Shown: one piece after another, positions 1 through 64,000 of the stretch | How the letters are laid out: every line of letters starts with the position of its first letter | How positions within the stretch are numbered: position 1 is the stretch's first letter | NCBI RefSeq assembly: GCF_030253575.1 | Contig: NC_080566.1 | Span: 11,231,501-11,295,500, forward strand | Reading direction: 5' to 3' | Origin: Rhododendron vialii | Lineage: Eukaryota; Streptophyta; Magnoliopsida; Ericales; Ericaceae | Length of the DNA stretch: 64,000 nucleotides | Made by a program: the position numbers and the translations under genes | Notes under the pieces: model-generated | Told to the model about the DNA's origin: nothing | What the model saw: the letters and a program-made list of their open reading frames with translations, nothing else | The model's database searches: none

Positions 1-100
1 TAATGCACCGGATCCCATCAGAACTCCGCAGTTAGGCGTGCTTGGGCGAGAGTAGTACTAGGATGGGTGACCCCCTGGGAAGTCGTCGTGTTGCACCCCT
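1..100 (+). rRNA. 5S rRNA: 5S rRNA, unit 1 (left edge, partial)
   Basis: Cut by the window edge: only gene positions +21 to +120 are present. A55G, C105G. Spacer has the AAAGCAAGAG mark. Confidence 0.9.
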
Positions 101-359
101 TTTTCGTTTTTGTACGAAATCCCTTCCCCGCCCCCCGTTCCCTTCTTTCATCCGGTCGCCGCAACTTCGGCTCATTCCGTCCGGATCTTCCCGGAGAGTT
201 TTCGCAGCGATTTTTCGAGCTGCGAGCCAAAATAGCCCCGTCAGCGGGCACGTTCGGCCGTAGCCATCCCTCCAACGGGATACGGGGTCCGGCCGGCGAG
301 ACGTGGCTGGGAAAGCAAGAGATAGAGTGAGCAGTGCCCGACGGGGCAGAAAAATGGAA

Positions 360-387
360 CAAAAGAATTGAAAGCGGAGTGCCTATG
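360..387 (+). promoter_or_regulatory. Upstream positions, domain A form (before unit 2)
   Basis: The A-rich element and GC pair are as in the other domains, but -1 is G, giving CCTATGGGGTG. All complete domain A genes (units 2-35) have this. Units 4, 13 and 20 also have AGTTCC in place of AGTGCC at about -10 to -5. Confidence 0.65.
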
Positions 388-507
388 GGGTGCGATCATA
401 CCAGCACTAATGCACCGGATCCCATCAGAACTCCGCAGTTAGGCGTGCTTGGGCGAGAGTAGTACTAGGATGGGTGACCCCCTGGGAAGTCGTCGTGTTC
501 CACCCCT
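388..507 (+). rRNA. 5S rRNA: 5S rRNA, unit 2
   Basis: First complete copy. A55G, C105G and G113C; the last breaks the C6-G113 pair of the closing helix, so the transcript would fold less well. -1 is G. Confidence 0.88.
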
Positions 508-794
508 TTTTCGTTTTTGTACGAAATCCCTTCCCCGCCCCCCGTTCCCTTCTTTCATCCGGTCGCCGCAACTTCGGCTCATTCCGTCCGGATCTTCCCG
601 GAGAGTTTTCGCAGCGATTTTTCGAGCTGCGAGCCATAATAGCCCCGTCAGCGGGCACGTTCGGCCGTAGCCATCCCTCCAACGGGATACGGGGTCCGGC
701 CGGCGAGACGTGGCTGAGAAAGCCAGAGATAGAGTGAGAAGTGCTCGACGGGGCAGAAAAATGGAACAAAAGAATTGAAAGCGGAGTGCCTATG

Positions 795-914
795 GGGTGC
801 GATCATACCAGCACTAATGCACCGGATCCCATCAGAACTCCGCAGTTAGGCGCGCTTGGGCGAGAGTAGTACTAGGATGGGTGACCCCCTGGGAAGTCCT
901 CGTGTTGCACCCCT
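795..914 (+). rRNA. 5S rRNA: 5S rRNA, unit 3
   Basis: A55G and T59C, both in box A. Confidence 0.9.
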
Positions 915-1201
915 TTTTCGTTTTTGTACGAAATCCCTTCCCCGCCCCCCGTTCCCTTCTTTCATCCGGTCGCCGCAACTTCGGCTCATTCCGTCCGGAT
1001 CTTCCCGGAGAGTTTTCGCAGCGATTTTTCGAGCTGCGAGCCAAAATCGCCCCGTCAGCGGGCACGTTCGGCCGTAGCCATCCCTCCAACGGGATACGGG
1101 GTCCGGCCGGCGAGACGTGGCTGGGAAAGCCAGAGATAGAGTGAGCAGTGCCCGACGGGGCAGAAAAATGGAACAAAAGAATTGAAAGCGGAGTTCCTAT
1201 G

Positions 1202-1321
1202 GGGTGCGATCATACCAGCACTAATGCACCGGATCCCATCAGAACTCCGCAGTTAGGCGTGCTTGGGCGAGAGTAGTACTAGGATGGGTGACCCCCTGGG
1301 AAGTCGTCGTGTTGCACCCCT
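1202..1321 (+). rRNA. 5S rRNA: 5S rRNA, unit 4
   Basis: A55G, C105G. Preceded by AGTTCCTAT. Copy of unit 1. Confidence 0.9.
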
Positions 1322-1608
1322 TTTTCGTTTTTGTACGAAATCCCTTCCCCGCCCCCCGTTCCCTTCTTTCATCCGGTCGCCGCAACTTCGGCTCATTCCG
1401 TCCGGATCTTCCCGGAGAGTTTTCGCAGCGATTTTTCGAGCTGCGAGCCAAAATAGCCCCGTCAGCGGGCACGTTCGGCCGTAGCCATCCCTCCAACGGG
1501 ATACGGGGTCCGGCCGGCGAGACGTGGCTGGGAAAGCAAGAGATAGAGTGAGCAGTGCCCGACGGGGCAGAAAAATGGAACAAAAGAATTGAAAGCGGAG
1601 TGCCTATG

Positions 1609-1728
1609 GGGTGCGATCATACCAGCACTAATGCACCGGATCCCATCAGAACTCCGCAGTTAGGCGTGCTTGGGCGAGAGTAGTACTAGGATGGGTGACC
1701 CCCTGGGAAGTCGTCGTGTTCCACCCCT
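1609..1728 (+). rRNA. 5S rRNA: 5S rRNA, unit 5
   Basis: A55G, C105G, G113C. Copy of unit 2. Confidence 0.88.
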
Positions 1729-2015
1729 TTTTCGTTTTTGTACGAAATCCCTTCCCCGCCCCCCGTTCCCTTCTTTCATCCGGTCGCCGCAACTTCGGCT
1801 CATTCCGTCCGGATCTTCCCGGAGAGTTTTCGCAGCGATTTTTCGAGCTGCGAGCCATAATAGCCCCGTCAGCGGGCACGTTCGGCCGTAGCCATCCCTC
1901 CAACGGGATACGGGGTCCGGCCGGCGAGACGTGGCTGAGAAAGCCAGAGATAGAGTGAGAAGTGCTCGACGGGGCAGAAAAATGGAACAAAAGAATTGAA
2001 AGCGGAGTGCCTATG

Positions 2016-2135
2016 GGGTGCGATCATACCAGCACTAATGCACCGGATCCCATCAGAACTCCGCAGTTAGGCGCGCTTGGGCGAGAGTAGTACTAGGATG
2101 GGTGACCCCCTGGGAAGTCCTCGTGTTGCACCCCT
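2016..2135 (+). rRNA. 5S rRNA: 5S rRNA, unit 6
   Basis: A55G, T59C. Copy of unit 3. Confidence 0.9.
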
Positions 2136-2422
2136 TTTTCGTTTTTGTACGAAATCCCTTCCCCGCCCCCCGTTCCCTTCTTTCATCCGGTCGCCGCAAC
2201 TTCGGCTCATTCCGTCCGGATCTTCCCGGAGAGTTTTCGCAGCGATTTTTCGAGCTGCGAGCCAAAATCGCCCCGTCAGCGGGCACGTTCGGCCGTAGCC
2301 ATCCCTCCAACGGGATACGGGGTCCGGCCGGCGAGACGTGGCTGGGAAAGCCAGAGATAGAGTGAGCAGTGCCCGACGGGGCAGAAAAATGGAACAAAAG
2401 AATTGAAAGCGGAGTGCCTATG

Positions 2423-2542
2423 GGGTGCGATCATACCAGCACTAATGCACCGGATCCCATCAGAACTCCGCAGTTAGGCGTGCTTGGGCGAGAGTAGTAC
2501 TAGGATGGGTGACCCCCTGGGAAGTCCTCGTGTTGCACCCCT
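2423..2542 (+). rRNA. 5S rRNA: 5S rRNA, unit 7
   Basis: A55G only. Second T-run is four T. Confidence 0.9.
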
Positions 2543-2552
2543 TTTTCGTTTT
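2542..2552 (+). terminator. Terminator with short second run, T5-CG-T4 (unit 7)
   Basis: Seen in domain A units 7, 10, 15, 16, 20, 23, 24, 26, 27, 28 and 30-35. The C that shortens the second run also completes a 12-bp palindrome, TTTCGTACGAAA, at 2550-2561. Confidence 0.8.
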
Positions 2553-2829
2553 CGTACGAAATCCCTTCCCCGCCCCCCGTTCCCTTCTTTCATCCGGTCG
2601 CCGCAACTTCGGCTCATTCCGTCCGGATCTTCCCGGAGAGATTTCGCAGCGATTTTTCGAGCTGCGAGCCAAAATAGCCCCGTCAGCGGGCACGTTCGGC
2701 CGTAGCCATCCCTCCAACGGGATACGGGGTCCGGCCGGCGAGACGTGGCTGGGAAAGCCAGAGATAGAGTGAGCAGTTCCCGACGGGGCAGAAAAATGGA
2801 ACAAAAGAATTGAAAGCGGAGTGCCTATG

Positions 2830-2949
2830 GGGTGCGATCATACCAGCACTAATGCACCGGATCCCATCAGAACTCCGCAGTTAGGCGTGCTTGGGCGAGA
2901 GTAGTACTAGGATGGGTGACCCCCTGGGAAGTCGTCGTGTTGCACCCCT
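2830..2949 (+). rRNA. 5S rRNA: 5S rRNA, unit 8
   Basis: A55G, C105G. Confidence 0.9.
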
Positions 2950-3236
2950 TTTTCGTTTTTGTACGAAATCCCTTCCCCGCCCCCCGTTCCCTTCTTTCAT
3001 CCGGTCGCCGCAACTTCGGCTCATTCCGTCCGGATCTTCCCGGAGAGTTTTCGCAGCGATTTTTCGAGCTGCGAGCCAAAATAGCCCCGTCAGCGGGCAC
3101 GTTCGGCCGTAGCCATCCCTCCAACGGGATACGGGGTCCGGCCGGCGAGACGTGGCTGGGAAAGCCAGAGATAGAGTGAGCAGTGCCCGACGGGGCAGAA
3201 AAATGGAACAAAAGAATTGAAAGCGGAGTGCCTATG

Positions 3237-3356
3237 GGGTGCGATCATACCAGCACTAATGCACCGGATCCCATCAGAACTCCGCAGTTAGGCGTGCTTG
3301 GGCGAGAGTAGTACTAGGATGGGTGACCCCCTGGGAAGTCCTCGTGTTGCACCCCT
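3237..3356 (+). rRNA. 5S rRNA: 5S rRNA, unit 9
   Basis: A55G only. Like unit 6 but with T at 59. Confidence 0.9.
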
Positions 3357-3643
3357 TTTTCGTTTTTGTACGAAATCCCTTCCCCGCCCCCCGTTCCCTT
3401 CTTTCATCCGGTCGCCGCAACTTCGGCTCATTCCGTCCGGATCTTCCCGGAGAGTTTTCGCAGCGATTTTTCGAGCTGCGAGCCAAAATCGCCCCGTCAG
3501 CGGGCACGTTCGGCCGTAGCCATCCCTCCAACGGGATACGGGGTCCGGCCGGCGAGACGTGGCTGGGAAAGCCAGAGATAGAGTGAGCAGTGCCCGACGG
3601 GGCAGAAAAATGGAACAAAAGAATTGAAAGCGGAGTGCCTATG

Positions 3644-3763
3644 GGGTGCGATCATACCAGCACTAATGCACCGGATCCCATCAGAACTCCGCAGTTAGGC
3701 GTGCTTGGGCGAGAGTAGTACTAGGATGGGTGACCCCCTGGGAAGTCCTCGTGTTGCACCCCT
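3644..3763 (+). rRNA. 5S rRNA: 5S rRNA, unit 10
   Basis: A55G only. Copy of unit 7. Confidence 0.9.
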
Positions 3764-4050
3764 TTTTCGTTTTCGTACGAAATCCCTTCCCCGCCCCCCG
3801 TTCCCTTCTTTCATCCGGTCGCCGCAACTTCGGCTCATTCCGTCCGGATCTTCCCGGAGAGATTTCGCAGCGATTTTTCGAGCTGCGAGCCAAAATAGCC
3901 CCGTCAGCGGGCACGTTCGGCCGTAGCCATCCCTCCAACGGGATACGGGGTCCGGCCGGCGAGACGTGGCTGGGAAAGCCAGAGATAGAGTGAGCAGTTC
4001 CCGACGGGGCAGAAAAATGGAACAAAAGAATTGAAAGCGGAGTGCCTATG

Positions 4051-4170
4051 GGGTGCGATCATACCAGCACTAATGCACCGGATCCCATCAGAACTCCGCA
4101 GTTAGGCGTGCTTGGGCGAGAGTAGTACTAGGATGGGTGACCCCCTGGGAAGTCGTCGTGTTGCACCCCT
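4051..4170 (+). rRNA. 5S rRNA: 5S rRNA, unit 11
   Basis: A55G, C105G. Copy of unit 8. Confidence 0.9.
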
Positions 4171-4457
4171 TTTTCGTTTTTGTACGAAATCCCTTCCCCG
4201 CCCCCCGTTCCCTTCTTTCATCCGGTCGCCGCAACTTCGGCTCATTCCGTCCGGATCTTCCCGGAGAGTTTTCGCAGCGATTTTTCGAGCTGCGAGCCAA
4301 AATAGCCCCGTCAGCGGGCACGTTCGGCCGTAGCCATCCCTCCAACGGGATACGGGGTCCGGCCGGCGAGACGTGGCTGGGAAAGCCAGAGATAGAGTGA
4401 GCAGTGCCCGACGGGGCAGAAAAATGGAACAAAAGAATTGAAAGCGGAGTGCCTATG

Positions 4458-4577
4458 GGGTGCGATCATACCAGCACTAATGCACCGGATCCCATCAGAA
4501 CTCCGCAGTTAGGCGTGCTTGGGCGAGAGTAGTACTAGGATGGGTGACCCCCTGGGAAGTCCTCGTGTTGCACCCCT
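4458..4577 (+). rRNA. 5S rRNA: 5S rRNA, unit 12
   Basis: A55G only. Spacer has TTTTTGAACG and one C fewer in its C-run, so the unit is 406 bp. Confidence 0.9.
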
Positions 4578-4863
4578 TTTTCGTTTTTGAACGAAATCCC
4601 TTCCCCGCCCCCGTTCCCTTCTTTCATCCGGTCGCCGCAACTTCGGCTCATTCCGTTCGGATCTTCCCGGAGAGTTTTCGCAGCGATTTTTCGAGCTGCG
4701 AGCCAAAATCGCCCCGTCAGCGGGCACGTTCGGCCGTAGCCATCCCTCCAACGGGATACGGGGTCCGGCCGGCGAGACGTGGCTGGGAAAGCCAGAGATA
4801 GAGTGAGCAGTGCCCGACGGGGCAGAAAAATGGAACAAAAGAATTGAAAGCGGAGTTCCTATG

Positions 4864-4983
4864 GGGTGCGATCATACCAGCACTAATGCACCGGATCCCA
4901 TCAGAACTCCGCAGTTAGGCGTGCTTGGGCGAGAGTAGTACTAGGATGGGTGACCCCCTGGGAAGTCGTCGTGTTGCACCCCT
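4864..4983 (+). rRNA. 5S rRNA: 5S rRNA, unit 13
   Basis: A55G, C105G. Unit 1/4 type, including the AAAGCAAGAG spacer. Confidence 0.9.
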
Positions 4984-5270
4984 TTTTCGTTTTTGTACGA
5001 AATCCCTTCCCCGCCCCCCGTTCCCTTCTTTCATCCGGTCGCCGCAACTTCGGCTCATTCCGTCCGGATCTTCCCGGAGAGTTTTCGCAGCGATTTTTCG
5101 AGCTGCGAGCCAAAATAGCCCCGTCAGCGGGCACGTTCGGCCGTAGCCATCCCTCCAACGGGATACGGGGTCCGGCCGGCGAGACGTGGCTGGGAAAGCA
5201 AGAGATAGAGTGAGCAGTGCCCGACGGGGCAGAAAAATGGAACAAAAGAATTGAAAGCGGAGTGCCTATG

Positions 5271-5390
5271 GGGTGCGATCATACCAGCACTAATGCACCG
5301 GATCCCATCAGAACTCCGCAGTTAGGCGTGCTTGGGCGAGAGTAGTACTAGGATGGGTGACCCCCTGGGAAGTCCTCGTGTTGCACCCCT
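5271..5390 (+). rRNA. 5S rRNA: 5S rRNA, unit 14
   Basis: A55G only. Matches unit 25. Confidence 0.9.
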
Positions 5391-5677
5391 TTTTCGTTTT
5401 TGTACGAAATCCCTTCCCCGCCCCCCGTTCCCTTCTTTCATCCGGTCGCCGCAACTTCGGCTCATTCCGTCCGGATCTTCCCGGAGAGATTTCGCAGCGA
5501 TTTTTCGAGCTGCGAGCCAAAATAGCCCCGTCAGCGGGCACGTTCGGCCGTAGCCATCCCTCCAACGGGATACGGGGTCCGGCCGGCGAGACGTGGCTGG
5601 GAAAGCCAGAGATAGAGTGAGCAGTGCCCGACGGGGCAGAAAAATGGAACAAAAGAATTGAAAGCGGAGTGCCTATG

Positions 5678-5797
5678 GGGTGCGATCATACCAGCACTAA
5701 TGCACCGGATCCCATCAGAACTCCGCAGTTAGGCGTGCTTGGGCGAGAGTAGTACTAGGATGGGTGACCCCCTGGGAAGTCGTCGTGTTGCACCCCT
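5678..5797 (+). rRNA. 5S rRNA: 5S rRNA, unit 15
   Basis: A55G, C105G; four-T second run. Matches unit 26. Confidence 0.9.
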
Positions 5798-6084
5798 TTT
5801 TCGTTTTCGTACGAAATCCCTTCCCCGCCCCCCGTTCCCTTCTTTCATCCGGTCGCCGCAACTTCGGCTCATTCCGTCCGGATCTTCCCGGAGAGATTTC
5901 GCAGCGATTTTTCGAGCTGCGAGCCAAAATAGCCCCGTCAGCGGGCACGTTCGGCCGTAGCCATCCCTCCAACGGGATACGGGGTCCGGCCGGCGAGACG
6001 TGGCTGGGAAAGCCAGAGATAGAGTGAGCAGTGCCCGACGGGGCAGAAAAATGGAACAAAAGAATTGAAAGCGGAGTGCCTATG

Positions 6085-6204
6085 GGGTGCGATCATACCA
6101 GCACTAATGCACCGGATCCCATCAGAACTCCGCAGTTGGGCGTGCTTGGGCGAGAGTAGTACTAGGATGGGTGACCCCCTGGGAAGTCCTCGTGTTGCAC
6201 CCCT
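6085..6204 (+). rRNA. 5S rRNA: 5S rRNA, unit 16
   Basis: A54G and A55G (box A reads GTTGGGCG), shared only with unit 27. Confidence 0.87.
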
Positions 6205-6491
6205 TTTTCGTTTTCGTACGAAATCCCTTCCCCGCCCCCTGTTCCCTTCTTTCATCCGGTCGCCGCAACTTCGGCTCATTCCGTCCGGATCTTCCCGGAG
6301 AGATTTCGCAGCGATTTTTCGAGCTGCGAGCCAAAATAGCCCCGTCAGCGGGCACGTTCGGCCGTAGCCATCCCTCCAACGGGATACGGGGTCCGGCCGG
6401 CGAGACGTGGCTGGGAAAGCCAGAGATAGAGTGAGCAGTGCCCGACGGGGCAGAAAAATGGAACAAAAGAATTGAAAGCGGAGTGCCTATG

Positions 6492-6611
6492 GGGTGCGAT
6501 CATACCAGCACTAATGCACCGGATCCCATCAGAACTCCGCAGTTAGGCGTGCTTGGGCGAGAGTAGTACTAGGATGGGTGACCCCCTGGGAAGTCGTCGT
6601 GTTGCACCCCT
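6492..6611 (+). rRNA. 5S rRNA: 5S rRNA, unit 17
   Basis: A55G, C105G; spacer with TCGCCCC. Confidence 0.9.
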
Positions 6612-6898
6612 TTTTCGTTTTTGTACGAAATCCCTTCCCCGCCCCCCGTTCCCTTCTTTCATCCGGTCGCCGCAACTTCGGCTCATTCCGTCCGGATCTT
6701 CCCGGAGAGTTTTCGCAGCGATTTTTCGAGCTGCGAGCCAAAATCGCCCCGTCAGCGGGCACGTTCGGCCGTAGCCATCCCTCCAACGGGATACGGGGTC
6801 CGGCCGGCGAGACGTGGCTGGGAAAGCCAGAGATAGAGTGAGCAGTGCCCGACGGGGCAGAAAAATGGAACAAAAGAATTGAAAGCGGAGTGCCTATG

Positions 6899-7018
6899 GG
6901 GTGCGATCATCCCAGCACTAATGCACCGGATCCCATCAGAACTCCGCAGTTAGGCGTGCTTGGGCGAGAGTAGTACTAGGATGGGTGACCCCCTGGGAAG
7001 TCGTCGTGTTGCACCCCT
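6899..7018 (+). rRNA. 5S rRNA: 5S rRNA, unit 18
   Basis: A13C (unique), A55G, C105G. Spacer matches unit 29. Confidence 0.88.
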
Positions 7019-7305
7019 TTTTCGTTTTTGTACGAAATCCCTTCCCCGCCCCCCGTTCCCTTCTTTCATCCGGTCGCCGCAACTTCGGCTCATTCCGTCC
7101 GGATCTTCCCGGAGAGATTTCGCAGCGATTTTTCGAGCTGCGAGCCATAATAGCCCCGTCAGCGGGCACGTTCGGCCGTAGCCATCCCTCCAACGGGATA
7201 CGGGGTCCGGCCGGCGAGACGTGGCTGAGAAAGCCAGAGATAGAGTGAGAAGTGCTCGACGGGGCAGAAAAATGGAACAAAAGAATTGAAAGCGGAGTGC
7301 CTATG

Positions 7306-7425
7306 GGGTGCGATCATACCAGCACTAATGCACCGGATCCCATCAGAACTCCGCAGTTAGGCGCGCTTGGGCGAGAGTAGTACTAGGATGGGTGACCCCC
7401 TGGGAAGTCCTCGTGTTGCACCCCT
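7306..7425 (+). rRNA. 5S rRNA: 5S rRNA, unit 19
   Basis: A55G, T59C. Confidence 0.9.
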
Positions 7426-7712
7426 TTTTCGTTTTTGTACGAAATCCCTTCCCCGCCCCCCGTTCCCTTCTTTCATCCGGTCGCCGCAACTTCGGCTCAT
7501 TCCGTCCGGATCTTCCCGGAGAGTTTTCGCAGCGATTTTTCGAGCTGCGAGCCAAAATCGCCCCGTCAGCGGGCACGTTCGGCCGTAGCCATCCCTCCAA
7601 CGGGATACGGGGTCCGGCCGGCGAGACGTGGCTGGGAAAGCCAGAGATAGAGTGAGCAGTGCCCGACGGGGCAGAAAAATGGAACAAAAGAATTGAAAGC
7701 GGAGTTCCTATG

Positions 7713-7832
7713 GGGTGCGATCATACCAGCACTAATGCACCGGATCCCATCAGAACTCCGCAGTTAGGCGTGCTTGGGCGAGAGTAGTACTAGGATGGGT
7801 GACCCCCTGGGAAGTCCTCGTGTTGCACCCCT
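7713..7832 (+). rRNA. 5S rRNA: 5S rRNA, unit 20
   Basis: A55G only; AGTTCCTAT flank; four-T second run. Confidence 0.9.
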
Positions 7833-8119
7833 TTTTCGTTTTCGTACGAAATCCCTTCCCCGCCCCCCGTTCCCTTCTTTCATCCGGTCGCCGCAACTTC
7901 GGCTCATTCCGTCCGGATCTTCCCGGAGAGATTTCGCAGCGATTTTTCGAGCTGCGAGCCAAAATAGCCCCGTCAGCGGGCACGTTCGGCCGTAGCCATC
8001 CCTCCAACGGGATACGGGGTCCGGCCGGCGAGACGTGGCTGGGAAAGCCAGAGATAGAGTGAGCAGTGCCCGACAGGGCAGAAAAATGGAACAAAAGAAT
8101 TGAAAGCGGAGTGCCTATG

Positions 8120-8239
8120 GGGTGCGATCATACCAGCACTAATGCACCGGATCCCATCAGAACTCCGCAGTTAGGCGTGCTTGGGCGAGAGTAGTACTAG
8201 GATGGGTGACCCCCTGGGAAGTCGTCGTGTTGCACCCCT
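8120..8239 (+). rRNA. 5S rRNA: 5S rRNA, unit 21
   Basis: A55G, C105G; spacer ends in the GCTGAGAAAGCC form of units 2 and 5. Confidence 0.9.
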
Positions 8240-8526
8240 TTTTCGTTTTTGTACGAAATCCCTTCCCCGCCCCCCGTTCCCTTCTTTCATCCGGTCGCCG
8301 CAACTTCGGCTCATTCCGTCCGGATCTTCCCGGAGAGTTTTCGCAGCGATTTTTCGAGCTGCGAGCCAAAATCGCCCCGTCAGCGGGCACGTTCGGCCGT
8401 AGCCATCCCTCCAACGGGATACGGGGTCCGGCCGGCGAGACGTGGCTGAGAAAGCCAGAGATAGAGTGAGAAGTGCTCGACGGGGCAGAAAAATGGAACA
8501 AAAGAATTGAAAGCGGAGTGCCTATG

Positions 8527-8646
8527 GGGTGCGATCATACCAGCACTAATGCACCGGATCCCATCAGAACTCCGCAGTTAGGCGTGCTTGGGCGAGAGTA
8601 GTACTAGGATGGGTGACCCCCTGGGAAGTCCTCGTGTTGCACCCCT
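8527..8646 (+). rRNA. 5S rRNA: 5S rRNA, unit 22
   Basis: A55G only. Spacer has private CATTCGGTCG and GGGGTAGAAA changes. Confidence 0.9.
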
Positions 8647-8933
8647 TTTTCGTTTTTGTACGAAATCCCTTCCCCGCCCCCCGTTCCCTTCTTTCATTCG
8701 GTCGCCGCAACTTCGGCTCATTCCGTCCGGATCTTCCCGGAGAGTTTTCGCAGCGATTTTTCGAGCTGCGAGCCAAAATCGCCCCGTCAGCGGGCACGTT
8801 CGGCCGTAGCCATCCCTCCAACGGGATACGGGGTCCGGCCGGCGAGACGTGGCTGGGAAAGCCAGAGATAGAGTGAGCAGTGCCCGACGGGGTAGAAAAA
8901 TGGAACAAAAGAATTGAAAGCGGAGTGCCTATG

Positions 8934-9053
8934 GGGTGCGATCATACCAGCACTAATGCACCGGATCCCATCAGAACTCCGCAGTTAGGCGTGCTTGGGC
9001 GAGAGTAGTACTAGGATGGGTGACCCCCTGGGAAGTCCTCGTGTTGCACCCCT
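8934..9053 (+). rRNA. 5S rRNA: 5S rRNA, unit 23
   Basis: A55G only; four-T second run; private GGGCATAAAA in the spacer. Confidence 0.9.
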
Positions 9054-9340
9054 TTTTCGTTTTCGTACGAAATCCCTTCCCCGCCCCCCGTTCCCTTCTT
9101 TCATCCGGTCGCCGCAACTTCGGCTCATTCCGTCCGGATCTTCCCGGAGAGATTTCGCAGCGATTTTTCGAGCTGCGAGCCAAAATAGCCCCGTCAGCGG
9201 GCACGTTCGGCCGTAGCCATCCCTCCAACGGGATACGGGGTCCGGCCGGCGAGACGTGGCTGGGAAAGCCAGAGATAGAGTGAGCAGTGCCCGACGGGGC
9301 ATAAAAATGGAACAAAAGAATTGAAAGCGGAGTGCCTATG

Positions 9341-9460
9341 GGGTGCGATCATACCAGCACTAATGCACCGGATCCCATCAGAACTCCGCAGTTAGGCGTG
9401 CTTGGGCGAGAGTAGTACTAGGATGGGTGACCCCCTGGGAAGTCCTCGTGTTGCACCCCT
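9341..9460 (+). rRNA. 5S rRNA: 5S rRNA, unit 24
   Basis: A55G only; four-T second run; private GGCTTATTCC in the spacer. Confidence 0.9.
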
Positions 9461-9747
9461 TTTTCGTTTTCGTACGAAATCCCTTCCCCGCCCCCCGTTC
9501 CCTTCTTTCATCCGGTCGCCGCAACTTCGGCTTATTCCGTCCGGATCTTCCCGGAGAGATTTCGCAGCGATTTTTCGAGCTGCGAGCCAAAATAGCCCCG
9601 TCAGCGGGCACGTTCGGCCGTAGCCATCCCTCCAACGGGATACGGGGTCCGGCCGGCGAGACGTGGCTGGGAAAGCCAGAGATAGAGTGAGCAGTGCCCG
9701 ACGGGGCAGAAAAATGGAACAAAAGAATTGAAAGCGGAGTGCCTATG

Positions 9748-9867
9748 GGGTGCGATCATACCAGCACTAATGCACCGGATCCCATCAGAACTCCGCAGTT
9801 AGGCGTGCTTGGGCGAGAGTAGTACTAGGATGGGTGACCCCCTGGGAAGTCCTCGTGTTGCACCCCT
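9748..9867 (+). rRNA. 5S rRNA: 5S rRNA, unit 25
   Basis: A55G only. Copy of unit 14. Confidence 0.9.
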
Positions 9868-10154
9868 TTTTCGTTTTTGTACGAAATCCCTTCCCCGCCC
9901 CCCGTTCCCTTCTTTCATCCGGTCGCCGCAACTTCGGCTCATTCCGTCCGGATCTTCCCGGAGAGATTTCGCAGCGATTTTTCGAGCTGCGAGCCAAAAT
10001 AGCCCCGTCAGCGGGCACGTTCGGCCGTAGCCATCCCTCCAACGGGATACGGGGTCCGGCCGGCGAGACGTGGCTGGGAAAGCCAGAGATAGAGTGAGCA
10101 GTGCCCGACGGGGCAGAAAAATGGAACAAAAGAATTGAAAGCGGAGTGCCTATG

Positions 10155-10274
10155 GGGTGCGATCATACCAGCACTAATGCACCGGATCCCATCAGAACTC
10201 CGCAGTTAGGCGTGCTTGGGCGAGAGTAGTACTAGGATGGGTGACCCCCTGGGAAGTCGTCGTGTTGCACCCCT
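10155..10274 (+). rRNA. 5S rRNA: 5S rRNA, unit 26
   Basis: A55G, C105G. Copy of unit 15. Confidence 0.9.
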
Positions 10275-10561
10275 TTTTCGTTTTCGTACGAAATCCCTTC
10301 CCCGCCCCCCGTTCCCTTCTTTCATCCGGTCGCCGCAACTTCGGCTCATTCCGTCCGGATCTTCCCGGAGAGATTTCGCAGCGATTTTTCGAGCTGCGAG
10401 CCAAAATAGCCCCGTCAGCGGGCACGTTCGGCCGTAGCCATCCCTCCAACGGGATACGGGGTCCGGCCGGCGAGACGTGGCTGGGAAAGCCAGAGATAGA
10501 GTGAGCAGTGCCCGACGGGGCAGAAAAATGGAACAAAAGAATTGAAAGCGGAGTGCCTATG

Positions 10562-10681
10562 GGGTGCGATCATACCAGCACTAATGCACCGGATCCCATC
10601 AGAACTCCGCAGTTGGGCGTGCTTGGGCGAGAGTAGTACTAGGATGGGTGACCCCCTGGGAAGTCCTCGTGTTGCACCCCT
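10562..10681 (+). rRNA. 5S rRNA: 5S rRNA, unit 27
   Basis: A54G, A55G. Copy of unit 16. Confidence 0.87.
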
Positions 10682-10968
10682 TTTTCGTTTTCGTACGAAA
10701 TCCCTTCCCCGCCCCCTGTTCCCTTCTTTCATCCGGTCGCCGCAACTTCGGCTCATTCCGTCCGGATCTTCCCGGAGAGATTTCGCAGCGATTTTTCGAG
10801 CTGCGAGCCAAAATAGCCCCGTCAGCGGGCACGTTCGGCCGTAGCCATCCCTCCAACGGGATACGGGGTCCGGCCGGCGAGACGTGGCTGGGAAAGCCAG
10901 AGATAGAGTGAGCAGTGCCCGACGGGGCAGAAAAATGGAACAAAAGAATTGAAAGCGGAGTGCCTATG

Positions 10969-11087
10969 GGGTGCGATCATACCAGCACTAATGCACCGGA
11001 TCCCATCAGAACTCCGCAGTTAGGCGTGCTTGGGCGAGAGTAGTACTAGGATGGGTGACCCCCTGGGAAGTCCTCGTGTTGCACCCT
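10969..11087 (+). rRNA. 5S rRNA: 5S rRNA, unit 28 (119 bp)
   Basis: A55G; three C instead of four before the T-run, which shortens the 3' overhang but leaves the closing helix possible. Confidence 0.88.
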
Positions 11088-11374
11088 TTTTCGTTTTCGT
11101 ACGAAATCCCTTCCCCGCCCCCCGTTCCCTTCTTTCATCCGGTCGCCGCAACTTCGGCTCATTCCGTCCGGATCTTCCCGGAGAGTTTTCGCAGCGATTT
11201 TTCGAGCTGCGAGCCAAAATCGCCCCGTCAGCGGGCACGTTCGGCCGTAGCCATCCCTCCAACGGGATACGGGGTCCGGCCGGCGAGACGTGGCTGGGAA
11301 AGCCAGAGATAGAGTGAGAAGTGCTCGACGGGGCAGAAAAATGGAACAAAAGAATTGAAAGCGGAGTGCCTATG

Positions 11375-11494
11375 GGGTGCGATCATACCAGCACTAATGC
11401 ACCGGATCCCATCAGAACTCCGCAGTTAGGCGTGCTTGGGCGAGAGTAGTACTAGGATGGGTGACCCCCTGGGAAGTCGTCGTGTTGCACCCCT
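11375..11494 (+). rRNA. 5S rRNA: 5S rRNA, unit 29
   Basis: A55G, C105G; spacer like unit 18. Confidence 0.9.
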
Positions 11495-11781
11495 TTTTCG
11501 TTTTTGTACGAAATCCCTTCCCCGCCCCCCGTTCCCTTCTTTCATCCGGTCGCCGCAACTTCGGCTCATTCCGTCCGGATCTTCCCGGAGAGATTTCGCA
11601 GCGATTTTTCGAGCTGCGAGCCATAATAGCCCCGTCAGCGGGCACGTTCGGCCGTAGCCATCCCTCCAACGGGATACGGGGTCCGGCCGGCGAGACGTGG
11701 CTGAGAAAGCCAGAGATAGAGTGAGAAGTGCTCGACGGGGCAGAAAAATGGAACAAAAGAATTGAAAGCGGAGTGCCTATG

Positions 11782-11901
11782 GGGTGCGATCATACCAGCA
11801 CTAATGCACCGGATCCCATCAGAACTCCGCAGTTAGGCGCGCTTGGGCGAGAGTAGTACTAGGATGGGTGACCCCCTGGGAAGTCCTCGTGTTGCACCCC
11901 T
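11782..11901 (+). rRNA. 5S rRNA: 5S rRNA, unit 30
   Basis: A55G, T59C; first member of the 813-bp dimer series. Confidence 0.9.
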
Positions 11902-12188
11902 TTTTCGTTTTCGTACGAAATCCCTTCCCCGCCCCCCGTTCCCTTCTTTCATCCGGTCGCCGCAACTTCGGCTCATTCCGTCCGGATCTTCCCGGAGAGA
12001 TTTCGCAGCGATTTTTCGAGCTGCGAGCCAAAATCGCCCCGTCAGCGGGCACGTTCGGCCGTAGCCATCCCTCCAACGGGATACGGGGTCCGGCCGGCGA
12101 GACGTGGCTGGGAAAGCCAGAGATAGAGTGAGCAGTGCCCGACGGGGCAGAAAAATGGAACAAAAGAATTGAAAGCGGAGTGCCTATG

Positions 12189-12307
12189 GGGTGCGATCAT
12201 ACCAGCACTAATGCACCGGATCCCATCAGAACTCCGCAGTTAGGCGTGCTTGGGCGAGAGTAGTACTAGGATGGGTGACCCCCTGGGAAGTCCTCGTGTT
12301 GCACCCT
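12189..12307 (+). rRNA. 5S rRNA: 5S rRNA, unit 31 (119 bp)
   Basis: A55G; 3' C-run short by one, as unit 28. Confidence 0.88.
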
Positions 12308-12594
12308 TTTTCGTTTTCGTACGAAATCCCTTCCCCGCCCCCCGTTCCCTTCTTTCATCCGGTCGCCGCAACTTCGGCTCATTCCGTCCGGATCTTCCCG
12401 GAGAGTTTTCGCAGCGATTTTTCGAGCTGCGAGCCAAAATCGCCCCGTCAGCGGGCACGTTCGGCCGTAGCCATCCCTCCAACGGGATACGGGGTCCGGC
12501 CGGCGAGACGTGGCTGGGAAAGCCAGAGATAGAGTGAGAAGTGCTCGACGGGGCAGAAAAATGGAACAAAAGAATTGAAAGCGGAGTGCCTATG

Positions 12595-12714
12595 GGGTGC
12601 GATCATACCAGCACTAATGCACCGGATCCCATCAGAACTCCGCAGTTAGGCGCGCTTGGGCGAGAGTAGTACTAGGATGGGTGACCCCCTGGGAAGTCCT
12701 CGTGTTGCACCCCT
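12595..12714 (+). rRNA. 5S rRNA: 5S rRNA, unit 32
   Basis: A55G, T59C. Copy of unit 30. Confidence 0.9.
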
Positions 12715-13001
12715 TTTTCGTTTTCGTACGAAATCCCTTCCCCGCCCCCCGTTCCCTTCTTTCATCCGGTCGCCGCAACTTCGGCTCATTCCGTCCGGAT
12801 CTTCCCGGAGAGATTTCGCAGCGATTTTTCGAGCTGCGAGCCAAAATCGCCCCGTCAGCGGGCACGTTCGGCCGTAGCCATCCCTCCAACGGGATACGGG
12901 GTCCGGCCGGCGAGACGTGGCTGGGAAAGCCAGAGATAGAGTGAGCAGTGCCCGACGGGGCAGAAAAATGGAACAAAAGAATTGAAAGCGGAGTGCCTAT
13001 G

Positions 13002-13120
13002 GGGTGCGATCATACCAGCACTAATGCACCGGATCCCATCAGAACTCCGCAGTTAGGCGTGCTTGGGCGAGAGTAGTACTAGGATGGGTGACCCCCTGGG
13101 AAGTCCTCGTGTTGCACCCT
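13002..13120 (+). rRNA. 5S rRNA: 5S rRNA, unit 33 (119 bp)
   Basis: A55G; short C-run. Copy of unit 31. Confidence 0.88.
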
Positions 13121-13407
13121 TTTTCGTTTTCGTACGAAATCCCTTCCCCGCCCCCCGTTCCCTTCTTTCATCCGGTCGCCGCAACTTCGGCTCATTCCGT
13201 CCGGATCTTCCCGGAGAGTTTTCGCAGCGATTTTTCGAGCTGCGAGCCAAAATCGCCCCGTCAGCGGGCACGTTCGGCCGTAGCCATCCCTCCAACGGGA
13301 TACGGGGTCCGGCCGGCGAGACGTGGCTGGGAAAGCCAGAGATAGAGTGAGAAGTGCTCGACGGGGCAGAAAAATGGAACAAAAGAATTGAAAGCGGAGT
13401 GCCTATG

Positions 13408-13527
13408 GGGTGCGATCATACCAGCACTAATGCACCGGATCCCATCAGAACTCCGCAGTTAGGCGCGCTTGGGCGAGAGTAGTACTAGGATGGGTGACCC
13501 CCTGGGAAGTCCTCGTGTTGCACCCCT
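13408..13527 (+). rRNA. 5S rRNA: 5S rRNA, unit 34
   Basis: A55G, T59C. Copy of units 30 and 32. Confidence 0.9.
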
Positions 13528-13814
13528 TTTTCGTTTTCGTACGAAATCCCTTCCCCGCCCCCCGTTCCCTTCTTTCATCCGGTCGCCGCAACTTCGGCTC
13601 ATTCCGTCCGGATCTTCCCGGAGAGATTTCGCAGCGATTTTTCGAGCTGCGAGCCAAAATCGCCCCGTCAGCGGGCACGTTCGGCCGTAGCCATCCCTCC
13701 AACGGGATACGGGGTCCGGCCGGCGAGACGTGGCTGGGAAAGCCAGAGATAGAGTGAGCAGTGCCCGACGGGGCAGAAAAATGGAACAAAAGAATTGAAA
13801 GCGGAGTGCCTATG

Positions 13815-13933
13815 GGGTGCGATCATACCAGCACTAATGCACCGGATCCCATCAGAACTCCGCAGTTAGGCGTGCTTGGGCGAGAGTAGTACTAGGATGG
13901 GTGACCCCCTGGGAAGTCCTCGTGTTGCACCCT
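13815..13933 (+). rRNA. 5S rRNA: 5S rRNA, unit 35 (119 bp), last domain A gene
   Basis: A55G and short C-run, -1 G: still domain A. Its spacer turns into domain B sequence by 14141, so this is the hybrid unit at the A/B junction. Confidence 0.9.
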
Positions 13934-14192
13934 TTTTCGTTTTCGTACGAAATCCCTTCCCCGCCCCCCGTTCCCTTCTTTCATCCGGTCGCCGCAACTT
14001 CGGCTCATTCCGTCCGGATCTTCCCGGAGAGTTTTCGCAGCGATTTTTCGAGCTGCGAGCCAAAATCGCCCCGTCAGCGGGCACGTTCGGCCGTAGCCAT
14101 CCCTCCAACGGGATACGGGGTCCGGCCGGCGAGACGTGGCCAAGAAAGCCAGAGATAGAGTGAGCAGTGCCCGACGGGGCAGAAAAATGGAC

Positions 14193-14220
14193 CAAAAGAA
14201 TTGAAAGCGGAGTGCCTATC
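14193..14220 (+). promoter_or_regulatory. Upstream pol III positions, canonical form (before unit 36)
   Basis: Known plant 5S genes use an A/T-rich element near -28, a GC pair near -12 and C at -1. Here the A-rich AAAAGAATT spans -27 to -19, a GC lies at -14/-13 and C is at -1. No TATATA is present. The same layout precedes the genes of units 36-158, with A to T at -3 before units 88, 97, 103, 119 and 125. Confidence 0.65.
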
Positions 14221-14340
14221 GGGTGCGATCATACCAGCACTAATGCACCGGATCCCATCAGAACTCCGCAGTTAAGCGTGCTTGGGCGAGAGTAGTACTA
14301 GGATGGGTGACCCCCTGGGAAGTCCTCGTGTTGCACCCCT
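14221..14340 (+). rRNA. 5S rRNA: 5S rRNA, unit 36, first canonical gene
   Basis: 5S rRNA is a structural RNA of the large ribosomal subunit; it binds uL18 and uL5 and TFIIIA. This copy has the full 120-nt plant form: GGGTGC at +1 pairs with GCACCC at +113 to +118 to close helix I, box A is GTTAAGCGTGC, and ATGGGTGACC forms the core of box C. It carries the GGATCC (BamHI) site at +30 to +35 that is classic for plant 5S genes. -1 is C. I set +1 by that pairing and by the known 120-nt length. The 407-bp spacer class follows. Confidence 0.97.
14270..14317 (+). promoter_or_regulatory. Internal control region of unit 36 (box A, IE, box C)
   Basis: In plant 5S genes box A lies about +50 to +64, the intermediate element about +67 to +72 and box C from about +80. 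In unit 36 these fall at 14270-14284 (AGTTAAGCGTGCTTG), 14287-14292 and from 14300. TFIIIA contacts this region. Changes inside it elsewhere are A50T, A54G, A55G, T59C, G64T, C91T, C95A and the short form of units 141 and 147. Confidence 0.8.
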
Positions 14341-14351
14341 TTTTCGTTTTT
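14340..14351 (+). terminator. Pol III terminator, standard T5-CG-T5 form (unit 36)
   Basis: The gene's last T begins a five-T run at 14340-14344, followed by CG and a second five-T run at 14347-14351. RNA polymerase III stops at runs of four or more T. The double run is the commonest form in the window. Confidence 0.88.
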
Positions 14352-14627
14352 GTACGAAATCCCTTCCCCGCCCCCCGTTCCCTTCTTTCATCCGGTCGCC
14401 GCAACTTCGGCTCATGCCGTCCGGATCTTCCGGGAGAGTTTTCGCAGCGATTTTTCCAGCTTCGAGCCAAAATAGCCCCGTCAGCGGGCACGTTCGGCCG
14501 CAGCCATCCCTCCAACGGGATACGGGGTCCGGCCGGCGAGACGTGGCCAAGAAAGCCAGAGATGGAGCGAGCGGTGCCCGACGGGGCCGAAAAATGGACC
14601 AAAAGAATTGAAAGCGGAGTGCCTATC
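14341..14627. repeat. Spacer, 407-bp class (unit 36 example)
   Basis: The spacer holds, in order: the second T-run, a partial palindrome around GTACGAA, a C-rich tract (CCCTTCCCCG then CCCCCCG), the AGCGATTTTT region, CCGGCCGG, and the A-rich upstream element of the next gene. I see no coding potential: reading frames across it are the same in every copy and drift with the unit's length changes. Confidence 0.85.
14361..14382 (-). other. G-quadruplex motif on the minus strand (unit 36 example)
   Basis: The + strand has C-runs of 3, 4, 6 and 3 with gaps of 2, 1 and 3 bases, so the minus strand fits the usual four-run G-quadruplex rule. It starts 9 bp after the second T-run and recurs in every unit. 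Units 12, 16 and 27 have a C-run of five. Confidence 0.7.
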
Positions 14628-14747
14628 GGGTGCGATCATACCAGCACTAATGCACCGGATCCCATCAGAACTCCGCAGTTAAGCGTGCTTGGGCGAGAGT
14701 AGTACTAGGATGGGTGACCCCCTGGGAAGTCCTCGTGTTGCACCCCT
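14628..14747 (+). rRNA. 5S rRNA: 5S rRNA, unit 37
   Basis: Consensus gene, 411-bp unit. Confidence 0.97.
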
Positions 14748-15038
14748 TTTTCGTTTTTGTACGAAATCCCTTCCCCGCCCCCCGTTCCCTTCTTTCATCC
14801 GGTCGCCGCAACTTCGGCTCATTCCGTCCGGATCTTCCCGGAGAGTTTTCGCTGCAGCGATTTTTCGAGCTGCGAGCCAAAATAGCCCCCTTCAGCGGGC
14901 ACTCTCGGCCGTAGCCATCCCTCCAACGGGATACGGGGTCCGGCCGGCGAGACGTGGCCAAGAAAGCCAGAGATAGAGGGAGCGGTGCCCGACGGGGCCG
15001 AAAAATGGACCAAAAGAATTGAAAGCGGAGTGCCTATC
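14748..15038. repeat. Spacer, 411-bp class (unit 37 example)
   Basis: Relative to the 407 class it has TGC added (TTCGCTGCAGCG) and one more base in CCCCCTTCAGCGGGCACTC. This class is limited to units 37, 39, 42, 45, 54, 56, 60, 69 and 71, all in domain B. Confidence 0.85.
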
Positions 15039-15158
15039 GGGTGCGATCATACCAGCACTAATGCACCGGATCCCATCAGAACTCCGCAGTTAAGCGTGCT
15101 TGGGCGAGAGTAGTACTAGGATGGGTGACCCCCTGGGAAGTCCTCGTGTTGCACCCCT
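15039..15158 (+). rRNA. 5S rRNA: 5S rRNA, unit 38
   Basis: Consensus gene, 408-bp unit; spacer has CCGTATC, the mark later fixed in domain C. Confidence 0.97.
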
Positions 15159-15446
15159 TTTTCGTTTTTGTACGAAATCCCTTCCCCGCCCCCCGTTCCC
15201 TTCTTTCATCCGGTCGCCGCAACTTCGGCTCATTCCGTCCGTATCTTCCCGGAGAGTTTTCGCAGCGATTTTTCGAGCTGCGAGCCAAAATAGCCCCCTT
15301 CAGCGGGCACTCTCGGCCGCAGCCATCCCTCCAACGGGATACGGGGTCCGGCCGGCGAGACGTGGCCAAGAAAGCCAGAGATGGAGCGAGCGGTGCCCGA
15401 CGGGGCAGAAAAATGGACCAAAAGAATTGAAAGCGGAGTGCCTATC
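15159..15446. repeat. Spacer, 408-bp class (unit 38 example)
   Basis: It has the CCCCCTTCAGCGGGCACTC segment but not the TGC insertion, so it is a recombinant or an intermediate between the 407 and 411 classes. It occurs in domains B (38, 40, 43) and C (78, 85, 91, 94, 113, 116, 135, 150, 151). Confidence 0.83.
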
Positions 15447-15566
15447 GGGTGCGATCATACCAGCACTAATGCACCGGATCCCATCAGAACTCCGCAGTTA
15501 AGCGTGCTTGGGCGAGAGTAGTACTAGGATGGGTGACCCCCTGGGAAGTCCTCGTGTTGCACCCCT
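15447..15566 (+). rRNA. 5S rRNA: 5S rRNA, unit 39
   Basis: Consensus gene, 411-bp unit. Copy of unit 37. Confidence 0.97.
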
Positions 15567-15857
15567 TTTTCGTTTTTGTACGAAATCCCTTCCCCGCCCC
15601 CCGTTCCCTTCTTTCATCCGGTCGCCGCAACTTCGGCTCATTCCGTCCGGATCTTCCCGGAGAGTTTTCGCTGCAGCGATTTTTCGAGCTGCGAGCCAAA
15701 ATAGCCCCCTTCAGCGGGCACTCTCGGCCGTAGCCATCCCTCCAACGGGATACGGGGTCCGGCCGGCGAGACGTGGCCAAGAAAGCCAGAGATAGAGGGA
15801 GCGGTGCCCGACGGGGCCGAAAAATGGACCAAAAGAATTGAAAGCGGAGTGCCTATC

Positions 15858-15977
15858 GGGTGCGATCATACCAGCACTAATGCACCGGATCCCATCAGAA
15901 CTCCGCAGTTAAGCGTGCTTGGGCGAGAGTAGTACTAGGATGGGTGACCCCCTGGGAAGTCCTCGTGTTGCACCCCT
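15858..15977 (+). rRNA. 5S rRNA: 5S rRNA, unit 40
   Basis: Consensus gene, 408-bp unit with CCTCAAACGGG. Confidence 0.97.
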
Positions 15978-16265
15978 TTTTCGTTTTTGTACGAAATCCC
16001 TTCCCCGCCCCCCGTTCCCTTCTTTCATCCGGTCGCCGCAACTTCGGCTCATTCCGTCCGTATCTTCCCGGAGAGTTTTCGCAGCGATTTTTCGAGCTGC
16101 GAGCCAAAATAGCCCCCTTCAGCGGGCACTCTCGGCCGCAGCCATCCCTCAAACGGGATACGGGGTCCGGCCGGCGAGACGTGGCCAAGAAAGCCAGAGA
16201 TAGAGTGAGCAGTGCCCGACGGGGCAGAAAAATGGACCAAAAGAATTGAAAGCGGAGTGCCTATC

Positions 16266-16385
16266 GGGTGCGATCATACCAGCACTAATGCACCGGATCC
16301 CATCAGAACTCCGCAGTTAAGCGTGCTTGGGCGAGAGTAGTACTAGGATGGGTGACCCCCTGGGAAGTCCTCGTGTTGCACCCCT
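16266..16385 (+). rRNA. 5S rRNA: 5S rRNA, unit 41
   Basis: Consensus gene, 407-bp unit. Confidence 0.97.
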
Positions 16386-16672
16386 TTTTCGTTTTTGTAC
16401 GAAATCCCTTCCCCGCCCCCCGTTCCCTTCTTTCATCCGGTCGCCGCAACTTCGGCTCATGCCGTCCGGATCTTCCCGGAGAGTTTTCGCAGCGATTTTT
16501 CCAGCTTCGAGCCAAAATAGCCCCGTCAGCGGGCACGTTCGGCCGCAGCCATCCCTCCAACGGGATACGGGGTCCGGCCGGCGAGACGTGGCCAAGAAAG
16601 CCAGAGATAGAGCGAGCGGTGCCCGACGGGGCCGAAAAATGGACCAAAAGAATTGAAAGCGGAGTGCCTATC

Positions 16673-16792
16673 GGGTGCGATCATACCAGCACTAATGCAC
16701 CGGATCCCATCAGAACTCCGCAGTTAAGCGTGCTTGGGCGAGAGTAGTACTAGGATGGGTGACCCCCTGGGAAGTCCTCGTGTTGCACCCCT
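16673..16792 (+). rRNA. 5S rRNA: 5S rRNA, unit 42
   Basis: Consensus gene, 411-bp unit. Confidence 0.97.
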
Positions 16793-17083
16793 TTTTCGTT
16801 TTTGTACGAAATCCCTTCCCCGCCCCCCGTTCCCTTCTTTCATCCGGTCGCCGCAACTTCGGCTCATTCCGTCCGGATCTTCCCGGAGAGTTTTCGCTGC
16901 AGCGATTTTTCGAGCTGCGAGCCAAAATAGCCCCCTTCAGCGGGCACTCTCGGCCGTAGCCATCCCTCCAACGGGATACGGGGTCCGGCCGGCGAGACGT
17001 GGCCAAGAAAGCCAGAGATAGAGGGAGCGGTGCCCGACGGGGCCGAAAAATGGACCAAAAGAATTGAAAGCGGAGTGCCTATC

Positions 17084-17203
17084 GGGTGCGATCATACCAG
17101 CACTAATGCACCGGATCCCATCAGAACTCCGCAGTTAAGCGTGCTTGGGCGAGAGTAGTACTAGGATGGGTGACCCCCTGGGAAGTCCTCGTGTTGCACC
17201 CCT
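17084..17203 (+). rRNA. 5S rRNA: 5S rRNA, unit 43
   Basis: Consensus gene, 408-bp unit. Copy of unit 40. Confidence 0.97.
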
Positions 17204-17491
17204 TTTTCGTTTTTGTACGAAATCCCTTCCCCGCCCCCCGTTCCCTTCTTTCATCCGGTCGCCGCAACTTCGGCTCATTCCGTCCGTATCTTCCCGGAGA
17301 GTTTTCGCAGCGATTTTTCGAGCTGCGAGCCAAAATAGCCCCCTTCAGCGGGCACTCTCGGCCGCAGCCATCCCTCAAACGGGATACGGGGTCCGGCCGG
17401 CGAGACGTGGCCAAGAAAGCCAGAGATAGAGTGAGCAGTGCCCGACGGGGCAGAAAAATGGACCAAAAGAATTGAAAGCGGAGTGCCTATC

Positions 17492-17611
17492 GGGTGCGAT
17501 CATACCAGCACTAATGCACCGGATCCCATCAGAACTCCGCAGTTAAGCGTGCTTGGGCGAGAGTAGTACTAGGATGGGTGACCCCCTGGGAAGTCGTCGT
17601 GTTGCACCCCT
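17492..17611 (+). rRNA. 5S rRNA: 5S rRNA, unit 44
   Basis: C105G, otherwise seen only in domain A; its relatives, units 41 and 59, lack it. 407-bp unit. Confidence 0.95.
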
Positions 17612-17898
17612 TTTTCGTTTTTGTACGAAATCCCTTCCCCGCCCCCCGTTCCCTTCTTTCATCCGGTCGCCGCAACTTCGGCTCATGCCGTCCGGATCTT
17701 CCCGGAGAGTTTTCGCAGCGATTTTTCCAGCTTCGAGCCAAAATAGCCCCGTCAGCGGGCACGTTCGGCCGCAGCCATCCCTCCAACGGGATACGGGGTC
17801 CGGCCGGCGAGACGTGGCCAAGAAAGCCAGAGATAGAGCGAGCGGTGCCCGACGGGGCCGAAAAATGGACCAAAAGAATTGAAAGCGGAGTGCCTATC

Positions 17899-18018
17899 GG
17901 GTGCGATCATACCAGCACTAATGCACCGGATCCCATCAGAACTCCGCAGTTAAGCGTGCTTGGGCGAGAGTAGTACTAGGATGGGTGACCCCCTGGGAAG
18001 TCCTCGTGTTGCACCCCT
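17899..18018 (+). rRNA. 5S rRNA: 5S rRNA, unit 45
   Basis: Consensus gene, 411-bp unit. Confidence 0.97.
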
Positions 18019-18309
18019 TTTTCGTTTTTGTACGAAATCCCTTCCCCGCCCCCCGTTCCCTTCTTTCATCCGGTCGCCGCAACTTCGGCTCATTCCGTCC
18101 GGATCTTCCCGGAGAGTTTTCGCTGCAGCGATTTTTCGAGCTGCGAGCCAAAATAGCCCCCTTCAGCGGGCACTCTCGGCCGTAGCCATCCCTCCAACGG
18201 GATACGGGGTCCGGCCGGCGAGACGTGGCCAAGAAAGCCAGAGATAGAGGGAGCGGTGCCCGACGGGGCCGAAAAATGGACCAAAAGAATTGAAAGCGGA
18301 GTGCCTATC

Positions 18310-18429
18310 GGGTGCGATCATACCAGCACTAATGCACCGGATCCCATCAGAACTCCGCAGTTAAGCGTGCTTGGGCGAGAGTAGTACTAGGATGGGTGAC
18401 CCCCTGGGAAGTCCTCGTGTTGCACCCCT
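18310..18429 (+). rRNA. 5S rRNA: 5S rRNA, unit 46
   Basis: Consensus gene; first 397-bp unit; spacer has ACGTGTCCAAG. Confidence 0.97.
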
Positions 18430-18706
18430 TTTTCGTTTTTGTACGAAATCCCTTCCCCGCCCCCCGTTCCCTTCTTTCATCCGGTCGCCGCAACTTCGGC
18501 TCATTCCGTCCGGATCTTCCCGGAGAGATTTCGCAGCGATTTTTCGAGCTGCGAGCCAAAATAGCCCCGTCAGCGGGCACGTTCGGCCGTAGCCATCCCT
18601 CCAACGGGACACGGGGTCCGCCCGGCGAGACGTGTCCAAGATAGAGCGAGCGGTGCCCGACGGGGCAGAAAAATGGAACAAAAGAATTGAAAGCGGAGTG
18701 CCTATC
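18430..18706. repeat. Spacer, 397-bp class (unit 46 example)
   Basis: Ten bases are missing where other classes read AAGAAAGCCAGAGATAGAG; here it is AAGATAGAG. The missing piece is bounded by short AGA repeats, consistent with slippage. The spacer also has GGGACACGGGG. It occurs only in domain B. Confidence 0.85.
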
Positions 18707-18826
18707 GGGTGCGATCATACCAGCACTAATGCACCGGATCCCATCAGAACTCCGCTGTTAAGCGTGCTTGGGCGAGAGTAGTACTAGGATGGGTGATCCC
18801 CTGGGAAGTCCTCGTGTTGCACCCCT
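18707..18826 (+). rRNA. 5S rRNA: 5S rRNA, unit 47
   Basis: A50T at the edge of box A and C91T in the box C region. 397-bp unit. Confidence 0.93.
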
Positions 18827-19103
18827 TTTTCGTTTTTGTACGAAATCCCTTCCCCGCCCCCCGTTCCCTTCTTTCATCCGGTCGCCGCAACTTCGGCTCA
18901 TTCCGTCCGGATCTTCCCGGAGAGATTTCGCAGCGATTTTTCGAGCTGCGAGCCAAAATAGCCCCGTCAGCGGGCACGTTCGGCCGTAGCCATCCCTCCA
19001 ACGGGACACGGGGTCCGCCCGGCGAGACGTGGCCAAGATAGAGCGAGCGGTGCCCGACGGGGCGGAAAAATGGAACAAAAGAATTGAAAGCGGAGTGCCT
19101 ATC

Positions 19104-19223
19104 GGGTGCGATCATACCAGCACTAATGCACCGGATCCCATCAGAACTCCGCTGTTAAGCGTGCTTGGGCGAGAGTAGTACTAGGATGGGTGATCCCCTG
19201 GGAAGTCCTCGTGTTGCACCCCT
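19104..19223 (+). rRNA. 5S rRNA: 5S rRNA, unit 48
   Basis: A50T, C91T. 397-bp unit with GGGGTTCGGCC. Confidence 0.93.
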
Positions 19224-19500
19224 TTTTCGTTTTTGTACGAAATCCCTTCCCCGCCCCCCGTTCCCTTCTTTCATCCGGTCGCCGCAACTTCGGCTCATTC
19301 CGTCCGGATCTTCCCGGAGAGATTTCGCAGCGATTTTTCGAGCTGCGAGCCAAAATAGCCCCGTCAGCGGGCACGTTCGGCCGTAGCCATCCCTCCAACG
19401 GGACACGGGGTTCGGCCGGCGAGACGTGGCCAAGATAGAGCGAGCAGTGCCCGACGGGGCAGAAAAATGGAACAAAAGAATTGAAAGCGGAGTGCCTATC

Positions 19501-19620
19501 GGGTGCGATCCTACCAGCACTAATGCACCGGATCCCATCAGAACTCCGCAGTTAAGCGTGCTTGGGCGAGAGTAGTACTAGGATGGGTGACCCCCTGGGA
19601 AGTCCTCGTGTTGCACCGCT
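19501..19620 (+). rRNA. 5S rRNA: 5S rRNA, unit 49
   Basis: A11C and C118G; the second breaks the terminal G1-C118 pair. 397-bp unit. Confidence 0.92.
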
Positions 19621-19897
19621 TTTTCGTTTTTGTACGAAATCCCTTCCCCGCCCCCCGTTCCCTTCTTTCATCCGGTCGCCGCAACTTCGGCTCATTCCGT
19701 CCGGATCTTCCCGGAGAGATTTCGCAGCGATTTTTCGAGCTGCGAGCCAAAATAGCCCCGTCAGCGGGCACGTTCGGCCGTCGCCATCCCTCCAACGGGA
19801 CACGGGGTCCGGCCGGCGAGACGTGGCCAAGATAGAGCGAGCAGTGCCCGACGGGGCAGAAAAATGGAACAAAAGAATTGAAAGCGGAGTGCCTATC

Positions 19898-20017
19898 GGG
19901 TGCGATCATACCAGCACTAATGCACCGGATCCCATCAGAACTCCGCAGTTAAGCGTGCTTGGGCGAGAGTAGTACTAGGATGGGTGACCCCCTGGGAAGT
20001 CCTCGTGTTGCACCCCT
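19898..20017 (+). rRNA. 5S rRNA: 5S rRNA, unit 50
   Basis: Consensus gene, 397-bp unit with AACTGGACTCGG. Confidence 0.97.
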
Positions 20018-20294
20018 TTTTCGTTTTTGTACGAAATCCCTTCCCCGCCCCCCGTTCCCTTCTTTCATCCGGTCGCCGCAACTTCGGCTCATTCCGTCCG
20101 GATCTTCCCGGAGAGATTTCGCAGCGATTTTTCGAGCTGCGAGCCAAAATAGCCCCGTCAGCGGGCACGTTCGGCCGTAGCCATCCCTCCAACTGGACTC
20201 GGGGTCCGGCCGGCGAGACGTGGCCAAGATAGAGCGAGGAGTGCCCGACGGGGCAGAAAAATGGAACAAAAGAATTGAAAGCGGAGTGCCTATC

Positions 20295-20414
20295 GGGTGC
20301 GATCATACCAGCACTAAGTCACCAGATCCCATCAGAACTTCGCAGTTAAGCGTGCTTGGGCGAGAGTAGTACTAGGATGGGTGACCCCCTGGGAAGTCCT
20401 CGTGTTGCACCCCT
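20295..20414 (+). rRNA. 5S rRNA: 5S rRNA, unit 51
   Basis: T24G, G25T, G30A, C46T: the most changed gene in the window; the BamHI site is lost. Promoter boxes intact. Confidence 0.9.
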
Positions 20415-20691
20415 TTTTCGTTTTTGTACGAAATCCCTTCCCCGCCCCCCGTTCCCTTCTTTCATCCGGTCGCCGCAACTTCGGCTCATTCCGTCCGGAT
20501 CTTCCCGGAGAGATTTCGCAGCGATTTTTCCAGCTGCGAGCCGAAATAGCCCCGTCAGCGGGCACGTTCGGCCGTAGCCATCCCTCCAACGGGACACGGG
20601 GTCCGGCCGGCGAGACGTGGCCAAGATAGAGCGAGCAGTGCCCGACGGGGCAGAAAAATGGAACAAAAGAATTGAAAGCGGAGTGCCTATC

Positions 20692-20811
20692 GGGTGCGAT
20701 CATACCAGCACTAATGCACCGGATCCCATCAGAACTCCGCAGTTAAGCGTGCTTGGGCGAGAGTAGTACTAGGATGGGTGACCCCATGGGAAGTCCTCGT
20801 GTTGCACCCCT
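20692..20811 (+). rRNA. 5S rRNA: 5S rRNA, unit 52
   Basis: C95A in the box C region. 397-bp unit. Confidence 0.93.
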
Positions 20812-21088
20812 TTTTCGTTTTTGTACGAAATCCCTTCCCCGCCCCCCGTTCCCTTCTTTCATCCGGTCGCCGCAACTTCGGCTCATTCCGTCCGGATCTT
20901 CCCGGAGAGATTTCGCAGCGATTTTTCGAGCTGCGAGCCAAAATAGCCCCGTCAGCGGGCACGTTCGGCCGTAGCCATCCCTCCAACGGGACTCGGGGTC
21001 CGGCCGGCGAGACGTGGCCAAGATAGAGCGAGGAGTGCCCGACGGGGCAGAAAAATGGAACAAAAGAATTGAAAGCGGAGTGCCTATC

Positions 21089-21208
21089 GGGTGCTATCAT
21101 ACCAGCACTAATGCACCAGATCCCATCAGAACTCCGCAGTTAAGCGTGCTTGGGCGAGAGTAGTACTAGGATGGGTGACCCCCTGGGAAGTCCTCGTGTT
21201 GCACCCCT
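21089..21208 (+). rRNA. 5S rRNA: 5S rRNA, unit 53
   Basis: G7T (helix I) and G30A (BamHI site lost). 407-bp unit. Confidence 0.92.
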
Positions 21209-21495
21209 TTTTCGTTTTTGTACGAAATCCCTTCCCCGCCCCCCGTTCCCTTCTTTCATCCGGTCGCCGCAACTTCGGCTCATTCCGTCCGGATCTTCCC
21301 GGAGAGTTTTCGCAGCGATTTTTCCAGCTGCGAGCAAAAATAGCCCCGTCAGCGGGCACGTTCGGCCGCAGCCATCCCTCCAACGGGATACGGGGTCCGG
21401 CCGGCGAGACGTGGCCAAGAAAGCCAGAGATAGAGCAAGCAGTGCCCGACGGGGCAGAAAAATGGAACAAAAGAATTGAAAGCGGAGTGCCTATC

Positions 21496-21615
21496 GGGTG
21501 CGATCATACCAGCACTAATGCACCGGATCCCATCAGAACTCCGCAGTTAAGCGTGCTTGGGCGAGAGTAGTACTAGGATGGGTGACCCCCTGGGAAGTCC
21601 TCGTGTTGCACCCCT
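21496..21615 (+). rRNA. 5S rRNA: 5S rRNA, unit 54
   Basis: Consensus gene, 411-bp unit; spacer combines TGCAGCG with CCAGCTGCGAG. Confidence 0.97.
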
Positions 21616-21906
21616 TTTTCGTTTTTGTACGAAATCCCTTCCCCGCCCCCCGTTCCCTTCTTTCATCCGGTCGCCGCAACTTCGGCTCATTCCGTCCGGA
21701 TCTTCCCGGAGAGTTTTCGCTGCAGCGATTTTTCCAGCTGCGAGCCAAAATAGCCCCCTTCAGCGGGCACTCTCGGCCGTAGCCATCCCTCCAACGGGAT
21801 ACGGGGTCCGGCCGGCGAGACGTGGCCAAGAAAGCCAGAGATAGAGTGAGCAGTGCCCGACGGGGCAGAAAAATGGACCAAAAGAATTGAAAGCGGAGTG
21901 CCTATC

Positions 21907-22026
21907 GGGTGCGATCATACCAGCACTAATGCACCGGATCCCATCAGAACTCCGCAGTTAAGCGTGCTTGGGCGAGAGTAGTACTAGGATGGGTGACCCC
22001 CTGGGAAGTCCTCGTGTTGCACCCCT
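21907..22026 (+). rRNA. 5S rRNA: 5S rRNA, unit 55
   Basis: Consensus gene, 407-bp unit; private GGGGCCGGAAAA at the spacer end. Confidence 0.97.
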
Positions 22027-22313
22027 TTTTCGTTTTTGTACGAAATCCCTTCCCCGCCCCCCGTTCCCTTCTTTCATCCGGTCGCCGCAACTTCGGCTCA
22101 TGCCGTCCGGATCTTCCCGGAGAGTTTTCGCAGCGATTTTTCCAGCTTCGAGCCAAAATAGCCCCGTCAGCGGGCACGTTCGGCCGCAGCCATCCCTCCA
22201 ACGGGATACGGGGTCCGGCCGGCGAGACGTGGCCAAGAAAGCCAGAGATAGAGCGAGCGGTGCCCGACGGGGCCGGAAAATGGACCAAAAGAATTGAAAG
22301 CGGAGTGCCTATC

Positions 22314-22433
22314 GGGTGCGATCATACCAGCACTAATGCACCGGATCCCATCAGAACTCCGCAGTTAAGCGTGCTTGGGCGAGAGTAGTACTAGGATGGG
22401 TGACCCCCTGGGAAGTCCTCGTGTTGCACCCCT
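22314..22433 (+). rRNA. 5S rRNA: 5S rRNA, unit 56
   Basis: Consensus gene, 411-bp unit. Confidence 0.97.
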
Positions 22434-22724
22434 TTTTCGTTTTTGTACGAAATCCCTTCCCCGCCCCCCGTTCCCTTCTTTCATCCGGTCGCCGCAACTT
22501 CGGCTCATTCCGTCCGGATCTTCCCGGAGAGTTTTCGCTGCAGCGATTTTTCGAGCTGCGAGCCAAAATAGCCCCCTTCAGCGGGCACTCTCGGCCGTAG
22601 CCATCCCTCCAACGGGATACGGGGTCCGGCCGGCGAGACGTGGCCAAGAAAGCCAGAGATAGAGGGAGCGGTGCCCGACGGGGCCGAAAAATGGACCAAA
22701 AGAATTGAAAGCGGAGTGCCTATC

Positions 22725-22844
22725 GGGTGCGATCATACCAGCACTAATGCACCGGATCCCATCAGAACTCCGCAGTTAAGCGTGCTTGGGCGAGAGTAGT
22801 ACTAGGATGGGTGACCCCCTGGGAAGTCCTCGTGTTGCACCCCT
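22725..22844 (+). rRNA. 5S rRNA: 5S rRNA, unit 57
   Basis: Consensus gene, 397-bp unit, like unit 46. Confidence 0.97.
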
Positions 22845-23121
22845 TTTTCGTTTTTGTACGAAATCCCTTCCCCGCCCCCCGTTCCCTTCTTTCATCCGGT
22901 CGCCGCAACTTCGGCTCATTCCGTCCGGATCTTCCCGGAGAGATTTCGCAGCGATTTTTCGAGCTGCGAGCCAAAATAGCCCCGTCAGCGGGCACGTTCG
23001 GCCGTAGCCATCCCTCCAACGGGACACGGGGTCCGCCCGGCGAGACGTGTCCAAGATAGAGCGAGCGGTGCCCGACGGGGCAGAAAAATGGAACAAAAGA
23101 ATTGAAAGCGGAGTGCCTATC

Positions 23122-23241
23122 GGGTGCGATCATACCAGCACTAATGCACCGGATCCCATCAGAACTCCGCTGTTAAGCGTGCTTGGGCGAGAGTAGTACT
23201 AGGATGGGTGATCCCCTGGGAAGTCCTCGTGTTGCACCCCT
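23122..23241 (+). rRNA. 5S rRNA: 5S rRNA, unit 58
   Basis: A50T, C91T. Spacer is mosaic: 397-class middle but a GAGTGAGCAG and GGACCAAAAG end. Confidence 0.93.
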
Positions 23242-23518
23242 TTTTCGTTTTTGTACGAAATCCCTTCCCCGCCCCCCGTTCCCTTCTTTCATCCGGTCGC
23301 CGCAACTTCGGCTCATTCCGTCCGGATCTTCCCGGAGAGATTTCGCAGCGATTTTTCGAGCTGCGAGCCAAAATAGCCCCGTCAGCGGGCACGTTTGGCC
23401 GTAGCCATCCCTCCAACGGGACACGGGGTCCGCCCGGCGAGACGTGGCCAAGATAGAGTGAGCAGTGCCCGACGGGGCAGAAAAATGGACCAAAAGAATT
23501 GAAAGCGGAGTGCCTATC

Positions 23519-23638
23519 GGGTGCGATCATACCAGCACTAATGCACCGGATCCCATCAGAACTCCGCAGTTAAGCGTGCTTGGGCGAGAGTAGTACTAGG
23601 ATGGGTGACCCCCTGGGAAGTCCTCGTGTTGCACCCCT
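23519..23638 (+). rRNA. 5S rRNA: 5S rRNA, unit 59
   Basis: Consensus gene, 407-bp unit. Duplicate of unit 44 without C105G. Confidence 0.97.
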
Positions 23639-23925
23639 TTTTCGTTTTTGTACGAAATCCCTTCCCCGCCCCCCGTTCCCTTCTTTCATCCGGTCGCCGC
23701 AACTTCGGCTCATGCCGTCCGGATCTTCCCGGAGAGTTTTCGCAGCGATTTTTCCAGCTTCGAGCCAAAATAGCCCCGTCAGCGGGCACGTTCGGCCGCA
23801 GCCATCCCTCCAACGGGATACGGGGTCCGGCCGGCGAGACGTGGCCAAGAAAGCCAGAGATAGAGCGAGCGGTGCCCGACGGGGCCGAAAAATGGACCAA
23901 AAGAATTGAAAGCGGAGTGCCTATC

Positions 23926-24045
23926 GGGTGCGATCATACCAGCACTAATGCACCGGATCCCATCAGAACTCCGCAGTTAAGCGTGCTTGGGCGAGAGTAG
24001 TACTAGGATGGGTGACCCCCTGGGAAGTCCTCGTGTTGCACCCCT
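23926..24045 (+). rRNA. 5S rRNA: 5S rRNA, unit 60
   Basis: Consensus gene, 411-bp unit. Duplicate of unit 45. Confidence 0.97.
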
Positions 24046-24336
24046 TTTTCGTTTTTGTACGAAATCCCTTCCCCGCCCCCCGTTCCCTTCTTTCATCCGG
24101 TCGCCGCAACTTCGGCTCATTCCGTCCGGATCTTCCCGGAGAGTTTTCGCTGCAGCGATTTTTCGAGCTGCGAGCCAAAATAGCCCCCTTCAGCGGGCAC
24201 TCTCGGCCGTAGCCATCCCTCCAACGGGATACGGGGTCCGGCCGGCGAGACGTGGCCAAGAAAGCCAGAGATAGAGGGAGCGGTGCCCGACGGGGCCGAA
24301 AAATGGACCAAAAGAATTGAAAGCGGAGTGCCTATC

Positions 24337-24456
24337 GGGTGCGATCATACCAGCACTAATGCACCGGATCCCATCAGAACTCCGCAGTTAAGCGTGCTTG
24401 GGCGAGAGTAGTACTAGGATGGGTGACCCCCTGGGAAGTCCTCGTGTTGCACCCCT
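24337..24456 (+). rRNA. 5S rRNA: 5S rRNA, unit 61
   Basis: Consensus gene, 397-bp unit. Duplicate of unit 46; spacer GATTTTGCAG shows a CpG to TpG change. Confidence 0.97.
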
Positions 24457-24733
24457 TTTTCGTTTTTGTACGAAATCCCTTCCCCGCCCCCCGTTCCCTT
24501 CTTTCATCCGGTCGCCGCAACTTCGGCTCATTCCGTCCGGATCTTCCCGGAGAGATTTTGCAGCGATTTTTCGAGCTGCGAGCCAAAATAGCCCCGTCAG
24601 CGGGCACGTTCGGCCGTAGCCATCCCTCCAACGGGACACGGGGTCCGCCCGGCGAGACGTGTCCAAGATAGAGCGAGCGGTGCCCGACGGGGCAGAAAAA
24701 TGGAACAAAAGAATTGAAAGCGGAGTGCCTATC

Positions 24734-24853
24734 GGGTGCGATCATACCAGCACTAATGCACCGGATCCCATCAGAACTCCGCTGTTAAGCGTGCTTGGGC
24801 GAGAGTAGTACTAGGATGGGTGATCCCCTGGGAAGTCCTCGTGTTGCACCCCT
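24734..24853 (+). rRNA. 5S rRNA: 5S rRNA, unit 62
   Basis: A50T, C91T. Duplicate of unit 47. Confidence 0.93.
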
Positions 24854-25130
24854 TTTTCGTTTTTGTACGAAATCCCTTCCCCGCCCCCCGTTCCCTTCTT
24901 TCATCCGGTCGCCGCAACTTCGGCTCATTCCGTCCGGATCTTCCCGGAGAGATTTCGCAGCGATTTTTCGAGCTGCGAGCCAAAATAGCCCCGTCAGCGG
25001 GCACGTTCGGCCGTAGCCATCCCTCCAACGGGACACGGGGTCCGCCCGGCGAGACGTGGCCAAGATAGAGCGAGCGGTGCCCGACGGGGCGGAAAAATGG
25101 AACAAAAGAATTGAAAGCGGAGTGCCTATC

Positions 25131-25250
25131 GGGTGCGATCATACCAGCACTAATGCACCGGATCCCATCAGAACTCCGCTGTTAAGCGTGCTTGGGCGAG
25201 AGTAGTACTAGGATGGGTGATCCCCTGGGAAGTCCTCGTGTTGCACCCCT
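25131..25250 (+). rRNA. 5S rRNA: 5S rRNA, unit 63
   Basis: A50T, C91T. Duplicate of unit 48. Confidence 0.93.
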
Positions 25251-25527
25251 TTTTCGTTTTTGTACGAAATCCCTTCCCCGCCCCCCGTTCCCTTCTTTCA
25301 TCCGGTCGCCGCAACTTCGGCTCATTCCGTCCGGATCTTCCCGGAGAGATTTCGCAGCGATTTTTCGAGCTGCGAGCCAAAATAGCCCCGTCAGCGGGCA
25401 CGTTCGGCCGTAGCCATCCCTCCAACGGGACACGGGGTTCGGCCGGCGAGACGTGGCCAAGATAGAGCGAGCAGTGCCCGACGGGGCAGAAAAATGGAAC
25501 AAAAGAATTGAAAGCGGAGTGCCTATC

Positions 25528-25647
25528 GGGTGCGATCCTACCAGCACTAATGCACCGGATCCCATCAGAACTCCGCAGTTAAGCGTGCTTGGGCGAGAGT
25601 AGTACTAGGATGGGTGACCCCCTGGGAAGTCCTCGTGTTGCACCGCT
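25528..25647 (+). rRNA. 5S rRNA: 5S rRNA, unit 64
   Basis: A11C, C118G. Duplicate of unit 49. Confidence 0.92.
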
Positions 25648-25924
25648 TTTTCGTTTTTGTACGAAATCCCTTCCCCGCCCCCCGTTCCCTTCTTTCATCC
25701 GGTCGCCGCAACTTCGGCTCATTCCGTCCGGATCTTCCCGGAGAGATTTCGCAGCGATTTTTCGAGCTGCGAGCCAAAATAGCCCCGTCAGCGGGCACGT
25801 TCGGCCGTCGCCATCCCTCCAACGGGACACGGGGTCCGGCCGGCGAGACGTGGCCAAGATAGAGCGAGCAGTGCCCGACGGGGCAGAAAAATGGAACAAA
25901 AGAATTGAAAGCGGAGTGCCTATC

Positions 25925-26044
25925 GGGTGCGATCATACCAGCACTAATGCACCGGATCCCATCAGAACTCCGCAGTTAAGCGTGCTTGGGCGAGAGTAGT
26001 ACTAGGATGGGTGACCCCCTGGGAAGTCCTCGTGTTGCACCCCT
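25925..26044 (+). rRNA. 5S rRNA: 5S rRNA, unit 65
   Basis: Consensus gene. Duplicate of unit 50. Confidence 0.97.
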
Positions 26045-26321
26045 TTTTCGTTTTTGTACGAAATCCCTTCCCCGCCCCCCGTTCCCTTCTTTCATCCGGT
26101 CGCCGCAACTTCGGCTCATTCCGTCCGGATCTTCCCGGAGAGATTTCGCAGCGATTTTTCGAGCTGCGAGCCAAAATAGCCCCGTCAGCGGGCACGTTCG
26201 GCCGTAGCCATCCCTCCAACTGGACTCGGGGTCCGGCCGGCGAGACGTGGCCAAGATAGAGCGAGGAGTGCCCGACGGGGCAGAAAAATGGAACAAAAGA
26301 ATTGAAAGCGGAGTGCCTATC

Positions 26322-26441
26322 GGGTGCGATCATACCAGCACTAAGTCACCAGATCCCATCAGAACTTCGCAGTTAAGCGTGCTTGGGCGAGAGTAGTACT
26401 AGGATGGGTGACCCCCTGGGAAGTCCTCGTGTTGCACCCCT
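26322..26441 (+). rRNA. 5S rRNA: 5S rRNA, unit 66
   Basis: T24G, G25T, G30A, C46T. Duplicate of unit 51. Confidence 0.9.
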
Positions 26442-26718
26442 TTTTCGTTTTTGTACGAAATCCCTTCCCCGCCCCCCGTTCCCTTCTTTCATCCGGTCGC
26501 CGCAACTTCGGCTCATTCCGTCCGGATCTTCCCGGAGAGATTTCGCAGCGATTTTTCCAGCTGCGAGCCGAAATAGCCCCGTCAGCGGGCACGTTCGGCC
26601 GTAGCCATCCCTCCAACGGGACACGGGGTCCGGCCGGCGAGACGTGGCCAAGATAGAGCGAGCAGTGCCCGACGGGGCAGAAAAATGGAACAAAAGAATT
26701 GAAAGCGGAGTGCCTATC

Positions 26719-26838
26719 GGGTGCGATCATACCAGCACTAATGCACCGGATCCCATCAGAACTCCGCAGTTAAGCGTGCTTGGGCGAGAGTAGTACTAGG
26801 ATGGGTGACCCCATGGGAAGTCCTCGTGTTGCACCCCT
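26719..26838 (+). rRNA. 5S rRNA: 5S rRNA, unit 67
   Basis: C95A. Duplicate of unit 52. Confidence 0.93.
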
Positions 26839-27115
26839 TTTTCGTTTTTGTACGAAATCCCTTCCCCGCCCCCCGTTCCCTTCTTTCATCCGGTCGCCGC
26901 AACTTCGGCTCATTCCGTCCGGATCTTCCCGGAGAGATTTCGCAGCGATTTTTCGAGCTGCGAGCCAAAATAGCCCCGTCAGCGGGCACGTTCGGCCGTA
27001 GCCATCCCTCCAACGGGACTCGGGGTCCGGCCGGCGAGACGTGGCCAAGATAGAGCGAGGAGTGCCCGACGGGGCAGAAAAATGGAACAAAAGAATTGAA
27101 AGCGGAGTGCCTATC

Positions 27116-27235
27116 GGGTGCTATCATACCAGCACTAATGCACCAGATCCCATCAGAACTCCGCAGTTAAGCGTGCTTGGGCGAGAGTAGTACTAGGATG
27201 GGTGACCCCCTGGGAAGTCCTCGTGTTGCACCCCT
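27116..27235 (+). rRNA. 5S rRNA: 5S rRNA, unit 68
   Basis: G7T, G30A. Duplicate of unit 53. Confidence 0.92.
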
Positions 27236-27522
27236 TTTTCGTTTTTGTACGAAATCCCTTCCCCGCCCCCCGTTCCCTTCTTTCATCCGGTCGCCGCAAC
27301 TTCGGCTCATTCCGTCCGGATCTTCCCGGAGAGTTTTCGCAGCGATTTTTCCAGCTGCGAGCAAAAATAGCCCCGTCAGCGGGCACGTTCGGCCGCAGCC
27401 ATCCCTCCAACGGGATACGGGGTCCGGCCGGCGAGACGTGGCCAAGAAAGCCAGAGATAGAGCAAGCAGTGCCCGACGGGGCAGAAAAATGGAACAAAAG
27501 AATTGAAAGCGGAGTGCCTATC

Positions 27523-27642
27523 GGGTGCGATCATACCAGCACTAATGCACCGGATCCCATCAGAACTCCGCAGTTAAGCGTGCTTGGGCGAGAGTAGTAC
27601 TAGGATGGGTGACCCCCTGGGAAGTCCTCGTGTTGCACCCCT
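27523..27642 (+). rRNA. 5S rRNA: 5S rRNA, unit 69
   Basis: Consensus gene, 411-bp unit. Duplicate of unit 54. Confidence 0.97.
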
Positions 27643-27933
27643 TTTTCGTTTTTGTACGAAATCCCTTCCCCGCCCCCCGTTCCCTTCTTTCATCCGGTCG
27701 CCGCAACTTCGGCTCATTCCGTCCGGATCTTCCCGGAGAGTTTTCGCTGCAGCGATTTTTCCAGCTGCGAGCCAAAATAGCCCCCTTCAGCGGGCACTCT
27801 CGGCCGTAGCCATCCCTCCAACGGGATACGGGGTCCGGCCGGCGAGACGTGGCCAAGAAAGCCAGAGATAGAGTGAGCAGTGCCCGACGGGGCAGAAAAA
27901 TGGACCAAAAGAATTGAAAGCGGAGTGCCTATC

Positions 27934-28053
27934 GGGTGCGATCATACCAGCACTAATGCACCGGATCCCATCAGAACTCCGCAGTTAAGCGTGCTTGGGC
28001 GAGAGTAGTACTAGGATGGGTGACCCCCTGGGAAGTCCTCGTGTTGCACCCCT
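27934..28053 (+). rRNA. 5S rRNA: 5S rRNA, unit 70
   Basis: Consensus gene, 407-bp unit. Duplicate of unit 55 without its private GGAAAA change. Confidence 0.97.
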
Positions 28054-28340
28054 TTTTCGTTTTTGTACGAAATCCCTTCCCCGCCCCCCGTTCCCTTCTT
28101 TCATCCGGTCGCCGCAACTTCGGCTCATGCCGTCCGGATCTTCCCGGAGAGTTTTCGCAGCGATTTTTCCAGCTTCGAGCCAAAATAGCCCCGTCAGCGG
28201 GCACGTTCGGCCGCAGCCATCCCTCCAACGGGATACGGGGTCCGGCCGGCGAGACGTGGCCAAGAAAGCCAGAGATAGAGCGAGCGGTGCCCGACGGGGC
28301 CGAAAAATGGACCAAAAGAATTGAAAGCGGAGTGCCTATC

Positions 28341-28460
28341 GGGTGCGATCATACCAGCACTAATGCACCGGATCCCATCAGAACTCCGCAGTTAAGCGTG
28401 CTTGGGCGAGAGTAGTACTAGGATGGGTGACCCCCTGGGAAGTCCTCGTGTTGCACCCCT
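28341..28460 (+). rRNA. 5S rRNA: 5S rRNA, unit 71
   Basis: Consensus gene, 411-bp unit. Duplicate of unit 56. Confidence 0.97.
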
Positions 28461-28751
28461 TTTTCGTTTTTGTACGAAATCCCTTCCCCGCCCCCCGTTC
28501 CCTTCTTTCATCCGGTCGCCGCAACTTCGGCTCATTCCGTCCGGATCTTCCCGGAGAGTTTTCGCTGCAGCGATTTTTCGAGCTGCGAGCCAAAATAGCC
28601 CCCTTCAGCGGGCACTCTCGGCCGTAGCCATCCCTCCAACGGGATACGGGGTCCGGCCGGCGAGACGTGGCCAAGAAAGCCAGAGATAGAGGGAGCGGTG
28701 CCCGACGGGGCCGAAAAATGGACCAAAAGAATTGAAAGCGGAGTGCCTATC

Positions 28752-28871
28752 GGGTGCGATCATACCAGCACTAATGCACCGGATCCCATCAGAACTCCGC
28801 AGTTAAGCGTGCTTGGGCGAGAGTAGTACTAGGATGGGTGACCCCCTGGGAAGTCCTCGTGTTGCACCCCT
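28752..28871 (+). rRNA. 5S rRNA: 5S rRNA, unit 72
   Basis: Consensus gene, 397-bp unit. Duplicate of unit 57 with GGGCATGTTCGG in the spacer. Confidence 0.97.
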
Positions 28872-29148
28872 TTTTCGTTTTTGTACGAAATCCCTTCCCC
28901 GCCCCCCGTTCCCTTCTTTCATCCGGTCGCCGCAACTTCGGCTCATTCCGTCCGGATCTTCCCGGAGAGATTTCGCAGCGATTTTTCGAGCTGCGAGCCA
29001 AAATAGCCCCGTCAGCGGGCATGTTCGGCCGTAGCCATCCCTCCAACGGGACACGGGGTCCGCCCGGCGAGACGTGGCCAAGATAGAGCGAGCGGTGCCC
29101 GACGGGGCAGAAAAATGGAACAAAAGAATTGAAAGCGGAGTGCCTATC

Positions 29149-29268
29149 GGGTGCGATCATACCAGCACTAATGCACCGGATCCCATCAGAACTCCGCTGT
29201 TAAGCGTGCTTTGGCGAGAGTAGTACTAGGATGGGTGATCCCCTGGGAAGTCCTCGTGTTGCACCCCT
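29149..29268 (+). rRNA. 5S rRNA: 5S rRNA, unit 73
   Basis: A50T, G64T (unique, end of box A), C91T. Three promoter-region changes make this a weak candidate for expression. Confidence 0.9.
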
Positions 29269-29545
29269 TTTTCGTTTTTGTACGAAATCCCTTCCCCGCC
29301 CCCCGTTCCCTTCTTTCATCCGGTCGCCGCAACTTCGGCTCATTCCGTCCGGATCTTCCCGGAGAGATTTCGCAGCGATTTTTCGAGCTGCGAGCCAAAA
29401 TAGCCCCGTCAGCGGGCACGTTCGGCCGTAGCCATCCCTCCAACGGGACACGGGGTCCGCCCGGCGAGACGTGGCCAAGATAGAGCGAGCGGTGCCCGAC
29501 GGGGCAGAAAAATGGAACAAAAGAATTGAAAGCGGAGTGCCTATC

Positions 29546-29665
29546 GGGTGCGATCATACCAGCACTAATGCACCGGATCCCATCAGAACTCCGCTGTTAA
29601 GCGTGCTTGGGCGAGAGTAGTACTAGGATGGGTGATCCCCTGGGAAGTCCTCGTGTTGCACCCCT
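29546..29665 (+). rRNA. 5S rRNA: 5S rRNA, unit 74
   Basis: A50T, C91T. Third copy of the unit 48/63 type. Confidence 0.93.
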
Positions 29666-29942
29666 TTTTCGTTTTTGTACGAAATCCCTTCCCCGCCCCC
29701 CGTTCCCTTCTTTCATCCGGTCGCCGCAACTTCGGCTCATTCCGTCCGGATCTTCCCGGAGAGATTTCGCAGCGATTTTTCGAGCTGCGAGCCAAAATAG
29801 CCCCGTCAGCGGGCACGTTCGGCCGTAGCCATCCCTCCAACGGGACACGGGGTCCGGCCGGCGAGACGTGGCCAAGATAGAGCGAGCAGTGCCCGACGGG
29901 GCAGAAAAATGGAACAAAAGAATTGAAAGCGGAGTGCCTATC

Positions 29943-30062
29943 GGGTGCGATCCTACCAGCACTAATGCACCGGATCCCATCAGAACTCCGCAGTTAAGCG
30001 TGCTTGGGCGAGAGTAGTACTAGGATGGGTGACCCCCTGGGAAGTCCTCGTGTTGCACCGCT
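29943..30062 (+). rRNA. 5S rRNA: 5S rRNA, unit 75
   Basis: A11C, C118G. Third copy of the unit 49/64 type. Confidence 0.92.
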
Positions 30063-30339
30063 TTTTCGTTTTTGTACGAAATCCCTTCCCCGCCCCCCGT
30101 TCCCTTCTTTCATCCGGTCGCCGCAACTTCGGCTCATTCCGTCCGGATCTTCCCGGAGAGATTTCGCAGCGATTTTTCGAGCTGCGAGCCAAAATAGCCC
30201 CGTCAGCGGGCACGTTCGGCCGTAGCCATCCCTCCAACGGGACACGGGGTCCGGCCGGCGAGACGTGGCCAAGATAGAGCGAGCAGTGCCCGACGGGGCA
30301 GAAAAATGGAACAAAAGAATTGAAAGCGGAGTGCCTATC

Positions 30340-30459
30340 GGGTGCGATCATACCAGCACTAATGCACCGGATCCCATCAGAACTCCGCAGTTAAGCGTGC
30401 TTGGGCGAGAGTAGTACTAGGATGGGTGACCCCCTGGGAAGTCCTTGTGTTGCACCCCT
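30340..30459 (+). rRNA. 5S rRNA: 5S rRNA, unit 76
   Basis: C107T (unique). An extra T in CCCTTTCTTTC makes this the only 398-bp unit. Confidence 0.93.
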
Positions 30460-30737
30460 TTTTCGTTTTTGTACGAAATCCCTTCCCCGCCCCCCGTTCC
30501 CTTTCTTTCATCCGGTCGCCGCAACTTCGGCTCATTCCGTCCGGATCTTCCCGGAGAGATTTCGCAGCGATTTTTCGAGCTGCGAGCCAAAATAGCCCCG
30601 TCAGCGGGCACGTTCGGCCGTAGCCATCCCTCCAACTGGACTCGGGGTCCGGCCGGCGAGACGTGGCCAAGATAGAGCGAGGAGTGCCCGACGGGGCAGA
30701 AAAATGGAACAAAAGAATTGAAAGCGGAGTGCCTATC

Positions 30738-30857
30738 GGGTGCGATCATACCAGCACTAAGTCACCAGATCCCATCAGAACTTCGCAGTTAAGCGTGCTT
30801 GGGCGAGAGTAGTACTAGGATGGGTGACCCCCTGGGAAGTCCTCGTGTTGCACCCCT
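30738..30857 (+). rRNA. 5S rRNA: 5S rRNA, unit 77, hybrid at B/C junction
   Basis: T24G, G25T, G30A, C46T as in units 51 and 66, but the spacer is domain C type (GCCGTCCGTATC from 30933). The crossover lies between 30783 and 30933. Confidence 0.9.
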
Positions 30858-31144
30858 TTTTCGTTTTTGTACGAAATCCCTTCCCCGCCCCCCGTTCCCT
30901 TCTTTCATCCGGTCGCCGCAACTTCGGCTCATGCCGTCCGTATCTTCCCGGAGAGTTTTCGCAGCGATTTTTCCAGCTTCGAGCCAAAATAGCCCCGTCA
31001 GCGGGCACGTTCGGCCGCAGCCATCCCTCCAACGGGATACGGGGTCCGGCCGGCGAGACGTGGCCAAGAAAGACAGAGATAGAGGGAGCGGTGCCCGACG
31101 GGGCAGAAAAATGTACCAAAAGAATTGAAAGCGGAGTGCCTATC

Positions 31145-31264
31145 GGGTGCGATCATACCAGCACTAATGCACCGGATCCCATCAGAACTCCGCAGTTAAG
31201 CGTGCTTGGGCGAGAGTAGTACTAGGATGGGTGACCCCCTGGGAAGTCCTCGTGTTGCACCCCT
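31145..31264 (+). rRNA. 5S rRNA: 5S rRNA, unit 78
   Basis: Consensus gene, 408-bp unit. Confidence 0.97.
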
Positions 31265-31552
31265 TTTTCGTTTTTGTACGAAATCCCTTCCCCGCCCCCC
31301 GTTCCCTTCTTTCATCCGGTCGCCGCAACTTCGGCTCATTCCGTCCGTATCTTCCCGGAGAGTTTTCGCAGCGATTTTTCGAGCTGCGAGCCAAAATAGC
31401 CCCCTTCAGCGGGCACTCTCGGCCGTAGCCATCCCTCCAACGGGATACGGGGTCCGGCCGGCGAGACGTGGCCAAGAAAGCCAGAGATAGAGCGAGCGGT
31501 GCCCGACGGGGCCGAAAAATGGACCAAAAGAATTGAAAGCGGAGTGCCTATC

Positions 31553-31672
31553 GGGTGCGATCATACCAGCACTAATGCACCGGATCCCATCAGAACTCCG
31601 CAGTTAAGCGTGCTTGGGCGAGAGTAGTACTAGGATGGGTGACCCCCTGGGAAGTCCTCGTGTTGCACCCCT
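31553..31672 (+). rRNA. 5S rRNA: 5S rRNA, unit 79
   Basis: Consensus gene; typical domain C spacer with AAAGACAGAG. Confidence 0.97.
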
Positions 31673-31959
31673 TTTTCGTTTTTGTACGAAATCCCTTCCC
31701 CGCCCCCCGTTCCCTTCTTTCATCCGGTCGCCGCAACTTCGGCTCATGCCGTCCGTATCTTCCCGGAGAGTTTTCGCAGCGATTTTTCCAGCTTCGAGCC
31801 AAAATAGCCCCGTCAGCGGGCACGTTCGGCCGCAGCCATCCCTCCAACGGGATACGGGGTCCGGCCGGCGAGACGTGGCCAAGAAAGACAGAGATAGAGC
31901 GAGCGGTGCCCGACGGGGCCGAAAAATGGACCAAAAGAATTGAAAGCGGAGTGCCTATC

Positions 31960-32079
31960 GGGTGCGATCATACCAGCACTAATGCACCGGATCCCATCAG
32001 AACTCCGCAGTTAAGCGTGCTTGGGCGAGAGTAGTACTAGGATGGGTGACCCCCTGGGAAGTCCTCGTGTTGCACCCCT
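31960..32079 (+). rRNA. 5S rRNA: 5S rRNA, unit 80
   Basis: Consensus gene; first TATCTTTCC spacer; ends AAAATGTACC. Confidence 0.97.
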
Positions 32080-32366
32080 TTTTCGTTTTTGTACGAAATC
32101 CCTTCCCCGCCCCCCGTTCCCTTCTTTCATCCGGTCGCCGCAACTTCGGCTCATGCCGTCCGTATCTTTCCGGAGAGTTTTCGCAGCGATTTTTCCAGCT
32201 TCGAGCCAAAATAGCCCCGTCAGCGGGCACGTTCGGCCGCAGCCATCCCTCCAACGGGATACGGGGTCCGGCCGGCGAGACGTGGCCAAGAAAGACAGAG
32301 ATAGAGGGAGCGGTGCCCGACGGGGCAGAAAAATGTACCAAAAGAATTGAAAGCGGAGTGCCTATC

Positions 32367-32486
32367 GGGTGCGATCATACCAGCACTAATGCACCGGATC
32401 CCATCAGAACTCCGCAGTTAAGCGTGCTTGGGCGAGAGTAGTACTAGGATGGGTGACCCCCTGGGAAGTCCTCGTGTTGCACCCCT
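32367..32486 (+). rRNA. 5S rRNA: 5S rRNA, unit 81
   Basis: Consensus gene; first T6-G-T5 terminator, with GAAATCTCTTCC. Confidence 0.97.
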
Positions 32487-32497
32487 TTTTTGTTTTT
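32486..32497 (+). terminator. Terminator with long first run, T6-G-T5 (unit 81)
   Basis: The CG between the runs has become TG, giving six T, G, five T. It occurs in units 81, 84, 87, 90, 93, 96, 112, 115, 118, 134, 136, 139, 145, 149, 154 and 157. The change is the one expected from deamination of a methylated CpG. Confidence 0.82.
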
Positions 32498-32773
32498 GTA
32501 CGAAATCTCTTCCCCGCCCCCCGTTCCCTTCTTTCATCCGGTCGCCGCAACTTCGGCTCATGCCGTCCGTATCTTCCCGGAGAGTTTTCGCAGCGATTTT
32601 TCCAGCTTCGAGCCAAAATAGCCCCGTCAGCGGGCACGTTCGGCCGCAGCCATCCCTCCAACGGGATACGGGGTCCGGCCGGCGAGACGTGGCCAAGAAA
32701 GCCAGAGATAGAGGGAGCGGTGCCCGACGGGGCCGAAAAATGGACCAAAAGAATTGAAAGCGGAGTGCCTATC

Positions 32774-32893
32774 GGGTGCGATCATAACAGCACTAATGCA
32801 CCGGATCCCATCAGAACTCCGCAGTTAAGCGTGCTTGGGCGAGAGTAGTACTAGGATGGGTGACCCCCTGGGAAGTCCTCGTGTTGCACCCCT
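32774..32893 (+). rRNA. 5S rRNA: 5S rRNA, unit 82
   Basis: C14A, first of 20 such genes. Confidence 0.95.
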
Positions 32894-33180
32894 TTTTCGT
32901 TTTTGTACGAAATCCCTTCCCCGCCCCCCGTTCCCTTCTTTCATCCGGTCGCCGCAACTTCGGCTCATGCCGTCCGTATCTTCCCGGAGAGTTTTCGCAG
33001 CGATTTTTCCAGCTTCGAGCCAAAATAGCCCCGTCAGCGGGCACGTTCGGCCGCAGCCATCCCTCCAACGGGATACGGGGTCCGGCCGGCGAGACGTGGC
33101 CAAGAAAGCCAGAGATAGAGGGAGCGGTGCCCGACGGGGCCGAAAAATGGACCAAAAGAATTGAAAGCGGAGTGCCTATC

Positions 33181-33300
33181 GGGTGCGATCATAACAGCAC
33201 TAATGCACCGGATCCCATCAGAACTCCGCAGTTAAGCGTGCTTGGGCGAGAGTAGTACTAGGATGGGTGACCCCCTGGGAAGTCCTCGTGTTGCACCCCT
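33181..33300 (+). rRNA. 5S rRNA: 5S rRNA, unit 83
   Basis: C14A; TATCTTTCC spacer. Confidence 0.95.
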
Positions 33301-33587
33301 TTTTCGTTTTTGTACGAAATCCCTTCCCCGCCCCCCGTTCCCTTCTTTCATCCGGTCGCCGCAACTTCGGCTCATGCCGTCCGTATCTTTCCGGAGAGTT
33401 TTCGCAGCGATTTTTCCAGCTTCGAGCCAAAATAGCCCCGTCAGCGGGCACGTTCGGCCGCAGCCATCCCTCCAACGGGATACGGGGTCCGGCCGGCGAG
33501 ACGTGGCCAAGAAAGACAGAGATAGAGGGAGCGGTGCCCGACGGGGCAGAAAAATGTACCAAAAGAATTGAAAGCGGAGTGCCTATC

Positions 33588-33707
33588 GGGTGCGATCATA
33601 CCAGCACTAATGCACCGGATCCCATCAGAACTCCGCAGTTAAGCGTGCTTGGGCGAGAGTAGTACTAGGATGGGTGACCCCCTGGGAAGTCCTCGTGTTG
33701 CACCCCT
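33588..33707 (+). rRNA. 5S rRNA: 5S rRNA, unit 84
   Basis: Consensus gene; T6-G-T5 terminator. Confidence 0.97.
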
Positions 33708-33994
33708 TTTTTGTTTTTGTACGAAATCTCTTCCCCGCCCCCCGTTCCCTTCTTTCATCCGGTCGCCGCAACTTCGGCTCATGCCGTCCGTATCTTCCCG
33801 GAGAGTTTTCGCAGCGATTTTTCCAGCTTCGAGCCAAAATAGCCCCGTCAGCGGGCACGTTCGGCCGCAGCCATCCCTCCAACGGGATACGGGGTCCGGC
33901 CGGCGAGACGTGGCCAAGAAAGACAGAGATAGAGGGAGCGGTGCCCGACGGGGCAGAAAAATGTACCAAAAGAATTGAAAGCGGAGTGCCTATC

Positions 33995-34114
33995 GGGTGC
34001 GATCATACCAGCACTAATGCACCGGATCCCATCAGAACTCCGCAGTTAAGCGTGCTTGGGCGAGAGTAGTACTAGGATGGGTGACCCCCTGGGAAGTCCT
34101 CGTGTTGCACCCCT
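33995..34114 (+). rRNA. 5S rRNA: 5S rRNA, unit 85
   Basis: Consensus gene, 408-bp unit. Confidence 0.97.
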
Positions 34115-34402
34115 TTTTCGTTTTTGTACGAAATCCCTTCCCCGCCCCCCGTTCCCTTCTTTCATCCGGTCGCCGCAACTTCGGCTCATTCCGTCCGTAT
34201 CTTCCCGGAGAGTTTTCGCAGCGATTTTTCGAGCTGCGAGCCAAAATAGCCCCCTTCAGCGGGCACTCTCGGCCGTAGCCATCCCTCCAACGGGATACGG
34301 GGTCCGGCCGGCGAGACGTGGCCAAGAAAGCCAGAGATAGAGCGAGCAGTGCCCGACGGGGCAGAAAAATGGACCAAAAGAATTGAAAGCGGAGTGCCTA
34401 TC

Positions 34403-34522
34403 GGGTGCGATCATACCAGCACTAATGCACCGGATCCCATCAGAACTCCGCAGTTAAGCGTGCTTGGGCGAGAGTAGTACTAGGATGGGTGACCCCCTGG
34501 GAAGTCCTCGTGTTGCACCCCT
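34403..34522 (+). rRNA. 5S rRNA: 5S rRNA, unit 86
   Basis: Consensus gene; TATCTTTCC spacer. Confidence 0.97.
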
Positions 34523-34809
34523 TTTTCGTTTTTGTACGAAATCCCTTCCCCGCCCCCCGTTCCCTTCTTTCATCCGGTCGCCGCAACTTCGGCTCATGCC
34601 GTCCGTATCTTTCCGGAGAGTTTTCGCAGCGATTTTTCCAGCTTCGAGCCAAAATAGCCCCGTCAGCGGGCACGTTCGGCCGCAGCCATCCCTCCAACGG
34701 GATACGGGGTCCGGCCGGCGAGACGTGGCCAAGAAAGACAGAGATAGAGGGAGCGGTGCCCGACGGGGCAGAAAAATGTACCAAAAGAATTGAAAGCGGA
34801 GTGCCTATC

Positions 34810-34929
34810 GGGTGCGATCATACCAGCACTAATGCACCGGATCCCATCAGAACTCCGCAGTTAAGCGTGCTTGGGCGAGAGTAGTACTAGGATGGGTGAC
34901 CCCCTGGGAAGTCCTCGTGTTGCACCCCT
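34810..34929 (+). rRNA. 5S rRNA: 5S rRNA, unit 87
   Basis: Consensus gene; T6-G-T5 terminator. Confidence 0.97.
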
Positions 34930-35216
34930 TTTTTGTTTTTGTACGAAATCTCTTCCCCGCCCCCCGTTCCCTTCTTTCATCCGGTCGCCGCAACTTCGGC
35001 TCATGCCGTCCGTATCTTCCCGGAGAGTTTTCGCAGCGATTTTTCCAGCTTCGAGCCAAAATAGCCCCGTCAGCGGGCACGTTCGGCCGCAGCCATCCCT
35101 CCAACGGGATACGGGGTCCGGCCGGCGAGACGTGGCCAAGAAAGCCAGAGATAGAGCGAGCAGTGCCCGACGGGGCCGAAAAATGGACCAAAAGAATTGA
35201 AAGCGGAGTGCCTTTC

Positions 35217-35336
35217 GGGTGCGATCATACCAGCACTAATGCACCGGATCCCATCAGAACTCCGCAGTTAAGCGTGCTTGGGCGAGAGTAGTACTAGGAT
35301 GGGTGACCCCCTGGGAAGTCCTCGTGTTGCACCCCT
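35217..35336 (+). rRNA. 5S rRNA: 5S rRNA, unit 88
   Basis: Consensus gene with T at -3 (CCTTTC flank); private ACGGAATACG in the spacer. Confidence 0.96.
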
Positions 35337-35623
35337 TTTTCGTTTTTGTACGAAATCCCTTCCCCGCCCCCCGTTCCCTTCTTTCATCCGGTCGCCGCAA
35401 CTTCGGCTCATGCCGTCCGTATCTTCCCGGAGAGTTTTCGCAGCGATTTTTCCAGCTTCGAGCCAAAATAGCCCCGTCAGCGGGCACGTTCGGCCGCAGC
35501 CATCCCTCCAACGGAATACGGGGTCCGGCCGGCGAGACGTGGCCAAGAAAGACAGAGATAGAGGGAGCGGTGCCCGACGGGGCAGAAAAATGTACCAAAA
35601 GAATTGAAAGCGGAGTGCCTATC

Positions 35624-35743
35624 GGGTGCGATCATACCAGCACTAATGCACCGGATCCCATCAGAACTCCGCAGTTAAGCGTGCTTGGGCGAGAGTAGTA
35701 CTAGGATGGGTGACCCCCTGGGAAGTCCTCGTGTTGCACCCCT
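35624..35743 (+). rRNA. 5S rRNA: 5S rRNA, unit 89
   Basis: Consensus gene; TATCTTTCC spacer. Confidence 0.97.
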
Positions 35744-36030
35744 TTTTCGTTTTTGTACGAAATCCCTTCCCCGCCCCCCGTTCCCTTCTTTCATCCGGTC
35801 GCCGCAACTTCGGCTCATGCCGTCCGTATCTTTCCGGAGAGTTTTCGCAGCGATTTTTCCAGCTTCGAGCCAAAATAGCCCCGTCAGCGGGCACGTTCGG
35901 CCGCAGCCATCCCTCCAACGGGATACGGGGTCCGGCCGGCGAGACGTGGCCAAGAAAGACAGAGATAGAGGGAGCGGTGCCCGACGGGGCAGAAAAATGT
36001 ACCAAAAGAATTGAAAGCGGAGTGCCTATC

Positions 36031-36150
36031 GGGTGCGATCATACCAGCACTAATGCACCGGATCCCATCAGAACTCCGCAGTTAAGCGTGCTTGGGCGAG
36101 AGTAGTACTAGGATGGGTGACCCCCTGGGAAGTCCTCGTGTTGCACCCCT
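36031..36150 (+). rRNA. 5S rRNA: 5S rRNA, unit 90
   Basis: Consensus gene; T6-G-T5; private CAACTTTGGC in the spacer. Confidence 0.97.
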
Positions 36151-36437
36151 TTTTTGTTTTTGTACGAAATCTCTTCCCCGCCCCCCGTTCCCTTCTTTCA
36201 TCCGGTCGCCGCAACTTTGGCTCATGCCGTCCGTATCTTCCCGGAGAGTTTTCGCAGCGATTTTTCCAGCTTCGAGCCAAAATAGCCCCGTCAGCGGGCA
36301 CGTTCGGCCGCAGCCATCCCTCCAACGGGATACGGGGTCCGGCCGGCGAGACGTGGCCAAGAAAGACAGAGATAGAGGGAGCGGTGCCCGACGGGGCAGA
36401 AAAATGTACCAAAAGAATTGAAAGCGGAGTGCCTATC

Positions 36438-36557
36438 GGGTGCGATCATACCAGCACTAATGCACCGGATCCCATCAGAACTCCGCAGTTAAGCGTGCTT
36501 GGGCGAGAGTAGTACTAGGATGGGTGACCCCCTGGGAAGTCCTCGTGTTGCACCCCT
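36438..36557 (+). rRNA. 5S rRNA: 5S rRNA, unit 91
   Basis: Consensus gene, 408-bp unit; last before the 22-unit block. Confidence 0.97.
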
Positions 36558-36845
36558 TTTTCGTTTTTGTACGAAATCCCTTCCCCGCCCCCCGTTCCCT
36601 TCTTTCATCCGGTCGCCGCAACTTCGGCTCATTCCGTCCGTATCTTCCCGGAGAGTTTTCGCAGCGATTTTTCGAGCTGCGAGCCAAAATAGCCCCCTTC
36701 AGCGGGCACTCTCGGCCGTAGCCATCCCTCCAACGGGATACGGGGTCCGGCCGGCGAGACGTGGCCAAGAAAGCCAGAGATAGAGCGAGCAGTGCCCGAC
36801 GGGGCAGAAAAATGGACCAAAAGAATTGAAAGCGGAGTGCCTATC

Positions 36846-36965
36846 GGGTGCGATCATACCAGCACTAATGCACCGGATCCCATCAGAACTCCGCAGTTAA
36901 GCGTGCTTGGGCGAGAGTAGTACTAGGATGGGTGACCCCCTGGGAAGTCCTCGTGTTGCACCCCT
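36846..36965 (+). rRNA. 5S rRNA: 5S rRNA, unit 92
   Basis: Consensus gene; TATCTTTCC spacer. Block place 1. Confidence 0.97.
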
Positions 36966-37252
36966 TTTTCGTTTTTGTACGAAATCCCTTCCCCGCCCCC
37001 CGTTCCCTTCTTTCATCCGGTCGCCGCAACTTCGGCTCATGCCGTCCGTATCTTTCCGGAGAGTTTTCGCAGCGATTTTTCCAGCTTCGAGCCAAAATAG
37101 CCCCGTCAGCGGGCACGTTCGGCCGCAGCCATCCCTCCAACGGGATACGGGGTCCGGCCGGCGAGACGTGGCCAAGAAAGACAGAGATAGAGGGAGCGGT
37201 GCCCGACGGGGCAGAAAAATGTACCAAAAGAATTGAAAGCGGAGTGCCTATC

Positions 37253-37372
37253 GGGTGCGATCATACCAGCACTAATGCACCGGATCCCATCAGAACTCCG
37301 CAGTTAAGCGTGCTTGGGCGAGAGTAGTACTAGGATGGGTGACCCCCTGGGAAGTCCTCGTGTTGCACCCCT
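37253..37372 (+). rRNA. 5S rRNA: 5S rRNA, unit 93
   Basis: Consensus gene; T6-G-T5. Block place 2. Confidence 0.97.
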
Positions 37373-37659
37373 TTTTTGTTTTTGTACGAAATCTCTTCCC
37401 CGCCCCCCGTTCCCTTCTTTCATCCGGTCGCCGCAACTTCGGCTCATGCCGTCCGTATCTTCCCGGAGAGTTTTCGCAGCGATTTTTCCAGCTTCGAGCC
37501 AAAATAGCCCCGTCAGCGGGCACGTTCGGCCGCAGCCATCCCTCCAACGGGATACGGGGTCCGGCCGGCGAGACGTGGCCAAGAAAGACAGAGATAGAGG
37601 GAGCGGTGCCCGACGGGGCAGAAAAATGTACCAAAAGAATTGAAAGCGGAGTGCCTATC

Positions 37660-37779
37660 GGGTGCGATCATACCAGCACTAATGCACCGGATCCCATCAG
37701 AACTCCGCAGTTAAGCGTGCTTGGGCGAGAGTAGTACTAGGATGGGTGACCCCCTGGGAAGTCCTCGTGTTGCACCCCT
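37660..37779 (+). rRNA. 5S rRNA: 5S rRNA, unit 94
   Basis: Consensus gene, 408-bp unit. Block place 3. Confidence 0.97.
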
Positions 37780-38067
37780 TTTTCGTTTTTGTACGAAATC
37801 CCTTCCCCGCCCCCCGTTCCCTTCTTTCATCCGGTCGCCGCAACTTCGGCTCATTCCGTCCGTATCTTCCCGGAGAGTTTTCGCAGCGATTTTTCGAGCT
37901 GCGAGCCAAAATAGCCCCCTTCAGCGGGCACTCTCGGCCGTAGCCATCCCTCCAACGGGATACGGGGTCCGGCCGGCGAGACGTGGCCAAGAAAGCCAGA
38001 GATAGAGCGAGCAGTGCCCGACGGGGCAGAAAAATGGACCAAAAGAATTGAAAGCGGAGTGCCTATC

Positions 38068-38187
38068 GGGTGCGATCATACCAGCACTAATGCACCGGAT
38101 CCCATCAGAACTCCGCAGTTAAGCGTGCTTGGGCGAGAGTAGTACTAGGATGGGTGACCCCCTGGGAAGTCCTCGTGTTGCACCCCT
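38068..38187 (+). rRNA. 5S rRNA: 5S rRNA, unit 95
   Basis: Consensus gene; TATCTTTCC spacer. Block place 4. Confidence 0.97.
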
Positions 38188-38474
38188 TTTTCGTTTTTGT
38201 ACGAAATCCCTTCCCCGCCCCCCGTTCCCTTCTTTCATCCGGTCGCCGCAACTTCGGCTCATGCCGTCCGTATCTTTCCGGAGAGTTTTCGCAGCGATTT
38301 TTCCAGCTTCGAGCCAAAATAGCCCCGTCAGCGGGCACGTTCGGCCGCAGCCATCCCTCCAACGGGATACGGGGTCCGGCCGGCGAGACGTGGCCAAGAA
38401 AGACAGAGATAGAGGGAGCGGTGCCCGACGGGGCAGAAAAATGTACCAAAAGAATTGAAAGCGGAGTGCCTATC

Positions 38475-38594
38475 GGGTGCGATCATACCAGCACTAATGC
38501 ACCGGATCCCATCAGAACTCCGCAGTTAAGCGTGCTTGGGCGAGAGTAGTACTAGGATGGGTGACCCCCTGGGAAGTCCTCGTGTTGCACCCCT
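38475..38594 (+). rRNA. 5S rRNA: 5S rRNA, unit 96
   Basis: Consensus gene; T6-G-T5. Block place 5. Confidence 0.97.
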
Positions 38595-38881
38595 TTTTTG
38601 TTTTTGTACGAAATCTCTTCCCCGCCCCCCGTTCCCTTCTTTCATCCGGTCGCCGCAACTTCGGCTCATGCCGTCCGTATCTTCCCGGAGAGTTTTCGCA
38701 GCGATTTTTCCAGCTTCGAGCCAAAATAGCCCCGTCAGCGGGCACGTTCGGCCGCAGCCATCCCTCCAACGGGATACGGGGTCCGGCCGGCGAGACGTGG
38801 CCAAGAAAGCCAGAGATAGAGCGAGCAGTGCCCGACGGGGCCGAAAAATGGACCAAAAGAATTGAAAGCGGAGTGCCTTTC

Positions 38882-39001
38882 GGGTGCGATCATACCAGCA
38901 CTAATGCACCGGATCCCATCAGAACTCCGCAGTTAAGCGTGCTTGGGCGAGAGTAGTACTAGGATGGGTGACCCCCTGGGAAGTCCTCGTGTTGCACCCC
39001 T
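38882..39001 (+). rRNA. 5S rRNA: 5S rRNA, unit 97
   Basis: Consensus gene, T at -3. Block place 6. Confidence 0.96.
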
Positions 39002-39288
39002 TTTTCGTTTTTGTACGAAATCCCTTCCCCGCCCCCCGTTCCCTTCTTTCATCCGGTCGCCGCAACTTCGGCTCATGCCGTCCGTATCTTCCCGGAGAGT
39101 TTTCGCAGCGATTTTTCCAGCTTCGAGCCAAAATAGCCCCGTCAGCGGGCACGTTCGGCCGCAGCCATCCCTCCAACGGGATACGGGGTCCGGCCGGCGA
39201 GACGTGGCCAAGAAAGACAGAGATAGAGGGAGCGGTGCCCGACGGGGCAGAAAAATGTACCAAAAGAATTGAAAGCGGAGTGCCTATC

Positions 39289-39408
39289 GGGTGCGATCAT
39301 ACCAGCACTAATGCACCGGATCCCATCAGAACTCCGCAGTTAAGCGTGCTTGGGCGAGAGTAGTACTAGGATGGGTGACCCCCTGGGAAGTCCTCGTGTT
39401 GCACCCCT
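39289..39408 (+). rRNA. 5S rRNA: 5S rRNA, unit 98
   Basis: Consensus gene; TATCTTTCC spacer. Block place 7. Confidence 0.97.
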
Positions 39409-39695
39409 TTTTCGTTTTTGTACGAAATCCCTTCCCCGCCCCCCGTTCCCTTCTTTCATCCGGTCGCCGCAACTTCGGCTCATGCCGTCCGTATCTTTCC
39501 GGAGAGTTTTCGCAGCGATTTTTCCAGCTTCGAGCCAAAATAGCCCCGTCAGCGGGCACGTTCGGCCGCAGCCATCCCTCCAACGGGATACGGGGTCCGG
39601 CCGGCGAGACGTGGCCAAGAAAGACAGAGATAGAGGGAGCGGTGCCCGACGGGGCAGAAAAATGTACCAAAAGAATTGAAAGCGGAGTGCCTATC

Positions 39696-39815
39696 GGGTG
39701 CGATCATACCAGCACTAATGCACCGGATCCCATCAGAACTCCGCAGTTAAGCGTGCTTGGGCGAGAGTAGTACTAGGATGGGTGACCCCCTGGGAAGTCC
39801 TCGTGTTGCACCCCT
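39696..39815 (+). rRNA. 5S rRNA: 5S rRNA, unit 99
   Basis: Consensus gene; GAAATCTCTTCC but normal terminator, so the two marks of unit 81 have separated. Block place 8. Confidence 0.97.
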
Positions 39816-40102
39816 TTTTCGTTTTTGTACGAAATCTCTTCCCCGCCCCCCGTTCCCTTCTTTCATCCGGTCGCCGCAACTTCGGCTCATGCCGTCCGTA
39901 TCTTCCCGGAGAGTTTTCGCAGCGATTTTTCCAGCTTCGAGCCAAAATAGCCCCGTCAGCGGGCACGTTCGGCCGCAGCCATCCCTCCAACGGGATACGG
40001 GGTCCGGCCGGCGAGACGTGGCCAAGAAAGCCAGAGATAGAGGGAGCGGTGCCCGACGGGGCCGAAAAATGGACCAAAAGAATTGAAAGCGGAGTGCCTA
40101 TC

Positions 40103-40222
40103 GGGTGCGATCATAACAGCACTAATGCACCGGATCCCATCAGAACTCCGCAGTTAAGCGTGCTTGGGCGAGAGTAGTACTAGGATGGGTGACCCCCTGG
40201 GAAGTCCTCGTGTTGCACCCCT
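40103..40222 (+). rRNA. 5S rRNA: 5S rRNA, unit 100
   Basis: C14A; spacer ACGTGGGCAAG. Block place 9. Confidence 0.95.
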
Positions 40223-40509
40223 TTTTCGTTTTTGTACGAAATCCCTTCCCCGCCCCCCGTTCCCTTCTTTCATCCGGTCGCCGCAACTTCGGCTCATGCC
40301 GTCCGTATCTTCCCGGAGAGTTTTCGCAGCGATTTTTCCAGCTTCGAGCCAAAATAGCCCCGTCAGCGGGCACGTTCGGCCGCAGCCATCCCTCCAACGG
40401 GATACGGGGTCCGGCCGGCGAGACGTGGGCAAGAAAGCCAGAGATAGAGGGAGCGGTGCCCGACGGGGCCGAAAAATGGACCAAAAGAATTGAAAGCGGA
40501 GTGCCTATC

Positions 40510-40629
40510 GGGTGCGATCATACCAGCACTAATGCACCGGATCCCATCAGAACTCCGCAGTTAAGCGTGCTTGGGCGAGAGTAGTACTAGGATGGGTGAC
40601 CCCCTGGGAAGTCCTCGTGTTGCACCCCT
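40510..40629 (+). rRNA. 5S rRNA: 5S rRNA, unit 101
   Basis: Consensus gene; GAAATCTC. Block place 10. Confidence 0.97.
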
Positions 40630-40916
40630 TTTTCGTTTTTGTACGAAATCTCTTCCCCGCCCCCCGTTCCCTTCTTTCATCCGGTCGCCGCAACTTCGGC
40701 TCATGCCGTCCGTATCTTCCCGGAGAGTTTTCGCAGCGATTTTTCCAGCTTCGAGCCAAAATAGCCCCGTCAGCGGGCACGTTCGGCCGCAGCCATCCCT
40801 CCAACGGGATACGGGGTCCGGCCGGCGAGACGTGGCCAAGAAAGCCAGAGATAGAGGGAGCGGTGCCCGACGGGGCAGAAAAATGGACCAAAAGAATTGA
40901 AAGCGGAGTGCCTATC

Positions 40917-41036
40917 GGGTGCGATCATAACAGCACTAATGCACCGGATCCCATCAGAACTCCGCAGTTAAGCGTGCTTGGGCGAGAGTAGTACTAGGAT
41001 GGGTGACCCCCTGGGAAGTCCTCGTGTTGCACCCCT
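40917..41036 (+). rRNA. 5S rRNA: 5S rRNA, unit 102
   Basis: C14A. Block place 11. Confidence 0.95.
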
Positions 41037-41323
41037 TTTTCGTTTTTGTACGAAATCCCTTCCCCGCCCCCCGTTCCCTTCTTTCATCCGGTCGCCGCAA
41101 CTTCGGCTCATGCCGTCCGTATCTTCCCGGAGAGTTTTCGCAGCGATTTTTCCAGCTTCGAGCCAAAATAGCCCCGTCAGCGGGCACGTTCGGCCGCAGC
41201 CATCCCTCCAACGGGATACGGGGTCCGGCCGGCGAGACGTGGCCAAGAAAGCCAGAGATAGAGCGAGCAGTGCCCGACGGGGCCGAAAAATGGACCAAAA
41301 GAATTGAAAGCGGAGTGCCTTTC

Positions 41324-41443
41324 GGGTGCGATCATACCAGCACTAATGCACCGGATCCCATCAGAACTCCGCAGTTAAGCGTGCTTGGGCGAGAGTAGTA
41401 CTAGGATGGGTGACCCCCTGGGAAGTCCTCGTGTTGCACCCCT
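41324..41443 (+). rRNA. 5S rRNA: 5S rRNA, unit 103
   Basis: Consensus gene, T at -3. Block place 12. Confidence 0.96.
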
Positions 41444-41730
41444 TTTTCGTTTTTGTACGAAATCCCTTCCCCGCCCCCCGTTCCCTTCTTTCATCCGGTC
41501 GCCGCAACTTCGGCTCATGCCGTCCGTATCTTCCCGGAGAGTTTTCGCAGCGATTTTTCCAGCTTCGAGCCAAAATAGCCCCGTCAGCGGGCACGTTCGG
41601 CCGCAGCCATCCCTCCAACGGGATACGGGGTCCGGCCGGCGAGACGTGGCCAAGAAAGACAGAGATAGAGGGAGCGGTGCCCGACGGGGCAGAAAAATGT
41701 ACCAAAAGAATTGAAAGCGGAGTGCCTATC

Positions 41731-41850
41731 GGGTGCGATCATACCAGCACTAATGCACCGGATCCCATCAGAACTCCGCAGTTAAGCGTGCTTGGGCGAG
41801 AGTAGTACTAGGATGGGTGACCCCCTGGGAAGTCCTCGTGTTGCACCCCT
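41731..41850 (+). rRNA. 5S rRNA: 5S rRNA, unit 104
   Basis: Consensus gene; same spacer as unit 103. Block place 13. Confidence 0.97.
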
Positions 41851-42137
41851 TTTTCGTTTTTGTACGAAATCCCTTCCCCGCCCCCCGTTCCCTTCTTTCA
41901 TCCGGTCGCCGCAACTTCGGCTCATGCCGTCCGTATCTTCCCGGAGAGTTTTCGCAGCGATTTTTCCAGCTTCGAGCCAAAATAGCCCCGTCAGCGGGCA
42001 CGTTCGGCCGCAGCCATCCCTCCAACGGGATACGGGGTCCGGCCGGCGAGACGTGGCCAAGAAAGACAGAGATAGAGGGAGCGGTGCCCGACGGGGCAGA
42101 AAAATGTACCAAAAGAATTGAAAGCGGAGTGCCTATC

Positions 42138-42257
42138 GGGTGCGATCATACCAGCACTAATGCACCGGATCCCATCAGAACTCCGCAGTTAAGCGTGCTT
42201 GGGCGAGAGTAGTACTAGGATGGGTGACCCCCTGGGAAGTCCTCGTGTTGCACCCCT
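42138..42257 (+). rRNA. 5S rRNA: 5S rRNA, unit 105
   Basis: Consensus gene; TATCTTTCC spacer. Block place 14. Confidence 0.97.
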
Positions 42258-42544
42258 TTTTCGTTTTTGTACGAAATCCCTTCCCCGCCCCCCGTTCCCT
42301 TCTTTCATCCGGTCGCCGCAACTTCGGCTCATGCCGTCCGTATCTTTCCGGAGAGTTTTCGCAGCGATTTTTCCAGCTTCGAGCCAAAATAGCCCCGTCA
42401 GCGGGCACGTTCGGCCGCAGCCATCCCTCCAACGGGATACGGGGTCCGGCCGGCGAGACGTGGCCAAGAAAGACAGAGATAGAGGGAGCGGTGCCCGACG
42501 GGGCAGAAAAATGTACCAAAAGAATTGAAAGCGGAGTGCCTATC

Positions 42545-42664
42545 GGGTGCGATCATACCAGCACTAATGCACCGGATCCCATCAGAACTCCGCAGTTAAG
42601 CGTGCTTGGGCGAGAGTAGTACTAGGATGGGTGACCCCCTGGGAAGTCCTCGTGTTGCACCCCT
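42545..42664 (+). rRNA. 5S rRNA: 5S rRNA, unit 106
   Basis: Consensus gene; private CAACTGGATAC spacer. Block place 15. Confidence 0.97.
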
Positions 42665-42951
42665 TTTTCGTTTTTGTACGAAATCTCTTCCCCGCCCCCC
42701 GTTCCCTTCTTTCATCCGGTCGCCGCAACTTCGGCTCATGCCGTCCGTATCTTCCCGGAGAGTTTTCGCAGCGATTTTTCCAGCTTCGAGCCAAAATAGC
42801 CCCGTCAGCGGGCACGTTCGGCCGCAGCCATCCCTCCAACTGGATACGGGGTCCGGCCGGCGAGACGTGGCCAAGAAAGCCAGAGATAGAGGGAGCGGTG
42901 CCCGACGGGGCCGAAAAATGGACCAAAAGAATTGAAAGCGGAGTGCCTATC

Positions 42952-43071
42952 GGGTGCGATCATAACAGCACTAATGCACCGGATCCCATCAGAACTCCGC
43001 AGTTAAGCGTGCTTGGGCGAGAGTAGTACTAGGATGGGTGACCCCCTGGGAAGTCCTCGTGTTGCACCCCT
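42952..43071 (+). rRNA. 5S rRNA: 5S rRNA, unit 107
   Basis: C14A; ACGTGGGCAAG. Block place 16; resembles unit 100. Confidence 0.95.
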
Positions 43072-43358
43072 TTTTCGTTTTTGTACGAAATCCCTTCCCC
43101 GCCCCCCGTTCCCTTCTTTCATCCGGTCGCCGCAACTTCGGCTCATGCCGTCCGTATCTTCCCGGAGAGTTTTCGCAGCGATTTTTCCAGCTTCGAGCCA
43201 AAATAGCCCCGTCAGCGGGCACGTTCGGCCGCAGCCATCCCTCCAACGGGATACGGGGTCCGGCCGGCGAGACGTGGGCAAGAAAGCCAGAGATAGAGGG
43301 AGCGGTGCCCGACGGGGCCGAAAAATGGACCAAAAGAATTGAAAGCGGAGTGCCTATC

Positions 43359-43478
43359 GGGTGCGATCATACCAGCACTAATGCACCGGATCCCATCAGA
43401 ACTCCGCAGTTAAGCGTGCTTGGGCGAGAGTAGTACTAGGATGGGTGACCCCCTGGGAAGTCCTCGTGTTGCACCCCT
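43359..43478 (+). rRNA. 5S rRNA: 5S rRNA, unit 108
   Basis: Consensus gene; GAAATCTC. Block place 17; resembles unit 101. Confidence 0.97.
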
Positions 43479-43765
43479 TTTTCGTTTTTGTACGAAATCT
43501 CTTCCCCGCCCCCCGTTCCCTTCTTTCATCCGGTCGCCGCAACTTCGGCTCATGCCGTCCGTATCTTCCCGGAGAGTTTTCGCAGCGATTTTTCCAGCTT
43601 CGAGCCAAAATAGCCCCGTCAGCGGGCACGTTCGGCCGCAGCCATCCCTCCAACGGGATACGGGGTCCGGCCGGCGAGACGTGGCCAAGAAAGCCAGAGA
43701 TAGAGGGAGCGGTGCCCGACGGGGCAGAAAAATGGACCAAAAGAATTGAAAGCGGAGTGCCTATC

Positions 43766-43885
43766 GGGTGCGATCATAACAGCACTAATGCACCGGATCC
43801 CATCAGAACTCCGCAGTTAAGCGTGCTTGGGCGAGAGTAGTACTAGGATGGGTGACCCCCTGGGAAGTCCTCGTGTTGCACCCCT
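43766..43885 (+). rRNA. 5S rRNA: 5S rRNA, unit 109
   Basis: C14A. Block place 18. Confidence 0.95.
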
Positions 43886-44172
43886 TTTTCGTTTTTGTAC
43901 GAAATCCCTTCCCCGCCCCCCGTTCCCTTCTTTCATCCGGTCGCCGCAACTTCGGCTCATGCCGTCCGTATCTTCCCGGAGAGTTTTCGCAGCGATTTTT
44001 CCAGCTTCGAGCCAAAATAGCCCCGTCAGCGGGCACGTTCGGCCGCAGCCATCCCTCCAACGGGATACGGGGTCCGGCCGGCGAGACGTGGCCAAGAAAG
44101 ACAGAGATAGAGCGAGCGGTGCCCGACGGGGCCGAAAAATGGACCAAAAGAATTGAAAGCGGAGTGCCTATC

Positions 44173-44292
44173 GGGTGCGATCATACCAGCACTAATGCAC
44201 CGGATCCCATCAGAACTCCGCAGTTAAGCGTGCTTGGGCGAGAGTAGTACTAGGATGGGTGACCCCCTGGGAAGTCCTCGTGTTGCACCCCT
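44173..44292 (+). rRNA. 5S rRNA: 5S rRNA, unit 110
   Basis: Consensus gene; TATCTTTCC, GGGGCCGAAAAATG then TACC. Block place 19. Confidence 0.97.
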
Positions 44293-44579
44293 TTTTCGTT
44301 TTTGTACGAAATCCCTTCCCCGCCCCCCGTTCCCTTCTTTCATCCGGTCGCCGCAACTTCGGCTCATGCCGTCCGTATCTTTCCGGAGAGTTTTCGCAGC
44401 GATTTTTCCAGCTTCGAGCCAAAATAGCCCCGTCAGCGGGCACGTTCGGCCGCAGCCATCCCTCCAACGGGATACGGGGTCCGGCCGGCGAGACGTGGCC
44501 AAGAAAGACAGAGATAGAGGGAGCGGTGCCCGACGGGGCCGAAAAATGTACCAAAAGAATTGAAAGCGGAGTGCCTATC

Positions 44580-44699
44580 GGGTGCGATCATACCAGCACT
44601 AATGCACCGGATCCCATCAGAACTCCGCAGTTAAGCGTGCTTGGGCGAGAGTAGTACTAGGATGGGTGACCCCCTGGGAAGTCCTCGTGTTGCACCCCT
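44580..44699 (+). rRNA. 5S rRNA: 5S rRNA, unit 111
   Basis: Consensus gene; TATCTTTCC and private GGACAAAAAG. Block place 20. Confidence 0.97.
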
Positions 44700-44986
44700 T
44701 TTTCGTTTTTGTACGAAATCCCTTCCCCGCCCCCCGTTCCCTTCTTTCATCCGGTCGCCGCAACTTCGGCTCATGCCGTCCGTATCTTTCCGGAGAGTTT
44801 TCGCAGCGATTTTTCCAGCTTCGAGCCAAAATAGCCCCGTCAGCGGGCACGTTCGGCCGCAGCCATCCCTCCAACGGGATACGGGGTCCGGCCGGCGAGA
44901 CGTGGCCAAGAAAGCCAGAGATAGAGGGAGCGGTGCCCGACGGGGCCGAAAAATGGACAAAAAGAATTGAAAGCGGAGTGCCTATC

Positions 44987-45106
44987 GGGTGCGATCATAC
45001 CAGCACTAATGCACCGGATCCCATCAGAACTCCGCAGTTAAGCGTGCTTGGGCGAGAGTAGTACTAGGATGGGTGACCCCCTGGGAAGTCCTCGTGTTGC
45101 ACCCCT
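44987..45106 (+). rRNA. 5S rRNA: 5S rRNA, unit 112
   Basis: Consensus gene; T6-G-T5 with GAAATCCC. Block place 21. Confidence 0.97.
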
Positions 45107-45393
45107 TTTTTGTTTTTGTACGAAATCCCTTCCCCGCCCCCCGTTCCCTTCTTTCATCCGGTCGCCGCAACTTCGGCTCATGCCGTCCGTATCTTCCCGG
45201 AGAGTTTTCGCAGCGATTTTTCCAGCTTCGAGCCAAAATAGCCCCGTCAGCGGGCACGTTCGGCCGCAGCCATCCCTCCAACGGGATACGGGGTCCGGCC
45301 GGCGAGACGTGGCCAAGAAAGCCAGAGATAGAGGGAGCGGTGCCCGACGGGGCCGAAAAATGGACCAAAAGAATTGAAAGCGGAGTGCCTATC

Positions 45394-45513
45394 GGGTGCG
45401 ATCATAACAGCACTAATGCACCGGATCCCATCAGAACTCCGCAGTTAAGCGTGCTTGGGCGAGAGTAGTACTAGGATGGGTGACCCCCTGGGAAGTCCTC
45501 GTGTTGCACCCCT
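45394..45513 (+). rRNA. 5S rRNA: 5S rRNA, unit 113
   Basis: C14A, 408-bp unit with GCCGTCC. Block place 22, end of copy 1. Confidence 0.95.
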
Positions 45514-45801
45514 TTTTCGTTTTTGTACGAAATCCCTTCCCCGCCCCCCGTTCCCTTCTTTCATCCGGTCGCCGCAACTTCGGCTCATGCCGTCCGTATC
45601 TTCCCGGAGAGTTTTCGCAGCGATTTTTCGAGCTGCGAGCCAAAATAGCCCCCTTCAGCGGGCACTCTCGGCCGCAGCCATCCCTCCAACGGGATACGGG
45701 GTCCGGCCGGCGAGACGTGGCCAAGAAAGCCAGAGATAGAGCGAGCAGTGCCCGACGGGGCAGAAAAATGGACCAAAAGAATTGAAAGCGGAGTGCCTAT
45801 C

Positions 45802-45921
45802 GGGTGCGATCATACCAGCACTAATGCACCGGATCCCATCAGAACTCCGCAGTTAAGCGTGCTTGGGCGAGAGTAGTACTAGGATGGGTGACCCCCTGGG
45901 AAGTCCTCGTGTTGCACCCCT
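45802..45921 (+). rRNA. 5S rRNA: 5S rRNA, unit 114
   Basis: Consensus gene; start of second 22-unit copy (matches 92). Confidence 0.97.
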
Positions 45922-46208
45922 TTTTCGTTTTTGTACGAAATCCCTTCCCCGCCCCCCGTTCCCTTCTTTCATCCGGTCGCCGCAACTTCGGCTCATGCCG
46001 TCCGTATCTTTCCGGAGAGTTTTCGCAGCGATTTTTCCAGCTTCGAGCCAAAATAGCCCCGTCAGCGGGCACGTTCGGCCGCAGCCATCCCTCCAACGGG
46101 ATACGGGGTCCGGCCGGCGAGACGTGGCCAAGAAAGACAGAGATAGAGGGAGCGGTGCCCGACGGGGCAGAAAAATGTACCAAAAGAATTGAAAGCGGAG
46201 TGCCTATC

Positions 46209-46328
46209 GGGTGCGATCATACCAGCACTAATGCACCGGATCCCATCAGAACTCCGCAGTTAAGCGTGCTTGGGCGAGAGTAGTACTAGGATGGGTGACC
46301 CCCTGGGAAGTCCTCGTGTTGCACCCCT
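46209..46328 (+). rRNA. 5S rRNA: 5S rRNA, unit 115
   Basis: Consensus gene; T6-G-T5 (matches 93). Confidence 0.97.
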
Positions 46329-46615
46329 TTTTTGTTTTTGTACGAAATCTCTTCCCCGCCCCCCGTTCCCTTCTTTCATCCGGTCGCCGCAACTTCGGCT
46401 CATGCCGTCCGTATCTTCCCGGAGAGTTTTCGCAGCGATTTTTCCAGCTTCGAGCCAAAATAGCCCCGTCAGCGGGCACGTTCGGCCGCAGCCATCCCTC
46501 CAACGGGATACGGGGTCCGGCCGGCGAGACGTGGCCAAGAAAGACAGAGATAGAGGGAGCGGTGCCCGACGGGGCAGAAAAATGTACCAAAAGAATTGAA
46601 AGCGGAGTGCCTATC

Positions 46616-46735
46616 GGGTGCGATCATACCAGCACTAATGCACCGGATCCCATCAGAACTCCGCAGTTAAGCGTGCTTGGGCGAGAGTAGTACTAGGATG
46701 GGTGACCCCCTGGGAAGTCCTCGTGTTGCACCCCT
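46616..46735 (+). rRNA. 5S rRNA: 5S rRNA, unit 116
   Basis: Consensus gene, 408-bp unit (matches 94). Confidence 0.97.
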
Positions 46736-47023
46736 TTTTCGTTTTTGTACGAAATCCCTTCCCCGCCCCCCGTTCCCTTCTTTCATCCGGTCGCCGCAAC
46801 TTCGGCTCATTCCGTCCGTATCTTCCCGGAGAGTTTTCGCAGCGATTTTTCGAGCTGCGAGCCAAAATAGCCCCCTTCAGCGGGCACTCTCGGCCGTAGC
46901 CATCCCTCCAACGGGATACGGGGTCCGGCCGGCGAGACGTGGCCAAGAAAGCCAGAGATAGAGCGAGCAGTGCCCGACGGGGCAGAAAAATGGACCAAAA
47001 GAATTGAAAGCGGAGTGCCTATC

Positions 47024-47143
47024 GGGTGCGATCATACCAGCACTAATGCACCGGATCCCATCAGAACTCCGCAGTTAAGCGTGCTTGGGCGAGAGTAGTA
47101 CTAGGATGGGTGACCCCCTGGGAAGTCCTCGTGTTGCACCCCT
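47024..47143 (+). rRNA. 5S rRNA: 5S rRNA, unit 117
   Basis: Consensus gene (matches 95). Confidence 0.97.
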
Positions 47144-47430
47144 TTTTCGTTTTTGTACGAAATCCCTTCCCCGCCCCCCGTTCCCTTCTTTCATCCGGTC
47201 GCCGCAACTTCGGCTCATGCCGTCCGTATCTTTCCGGAGAGTTTTCGCAGCGATTTTTCCAGCTTCGAGCCAAAATAGCCCCGTCAGCGGGCACGTTCGG
47301 CCGCAGCCATCCCTCCAACGGGATACGGGGTCCGGCCGGCGAGACGTGGCCAAGAAAGACAGAGATAGAGGGAGCGGTGCCCGACGGGGCAGAAAAATGT
47401 ACCAAAAGAATTGAAAGCGGAGTGCCTATC

Positions 47431-47550
47431 GGGTGCGATCATACCAGCACTAATGCACCGGATCCCATCAGAACTCCGCAGTTAAGCGTGCTTGGGCGAG
47501 AGTAGTACTAGGATGGGTGACCCCCTGGGAAGTCCTCGTGTTGCACCCCT
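47431..47550 (+). rRNA. 5S rRNA: 5S rRNA, unit 118
   Basis: Consensus gene; T6-G-T5 (matches 96). Confidence 0.97.
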
Positions 47551-47837
47551 TTTTTGTTTTTGTACGAAATCTCTTCCCCGCCCCCCGTTCCCTTCTTTCA
47601 TCCGGTCGCCGCAACTTCGGCTCATGCCGTCCGTATCTTCCCGGAGAGTTTTCGCAGCGATTTTTCCAGCTTCGAGCCAAAATAGCCCCGTCAGCGGGCA
47701 CGTTCGGCCGCAGCCATCCCTCCAACGGGATACGGGGTCCGGCCGGCGAGACGTGGCCAAGAAAGCCAGAGATAGAGCGAGCAGTGCCCGACGGGGCCGA
47801 AAAATGGACCAAAAGAATTGAAAGCGGAGTGCCTTTC

Positions 47838-47957
47838 GGGTGCGATCATACCAGCACTAATGCACCGGATCCCATCAGAACTCCGCAGTTAAGCGTGCTT
47901 GGGCGAGAGTAGTACTAGGATGGGTGACCCCCTGGGAAGTCCTCGTGTTGCACCCCT
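47838..47957 (+). rRNA. 5S rRNA: 5S rRNA, unit 119
   Basis: Consensus gene, T at -3 (matches 97). Confidence 0.96.
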
Positions 47958-48244
47958 TTTTCGTTTTTGTACGAAATCCCTTCCCCGCCCCCCGTTCCCT
48001 TCTTTCATCCGGTCGCCGCAACTTCGGCTCATGCCGTCCGTATCTTCCCGGAGAGTTTTCGCAGCGATTTTTCCAGCTTCGAGCCAAAATAGCCCCGTCA
48101 GCGGGCACGTTCGGCCGCAGCCATCCCTCCAACGGGATACGGGGTCCGGCCGGCGAGACGTGGCCAAGAAAGACAGAGATAGAGGGAGCGGTGCCCGACG
48201 GGGCAGAAAAATGTACCAAAAGAATTGAAAGCGGAGTGCCTATC

Positions 48245-48364
48245 GGGTGCGATCATACCAGCACTAATGCACCGGATCCCATCAGAACTCCGCAGTTAAG
48301 CGTGCTTGGGCGAGAGTAGTACTAGGATGGGTGACCCCCTGGGAAGTCCTCGTGTTGCACCCCT
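48245..48364 (+). rRNA. 5S rRNA: 5S rRNA, unit 120
   Basis: Consensus gene (matches 98). Confidence 0.97.
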
Positions 48365-48651
48365 TTTTCGTTTTTGTACGAAATCCCTTCCCCGCCCCCC
48401 GTTCCCTTCTTTCATCCGGTCGCCGCAACTTCGGCTCATGCCGTCCGTATCTTTCCGGAGAGTTTTCGCAGCGATTTTTCCAGCTTCGAGCCAAAATAGC
48501 CCCGTCAGCGGGCACGTTCGGCCGCAGCCATCCCTCCAACGGGATACGGGGTCCGGCCGGCGAGACGTGGCCAAGAAAGACAGAGATAGAGGGAGCGGTG
48601 CCCGACGGGGCAGAAAAATGTACCAAAAGAATTGAAAGCGGAGTGCCTATC

Positions 48652-48771
48652 GGGTGCGATCATACCAGCACTAATGCACCGGATCCCATCAGAACTCCGC
48701 AGTTAAGCGTGCTTGGGCGAGAGTAGTACTAGGATGGGTGACCCCCTGGGAAGTCCTCGTGTTGCACCCCT
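48652..48771 (+). rRNA. 5S rRNA: 5S rRNA, unit 121
   Basis: Consensus gene (matches 99). Confidence 0.97.
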
Positions 48772-49058
48772 TTTTCGTTTTTGTACGAAATCTCTTCCCC
48801 GCCCCCCGTTCCCTTCTTTCATCCGGTCGCCGCAACTTCGGCTCATGCCGTCCGTATCTTCCCGGAGAGTTTTCGCAGCGATTTTTCCAGCTTCGAGCCA
48901 AAATAGCCCCGTCAGCGGGCACGTTCGGCCGCAGCCATCCCTCCAACGGGATACGGGGTCCGGCCGGCGAGACGTGGCCAAGAAAGCCAGAGATAGAGGG
49001 AGCGGTGCCCGACGGGGCCGAAAAATGGACCAAAAGAATTGAAAGCGGAGTGCCTATC

Positions 49059-49178
49059 GGGTGCGATCATAACAGCACTAATGCACCGGATCCCATCAGA
49101 ACTCCGCAGTTAAGCGTGCTTGGGCGAGAGTAGTACTAGGATGGGTGACCCCCTGGGAAGTCCTCGTGTTGCACCCCT
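49059..49178 (+). rRNA. 5S rRNA: 5S rRNA, unit 122
   Basis: C14A (matches 100). Confidence 0.95.
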
Positions 49179-49465
49179 TTTTCGTTTTTGTACGAAATCC
49201 CTTCCCCGCCCCCCGTTCCCTTCTTTCATCCGGTCGCCGCAACTTCGGCTCATGCCGTCCGTATCTTCCCGGAGAGTTTTCGCAGCGATTTTTCCAGCTT
49301 CGAGCCAAAATAGCCCCGTCAGCGGGCACGTTCGGCCGCAGCCATCCCTCCAACGGGATACGGGGTCCGGCCGGCGAGACGTGGGCAAGAAAGCCAGAGA
49401 TAGAGGGAGCGGTGCCCGACGGGGCCGAAAAATGGACCAAAAGAATTGAAAGCGGAGTGCCTATC

Positions 49466-49585
49466 GGGTGCGATCATACCAGCACTAATGCACCGGATCC
49501 CATCAGAACTCCGCAGTTAAGCGTGCTTGGGCGAGAGTAGTACTAGGATGGGTGACCCCCTGGGAAGTCCTCGTGTTGCACCCCT
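49466..49585 (+). rRNA. 5S rRNA: 5S rRNA, unit 123
   Basis: Consensus gene (matches 101). Confidence 0.97.
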
Positions 49586-49872
49586 TTTTCGTTTTTGTAC
49601 GAAATCTCTTCCCCGCCCCCCGTTCCCTTCTTTCATCCGGTCGCCGCAACTTCGGCTCATGCCGTCCGTATCTTCCCGGAGAGTTTTCGCAGCGATTTTT
49701 CCAGCTTCGAGCCAAAATAGCCCCGTCAGCGGGCACGTTCGGCCGCAGCCATCCCTCCAACGGGATACGGGGTCCGGCCGGCGAGACGTGGCCAAGAAAG
49801 CCAGAGATAGAGGGAGCGGTGCCCGACGGGGCAGAAAAATGGACCAAAAGAATTGAAAGCGGAGTGCCTATC

Positions 49873-49992
49873 GGGTGCGATCATAACAGCACTAATGCAC
49901 CGGATCCCATCAGAACTCCGCAGTTAAGCGTGCTTGGGCGAGAGTAGTACTAGGATGGGTGACCCCCTGGGAAGTCCTCGTGTTGCACCCCT
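49873..49992 (+). rRNA. 5S rRNA: 5S rRNA, unit 124
   Basis: C14A (matches 102). Confidence 0.95.
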
Positions 49993-50279
49993 TTTTCGTT
50001 TTTGTACGAAATCCCTTCCCCGCCCCCCGTTCCCTTCTTTCATCCGGTCGCCGCAACTTCGGCTCATGCCGTCCGTATCTTCCCGGAGAGTTTTCGCAGC
50101 GATTTTTCCAGCTTCGAGCCAAAATAGCCCCGTCAGCGGGCACGTTCGGCCGCAGCCATCCCTCCAACGGGATACGGGGTCCGGCCGGCGAGACGTGGCC
50201 AAGAAAGCCAGAGATAGAGCGAGCAGTGCCCGACGGGGCCGAAAAATGGACCAAAAGAATTGAAAGCGGAGTGCCTTTC

Positions 50280-50399
50280 GGGTGCGATCATACCAGCACT
50301 AATGCACCGGATCCCATCAGAACTCCGCAGTTAAGCGTGCTTGGGCGAGAGTAGTACTAGGATGGGTGACCCCCTGGGAAGTCCTCGTGTTGCACCCCT
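50280..50399 (+). rRNA. 5S rRNA: 5S rRNA, unit 125
   Basis: Consensus gene, T at -3 (matches 103). Confidence 0.96.
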
Positions 50400-50686
50400 T
50401 TTTCGTTTTTGTACGAAATCCCTTCCCCGCCCCCCGTTCCCTTCTTTCATCCGGTCGCCGCAACTTCGGCTCATGCCGTCCGTATCTTCCCGGAGAGTTT
50501 TCGCAGCGATTTTTCCAGCTTCGAGCCAAAATAGCCCCGTCAGCGGGCACGTTCGGCCGCAGCCATCCCTCCAACGGGATACGGGGTCCGGCCGGCGAGA
50601 CGTGGCCAAGAAAGACAGAGATAGAGGGAGCGGTGCCCGACGGGGCAGAAAAATGTACCAAAAGAATTGAAAGCGGAGTGCCTATC

Positions 50687-50806
50687 GGGTGCGATCATAC
50701 CAGCACTAATGCACCGGATCCCATCAGAACTCCGCAGTTAAGCGTGCTTGGGCGAGAGTAGTACTAGGATGGGTGACCCCCTGGGAAGTCCTCGTGTTGC
50801 ACCCCT
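50687..50806 (+). rRNA. 5S rRNA: 5S rRNA, unit 126
   Basis: Consensus gene (matches 104). Confidence 0.97.
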
Positions 50807-51093
50807 TTTTCGTTTTTGTACGAAATCCCTTCCCCGCCCCCCGTTCCCTTCTTTCATCCGGTCGCCGCAACTTCGGCTCATGCCGTCCGTATCTTCCCGG
50901 AGAGTTTTCGCAGCGATTTTTCCAGCTTCGAGCCAAAATAGCCCCGTCAGCGGGCACGTTCGGCCGCAGCCATCCCTCCAACGGGATACGGGGTCCGGCC
51001 GGCGAGACGTGGCCAAGAAAGACAGAGATAGAGGGAGCGGTGCCCGACGGGGCAGAAAAATGTACCAAAAGAATTGAAAGCGGAGTGCCTATC

Positions 51094-51213
51094 GGGTGCG
51101 ATCATACCAGCACTAATGCACCGGATCCCATCAGAACTCCGCAGTTAAGCGTGCTTGGGCGAGAGTAGTACTAGGATGGGTGACCCCCTGGGAAGTCCTC
51201 GTGTTGCACCCCT
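51094..51213 (+). rRNA. 5S rRNA: 5S rRNA, unit 127
   Basis: Consensus gene (matches 105). Confidence 0.97.
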
Positions 51214-51500
51214 TTTTCGTTTTTGTACGAAATCCCTTCCCCGCCCCCCGTTCCCTTCTTTCATCCGGTCGCCGCAACTTCGGCTCATGCCGTCCGTATC
51301 TTTCCGGAGAGTTTTCGCAGCGATTTTTCCAGCTTCGAGCCAAAATAGCCCCGTCAGCGGGCACGTTCGGCCGCAGCCATCCCTCCAACGGGATACGGGG
51401 TCCGGCCGGCGAGACGTGGCCAAGAAAGACAGAGATAGAGGGAGCGGTGCCCGACGGGGCAGAAAAATGTACCAAAAGAATTGAAAGCGGAGTGCCTATC

Positions 51501-51620
51501 GGGTGCGATCATACCAGCACTAATGCACCGGATCCCATCAGAACTCCGCAGTTAAGCGTGCTTGGGCGAGAGTAGTACTAGGATGGGTGACCCCCTGGGA
51601 AGTCCTCGTGTTGCACCCCT
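51501..51620 (+). rRNA. 5S rRNA: 5S rRNA, unit 128
   Basis: Consensus gene with CAACTGGATAC spacer (matches 106). Confidence 0.97.
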
Positions 51621-51907
51621 TTTTCGTTTTTGTACGAAATCTCTTCCCCGCCCCCCGTTCCCTTCTTTCATCCGGTCGCCGCAACTTCGGCTCATGCCGT
51701 CCGTATCTTCCCGGAGAGTTTTCGCAGCGATTTTTCCAGCTTCGAGCCAAAATAGCCCCGTCAGCGGGCACGTTCGGCCGCAGCCATCCCTCCAACTGGA
51801 TACGGGGTCCGGCCGGCGAGACGTGGCCAAGAAAGCCAGAGATAGAGGGAGCGGTGCCCGACGGGGCCGAAAAATGGACCAAAAGAATTGAAAGCGGAGT
51901 GCCTATC

Positions 51908-52027
51908 GGGTGCGATCATAACAGCACTAATGCACCGGATCCCATCAGAACTCCGCAGTTAAGCGTGCTTGGGCGAGAGTAGTACTAGGATGGGTGACCC
52001 CCTGGGAAGTCCTCGTGTTGCACCCCT
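51908..52027 (+). rRNA. 5S rRNA: 5S rRNA, unit 129
   Basis: C14A (matches 107). Confidence 0.95.
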
Positions 52028-52314
52028 TTTTCGTTTTTGTACGAAATCCCTTCCCCGCCCCCCGTTCCCTTCTTTCATCCGGTCGCCGCAACTTCGGCTC
52101 ATGCCGTCCGTATCTTCCCGGAGAGTTTTCGCAGCGATTTTTCCAGCTTCGAGCCAAAATAGCCCCGTCAGCGGGCACGTTCGGCCGCAGCCATCCCTCC
52201 AACGGGATACGGGGTCCGGCCGGCGAGACGTGGGCAAGAAAGCCAGAGATAGAGGGAGCGGTGCCCGACGGGGCCGAAAAATGGACCAAAAGAATTGAAA
52301 GCGGAGTGCCTATC

Positions 52315-52434
52315 GGGTGCGATCATACCAGCACTAATGCACCGGATCCCATCAGAACTCCGCAGTTAAGCGTGCTTGGGCGAGAGTAGTACTAGGATGG
52401 GTGACCCCCTGGGAAGTCCTCGTGTTGCACCCCT
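52315..52434 (+). rRNA. 5S rRNA: 5S rRNA, unit 130
   Basis: Consensus gene (matches 108). Confidence 0.97.
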
Positions 52435-52721
52435 TTTTCGTTTTTGTACGAAATCTCTTCCCCGCCCCCCGTTCCCTTCTTTCATCCGGTCGCCGCAACT
52501 TCGGCTCATGCCGTCCGTATCTTCCCGGAGAGTTTTCGCAGCGATTTTTCCAGCTTCGAGCCAAAATAGCCCCGTCAGCGGGCACGTTCGGCCGCAGCCA
52601 TCCCTCCAACGGGATACGGGGTCCGGCCGGCGAGACGTGGCCAAGAAAGCCAGAGATAGAGGGAGCGGTGCCCGACGGGGCAGAAAAATGGACCAAAAGA
52701 ATTGAAAGCGGAGTGCCTATC

Positions 52722-52841
52722 GGGTGCGATCATAACAGCACTAATGCACCGGATCCCATCAGAACTCCGCAGTTAAGCGTGCTTGGGCGAGAGTAGTACT
52801 AGGATGGGTGACCCCCTGGGAAGTCCTCGTGTTGCACCCCT
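52722..52841 (+). rRNA. 5S rRNA: 5S rRNA, unit 131
   Basis: C14A (matches 109). Confidence 0.95.
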
Positions 52842-53128
52842 TTTTCGTTTTTGTACGAAATCCCTTCCCCGCCCCCCGTTCCCTTCTTTCATCCGGTCGC
52901 CGCAACTTCGGCTCATGCCGTCCGTATCTTCCCGGAGAGTTTTCGCAGCGATTTTTCCAGCTTCGAGCCAAAATAGCCCCGTCAGCGGGCACGTTCGGCC
53001 GCAGCCATCCCTCCAACGGGATACGGGGTCCGGCCGGCGAGACGTGGCCAAGAAAGACAGAGATAGAGCGAGCGGTGCCCGACGGGGCCGAAAAATGGAC
53101 CAAAAGAATTGAAAGCGGAGTGCCTATC

Positions 53129-53248
53129 GGGTGCGATCATACCAGCACTAATGCACCGGATCCCATCAGAACTCCGCAGTTAAGCGTGCTTGGGCGAGAG
53201 TAGTACTAGGATGGGTGACCCCCTGGGAAGTCCTCGTGTTGCACCCCT
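53129..53248 (+). rRNA. 5S rRNA: 5S rRNA, unit 132
   Basis: Consensus gene (matches 110). Confidence 0.97.
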
Positions 53249-53535
53249 TTTTCGTTTTTGTACGAAATCCCTTCCCCGCCCCCCGTTCCCTTCTTTCATC
53301 CGGTCGCCGCAACTTCGGCTCATGCCGTCCGTATCTTTCCGGAGAGTTTTCGCAGCGATTTTTCCAGCTTCGAGCCAAAATAGCCCCGTCAGCGGGCACG
53401 TTCGGCCGCAGCCATCCCTCCAACGGGATACGGGGTCCGGCCGGCGAGACGTGGCCAAGAAAGACAGAGATAGAGGGAGCGGTGCCCGACGGGGCCGAAA
53501 AATGTACCAAAAGAATTGAAAGCGGAGTGCCTATC

Positions 53536-53655
53536 GGGTGCGATCATACCAGCACTAATGCACCGGATCCCATCAGAACTCCGCAGTTAAGCGTGCTTGG
53601 GCGAGAGTAGTACTAGGATGGGTGACCCCCTGGGAAGTCCTCGTGTTGCACCCCT
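53536..53655 (+). rRNA. 5S rRNA: 5S rRNA, unit 133
   Basis: Consensus gene; GGACAAAAAG spacer end (matches 111). Confidence 0.97.
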
Positions 53656-53942
53656 TTTTCGTTTTTGTACGAAATCCCTTCCCCGCCCCCCGTTCCCTTC
53701 TTTCATCCGGTCGCCGCAACTTCGGCTCATGCCGTCCGTATCTTTCCGGAGAGTTTTCGCAGCGATTTTTCCAGCTTCGAGCCAAAATAGCCCCGTCAGC
53801 GGGCACGTTCGGCCGCAGCCATCCCTCCAACGGGATACGGGGTCCGGCCGGCGAGACGTGGCCAAGAAAGCCAGAGATAGAGGGAGCGGTGCCCGACGGG
53901 GCCGAAAAATGGACAAAAAGAATTGAAAGCGGAGTGCCTATC

Positions 53943-54062
53943 GGGTGCGATCATACCAGCACTAATGCACCGGATCCCATCAGAACTCCGCAGTTAAGCG
54001 TGCTTGGGCGAGAGTAGTACTAGGATGGGTGACCCCCTGGGAAGTCCTCGTGTTGCACCCCT
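53943..54062 (+). rRNA. 5S rRNA: 5S rRNA, unit 134
   Basis: Consensus gene; T6-G-T5 (matches 112). Confidence 0.97.
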
Positions 54063-54349
54063 TTTTTGTTTTTGTACGAAATCCCTTCCCCGCCCCCCGT
54101 TCCCTTCTTTCATCCGGTCGCCGCAACTTCGGCTCATGCCGTCCGTATCTTCCCGGAGAGTTTTCGCAGCGATTTTTCCAGCTTCGAGCCAAAATAGCCC
54201 CGTCAGCGGGCACGTTCGGCCGCAGCCATCCCTCCAACGGGATACGGGGTCCGGCCGGCGAGACGTGGCCAAGAAAGCCAGAGATAGAGGGAGCGGTGCC
54301 CGACGGGGCCGAAAAATGGACCAAAAGAATTGAAAGCGGAGTGCCTATC

Positions 54350-54469
54350 GGGTGCGATCATAACAGCACTAATGCACCGGATCCCATCAGAACTCCGCAG
54401 TTAAGCGTGCTTGGGCGAGAGTAGTACTAGGATGGGTGACCCCCTGGGAAGTCCTCGTGTTGCACCCCT
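54350..54469 (+). rRNA. 5S rRNA: 5S rRNA, unit 135
   Basis: C14A, 408-bp unit (matches 113); end of second 22-unit copy. Confidence 0.95.
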
Positions 54470-54757
54470 TTTTCGTTTTTGTACGAAATCCCTTCCCCGC
54501 CCCCCGTTCCCTTCTTTCATCCGGTCGCCGCAACTTCGGCTCATGCCGTCCGTATCTTCCCGGAGAGTTTTCGCAGCGATTTTTCGAGCTGCGAGCCAAA
54601 ATAGCCCCCTTCAGCGGGCACTCTCGGCCGCAGCCATCCCTCCAACGGGATACGGGGTCCGGCCGGCGAGACGTGGCCAAGAAAGCCAGAGATAGAGCGA
54701 GCAGTGCCCGACGGGGCAGAAAAATGGACCAAAAGAATTGAAAGCGGAGTGCCTATC

Positions 54758-54877
54758 GGGTGCGATCATACCAGCACTAATGCACCGGATCCCATCAGAA
54801 CTCCGCAGTTAAGCGTGCTTGGGCGAGAGTAGTACTAGGATGGGTGACCCCCTGGGAAGTCCTCGTGTTGCACCCCT
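54758..54877 (+). rRNA. 5S rRNA: 5S rRNA, unit 136
   Basis: Consensus gene; T6-G-T5 with GAAATCTC. Does not continue the block. Confidence 0.97.
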
Positions 54878-55164
54878 TTTTTGTTTTTGTACGAAATCTC
54901 TTCCCCGCCCCCCGTTCCCTTCTTTCATCCGGTCGCCGCAACTTCGGCTCATGCCGTCCGTATCTTCCCGGAGAGTTTTCGCAGCGATTTTTCCAGCTTC
55001 GAGCCAAAATAGCCCCGTCAGCGGGCACGTTCGGCCGCAGCCATCCCTCCAACGGGATACGGGGTCCGGCCGGCGAGACGTGGCCAAGAAAGCCAGAGAT
55101 AGAGGGAGCGGTGCCCGACGGGGCCGAAAAATGGACCAAAAGAATTGAAAGCGGAGTGCCTATC

Positions 55165-55284
55165 GGGTGCGATCATAACAGCACTAATGCACCGGATCCC
55201 ATCAGAACTCCGCAGTTAAGCGTGCTTGGGCGAGAGTAGTACTAGGATGGGTGACCCCCTGGGAAGTCCTCGTGTTGCACCCCT
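55165..55284 (+). rRNA. 5S rRNA: 5S rRNA, unit 137
   Basis: C14A; first AACAAGATAC spacer. Confidence 0.95.
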
Positions 55285-55571
55285 TTTTCGTTTTTGTACG
55301 AAATCCCTTCCCCGCCCCCCGTTCCCTTCTTTCATCCGGTCGCCGCAACTTCGGCTCATGCCGTCCGTATCTTCCCGGAGAGTTTTCGCAGCGATTTTTC
55401 CAGCTTCGAGCCAAAATAGCCCCGTCAGCGGGCACGTTCGGCCGCAGCCATCCCTCCAACAAGATACGGGGTCCGGCCGGCGAGACGTGGCCAAGAAAGA
55501 CAGAGATAGAGCGAGCGGTGCCCGACGGGGCCGAAAAATGGACCAAAAGAATTGAAAGCGGAGTGCCTATC

Positions 55572-55691
55572 GGGTGCGATCATACCAGCACTAATGCACC
55601 GGATCCCATCAGAACTCCGCAGTTAAGCGTGCTTGGGCGAGAGTAGTACTAGGATGGGTGACCCCCTGGGAAGTCCTCGTGTTGCACCCCT
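55572..55691 (+). rRNA. 5S rRNA: 5S rRNA, unit 138
   Basis: Consensus gene; TATCTTTCC spacer. Confidence 0.97.
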
Positions 55692-55978
55692 TTTTCGTTT
55701 TTGTACGAAATCCCTTCCCCGCCCCCCGTTCCCTTCTTTCATCCGGTCGCCGCAACTTCGGCTCATGCCGTCCGTATCTTTCCGGAGAGTTTTCGCAGCG
55801 ATTTTTCCAGCTTCGAGCCAAAATAGCCCCGTCAGCGGGCACGTTCGGCCGCAGCCATCCCTCCAACGGGATACGGGGTCCGGCCGGCGAGACGTGGCCA
55901 AGAAAGACAGAGATAGAGGGAGCGGTGCCCGACGGGGCCGAAAAATGTACCAAAAGAATTGAAAGCGGAGTGCCTATC

Positions 55979-56098
55979 GGGTGCGATCATACCAGCACTA
56001 ATGCACCGGATCCCATCAGAACTCCGCAGTTAAGCGTGCTTGGGCGAGAGTAGTACTAGGATGGGTGACCCCCTGGGAAGTCCTCGTGTTGCACCCCT
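55979..56098 (+). rRNA. 5S rRNA: 5S rRNA, unit 139
   Basis: Consensus gene; T6-G-T5. Confidence 0.97.
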
Positions 56099-56385
56099 TT
56101 TTTGTTTTTGTACGAAATCTCTTCCCCGCCCCCCGTTCCCTTCTTTCATCCGGTCGCCGCAACTTCGGCTCATGCCGTCCGTATCTTCCCGGAGAGTTTT
56201 CGCAGCGATTTTTCCAGCTTCGAGCCAAAATAGCCCCGTCAGCGGGCACGTTCGGCCGCAGCCATCCCTCCAACGGGATACGGGGTCCGGCCGGCGAGAC
56301 GTGGCCAAGAAAGCCAGAGATAGAGGGAGCGGTGCCCGACGGGGCCGAAAAATGGACCAAAAGAATTGAAAGCGGAGTGCCTATC

Positions 56386-56505
56386 GGGTGCGATCATAAC
56401 AGCACTAATGCACCGGATCCCATCAGAACTCCGCAGTTAAGCGTGCTTGGGCGAGAGTAGTACTAGGATGGGTGACCCCCTGGGAAGTCCTCGTGTTGCA
56501 CCCCT
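56386..56505 (+). rRNA. 5S rRNA: 5S rRNA, unit 140
   Basis: C14A. Confidence 0.95.
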
Positions 56506-56792
56506 TTTTCGTTTTTGTACGAAATCCCTTCCCCGCCCCCCGTTCCCTTCTTTCATCCGGTCGCCGCAACTTCGGCTCATGCCGTCCGTATCTTCCCGGA
56601 GAGTTTTCGCAGCGATTTTTCCAGCTTCGAGCCAAAATAGCCCCGTCAGCGGGCACGTTCGGCCGCAGCCATCCCTCCAACGGGATACGGGGTCCGGCCG
56701 GCGAGACGTGGCCAAGAAAGCCAGAGATAGAGGGAGCGGTGCCCGACGGGGCCGAAAAATGGACCAAAAGAATTGAAAGCGGAGTGCCTATC

Positions 56793-56911
56793 GGGTGCGA
56801 TCATAACAGCACTAATGCACCGGATCCCATCAGAACTCCGCAGTTAAGCGTGCTTGGGCGAGAGTAGTACTAGGATGGGTGACCCTTGGGAAGTCCTCGT
56901 GTTGCACCCCT
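56793..56911 (+). rRNA. 5S rRNA: 5S rRNA, unit 141 (119 bp, box C region altered)
   Basis: C14A, and GACCCTTGGG where others have GACCCCCTGGG: one base lost and one C changed to T just 3' of the box C core. It may lower TFIIIA binding or be unexpressed. Confidence 0.9.
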
Positions 56912-57198
56912 TTTTCGTTTTTGTACGAAATCCCTTCCCCGCCCCCCGTTCCCTTCTTTCATCCGGTCGCCGCAACTTCGGCTCATGCCGTCCGTATCTT
57001 TCCGGAGAGTTTTCGCAGCGATTTTTCCAGCTTCGAGCCAAAATAGCCCCGTCAGCGGGCACGTTCGGCCGCAGCCATCCCTCCAACGGGATACGGGGTC
57101 CGGCCGGCGAGACGTGGCCAAGAAAGACAGAGATAGAGGGAGCGGTGCCCGACGGGGCCGAAAAATGTACCAAAAGAATTGAAAGCGGAGTGCCTATC

Positions 57199-57318
57199 GG
57201 GTGCGATCATACCAGCACTAATGCACCGGATCCCATCAGAACTCCGCAGTTAAGCGTGCTTGGGCGAGAGTAGTACTAGGATGGGTGACCCCCTGGGAAG
57301 TCCTCGTGTTGCACCCCT
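57199..57318 (+). rRNA. 5S rRNA: 5S rRNA, unit 142
   Basis: Consensus gene; AACGAGATAC and GGACAAAAAG spacer marks. Confidence 0.97.
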
Positions 57319-57605
57319 TTTTCGTTTTTGTACGAAATCCCTTCCCCGCCCCCCGTTCCCTTCTTTCATCCGGTCGCCGCAACTTCGGCTCATGCCGTCC
57401 GTATCTTTCCGGAGAGTTTTCGCAGCGATTTTTCCAGCTTCGAGCCAAAATAGCCCCGTCAGCGGGCACGTTCGGCCGCAGCCATCCCTCCAACGAGATA
57501 CGGGGTCCGGCCGGCGAGACGTGGCCAAGAAAGCCAGAGATAGAGGGAGCGGTGCCCGACGGGGCCGAAAAATGGACAAAAAGAATTGAAAGCGGAGTGC
57601 CTATC

Positions 57606-57725
57606 GGGTGCGATCATACCAGCACTAATGCACCGGATCCCATCAGAACTCCGCAGTTAAGCGTGCTTGGGCGAGAGTAGTACTAGGATGGGTGACCCCC
57701 TGGGAAGTCCTCGTGTTGCACCCCT
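57606..57725 (+). rRNA. 5S rRNA: 5S rRNA, unit 143
   Basis: Consensus gene; matches 137 apart from position 14. Confidence 0.97.
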
Positions 57726-58012
57726 TTTTCGTTTTTGTACGAAATCCCTTCCCCGCCCCCCGTTCCCTTCTTTCATCCGGTCGCCGCAACTTCGGCTCAT
57801 GCCGTCCGTATCTTCCCGGAGAGTTTTCGCAGCGATTTTTCCAGCTTCGAGCCAAAATAGCCCCGTCAGCGGGCACGTTCGGCCGCAGCCATCCCTCCAA
57901 CAAGATACGGGGTCCGGCCGGCGAGACGTGGCCAAGAAAGACAGAGATAGAGCGAGCGGTGCCCGACGGGGCCGAAAAATGGACCAAAAGAATTGAAAGC
58001 GGAGTGCCTATC

Positions 58013-58132
58013 GGGTGCGATCATACCAGCACTAATGCACCGGATCCCATCAGAACTCCGCAGTTAAGCGTGCTTGGGCGAGAGTAGTACTAGGATGGGT
58101 GACCCCCTGGGAAGTCCTCGTGTTGCACCCCT
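58013..58132 (+). rRNA. 5S rRNA: 5S rRNA, unit 144
   Basis: Consensus gene (matches 138). Confidence 0.97.
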
Positions 58133-58419
58133 TTTTCGTTTTTGTACGAAATCCCTTCCCCGCCCCCCGTTCCCTTCTTTCATCCGGTCGCCGCAACTTC
58201 GGCTCATGCCGTCCGTATCTTTCCGGAGAGTTTTCGCAGCGATTTTTCCAGCTTCGAGCCAAAATAGCCCCGTCAGCGGGCACGTTCGGCCGCAGCCATC
58301 CCTCCAACGGGATACGGGGTCCGGCCGGCGAGACGTGGCCAAGAAAGACAGAGATAGAGGGAGCGGTGCCCGACGGGGCCGAAAAATGTACCAAAAGAAT
58401 TGAAAGCGGAGTGCCTATC

Positions 58420-58539
58420 GGGTGCGATCATACCAGCACTAATGCACCGGATCCCATCAGAACTCCGCAGTTAAGCGTGCTTGGGCGAGAGTAGTACTAG
58501 GATGGGTGACCCCCTGGGAAGTCCTCGTGTTGCACCCCT
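58420..58539 (+). rRNA. 5S rRNA: 5S rRNA, unit 145
   Basis: Consensus gene; T6-G-T5 (matches 139). Confidence 0.97.
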
Positions 58540-58826
58540 TTTTTGTTTTTGTACGAAATCTCTTCCCCGCCCCCCGTTCCCTTCTTTCATCCGGTCGCCG
58601 CAACTTCGGCTCATGCCGTCCGTATCTTCCCGGAGAGTTTTCGCAGCGATTTTTCCAGCTTCGAGCCAAAATAGCCCCGTCAGCGGGCACGTTCGGCCGC
58701 AGCCATCCCTCCAACGGGATACGGGGTCCGGCCGGCGAGACGTGGCCAAGAAAGCCAGAGATAGAGGGAGCGGTGCCCGACGGGGCCGAAAAATGGACCA
58801 AAAGAATTGAAAGCGGAGTGCCTATC

Positions 58827-58946
58827 GGGTGCGATCATAACAGCACTAATGCACCGGATCCCATCAGAACTCCGCAGTTAAGCGTGCTTGGGCGAGAGTA
58901 GTACTAGGATGGGTGACCCCCTGGGAAGTCCTCGTGTTGCACCCCT
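58827..58946 (+). rRNA. 5S rRNA: 5S rRNA, unit 146
   Basis: C14A (matches 140). Confidence 0.95.
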
Positions 58947-59233
58947 TTTTCGTTTTTGTACGAAATCCCTTCCCCGCCCCCCGTTCCCTTCTTTCATCCG
59001 GTCGCCGCAACTTCGGCTCATGCCGTCCGTATCTTCCCGGAGAGTTTTCGCAGCGATTTTTCCAGCTTCGAGCCAAAATAGCCCCGTCAGCGGGCACGTT
59101 CGGCCGCAGCCATCCCTCCAACGGGATACGGGGTCCGGCCGGCGAGACGTGGCCAAGAAAGCCAGAGATAGAGGGAGCGGTGCCCGACGGGGCCGAAAAA
59201 TGGACCAAAAGAATTGAAAGCGGAGTGCCTATC

Positions 59234-59352
59234 GGGTGCGATCATAACAGCACTAATGCACCGGATCCCATCAGAACTCCGCAGTTAAGCGTGCTTGGGC
59301 GAGAGTAGTACTAGGATGGGTGACCCTTGGGAAGTCCTCGTGTTGCACCCCT
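59234..59352 (+). rRNA. 5S rRNA: 5S rRNA, unit 147 (119 bp, box C region altered)
   Basis: C14A and the same GACCCTTGGG form as unit 141. Confidence 0.9.
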
Positions 59353-59639
59353 TTTTCGTTTTTGTACGAAATCCCTTCCCCGCCCCCCGTTCCCTTCTTT
59401 CATCCGGTCGCCGCAACTTCGGCTCATGCCGTCCGTATCTTTCCGGAGAGTTTTCGCAGCGATTTTTCCAGCTTCGAGCCAAAATAGCCCCGTCAGCGGG
59501 CACGTTCGGCCGCAGCCATCCCTCCAACGGGATACGGGGTCCGGCCGGCGAGACGTGGCCAAGAAAGACAGAGATAGAGGGAGCGGTGCCCGACGGGGCC
59601 GAAAAATGTACCAAAAGAATTGAAAGCGGAGTGCCTATC

Positions 59640-59759
59640 GGGTGCGATCATACCAGCACTAATGCACCGGATCCCATCAGAACTCCGCAGTTAAGCGTGC
59701 TTGGGCGAGAGTAGTACTAGGATGGGTGACCCCCTGGGAAGTCCTCGTGTTGCACCCCT
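59640..59759 (+). rRNA. 5S rRNA: 5S rRNA, unit 148
   Basis: Consensus gene (matches 142). Confidence 0.97.
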
Positions 59760-60046
59760 TTTTCGTTTTTGTACGAAATCCCTTCCCCGCCCCCCGTTCC
59801 CTTCTTTCATCCGGTCGCCGCAACTTCGGCTCATGCCGTCCGTATCTTTCCGGAGAGTTTTCGCAGCGATTTTTCCAGCTTCGAGCCAAAATAGCCCCGT
59901 CAGCGGGCACGTTCGGCCGCAGCCATCCCTCCAACGAGATACGGGGTCCGGCCGGCGAGACGTGGCCAAGAAAGCCAGAGATAGAGGGAGCGGTGCCCGA
60001 CGGGGCCGAAAAATGGACAAAAAGAATTGAAAGCGGAGTGCCTATC

Positions 60047-60166
60047 GGGTGCGATCATACCAGCACTAATGCACCGGATCCCATCAGAACTCCGCAGTTA
60101 AGCGTGCTTGGGCGAGAGTAGTACTAGGATGGGTGACCCCCTGGAAAGTCCTCGTGTTGCACCCCT
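60047..60166 (+). rRNA. 5S rRNA: 5S rRNA, unit 149
   Basis: G99A (unique); T6-G-T5. Otherwise like units 112 and 134. Confidence 0.95.
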
Positions 60167-60453
60167 TTTTTGTTTTTGTACGAAATCCCTTCCCCGCCCC
60201 CCGTTCCCTTCTTTCATCCGGTCGCCGCAACTTCGGCTCATGCCGTCCGTATCTTCCCGGAGAGTTTTCGCAGCGATTTTTCCAGCTTCGAGCCAAAATA
60301 GCCCCGTCAGCGGGCACGTTCGGCCGCAGCCATCCCTCCAACGGGATACGGGGTCCGGCCGGCGAGACGTGGCCAAGAAAGCCAGAGATAGAGGGAGCGG
60401 TGCCCGACGGGGCCGAAAAATGGACCAAAAGAATTGAAAGCGGAGTGCCTATC

Positions 60454-60573
60454 GGGTGCGATCATAACAGCACTAATGCACCGGATCCCATCAGAACTCC
60501 GCAGTTAAGCGTGCTTGGGCGAGAGTAGTACTAGGATGGGTGACCCCCTGGGAAGTCCTCGTGTTGCACCCCT
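60454..60573 (+). rRNA. 5S rRNA: 5S rRNA, unit 150
   Basis: C14A, 408-bp unit like 113 and 135. Confidence 0.95.
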
Positions 60574-60861
60574 TTTTCGTTTTTGTACGAAATCCCTTCC
60601 CCGCCCCCCGTTCCCTTCTTTCATCCGGTCGCCGCAACTTCGGCTCATGCCGTCCGTATCTTCCCGGAGAGTTTTCGCAGCGATTTTTCGAGCTGCGAGC
60701 CAAAATAGCCCCCTTCAGCGGGCACTCTCGGCCGCAGCCATCCCTCCAACGGGATACGGGGTCCGGCCGGCGAGACGTGGCCAAGAAAGCCAGAGATAGA
60801 GCGAGCAGTGCCCGACGGGGCAGAAAAATGGACCAAAAGAATTGAAAGCGGAGTGCCTATC

Positions 60862-60981
60862 GGGTGCGATCATACCAGCACTAATGCACCGGATCCCATC
60901 AGAACTCCGCAGTTAAGCGTGCTTGGGCGAGAGTAGTACTAGGATGGGTGACCCCCTGGGAAGTCCTCGTGTTGCACCCCT
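60862..60981 (+). rRNA. 5S rRNA: 5S rRNA, unit 151
   Basis: Consensus gene, 408-bp unit; the only place where two 408-bp units adjoin. Confidence 0.97.
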
Positions 60982-61269
60982 TTTTCGTTTTTGTACGAAA
61001 TCCCTTCCCCGCCCCCCGTTCCCTTCTTTCATCCGGTCGCCGCAACTTCGGCTCATTCCGTCCGTATCTTCCCGGAGAGTTTTCGCAGCGATTTTTCGAG
61101 CTGCGAGCCAAAATAGCCCCCTTCAGCGGGCACTCTCGGCCGTAGCCATCCCTCCAACGGGATACGGGGTCCGGCCGGCGAGACGTGGCCAAGAAAGCCA
61201 GAGATAGAGCGAGCGGTGCCCGACGGGGCAGAAAAATGGACCAAAAGAATTGAAAGCGGAGTGCCTATC

Positions 61270-61389
61270 GGGTGCGATCATACCAGCACTAATGCACCGG
61301 ATCCCATCAGAACTCCGCAGTTAAGCGTGCTTGGGCGAGAGTAGTACTAGGATGGGTGACCCCCTGGGAAGTCCTCGTGTTGCACCCCT
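61270..61389 (+). rRNA. 5S rRNA: 5S rRNA, unit 152
   Basis: Consensus gene; AACAAGATAC spacer. Confidence 0.97.
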
Positions 61390-61676
61390 TTTTCGTTTTT
61401 GTACGAAATCCCTTCCCCGCCCCCCGTTCCCTTCTTTCATCCGGTCGCCGCAACTTCGGCTCATGCCGTCCGTATCTTCCCGGAGAGTTTTCGCAGCGAT
61501 TTTTCCAGCTTCGAGCCAAAATAGCCCCGTCAGCGGGCACGTTCGGCCGCAGCCATCCCTCCAACAAGATACGGGGTCCGGCCGGCGAGACGTGGCCAAG
61601 AAAGACAGAGATAGAGCGAGCGGTGCCCGACGGGGCCGAAAAATGGACCAAAAGAATTGAAAGCGGAGTGCCTATC

Positions 61677-61796
61677 GGGTGCGATCATACCAGCACTAAT
61701 GCACCGGATCCCATCAGAACTCCGCAGTTAAGCGTGCTTGGGCGAGAGTAGTACTAGGATGGGTGACCCCCTGGGAAGTCCTCGTGTTGCACCCCT
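61677..61796 (+). rRNA. 5S rRNA: 5S rRNA, unit 153
   Basis: Consensus gene; TATCTTTCC spacer. Confidence 0.97.
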
Positions 61797-62083
61797 TTTT
61801 CGTTTTTGTACGAAATCCCTTCCCCGCCCCCCGTTCCCTTCTTTCATCCGGTCGCCGCAACTTCGGCTCATGCCGTCCGTATCTTTCCGGAGAGTTTTCG
61901 CAGCGATTTTTCCAGCTTCGAGCCAAAATAGCCCCGTCAGCGGGCACGTTCGGCCGCAGCCATCCCTCCAACGGGATACGGGGTCCGGCCGGCGAGACGT
62001 GGCCAAGAAAGACAGAGATAGAGGGAGCGGTGCCCGACGGGGCCGAAAAATGTACCAAAAGAATTGAAAGCGGAGTGCCTATC

Positions 62084-62203
62084 GGGTGCGATCATACCAG
62101 CACTAATGCACCGGATCCCATCAGAACTCCGCAGTTAAGCGTGCTTGGGCGAGAGTAGTACTAGGATGGGTGACCCCCTGGGAAGTCCTCGTGTTGCACC
62201 CCT
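62084..62203 (+). rRNA. 5S rRNA: 5S rRNA, unit 154
   Basis: Consensus gene; T6-G-T5. Confidence 0.97.
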
Positions 62204-62490
62204 TTTTTGTTTTTGTACGAAATCTCTTCCCCGCCCCCCGTTCCCTTCTTTCATCCGGTCGCCGCAACTTCGGCTCATGCCGTCCGTATCTTCCCGGAGA
62301 GTTTTCGCAGCGATTTTTCCAGCTTCGAGCCAAAATAGCCCCGTCAGCGGGCACGTTCGGCCGCAGCCATCCCTCCAACGGGATACGGGGTCCGGCCGGC
62401 GAGACGTGGCCAAGAAAGCCAGAGATAGAGGGAGCGGTGCCCGACGGGGCCGAAAAATGGACCAAAAGAATTGAAAGCGGAGTGCCTATC

Positions 62491-62610
62491 GGGTGCGATC
62501 ATAACAGCACTAATGCACCGGATCCCATCAGAACTCCGCAGTTAAGCGTGCTTGGGCGAGAGTAGTACTAGGATGGGTGACCCCCTGGGAAGTCCTCGTG
62601 TTGCACCCCT
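62491..62610 (+). rRNA. 5S rRNA: 5S rRNA, unit 155
   Basis: C14A; AACAAGATAC spacer. Confidence 0.95.
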
Positions 62611-62897
62611 TTTTCGTTTTTGTACGAAATCCCTTCCCCGCCCCCCGTTCCCTTCTTTCATCCGGTCGCCGCAACTTCGGCTCATGCCGTCCGTATCTTC
62701 CCGGAGAGTTTTCGCAGCGATTTTTCCAGCTTCGAGCCAAAATAGCCCCGTCAGCGGGCACGTTCGGCCGCAGCCATCCCTCCAACAAGATACGGGGTCC
62801 GGCCGGCGAGACGTGGCCAAGAAAGACAGAGATAGAGCGAGCGGTGCCCGACGGGGCCGAAAAATGGACCAAAAGAATTGAAAGCGGAGTGCCTATC

Positions 62898-63017
62898 GGG
62901 TGCGATCATACCAGCACTAATGCACCGGATCCCATCAGAACTCCGCAGTTAAGCGTGCTTGGGCGAGAGTAGTACTAGGATGGGTGACCCCCTGGGAAGT
63001 CCTCGTGTTGCACCCCT
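62898..63017 (+). rRNA. 5S rRNA: 5S rRNA, unit 156
   Basis: Consensus gene; TATCTTTCC spacer. Confidence 0.97.
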
Positions 63018-63304
63018 TTTTCGTTTTTGTACGAAATCCCTTCCCCGCCCCCCGTTCCCTTCTTTCATCCGGTCGCCGCAACTTCGGCTCATGCCGTCCG
63101 TATCTTTCCGGAGAGTTTTCGCAGCGATTTTTCCAGCTTCGAGCCAAAATAGCCCCGTCAGCGGGCACGTTCGGCCGCAGCCATCCCTCCAACGGGATAC
63201 GGGGTCCGGCCGGCGAGACGTGGCCAAGAAAGACAGAGATAGAGGGAGCGGTGCCCGACGGGGCCGAAAAATGTACCAAAAGAATTGAAAGCGGAGTGCC
63301 TATC

Positions 63305-63424
63305 GGGTGCGATCATACCAGCACTAATGCACCGGATCCCATCAGAACTCCGCAGTTAAGCGTGCTTGGGCGAGAGTAGTACTAGGATGGGTGACCCCCT
63401 GGGAAGTCCTCGTGTTGCACCCCT
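63305..63424 (+). rRNA. 5S rRNA: 5S rRNA, unit 157
   Basis: Consensus gene; T6-G-T5. Confidence 0.97.
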
Positions 63425-63711
63425 TTTTTGTTTTTGTACGAAATCTCTTCCCCGCCCCCCGTTCCCTTCTTTCATCCGGTCGCCGCAACTTCGGCTCATG
63501 CCGTCCGTATCTTCCCGGAGAGTTTTCGCAGCGATTTTTCCAGCTTCGAGCCAAAATAGCCCCGTCAGCGGGCACGTTCGGCCGCAGCCATCCCTCCAAC
63601 GGGATACGGGGTCCGGCCGGCGAGACGTGGCCAAGAAAGCCAGAGATAGAGGGAGCGGTGCCCGACGGGGCCGAAAAATGGACCAAAAGAATTGAAAGCG
63701 GAGTGCCTATC

Positions 63712-63831
63712 GGGTGCGATCATAACAGCACTAATGCACCGGATCCCATCAGAACTCCGCAGTTAAGCGTGCTTGGGCGAGAGTAGTACTAGGATGGGTG
63801 ACCCCCTGGGAAGTCCTCGTGTTGCACCCCT
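63712..63831 (+). rRNA. 5S rRNA: 5S rRNA, unit 158 (last; spacer cut by window end)
   Basis: C14A; complete gene. Its spacer is cut at 64000. Confidence 0.95.
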
Positions 63832-64000
63832 TTTTCGTTTTTGTACGAAATCCCTTCCCCGCCCCCCGTTCCCTTCTTTCATCCGGTCGCCGCAACTTCG
63901 GCTCATGCCGTCCGTATCTTCCCGGAGAGTTTTCGCAGCGATTTTTCCAGCTTCGAGCCAAAATAGCCCCGTCAGCGGGCACGTTCGGCCGCAGCCATCC

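Follow-up and report, generated by a model that had tools for sequence, protein, structure and literature searches.

The stretch of Rhododendron vialii DNA analyzed here, hereafter the window (64,000 nucleotides), opens in a block of tandem 5S rRNA genes, domain A, in which no fewer than 35 successive units belong to one lineage, whose end is marked by a single recombination point within spacer 35. The genes of this block are set apart by two changes in their promoter region: a G for A at position 55 of the gene (A55G) and a G for C at the base immediately upstream of it (-1). We consider it probable, with a confidence of roughly 60%, that domain A is a locally homogenized minor ribotype whose genes are transcribed at or below the normal rate.

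An Rfam search places 158 5S genes in the window, all on the forward strand and forming one continuous tandem array. The genes are of plant type, 119 bp long, and the units mostly measure 407 bp. A tandem gene of about 119-120 bp, followed by a T-run terminator (a TTTTT run 3' of the gene) and a spacer, identifies the array as plant S-type (tandem, unlinked) 5S rDNA. An A-rich CAAAAG occupies the TATA-like position (-28 to -23), and in every domain GC is found at -14/-13, while the site where it usually lies (-12/-11) reads GG; C at -1 is confined to domains B and C. Gene variants were tabulated base by base against the commonest gene sequence of the array.

This table bears out the original prediction on the distribution of both changes. 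Up to 13933, A55G is present in every domain A gene (35 of 35), and G occupies -1 in each of the 34 genes whose upstream base can be read, while neither change occurs in any of the 123 genes that follow (36 to 158), all of which combine A55 with C at -1. The window begins within gene 1, so that the upstream base of this gene falls outside, and its position 55, at window base 35 of the forward strand, is the first A55G; the first visible G at -1 is that of gene 2, at 387 on the same strand, and in genes 2 to 35 the two changes lie at gene start +54 and gene start -1, respectively. Since the first base of the window already lies within the array, 35 is a minimum block size and the count of A55G genes a lower bound. 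All on the forward strand, gene 7 (2423..2541) has A55G as its sole difference from the main type, gene 2 (388..506) adds C105G and G113C, gene 35 (13815..13933, with G at its -1 base, 13814) is the final A55G gene and gene 36 (14221..14339) the first to show A55 and C at -1 (14220). Position 55 falls within box A, as had been claimed, provided that this element spans positions 50-64 of the 5S gene (PMC3342222). In a run test A55G forms one unbroken run, and the other tested variants are scattered: C14A occurs 19 times in 16 runs, C105G 13 times in 11 and T59C 6 times in 6. The chance of 35 out of 158 genes falling in one terminal block under random placement is about 10^-35, a figure to be taken as a sign of common descent and not of function, since a random null is unrealistic for tandem repeats.

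Descent is also apparent in the spacers. The unit alignment resolves 74 haplotypes, none of them common to different domains, and the mean unit difference is 5.0 within domain A, 15.4 between domains A and B and 18.9 between domains A and C. Strictly fixed differences between domains A and B comprise position 55, -1 and the adjacent spacer columns 333-334 of the alignment; the alleles at these columns are as private to domain A as both promoter changes, which are thus part of a larger lineage signature. In a tree built from the spacer only, leaving out the gene and -1, domain A makes up one side of a branch with an SH-aLRT support of 80, and A55G and the G at -1 each require one change; with all columns included, the support of the domain A branch reaches 94. 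Branch support is moderate, not strong. Domain A is one lineage with private spacer alleles, and the claim of a separately evolving sub-array stands on the lack of common unit haplotypes, the single branch of the spacer-only tree and the single junction described below. The same cannot be said of what had been drawn from the linkage of the two changes. Positions -1 and +55, separated by 56 bp within one unit, are inherited together by hitch-hiking, so that complete linkage is expected, as most exchanges fall elsewhere in the unit. Such linkage follows from a single founder unit and therefore carries no information on function; its interpretation as a sign of selection was discarded on these grounds.

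Domain A comprises units of 406-407 bp on the forward strand (1..14094), its 3' limit being the last A-type diagnostic site. The predicted extent of about 14 kb agrees with the end of the last A55G gene at 13933, but the switch of type itself takes place between 14094 and 14141, inside spacer 35. The sequence of unit 35 is A-type to 14094 and domain-B type, resembling units 40 and 43, from 14141, which delimits a recombination junction at 14095..14140 (forward strand) that separates gene 35, still on the A side, from the -1 base of gene 36. Past this junction the alleles in the 3' half of the unit (C A A, T, A, A, C, C) equal those of units 40 and 43 at all diagnostic sites, which favors a simple recombinant over an ancestral intermediate as the reading of unit 35. 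The boundary is best read as the probable outcome of one recombination event in the spacer. A switch of type at a single point could also arise in assembly, if two haplotypes or loci had been misjoined at about 14.1 kb; 5S arrays pose difficulties for assembly, and array size differs between assemblies of a single Arabidopsis accession (PMC9757041). We regard such an artefact as very unlikely, however, for the junction unit has a normal length (406 bp) and the allele combination of its 3' half is that of units 40 and 43; in either case, the A55G genes would be real.

Two further series of repeated units are found in the array. Units 92-113 (36846-45801) and 114-135 (45802-54757) form a 22-unit tandem repeat of about 9 kb whose two copies have the same unit haplotypes, suggestive of a large, recent duplication, and in domain B the 8-unit series 47-54 (18707-21906) recurs with identical haplotypes, 15 units apart, as units 62-69 (24734-27933). 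Local amplification is therefore at work in the array. For domain A, we envisage that A55G and the G at -1 arose on one founder unit, that this unit would have spread by unequal crossing-over or gene conversion, mostly between neighbors, and that exchange across the domain boundary has probably been rare. As a sequence finding, domain A would represent ordinary local homogenization, the normal course of such arrays.

It is possible, though not probable, that neutral hitch-hiking is all that has taken place, with A55G and G at -1 being harmless and the block transcribed exactly like the rest of the array. According to the Rfam alignment, position 55 belongs to loop B (UAAG) and is unpaired; with A55G the predicted minimum energy stays at -41.4 kcal/mol, consistent with a harmless change. 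The T-run terminator, the IE and the C box are also intact in domain A, and 30 of 34 domain A genes share an upstream sequence of 40 bases that departs from the commonest domain B sequence at -1 only. Against neutrality, A55G lowers the score of the gene in the 5S model from 113.8 to 108.5, and this loss of 5.3 bits, equal to that of the pair-breaking C14A, points to A55 as a well-conserved base. The G at -1, in turn, abolishes the CpG at -1/+1 and, being a purine, would remove the start-site pyrimidine and with it the pyrimidine-purine start. The premise that plant 5S transcription favors C at -1 holds in part: C is usual in plant 5S genes but not a firm rule, since over half of Solanum species have T in its place (PMC9043955), a precedent for harmless change, though G departs further from C. 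In Cardamine amara, moreover, all 5S transcripts come from genes altered in box A, IE and box C (PMC13087485), so that output does not have to fall when box A changes. Overall, the direct precedents for the output of altered 5S genes point both ways. Scanning for plant 5S DNA, with either A or G allowed at positions 54/55, produced no match in bacterial or archaeal genome contigs or in viral contigs, and the upstream region had none in viral contigs.

The purine at -1 opens a further, very improbable, scenario. The T(-2)/G(-1) step is the nearest pyrimidine-purine step, and a start shifted to it would yield an RNA beginning at -1 (GGGGUGCG...), 120 nt long and of a distinct type. Pairing of the extra G with C119 would give a helix I of 10 pairs and a predicted energy of -43.9 versus -41.4 kcal/mol. 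Were this the case, domain A would produce a 120-nt 5S rRNA marked by its longer helix I and by G55; this RNA might have a stability or a tissue use of its own.

The original prediction had also proposed that domain A is weak or silent. Its genes would then be transcriptionally repressed, in the manner of the minor 5S genes of Arabidopsis, which depart from the major genes in one or more positions and are repressed in adult plants (PMC2754527). The ratio of gene to spacer nucleotide diversity, in units that are not independent of each other, is 0.21 in domain C, 0.29 in the other B units, 0.70 in domain A and 1.64 in the B units of 397 bp, with unit resampling intervals of 0.51-0.91 for domain A and 0.14-0.30 for domain C. 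This threefold excess over domain C suggests that domain A is under relaxed constraint, a fragile indication and not a firm one: with the same lack of independence among repeats, segregating-site counts of 5:18 (domain A) and 3:22 (domain C) do not differ significantly (p = 0.45), as a neutral block would also have it. Box A itself contains three of the seven gene changes of the A lineage (p ~0.05, on small numbers and tested post hoc), and besides A55G the element is altered in domain A by T59C (six genes) and A54G (two genes). Of the 35 domain A genes, 19 carry C105G or T59C, and either change disrupts a consensus pair. Together with the two promoter-region changes and the raised diversity ratio, the box A changes and broken pairs would fit a silent sub-array, and the diversity ratio and box A changes, by indicating some relaxation, also detract from strict neutrality.

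Silenced, methylated rDNA is usually marked by the loss of C through deamination. Among the five gene polymorphisms of domain A, however, there is no C-to-T or G-to-A change, and CpG depletion was not found in the block, whose CpG counts equal those of domain C; both results speak against silencing, and the CpG counts are also in keeping with a neutral block. Indel damage in domain A genes is limited to the loss of one C at the 3' end of four genes. Most of them carry one or two changes and, unlike 5S pseudogenes, do not show indels or several substitutions with a lost fold; gene 2, in which A55G, C105G and G113C are combined, comes nearer to a pseudogene (predicted energy -34.3). In domain C (32774-63830), about a quarter of the genes are pair-broken, mostly by C14A, which disrupts C14-G65 and whose carriers are interspersed among normal genes. 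Genes 141 (56793) and 147 (59234) have, in addition to C14A, a shortened box C region (CCCCCTGGG to CCCTTGGG) and are likely impaired.

The most altered 5S genes of the window are found elsewhere, in the part of domain B that served as a comparison set (18310..31144, forward strand). Here, units 46-52, 57-58, 61-67 and 72-76 measure 397/398 bp owing to a spacer short by 10 bp, their genes carry either A50T and C91T or the combination T24G, G25T, G30A and C46T, and gene diversity exceeds spacer diversity. These units look far more decayed than domain A and, as candidate pseudogenes, would be better candidates for dead genes. The notion of a weak or silent block thus draws some support from the diversity ratio (0.70 against 0.21), but the site counts, the undepleted CpG and the comparison with the 397-bp units weigh against it, and we consider outright silence of domain A unlikely.

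The preservation of the terminator, the upstream region, the IE and the C box in genes that can still fold indicates that domain A, as a minor ribotype, is probably transcribed. Start-site choice and factor binding would be expected to suffer from the purine at -1 and the changed box A, so that output may lie, less certainly, at or somewhat below the normal rate; weaker genes could be tolerated by the array because 5S genes are in large excess. That domain A might instead encode a minor type of 5S rRNA put to a use of its own, specific to a tissue or stage as in the oocyte and somatic types of frogs and fish, had been put forward as well, and no positive evidence came to its support. Its fixation and maintenance in at least 35 units during spacer divergence and the compatibility of loop B changes with folding are in line with such a role, as is the presence of position 55 among the oocyte/somatic differences of Xenopus. 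Constraint in domain A is, however, not stronger than in domain C but rather the reverse, and additional variants within the block are common without being block-wide, making a dedicated use hardly credible.

Xenopus provides an instance of two 5S types, oocyte and somatic, that differ in their internal promoter. Domain A and the main type of the array bear this likeness to them, but the Xenopus types reside at separate loci, have different spacers and follow a developmental switch, whereas domain A shares one array and alignable spacers with the main type. Another parallel is found in the minor genes of the chromosome 4 and 5 arrays of Arabidopsis thaliana, which are heterochromatic and repressed in adult wild-type plants and also differ at few positions inside a large tandem array; domain A likewise differs from the major gene, through A55G in all its genes and C105G, T59C and others in subsets. 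In contrast to the Arabidopsis minor genes, domain A constitutes an unbroken block of at least 35 genes. Ordered blocks of variant 5S units have been described in the 5S cluster of Caenorhabditis elegans N2 (PMC8961926), but this is an animal cluster, with units of about 976 bp, for which we found no report of a pair of promoter changes. Box A or the -1 base also varies in nature in other plants, as in the box A variants of duckweed (Spirodela ribotypes 2 and 4; PMC11070557), in type 2 of Cardamine amara and in the T at -1 of Solanum. In the literature consulted on other plant 5S families we found no contiguous block that combines A55G with G at -1. A contiguous, sequence-tagged block within one 5S array provides a natural reporter, as position 55 assigns RNA reads to domain A and makes it possible to ask whether array position, promoter sequence or chromatin decides the use of a 5S gene. 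Among these systems, domain A would add to a known kind, and we tentatively file it as a locally homogenized minor 5S ribotype.
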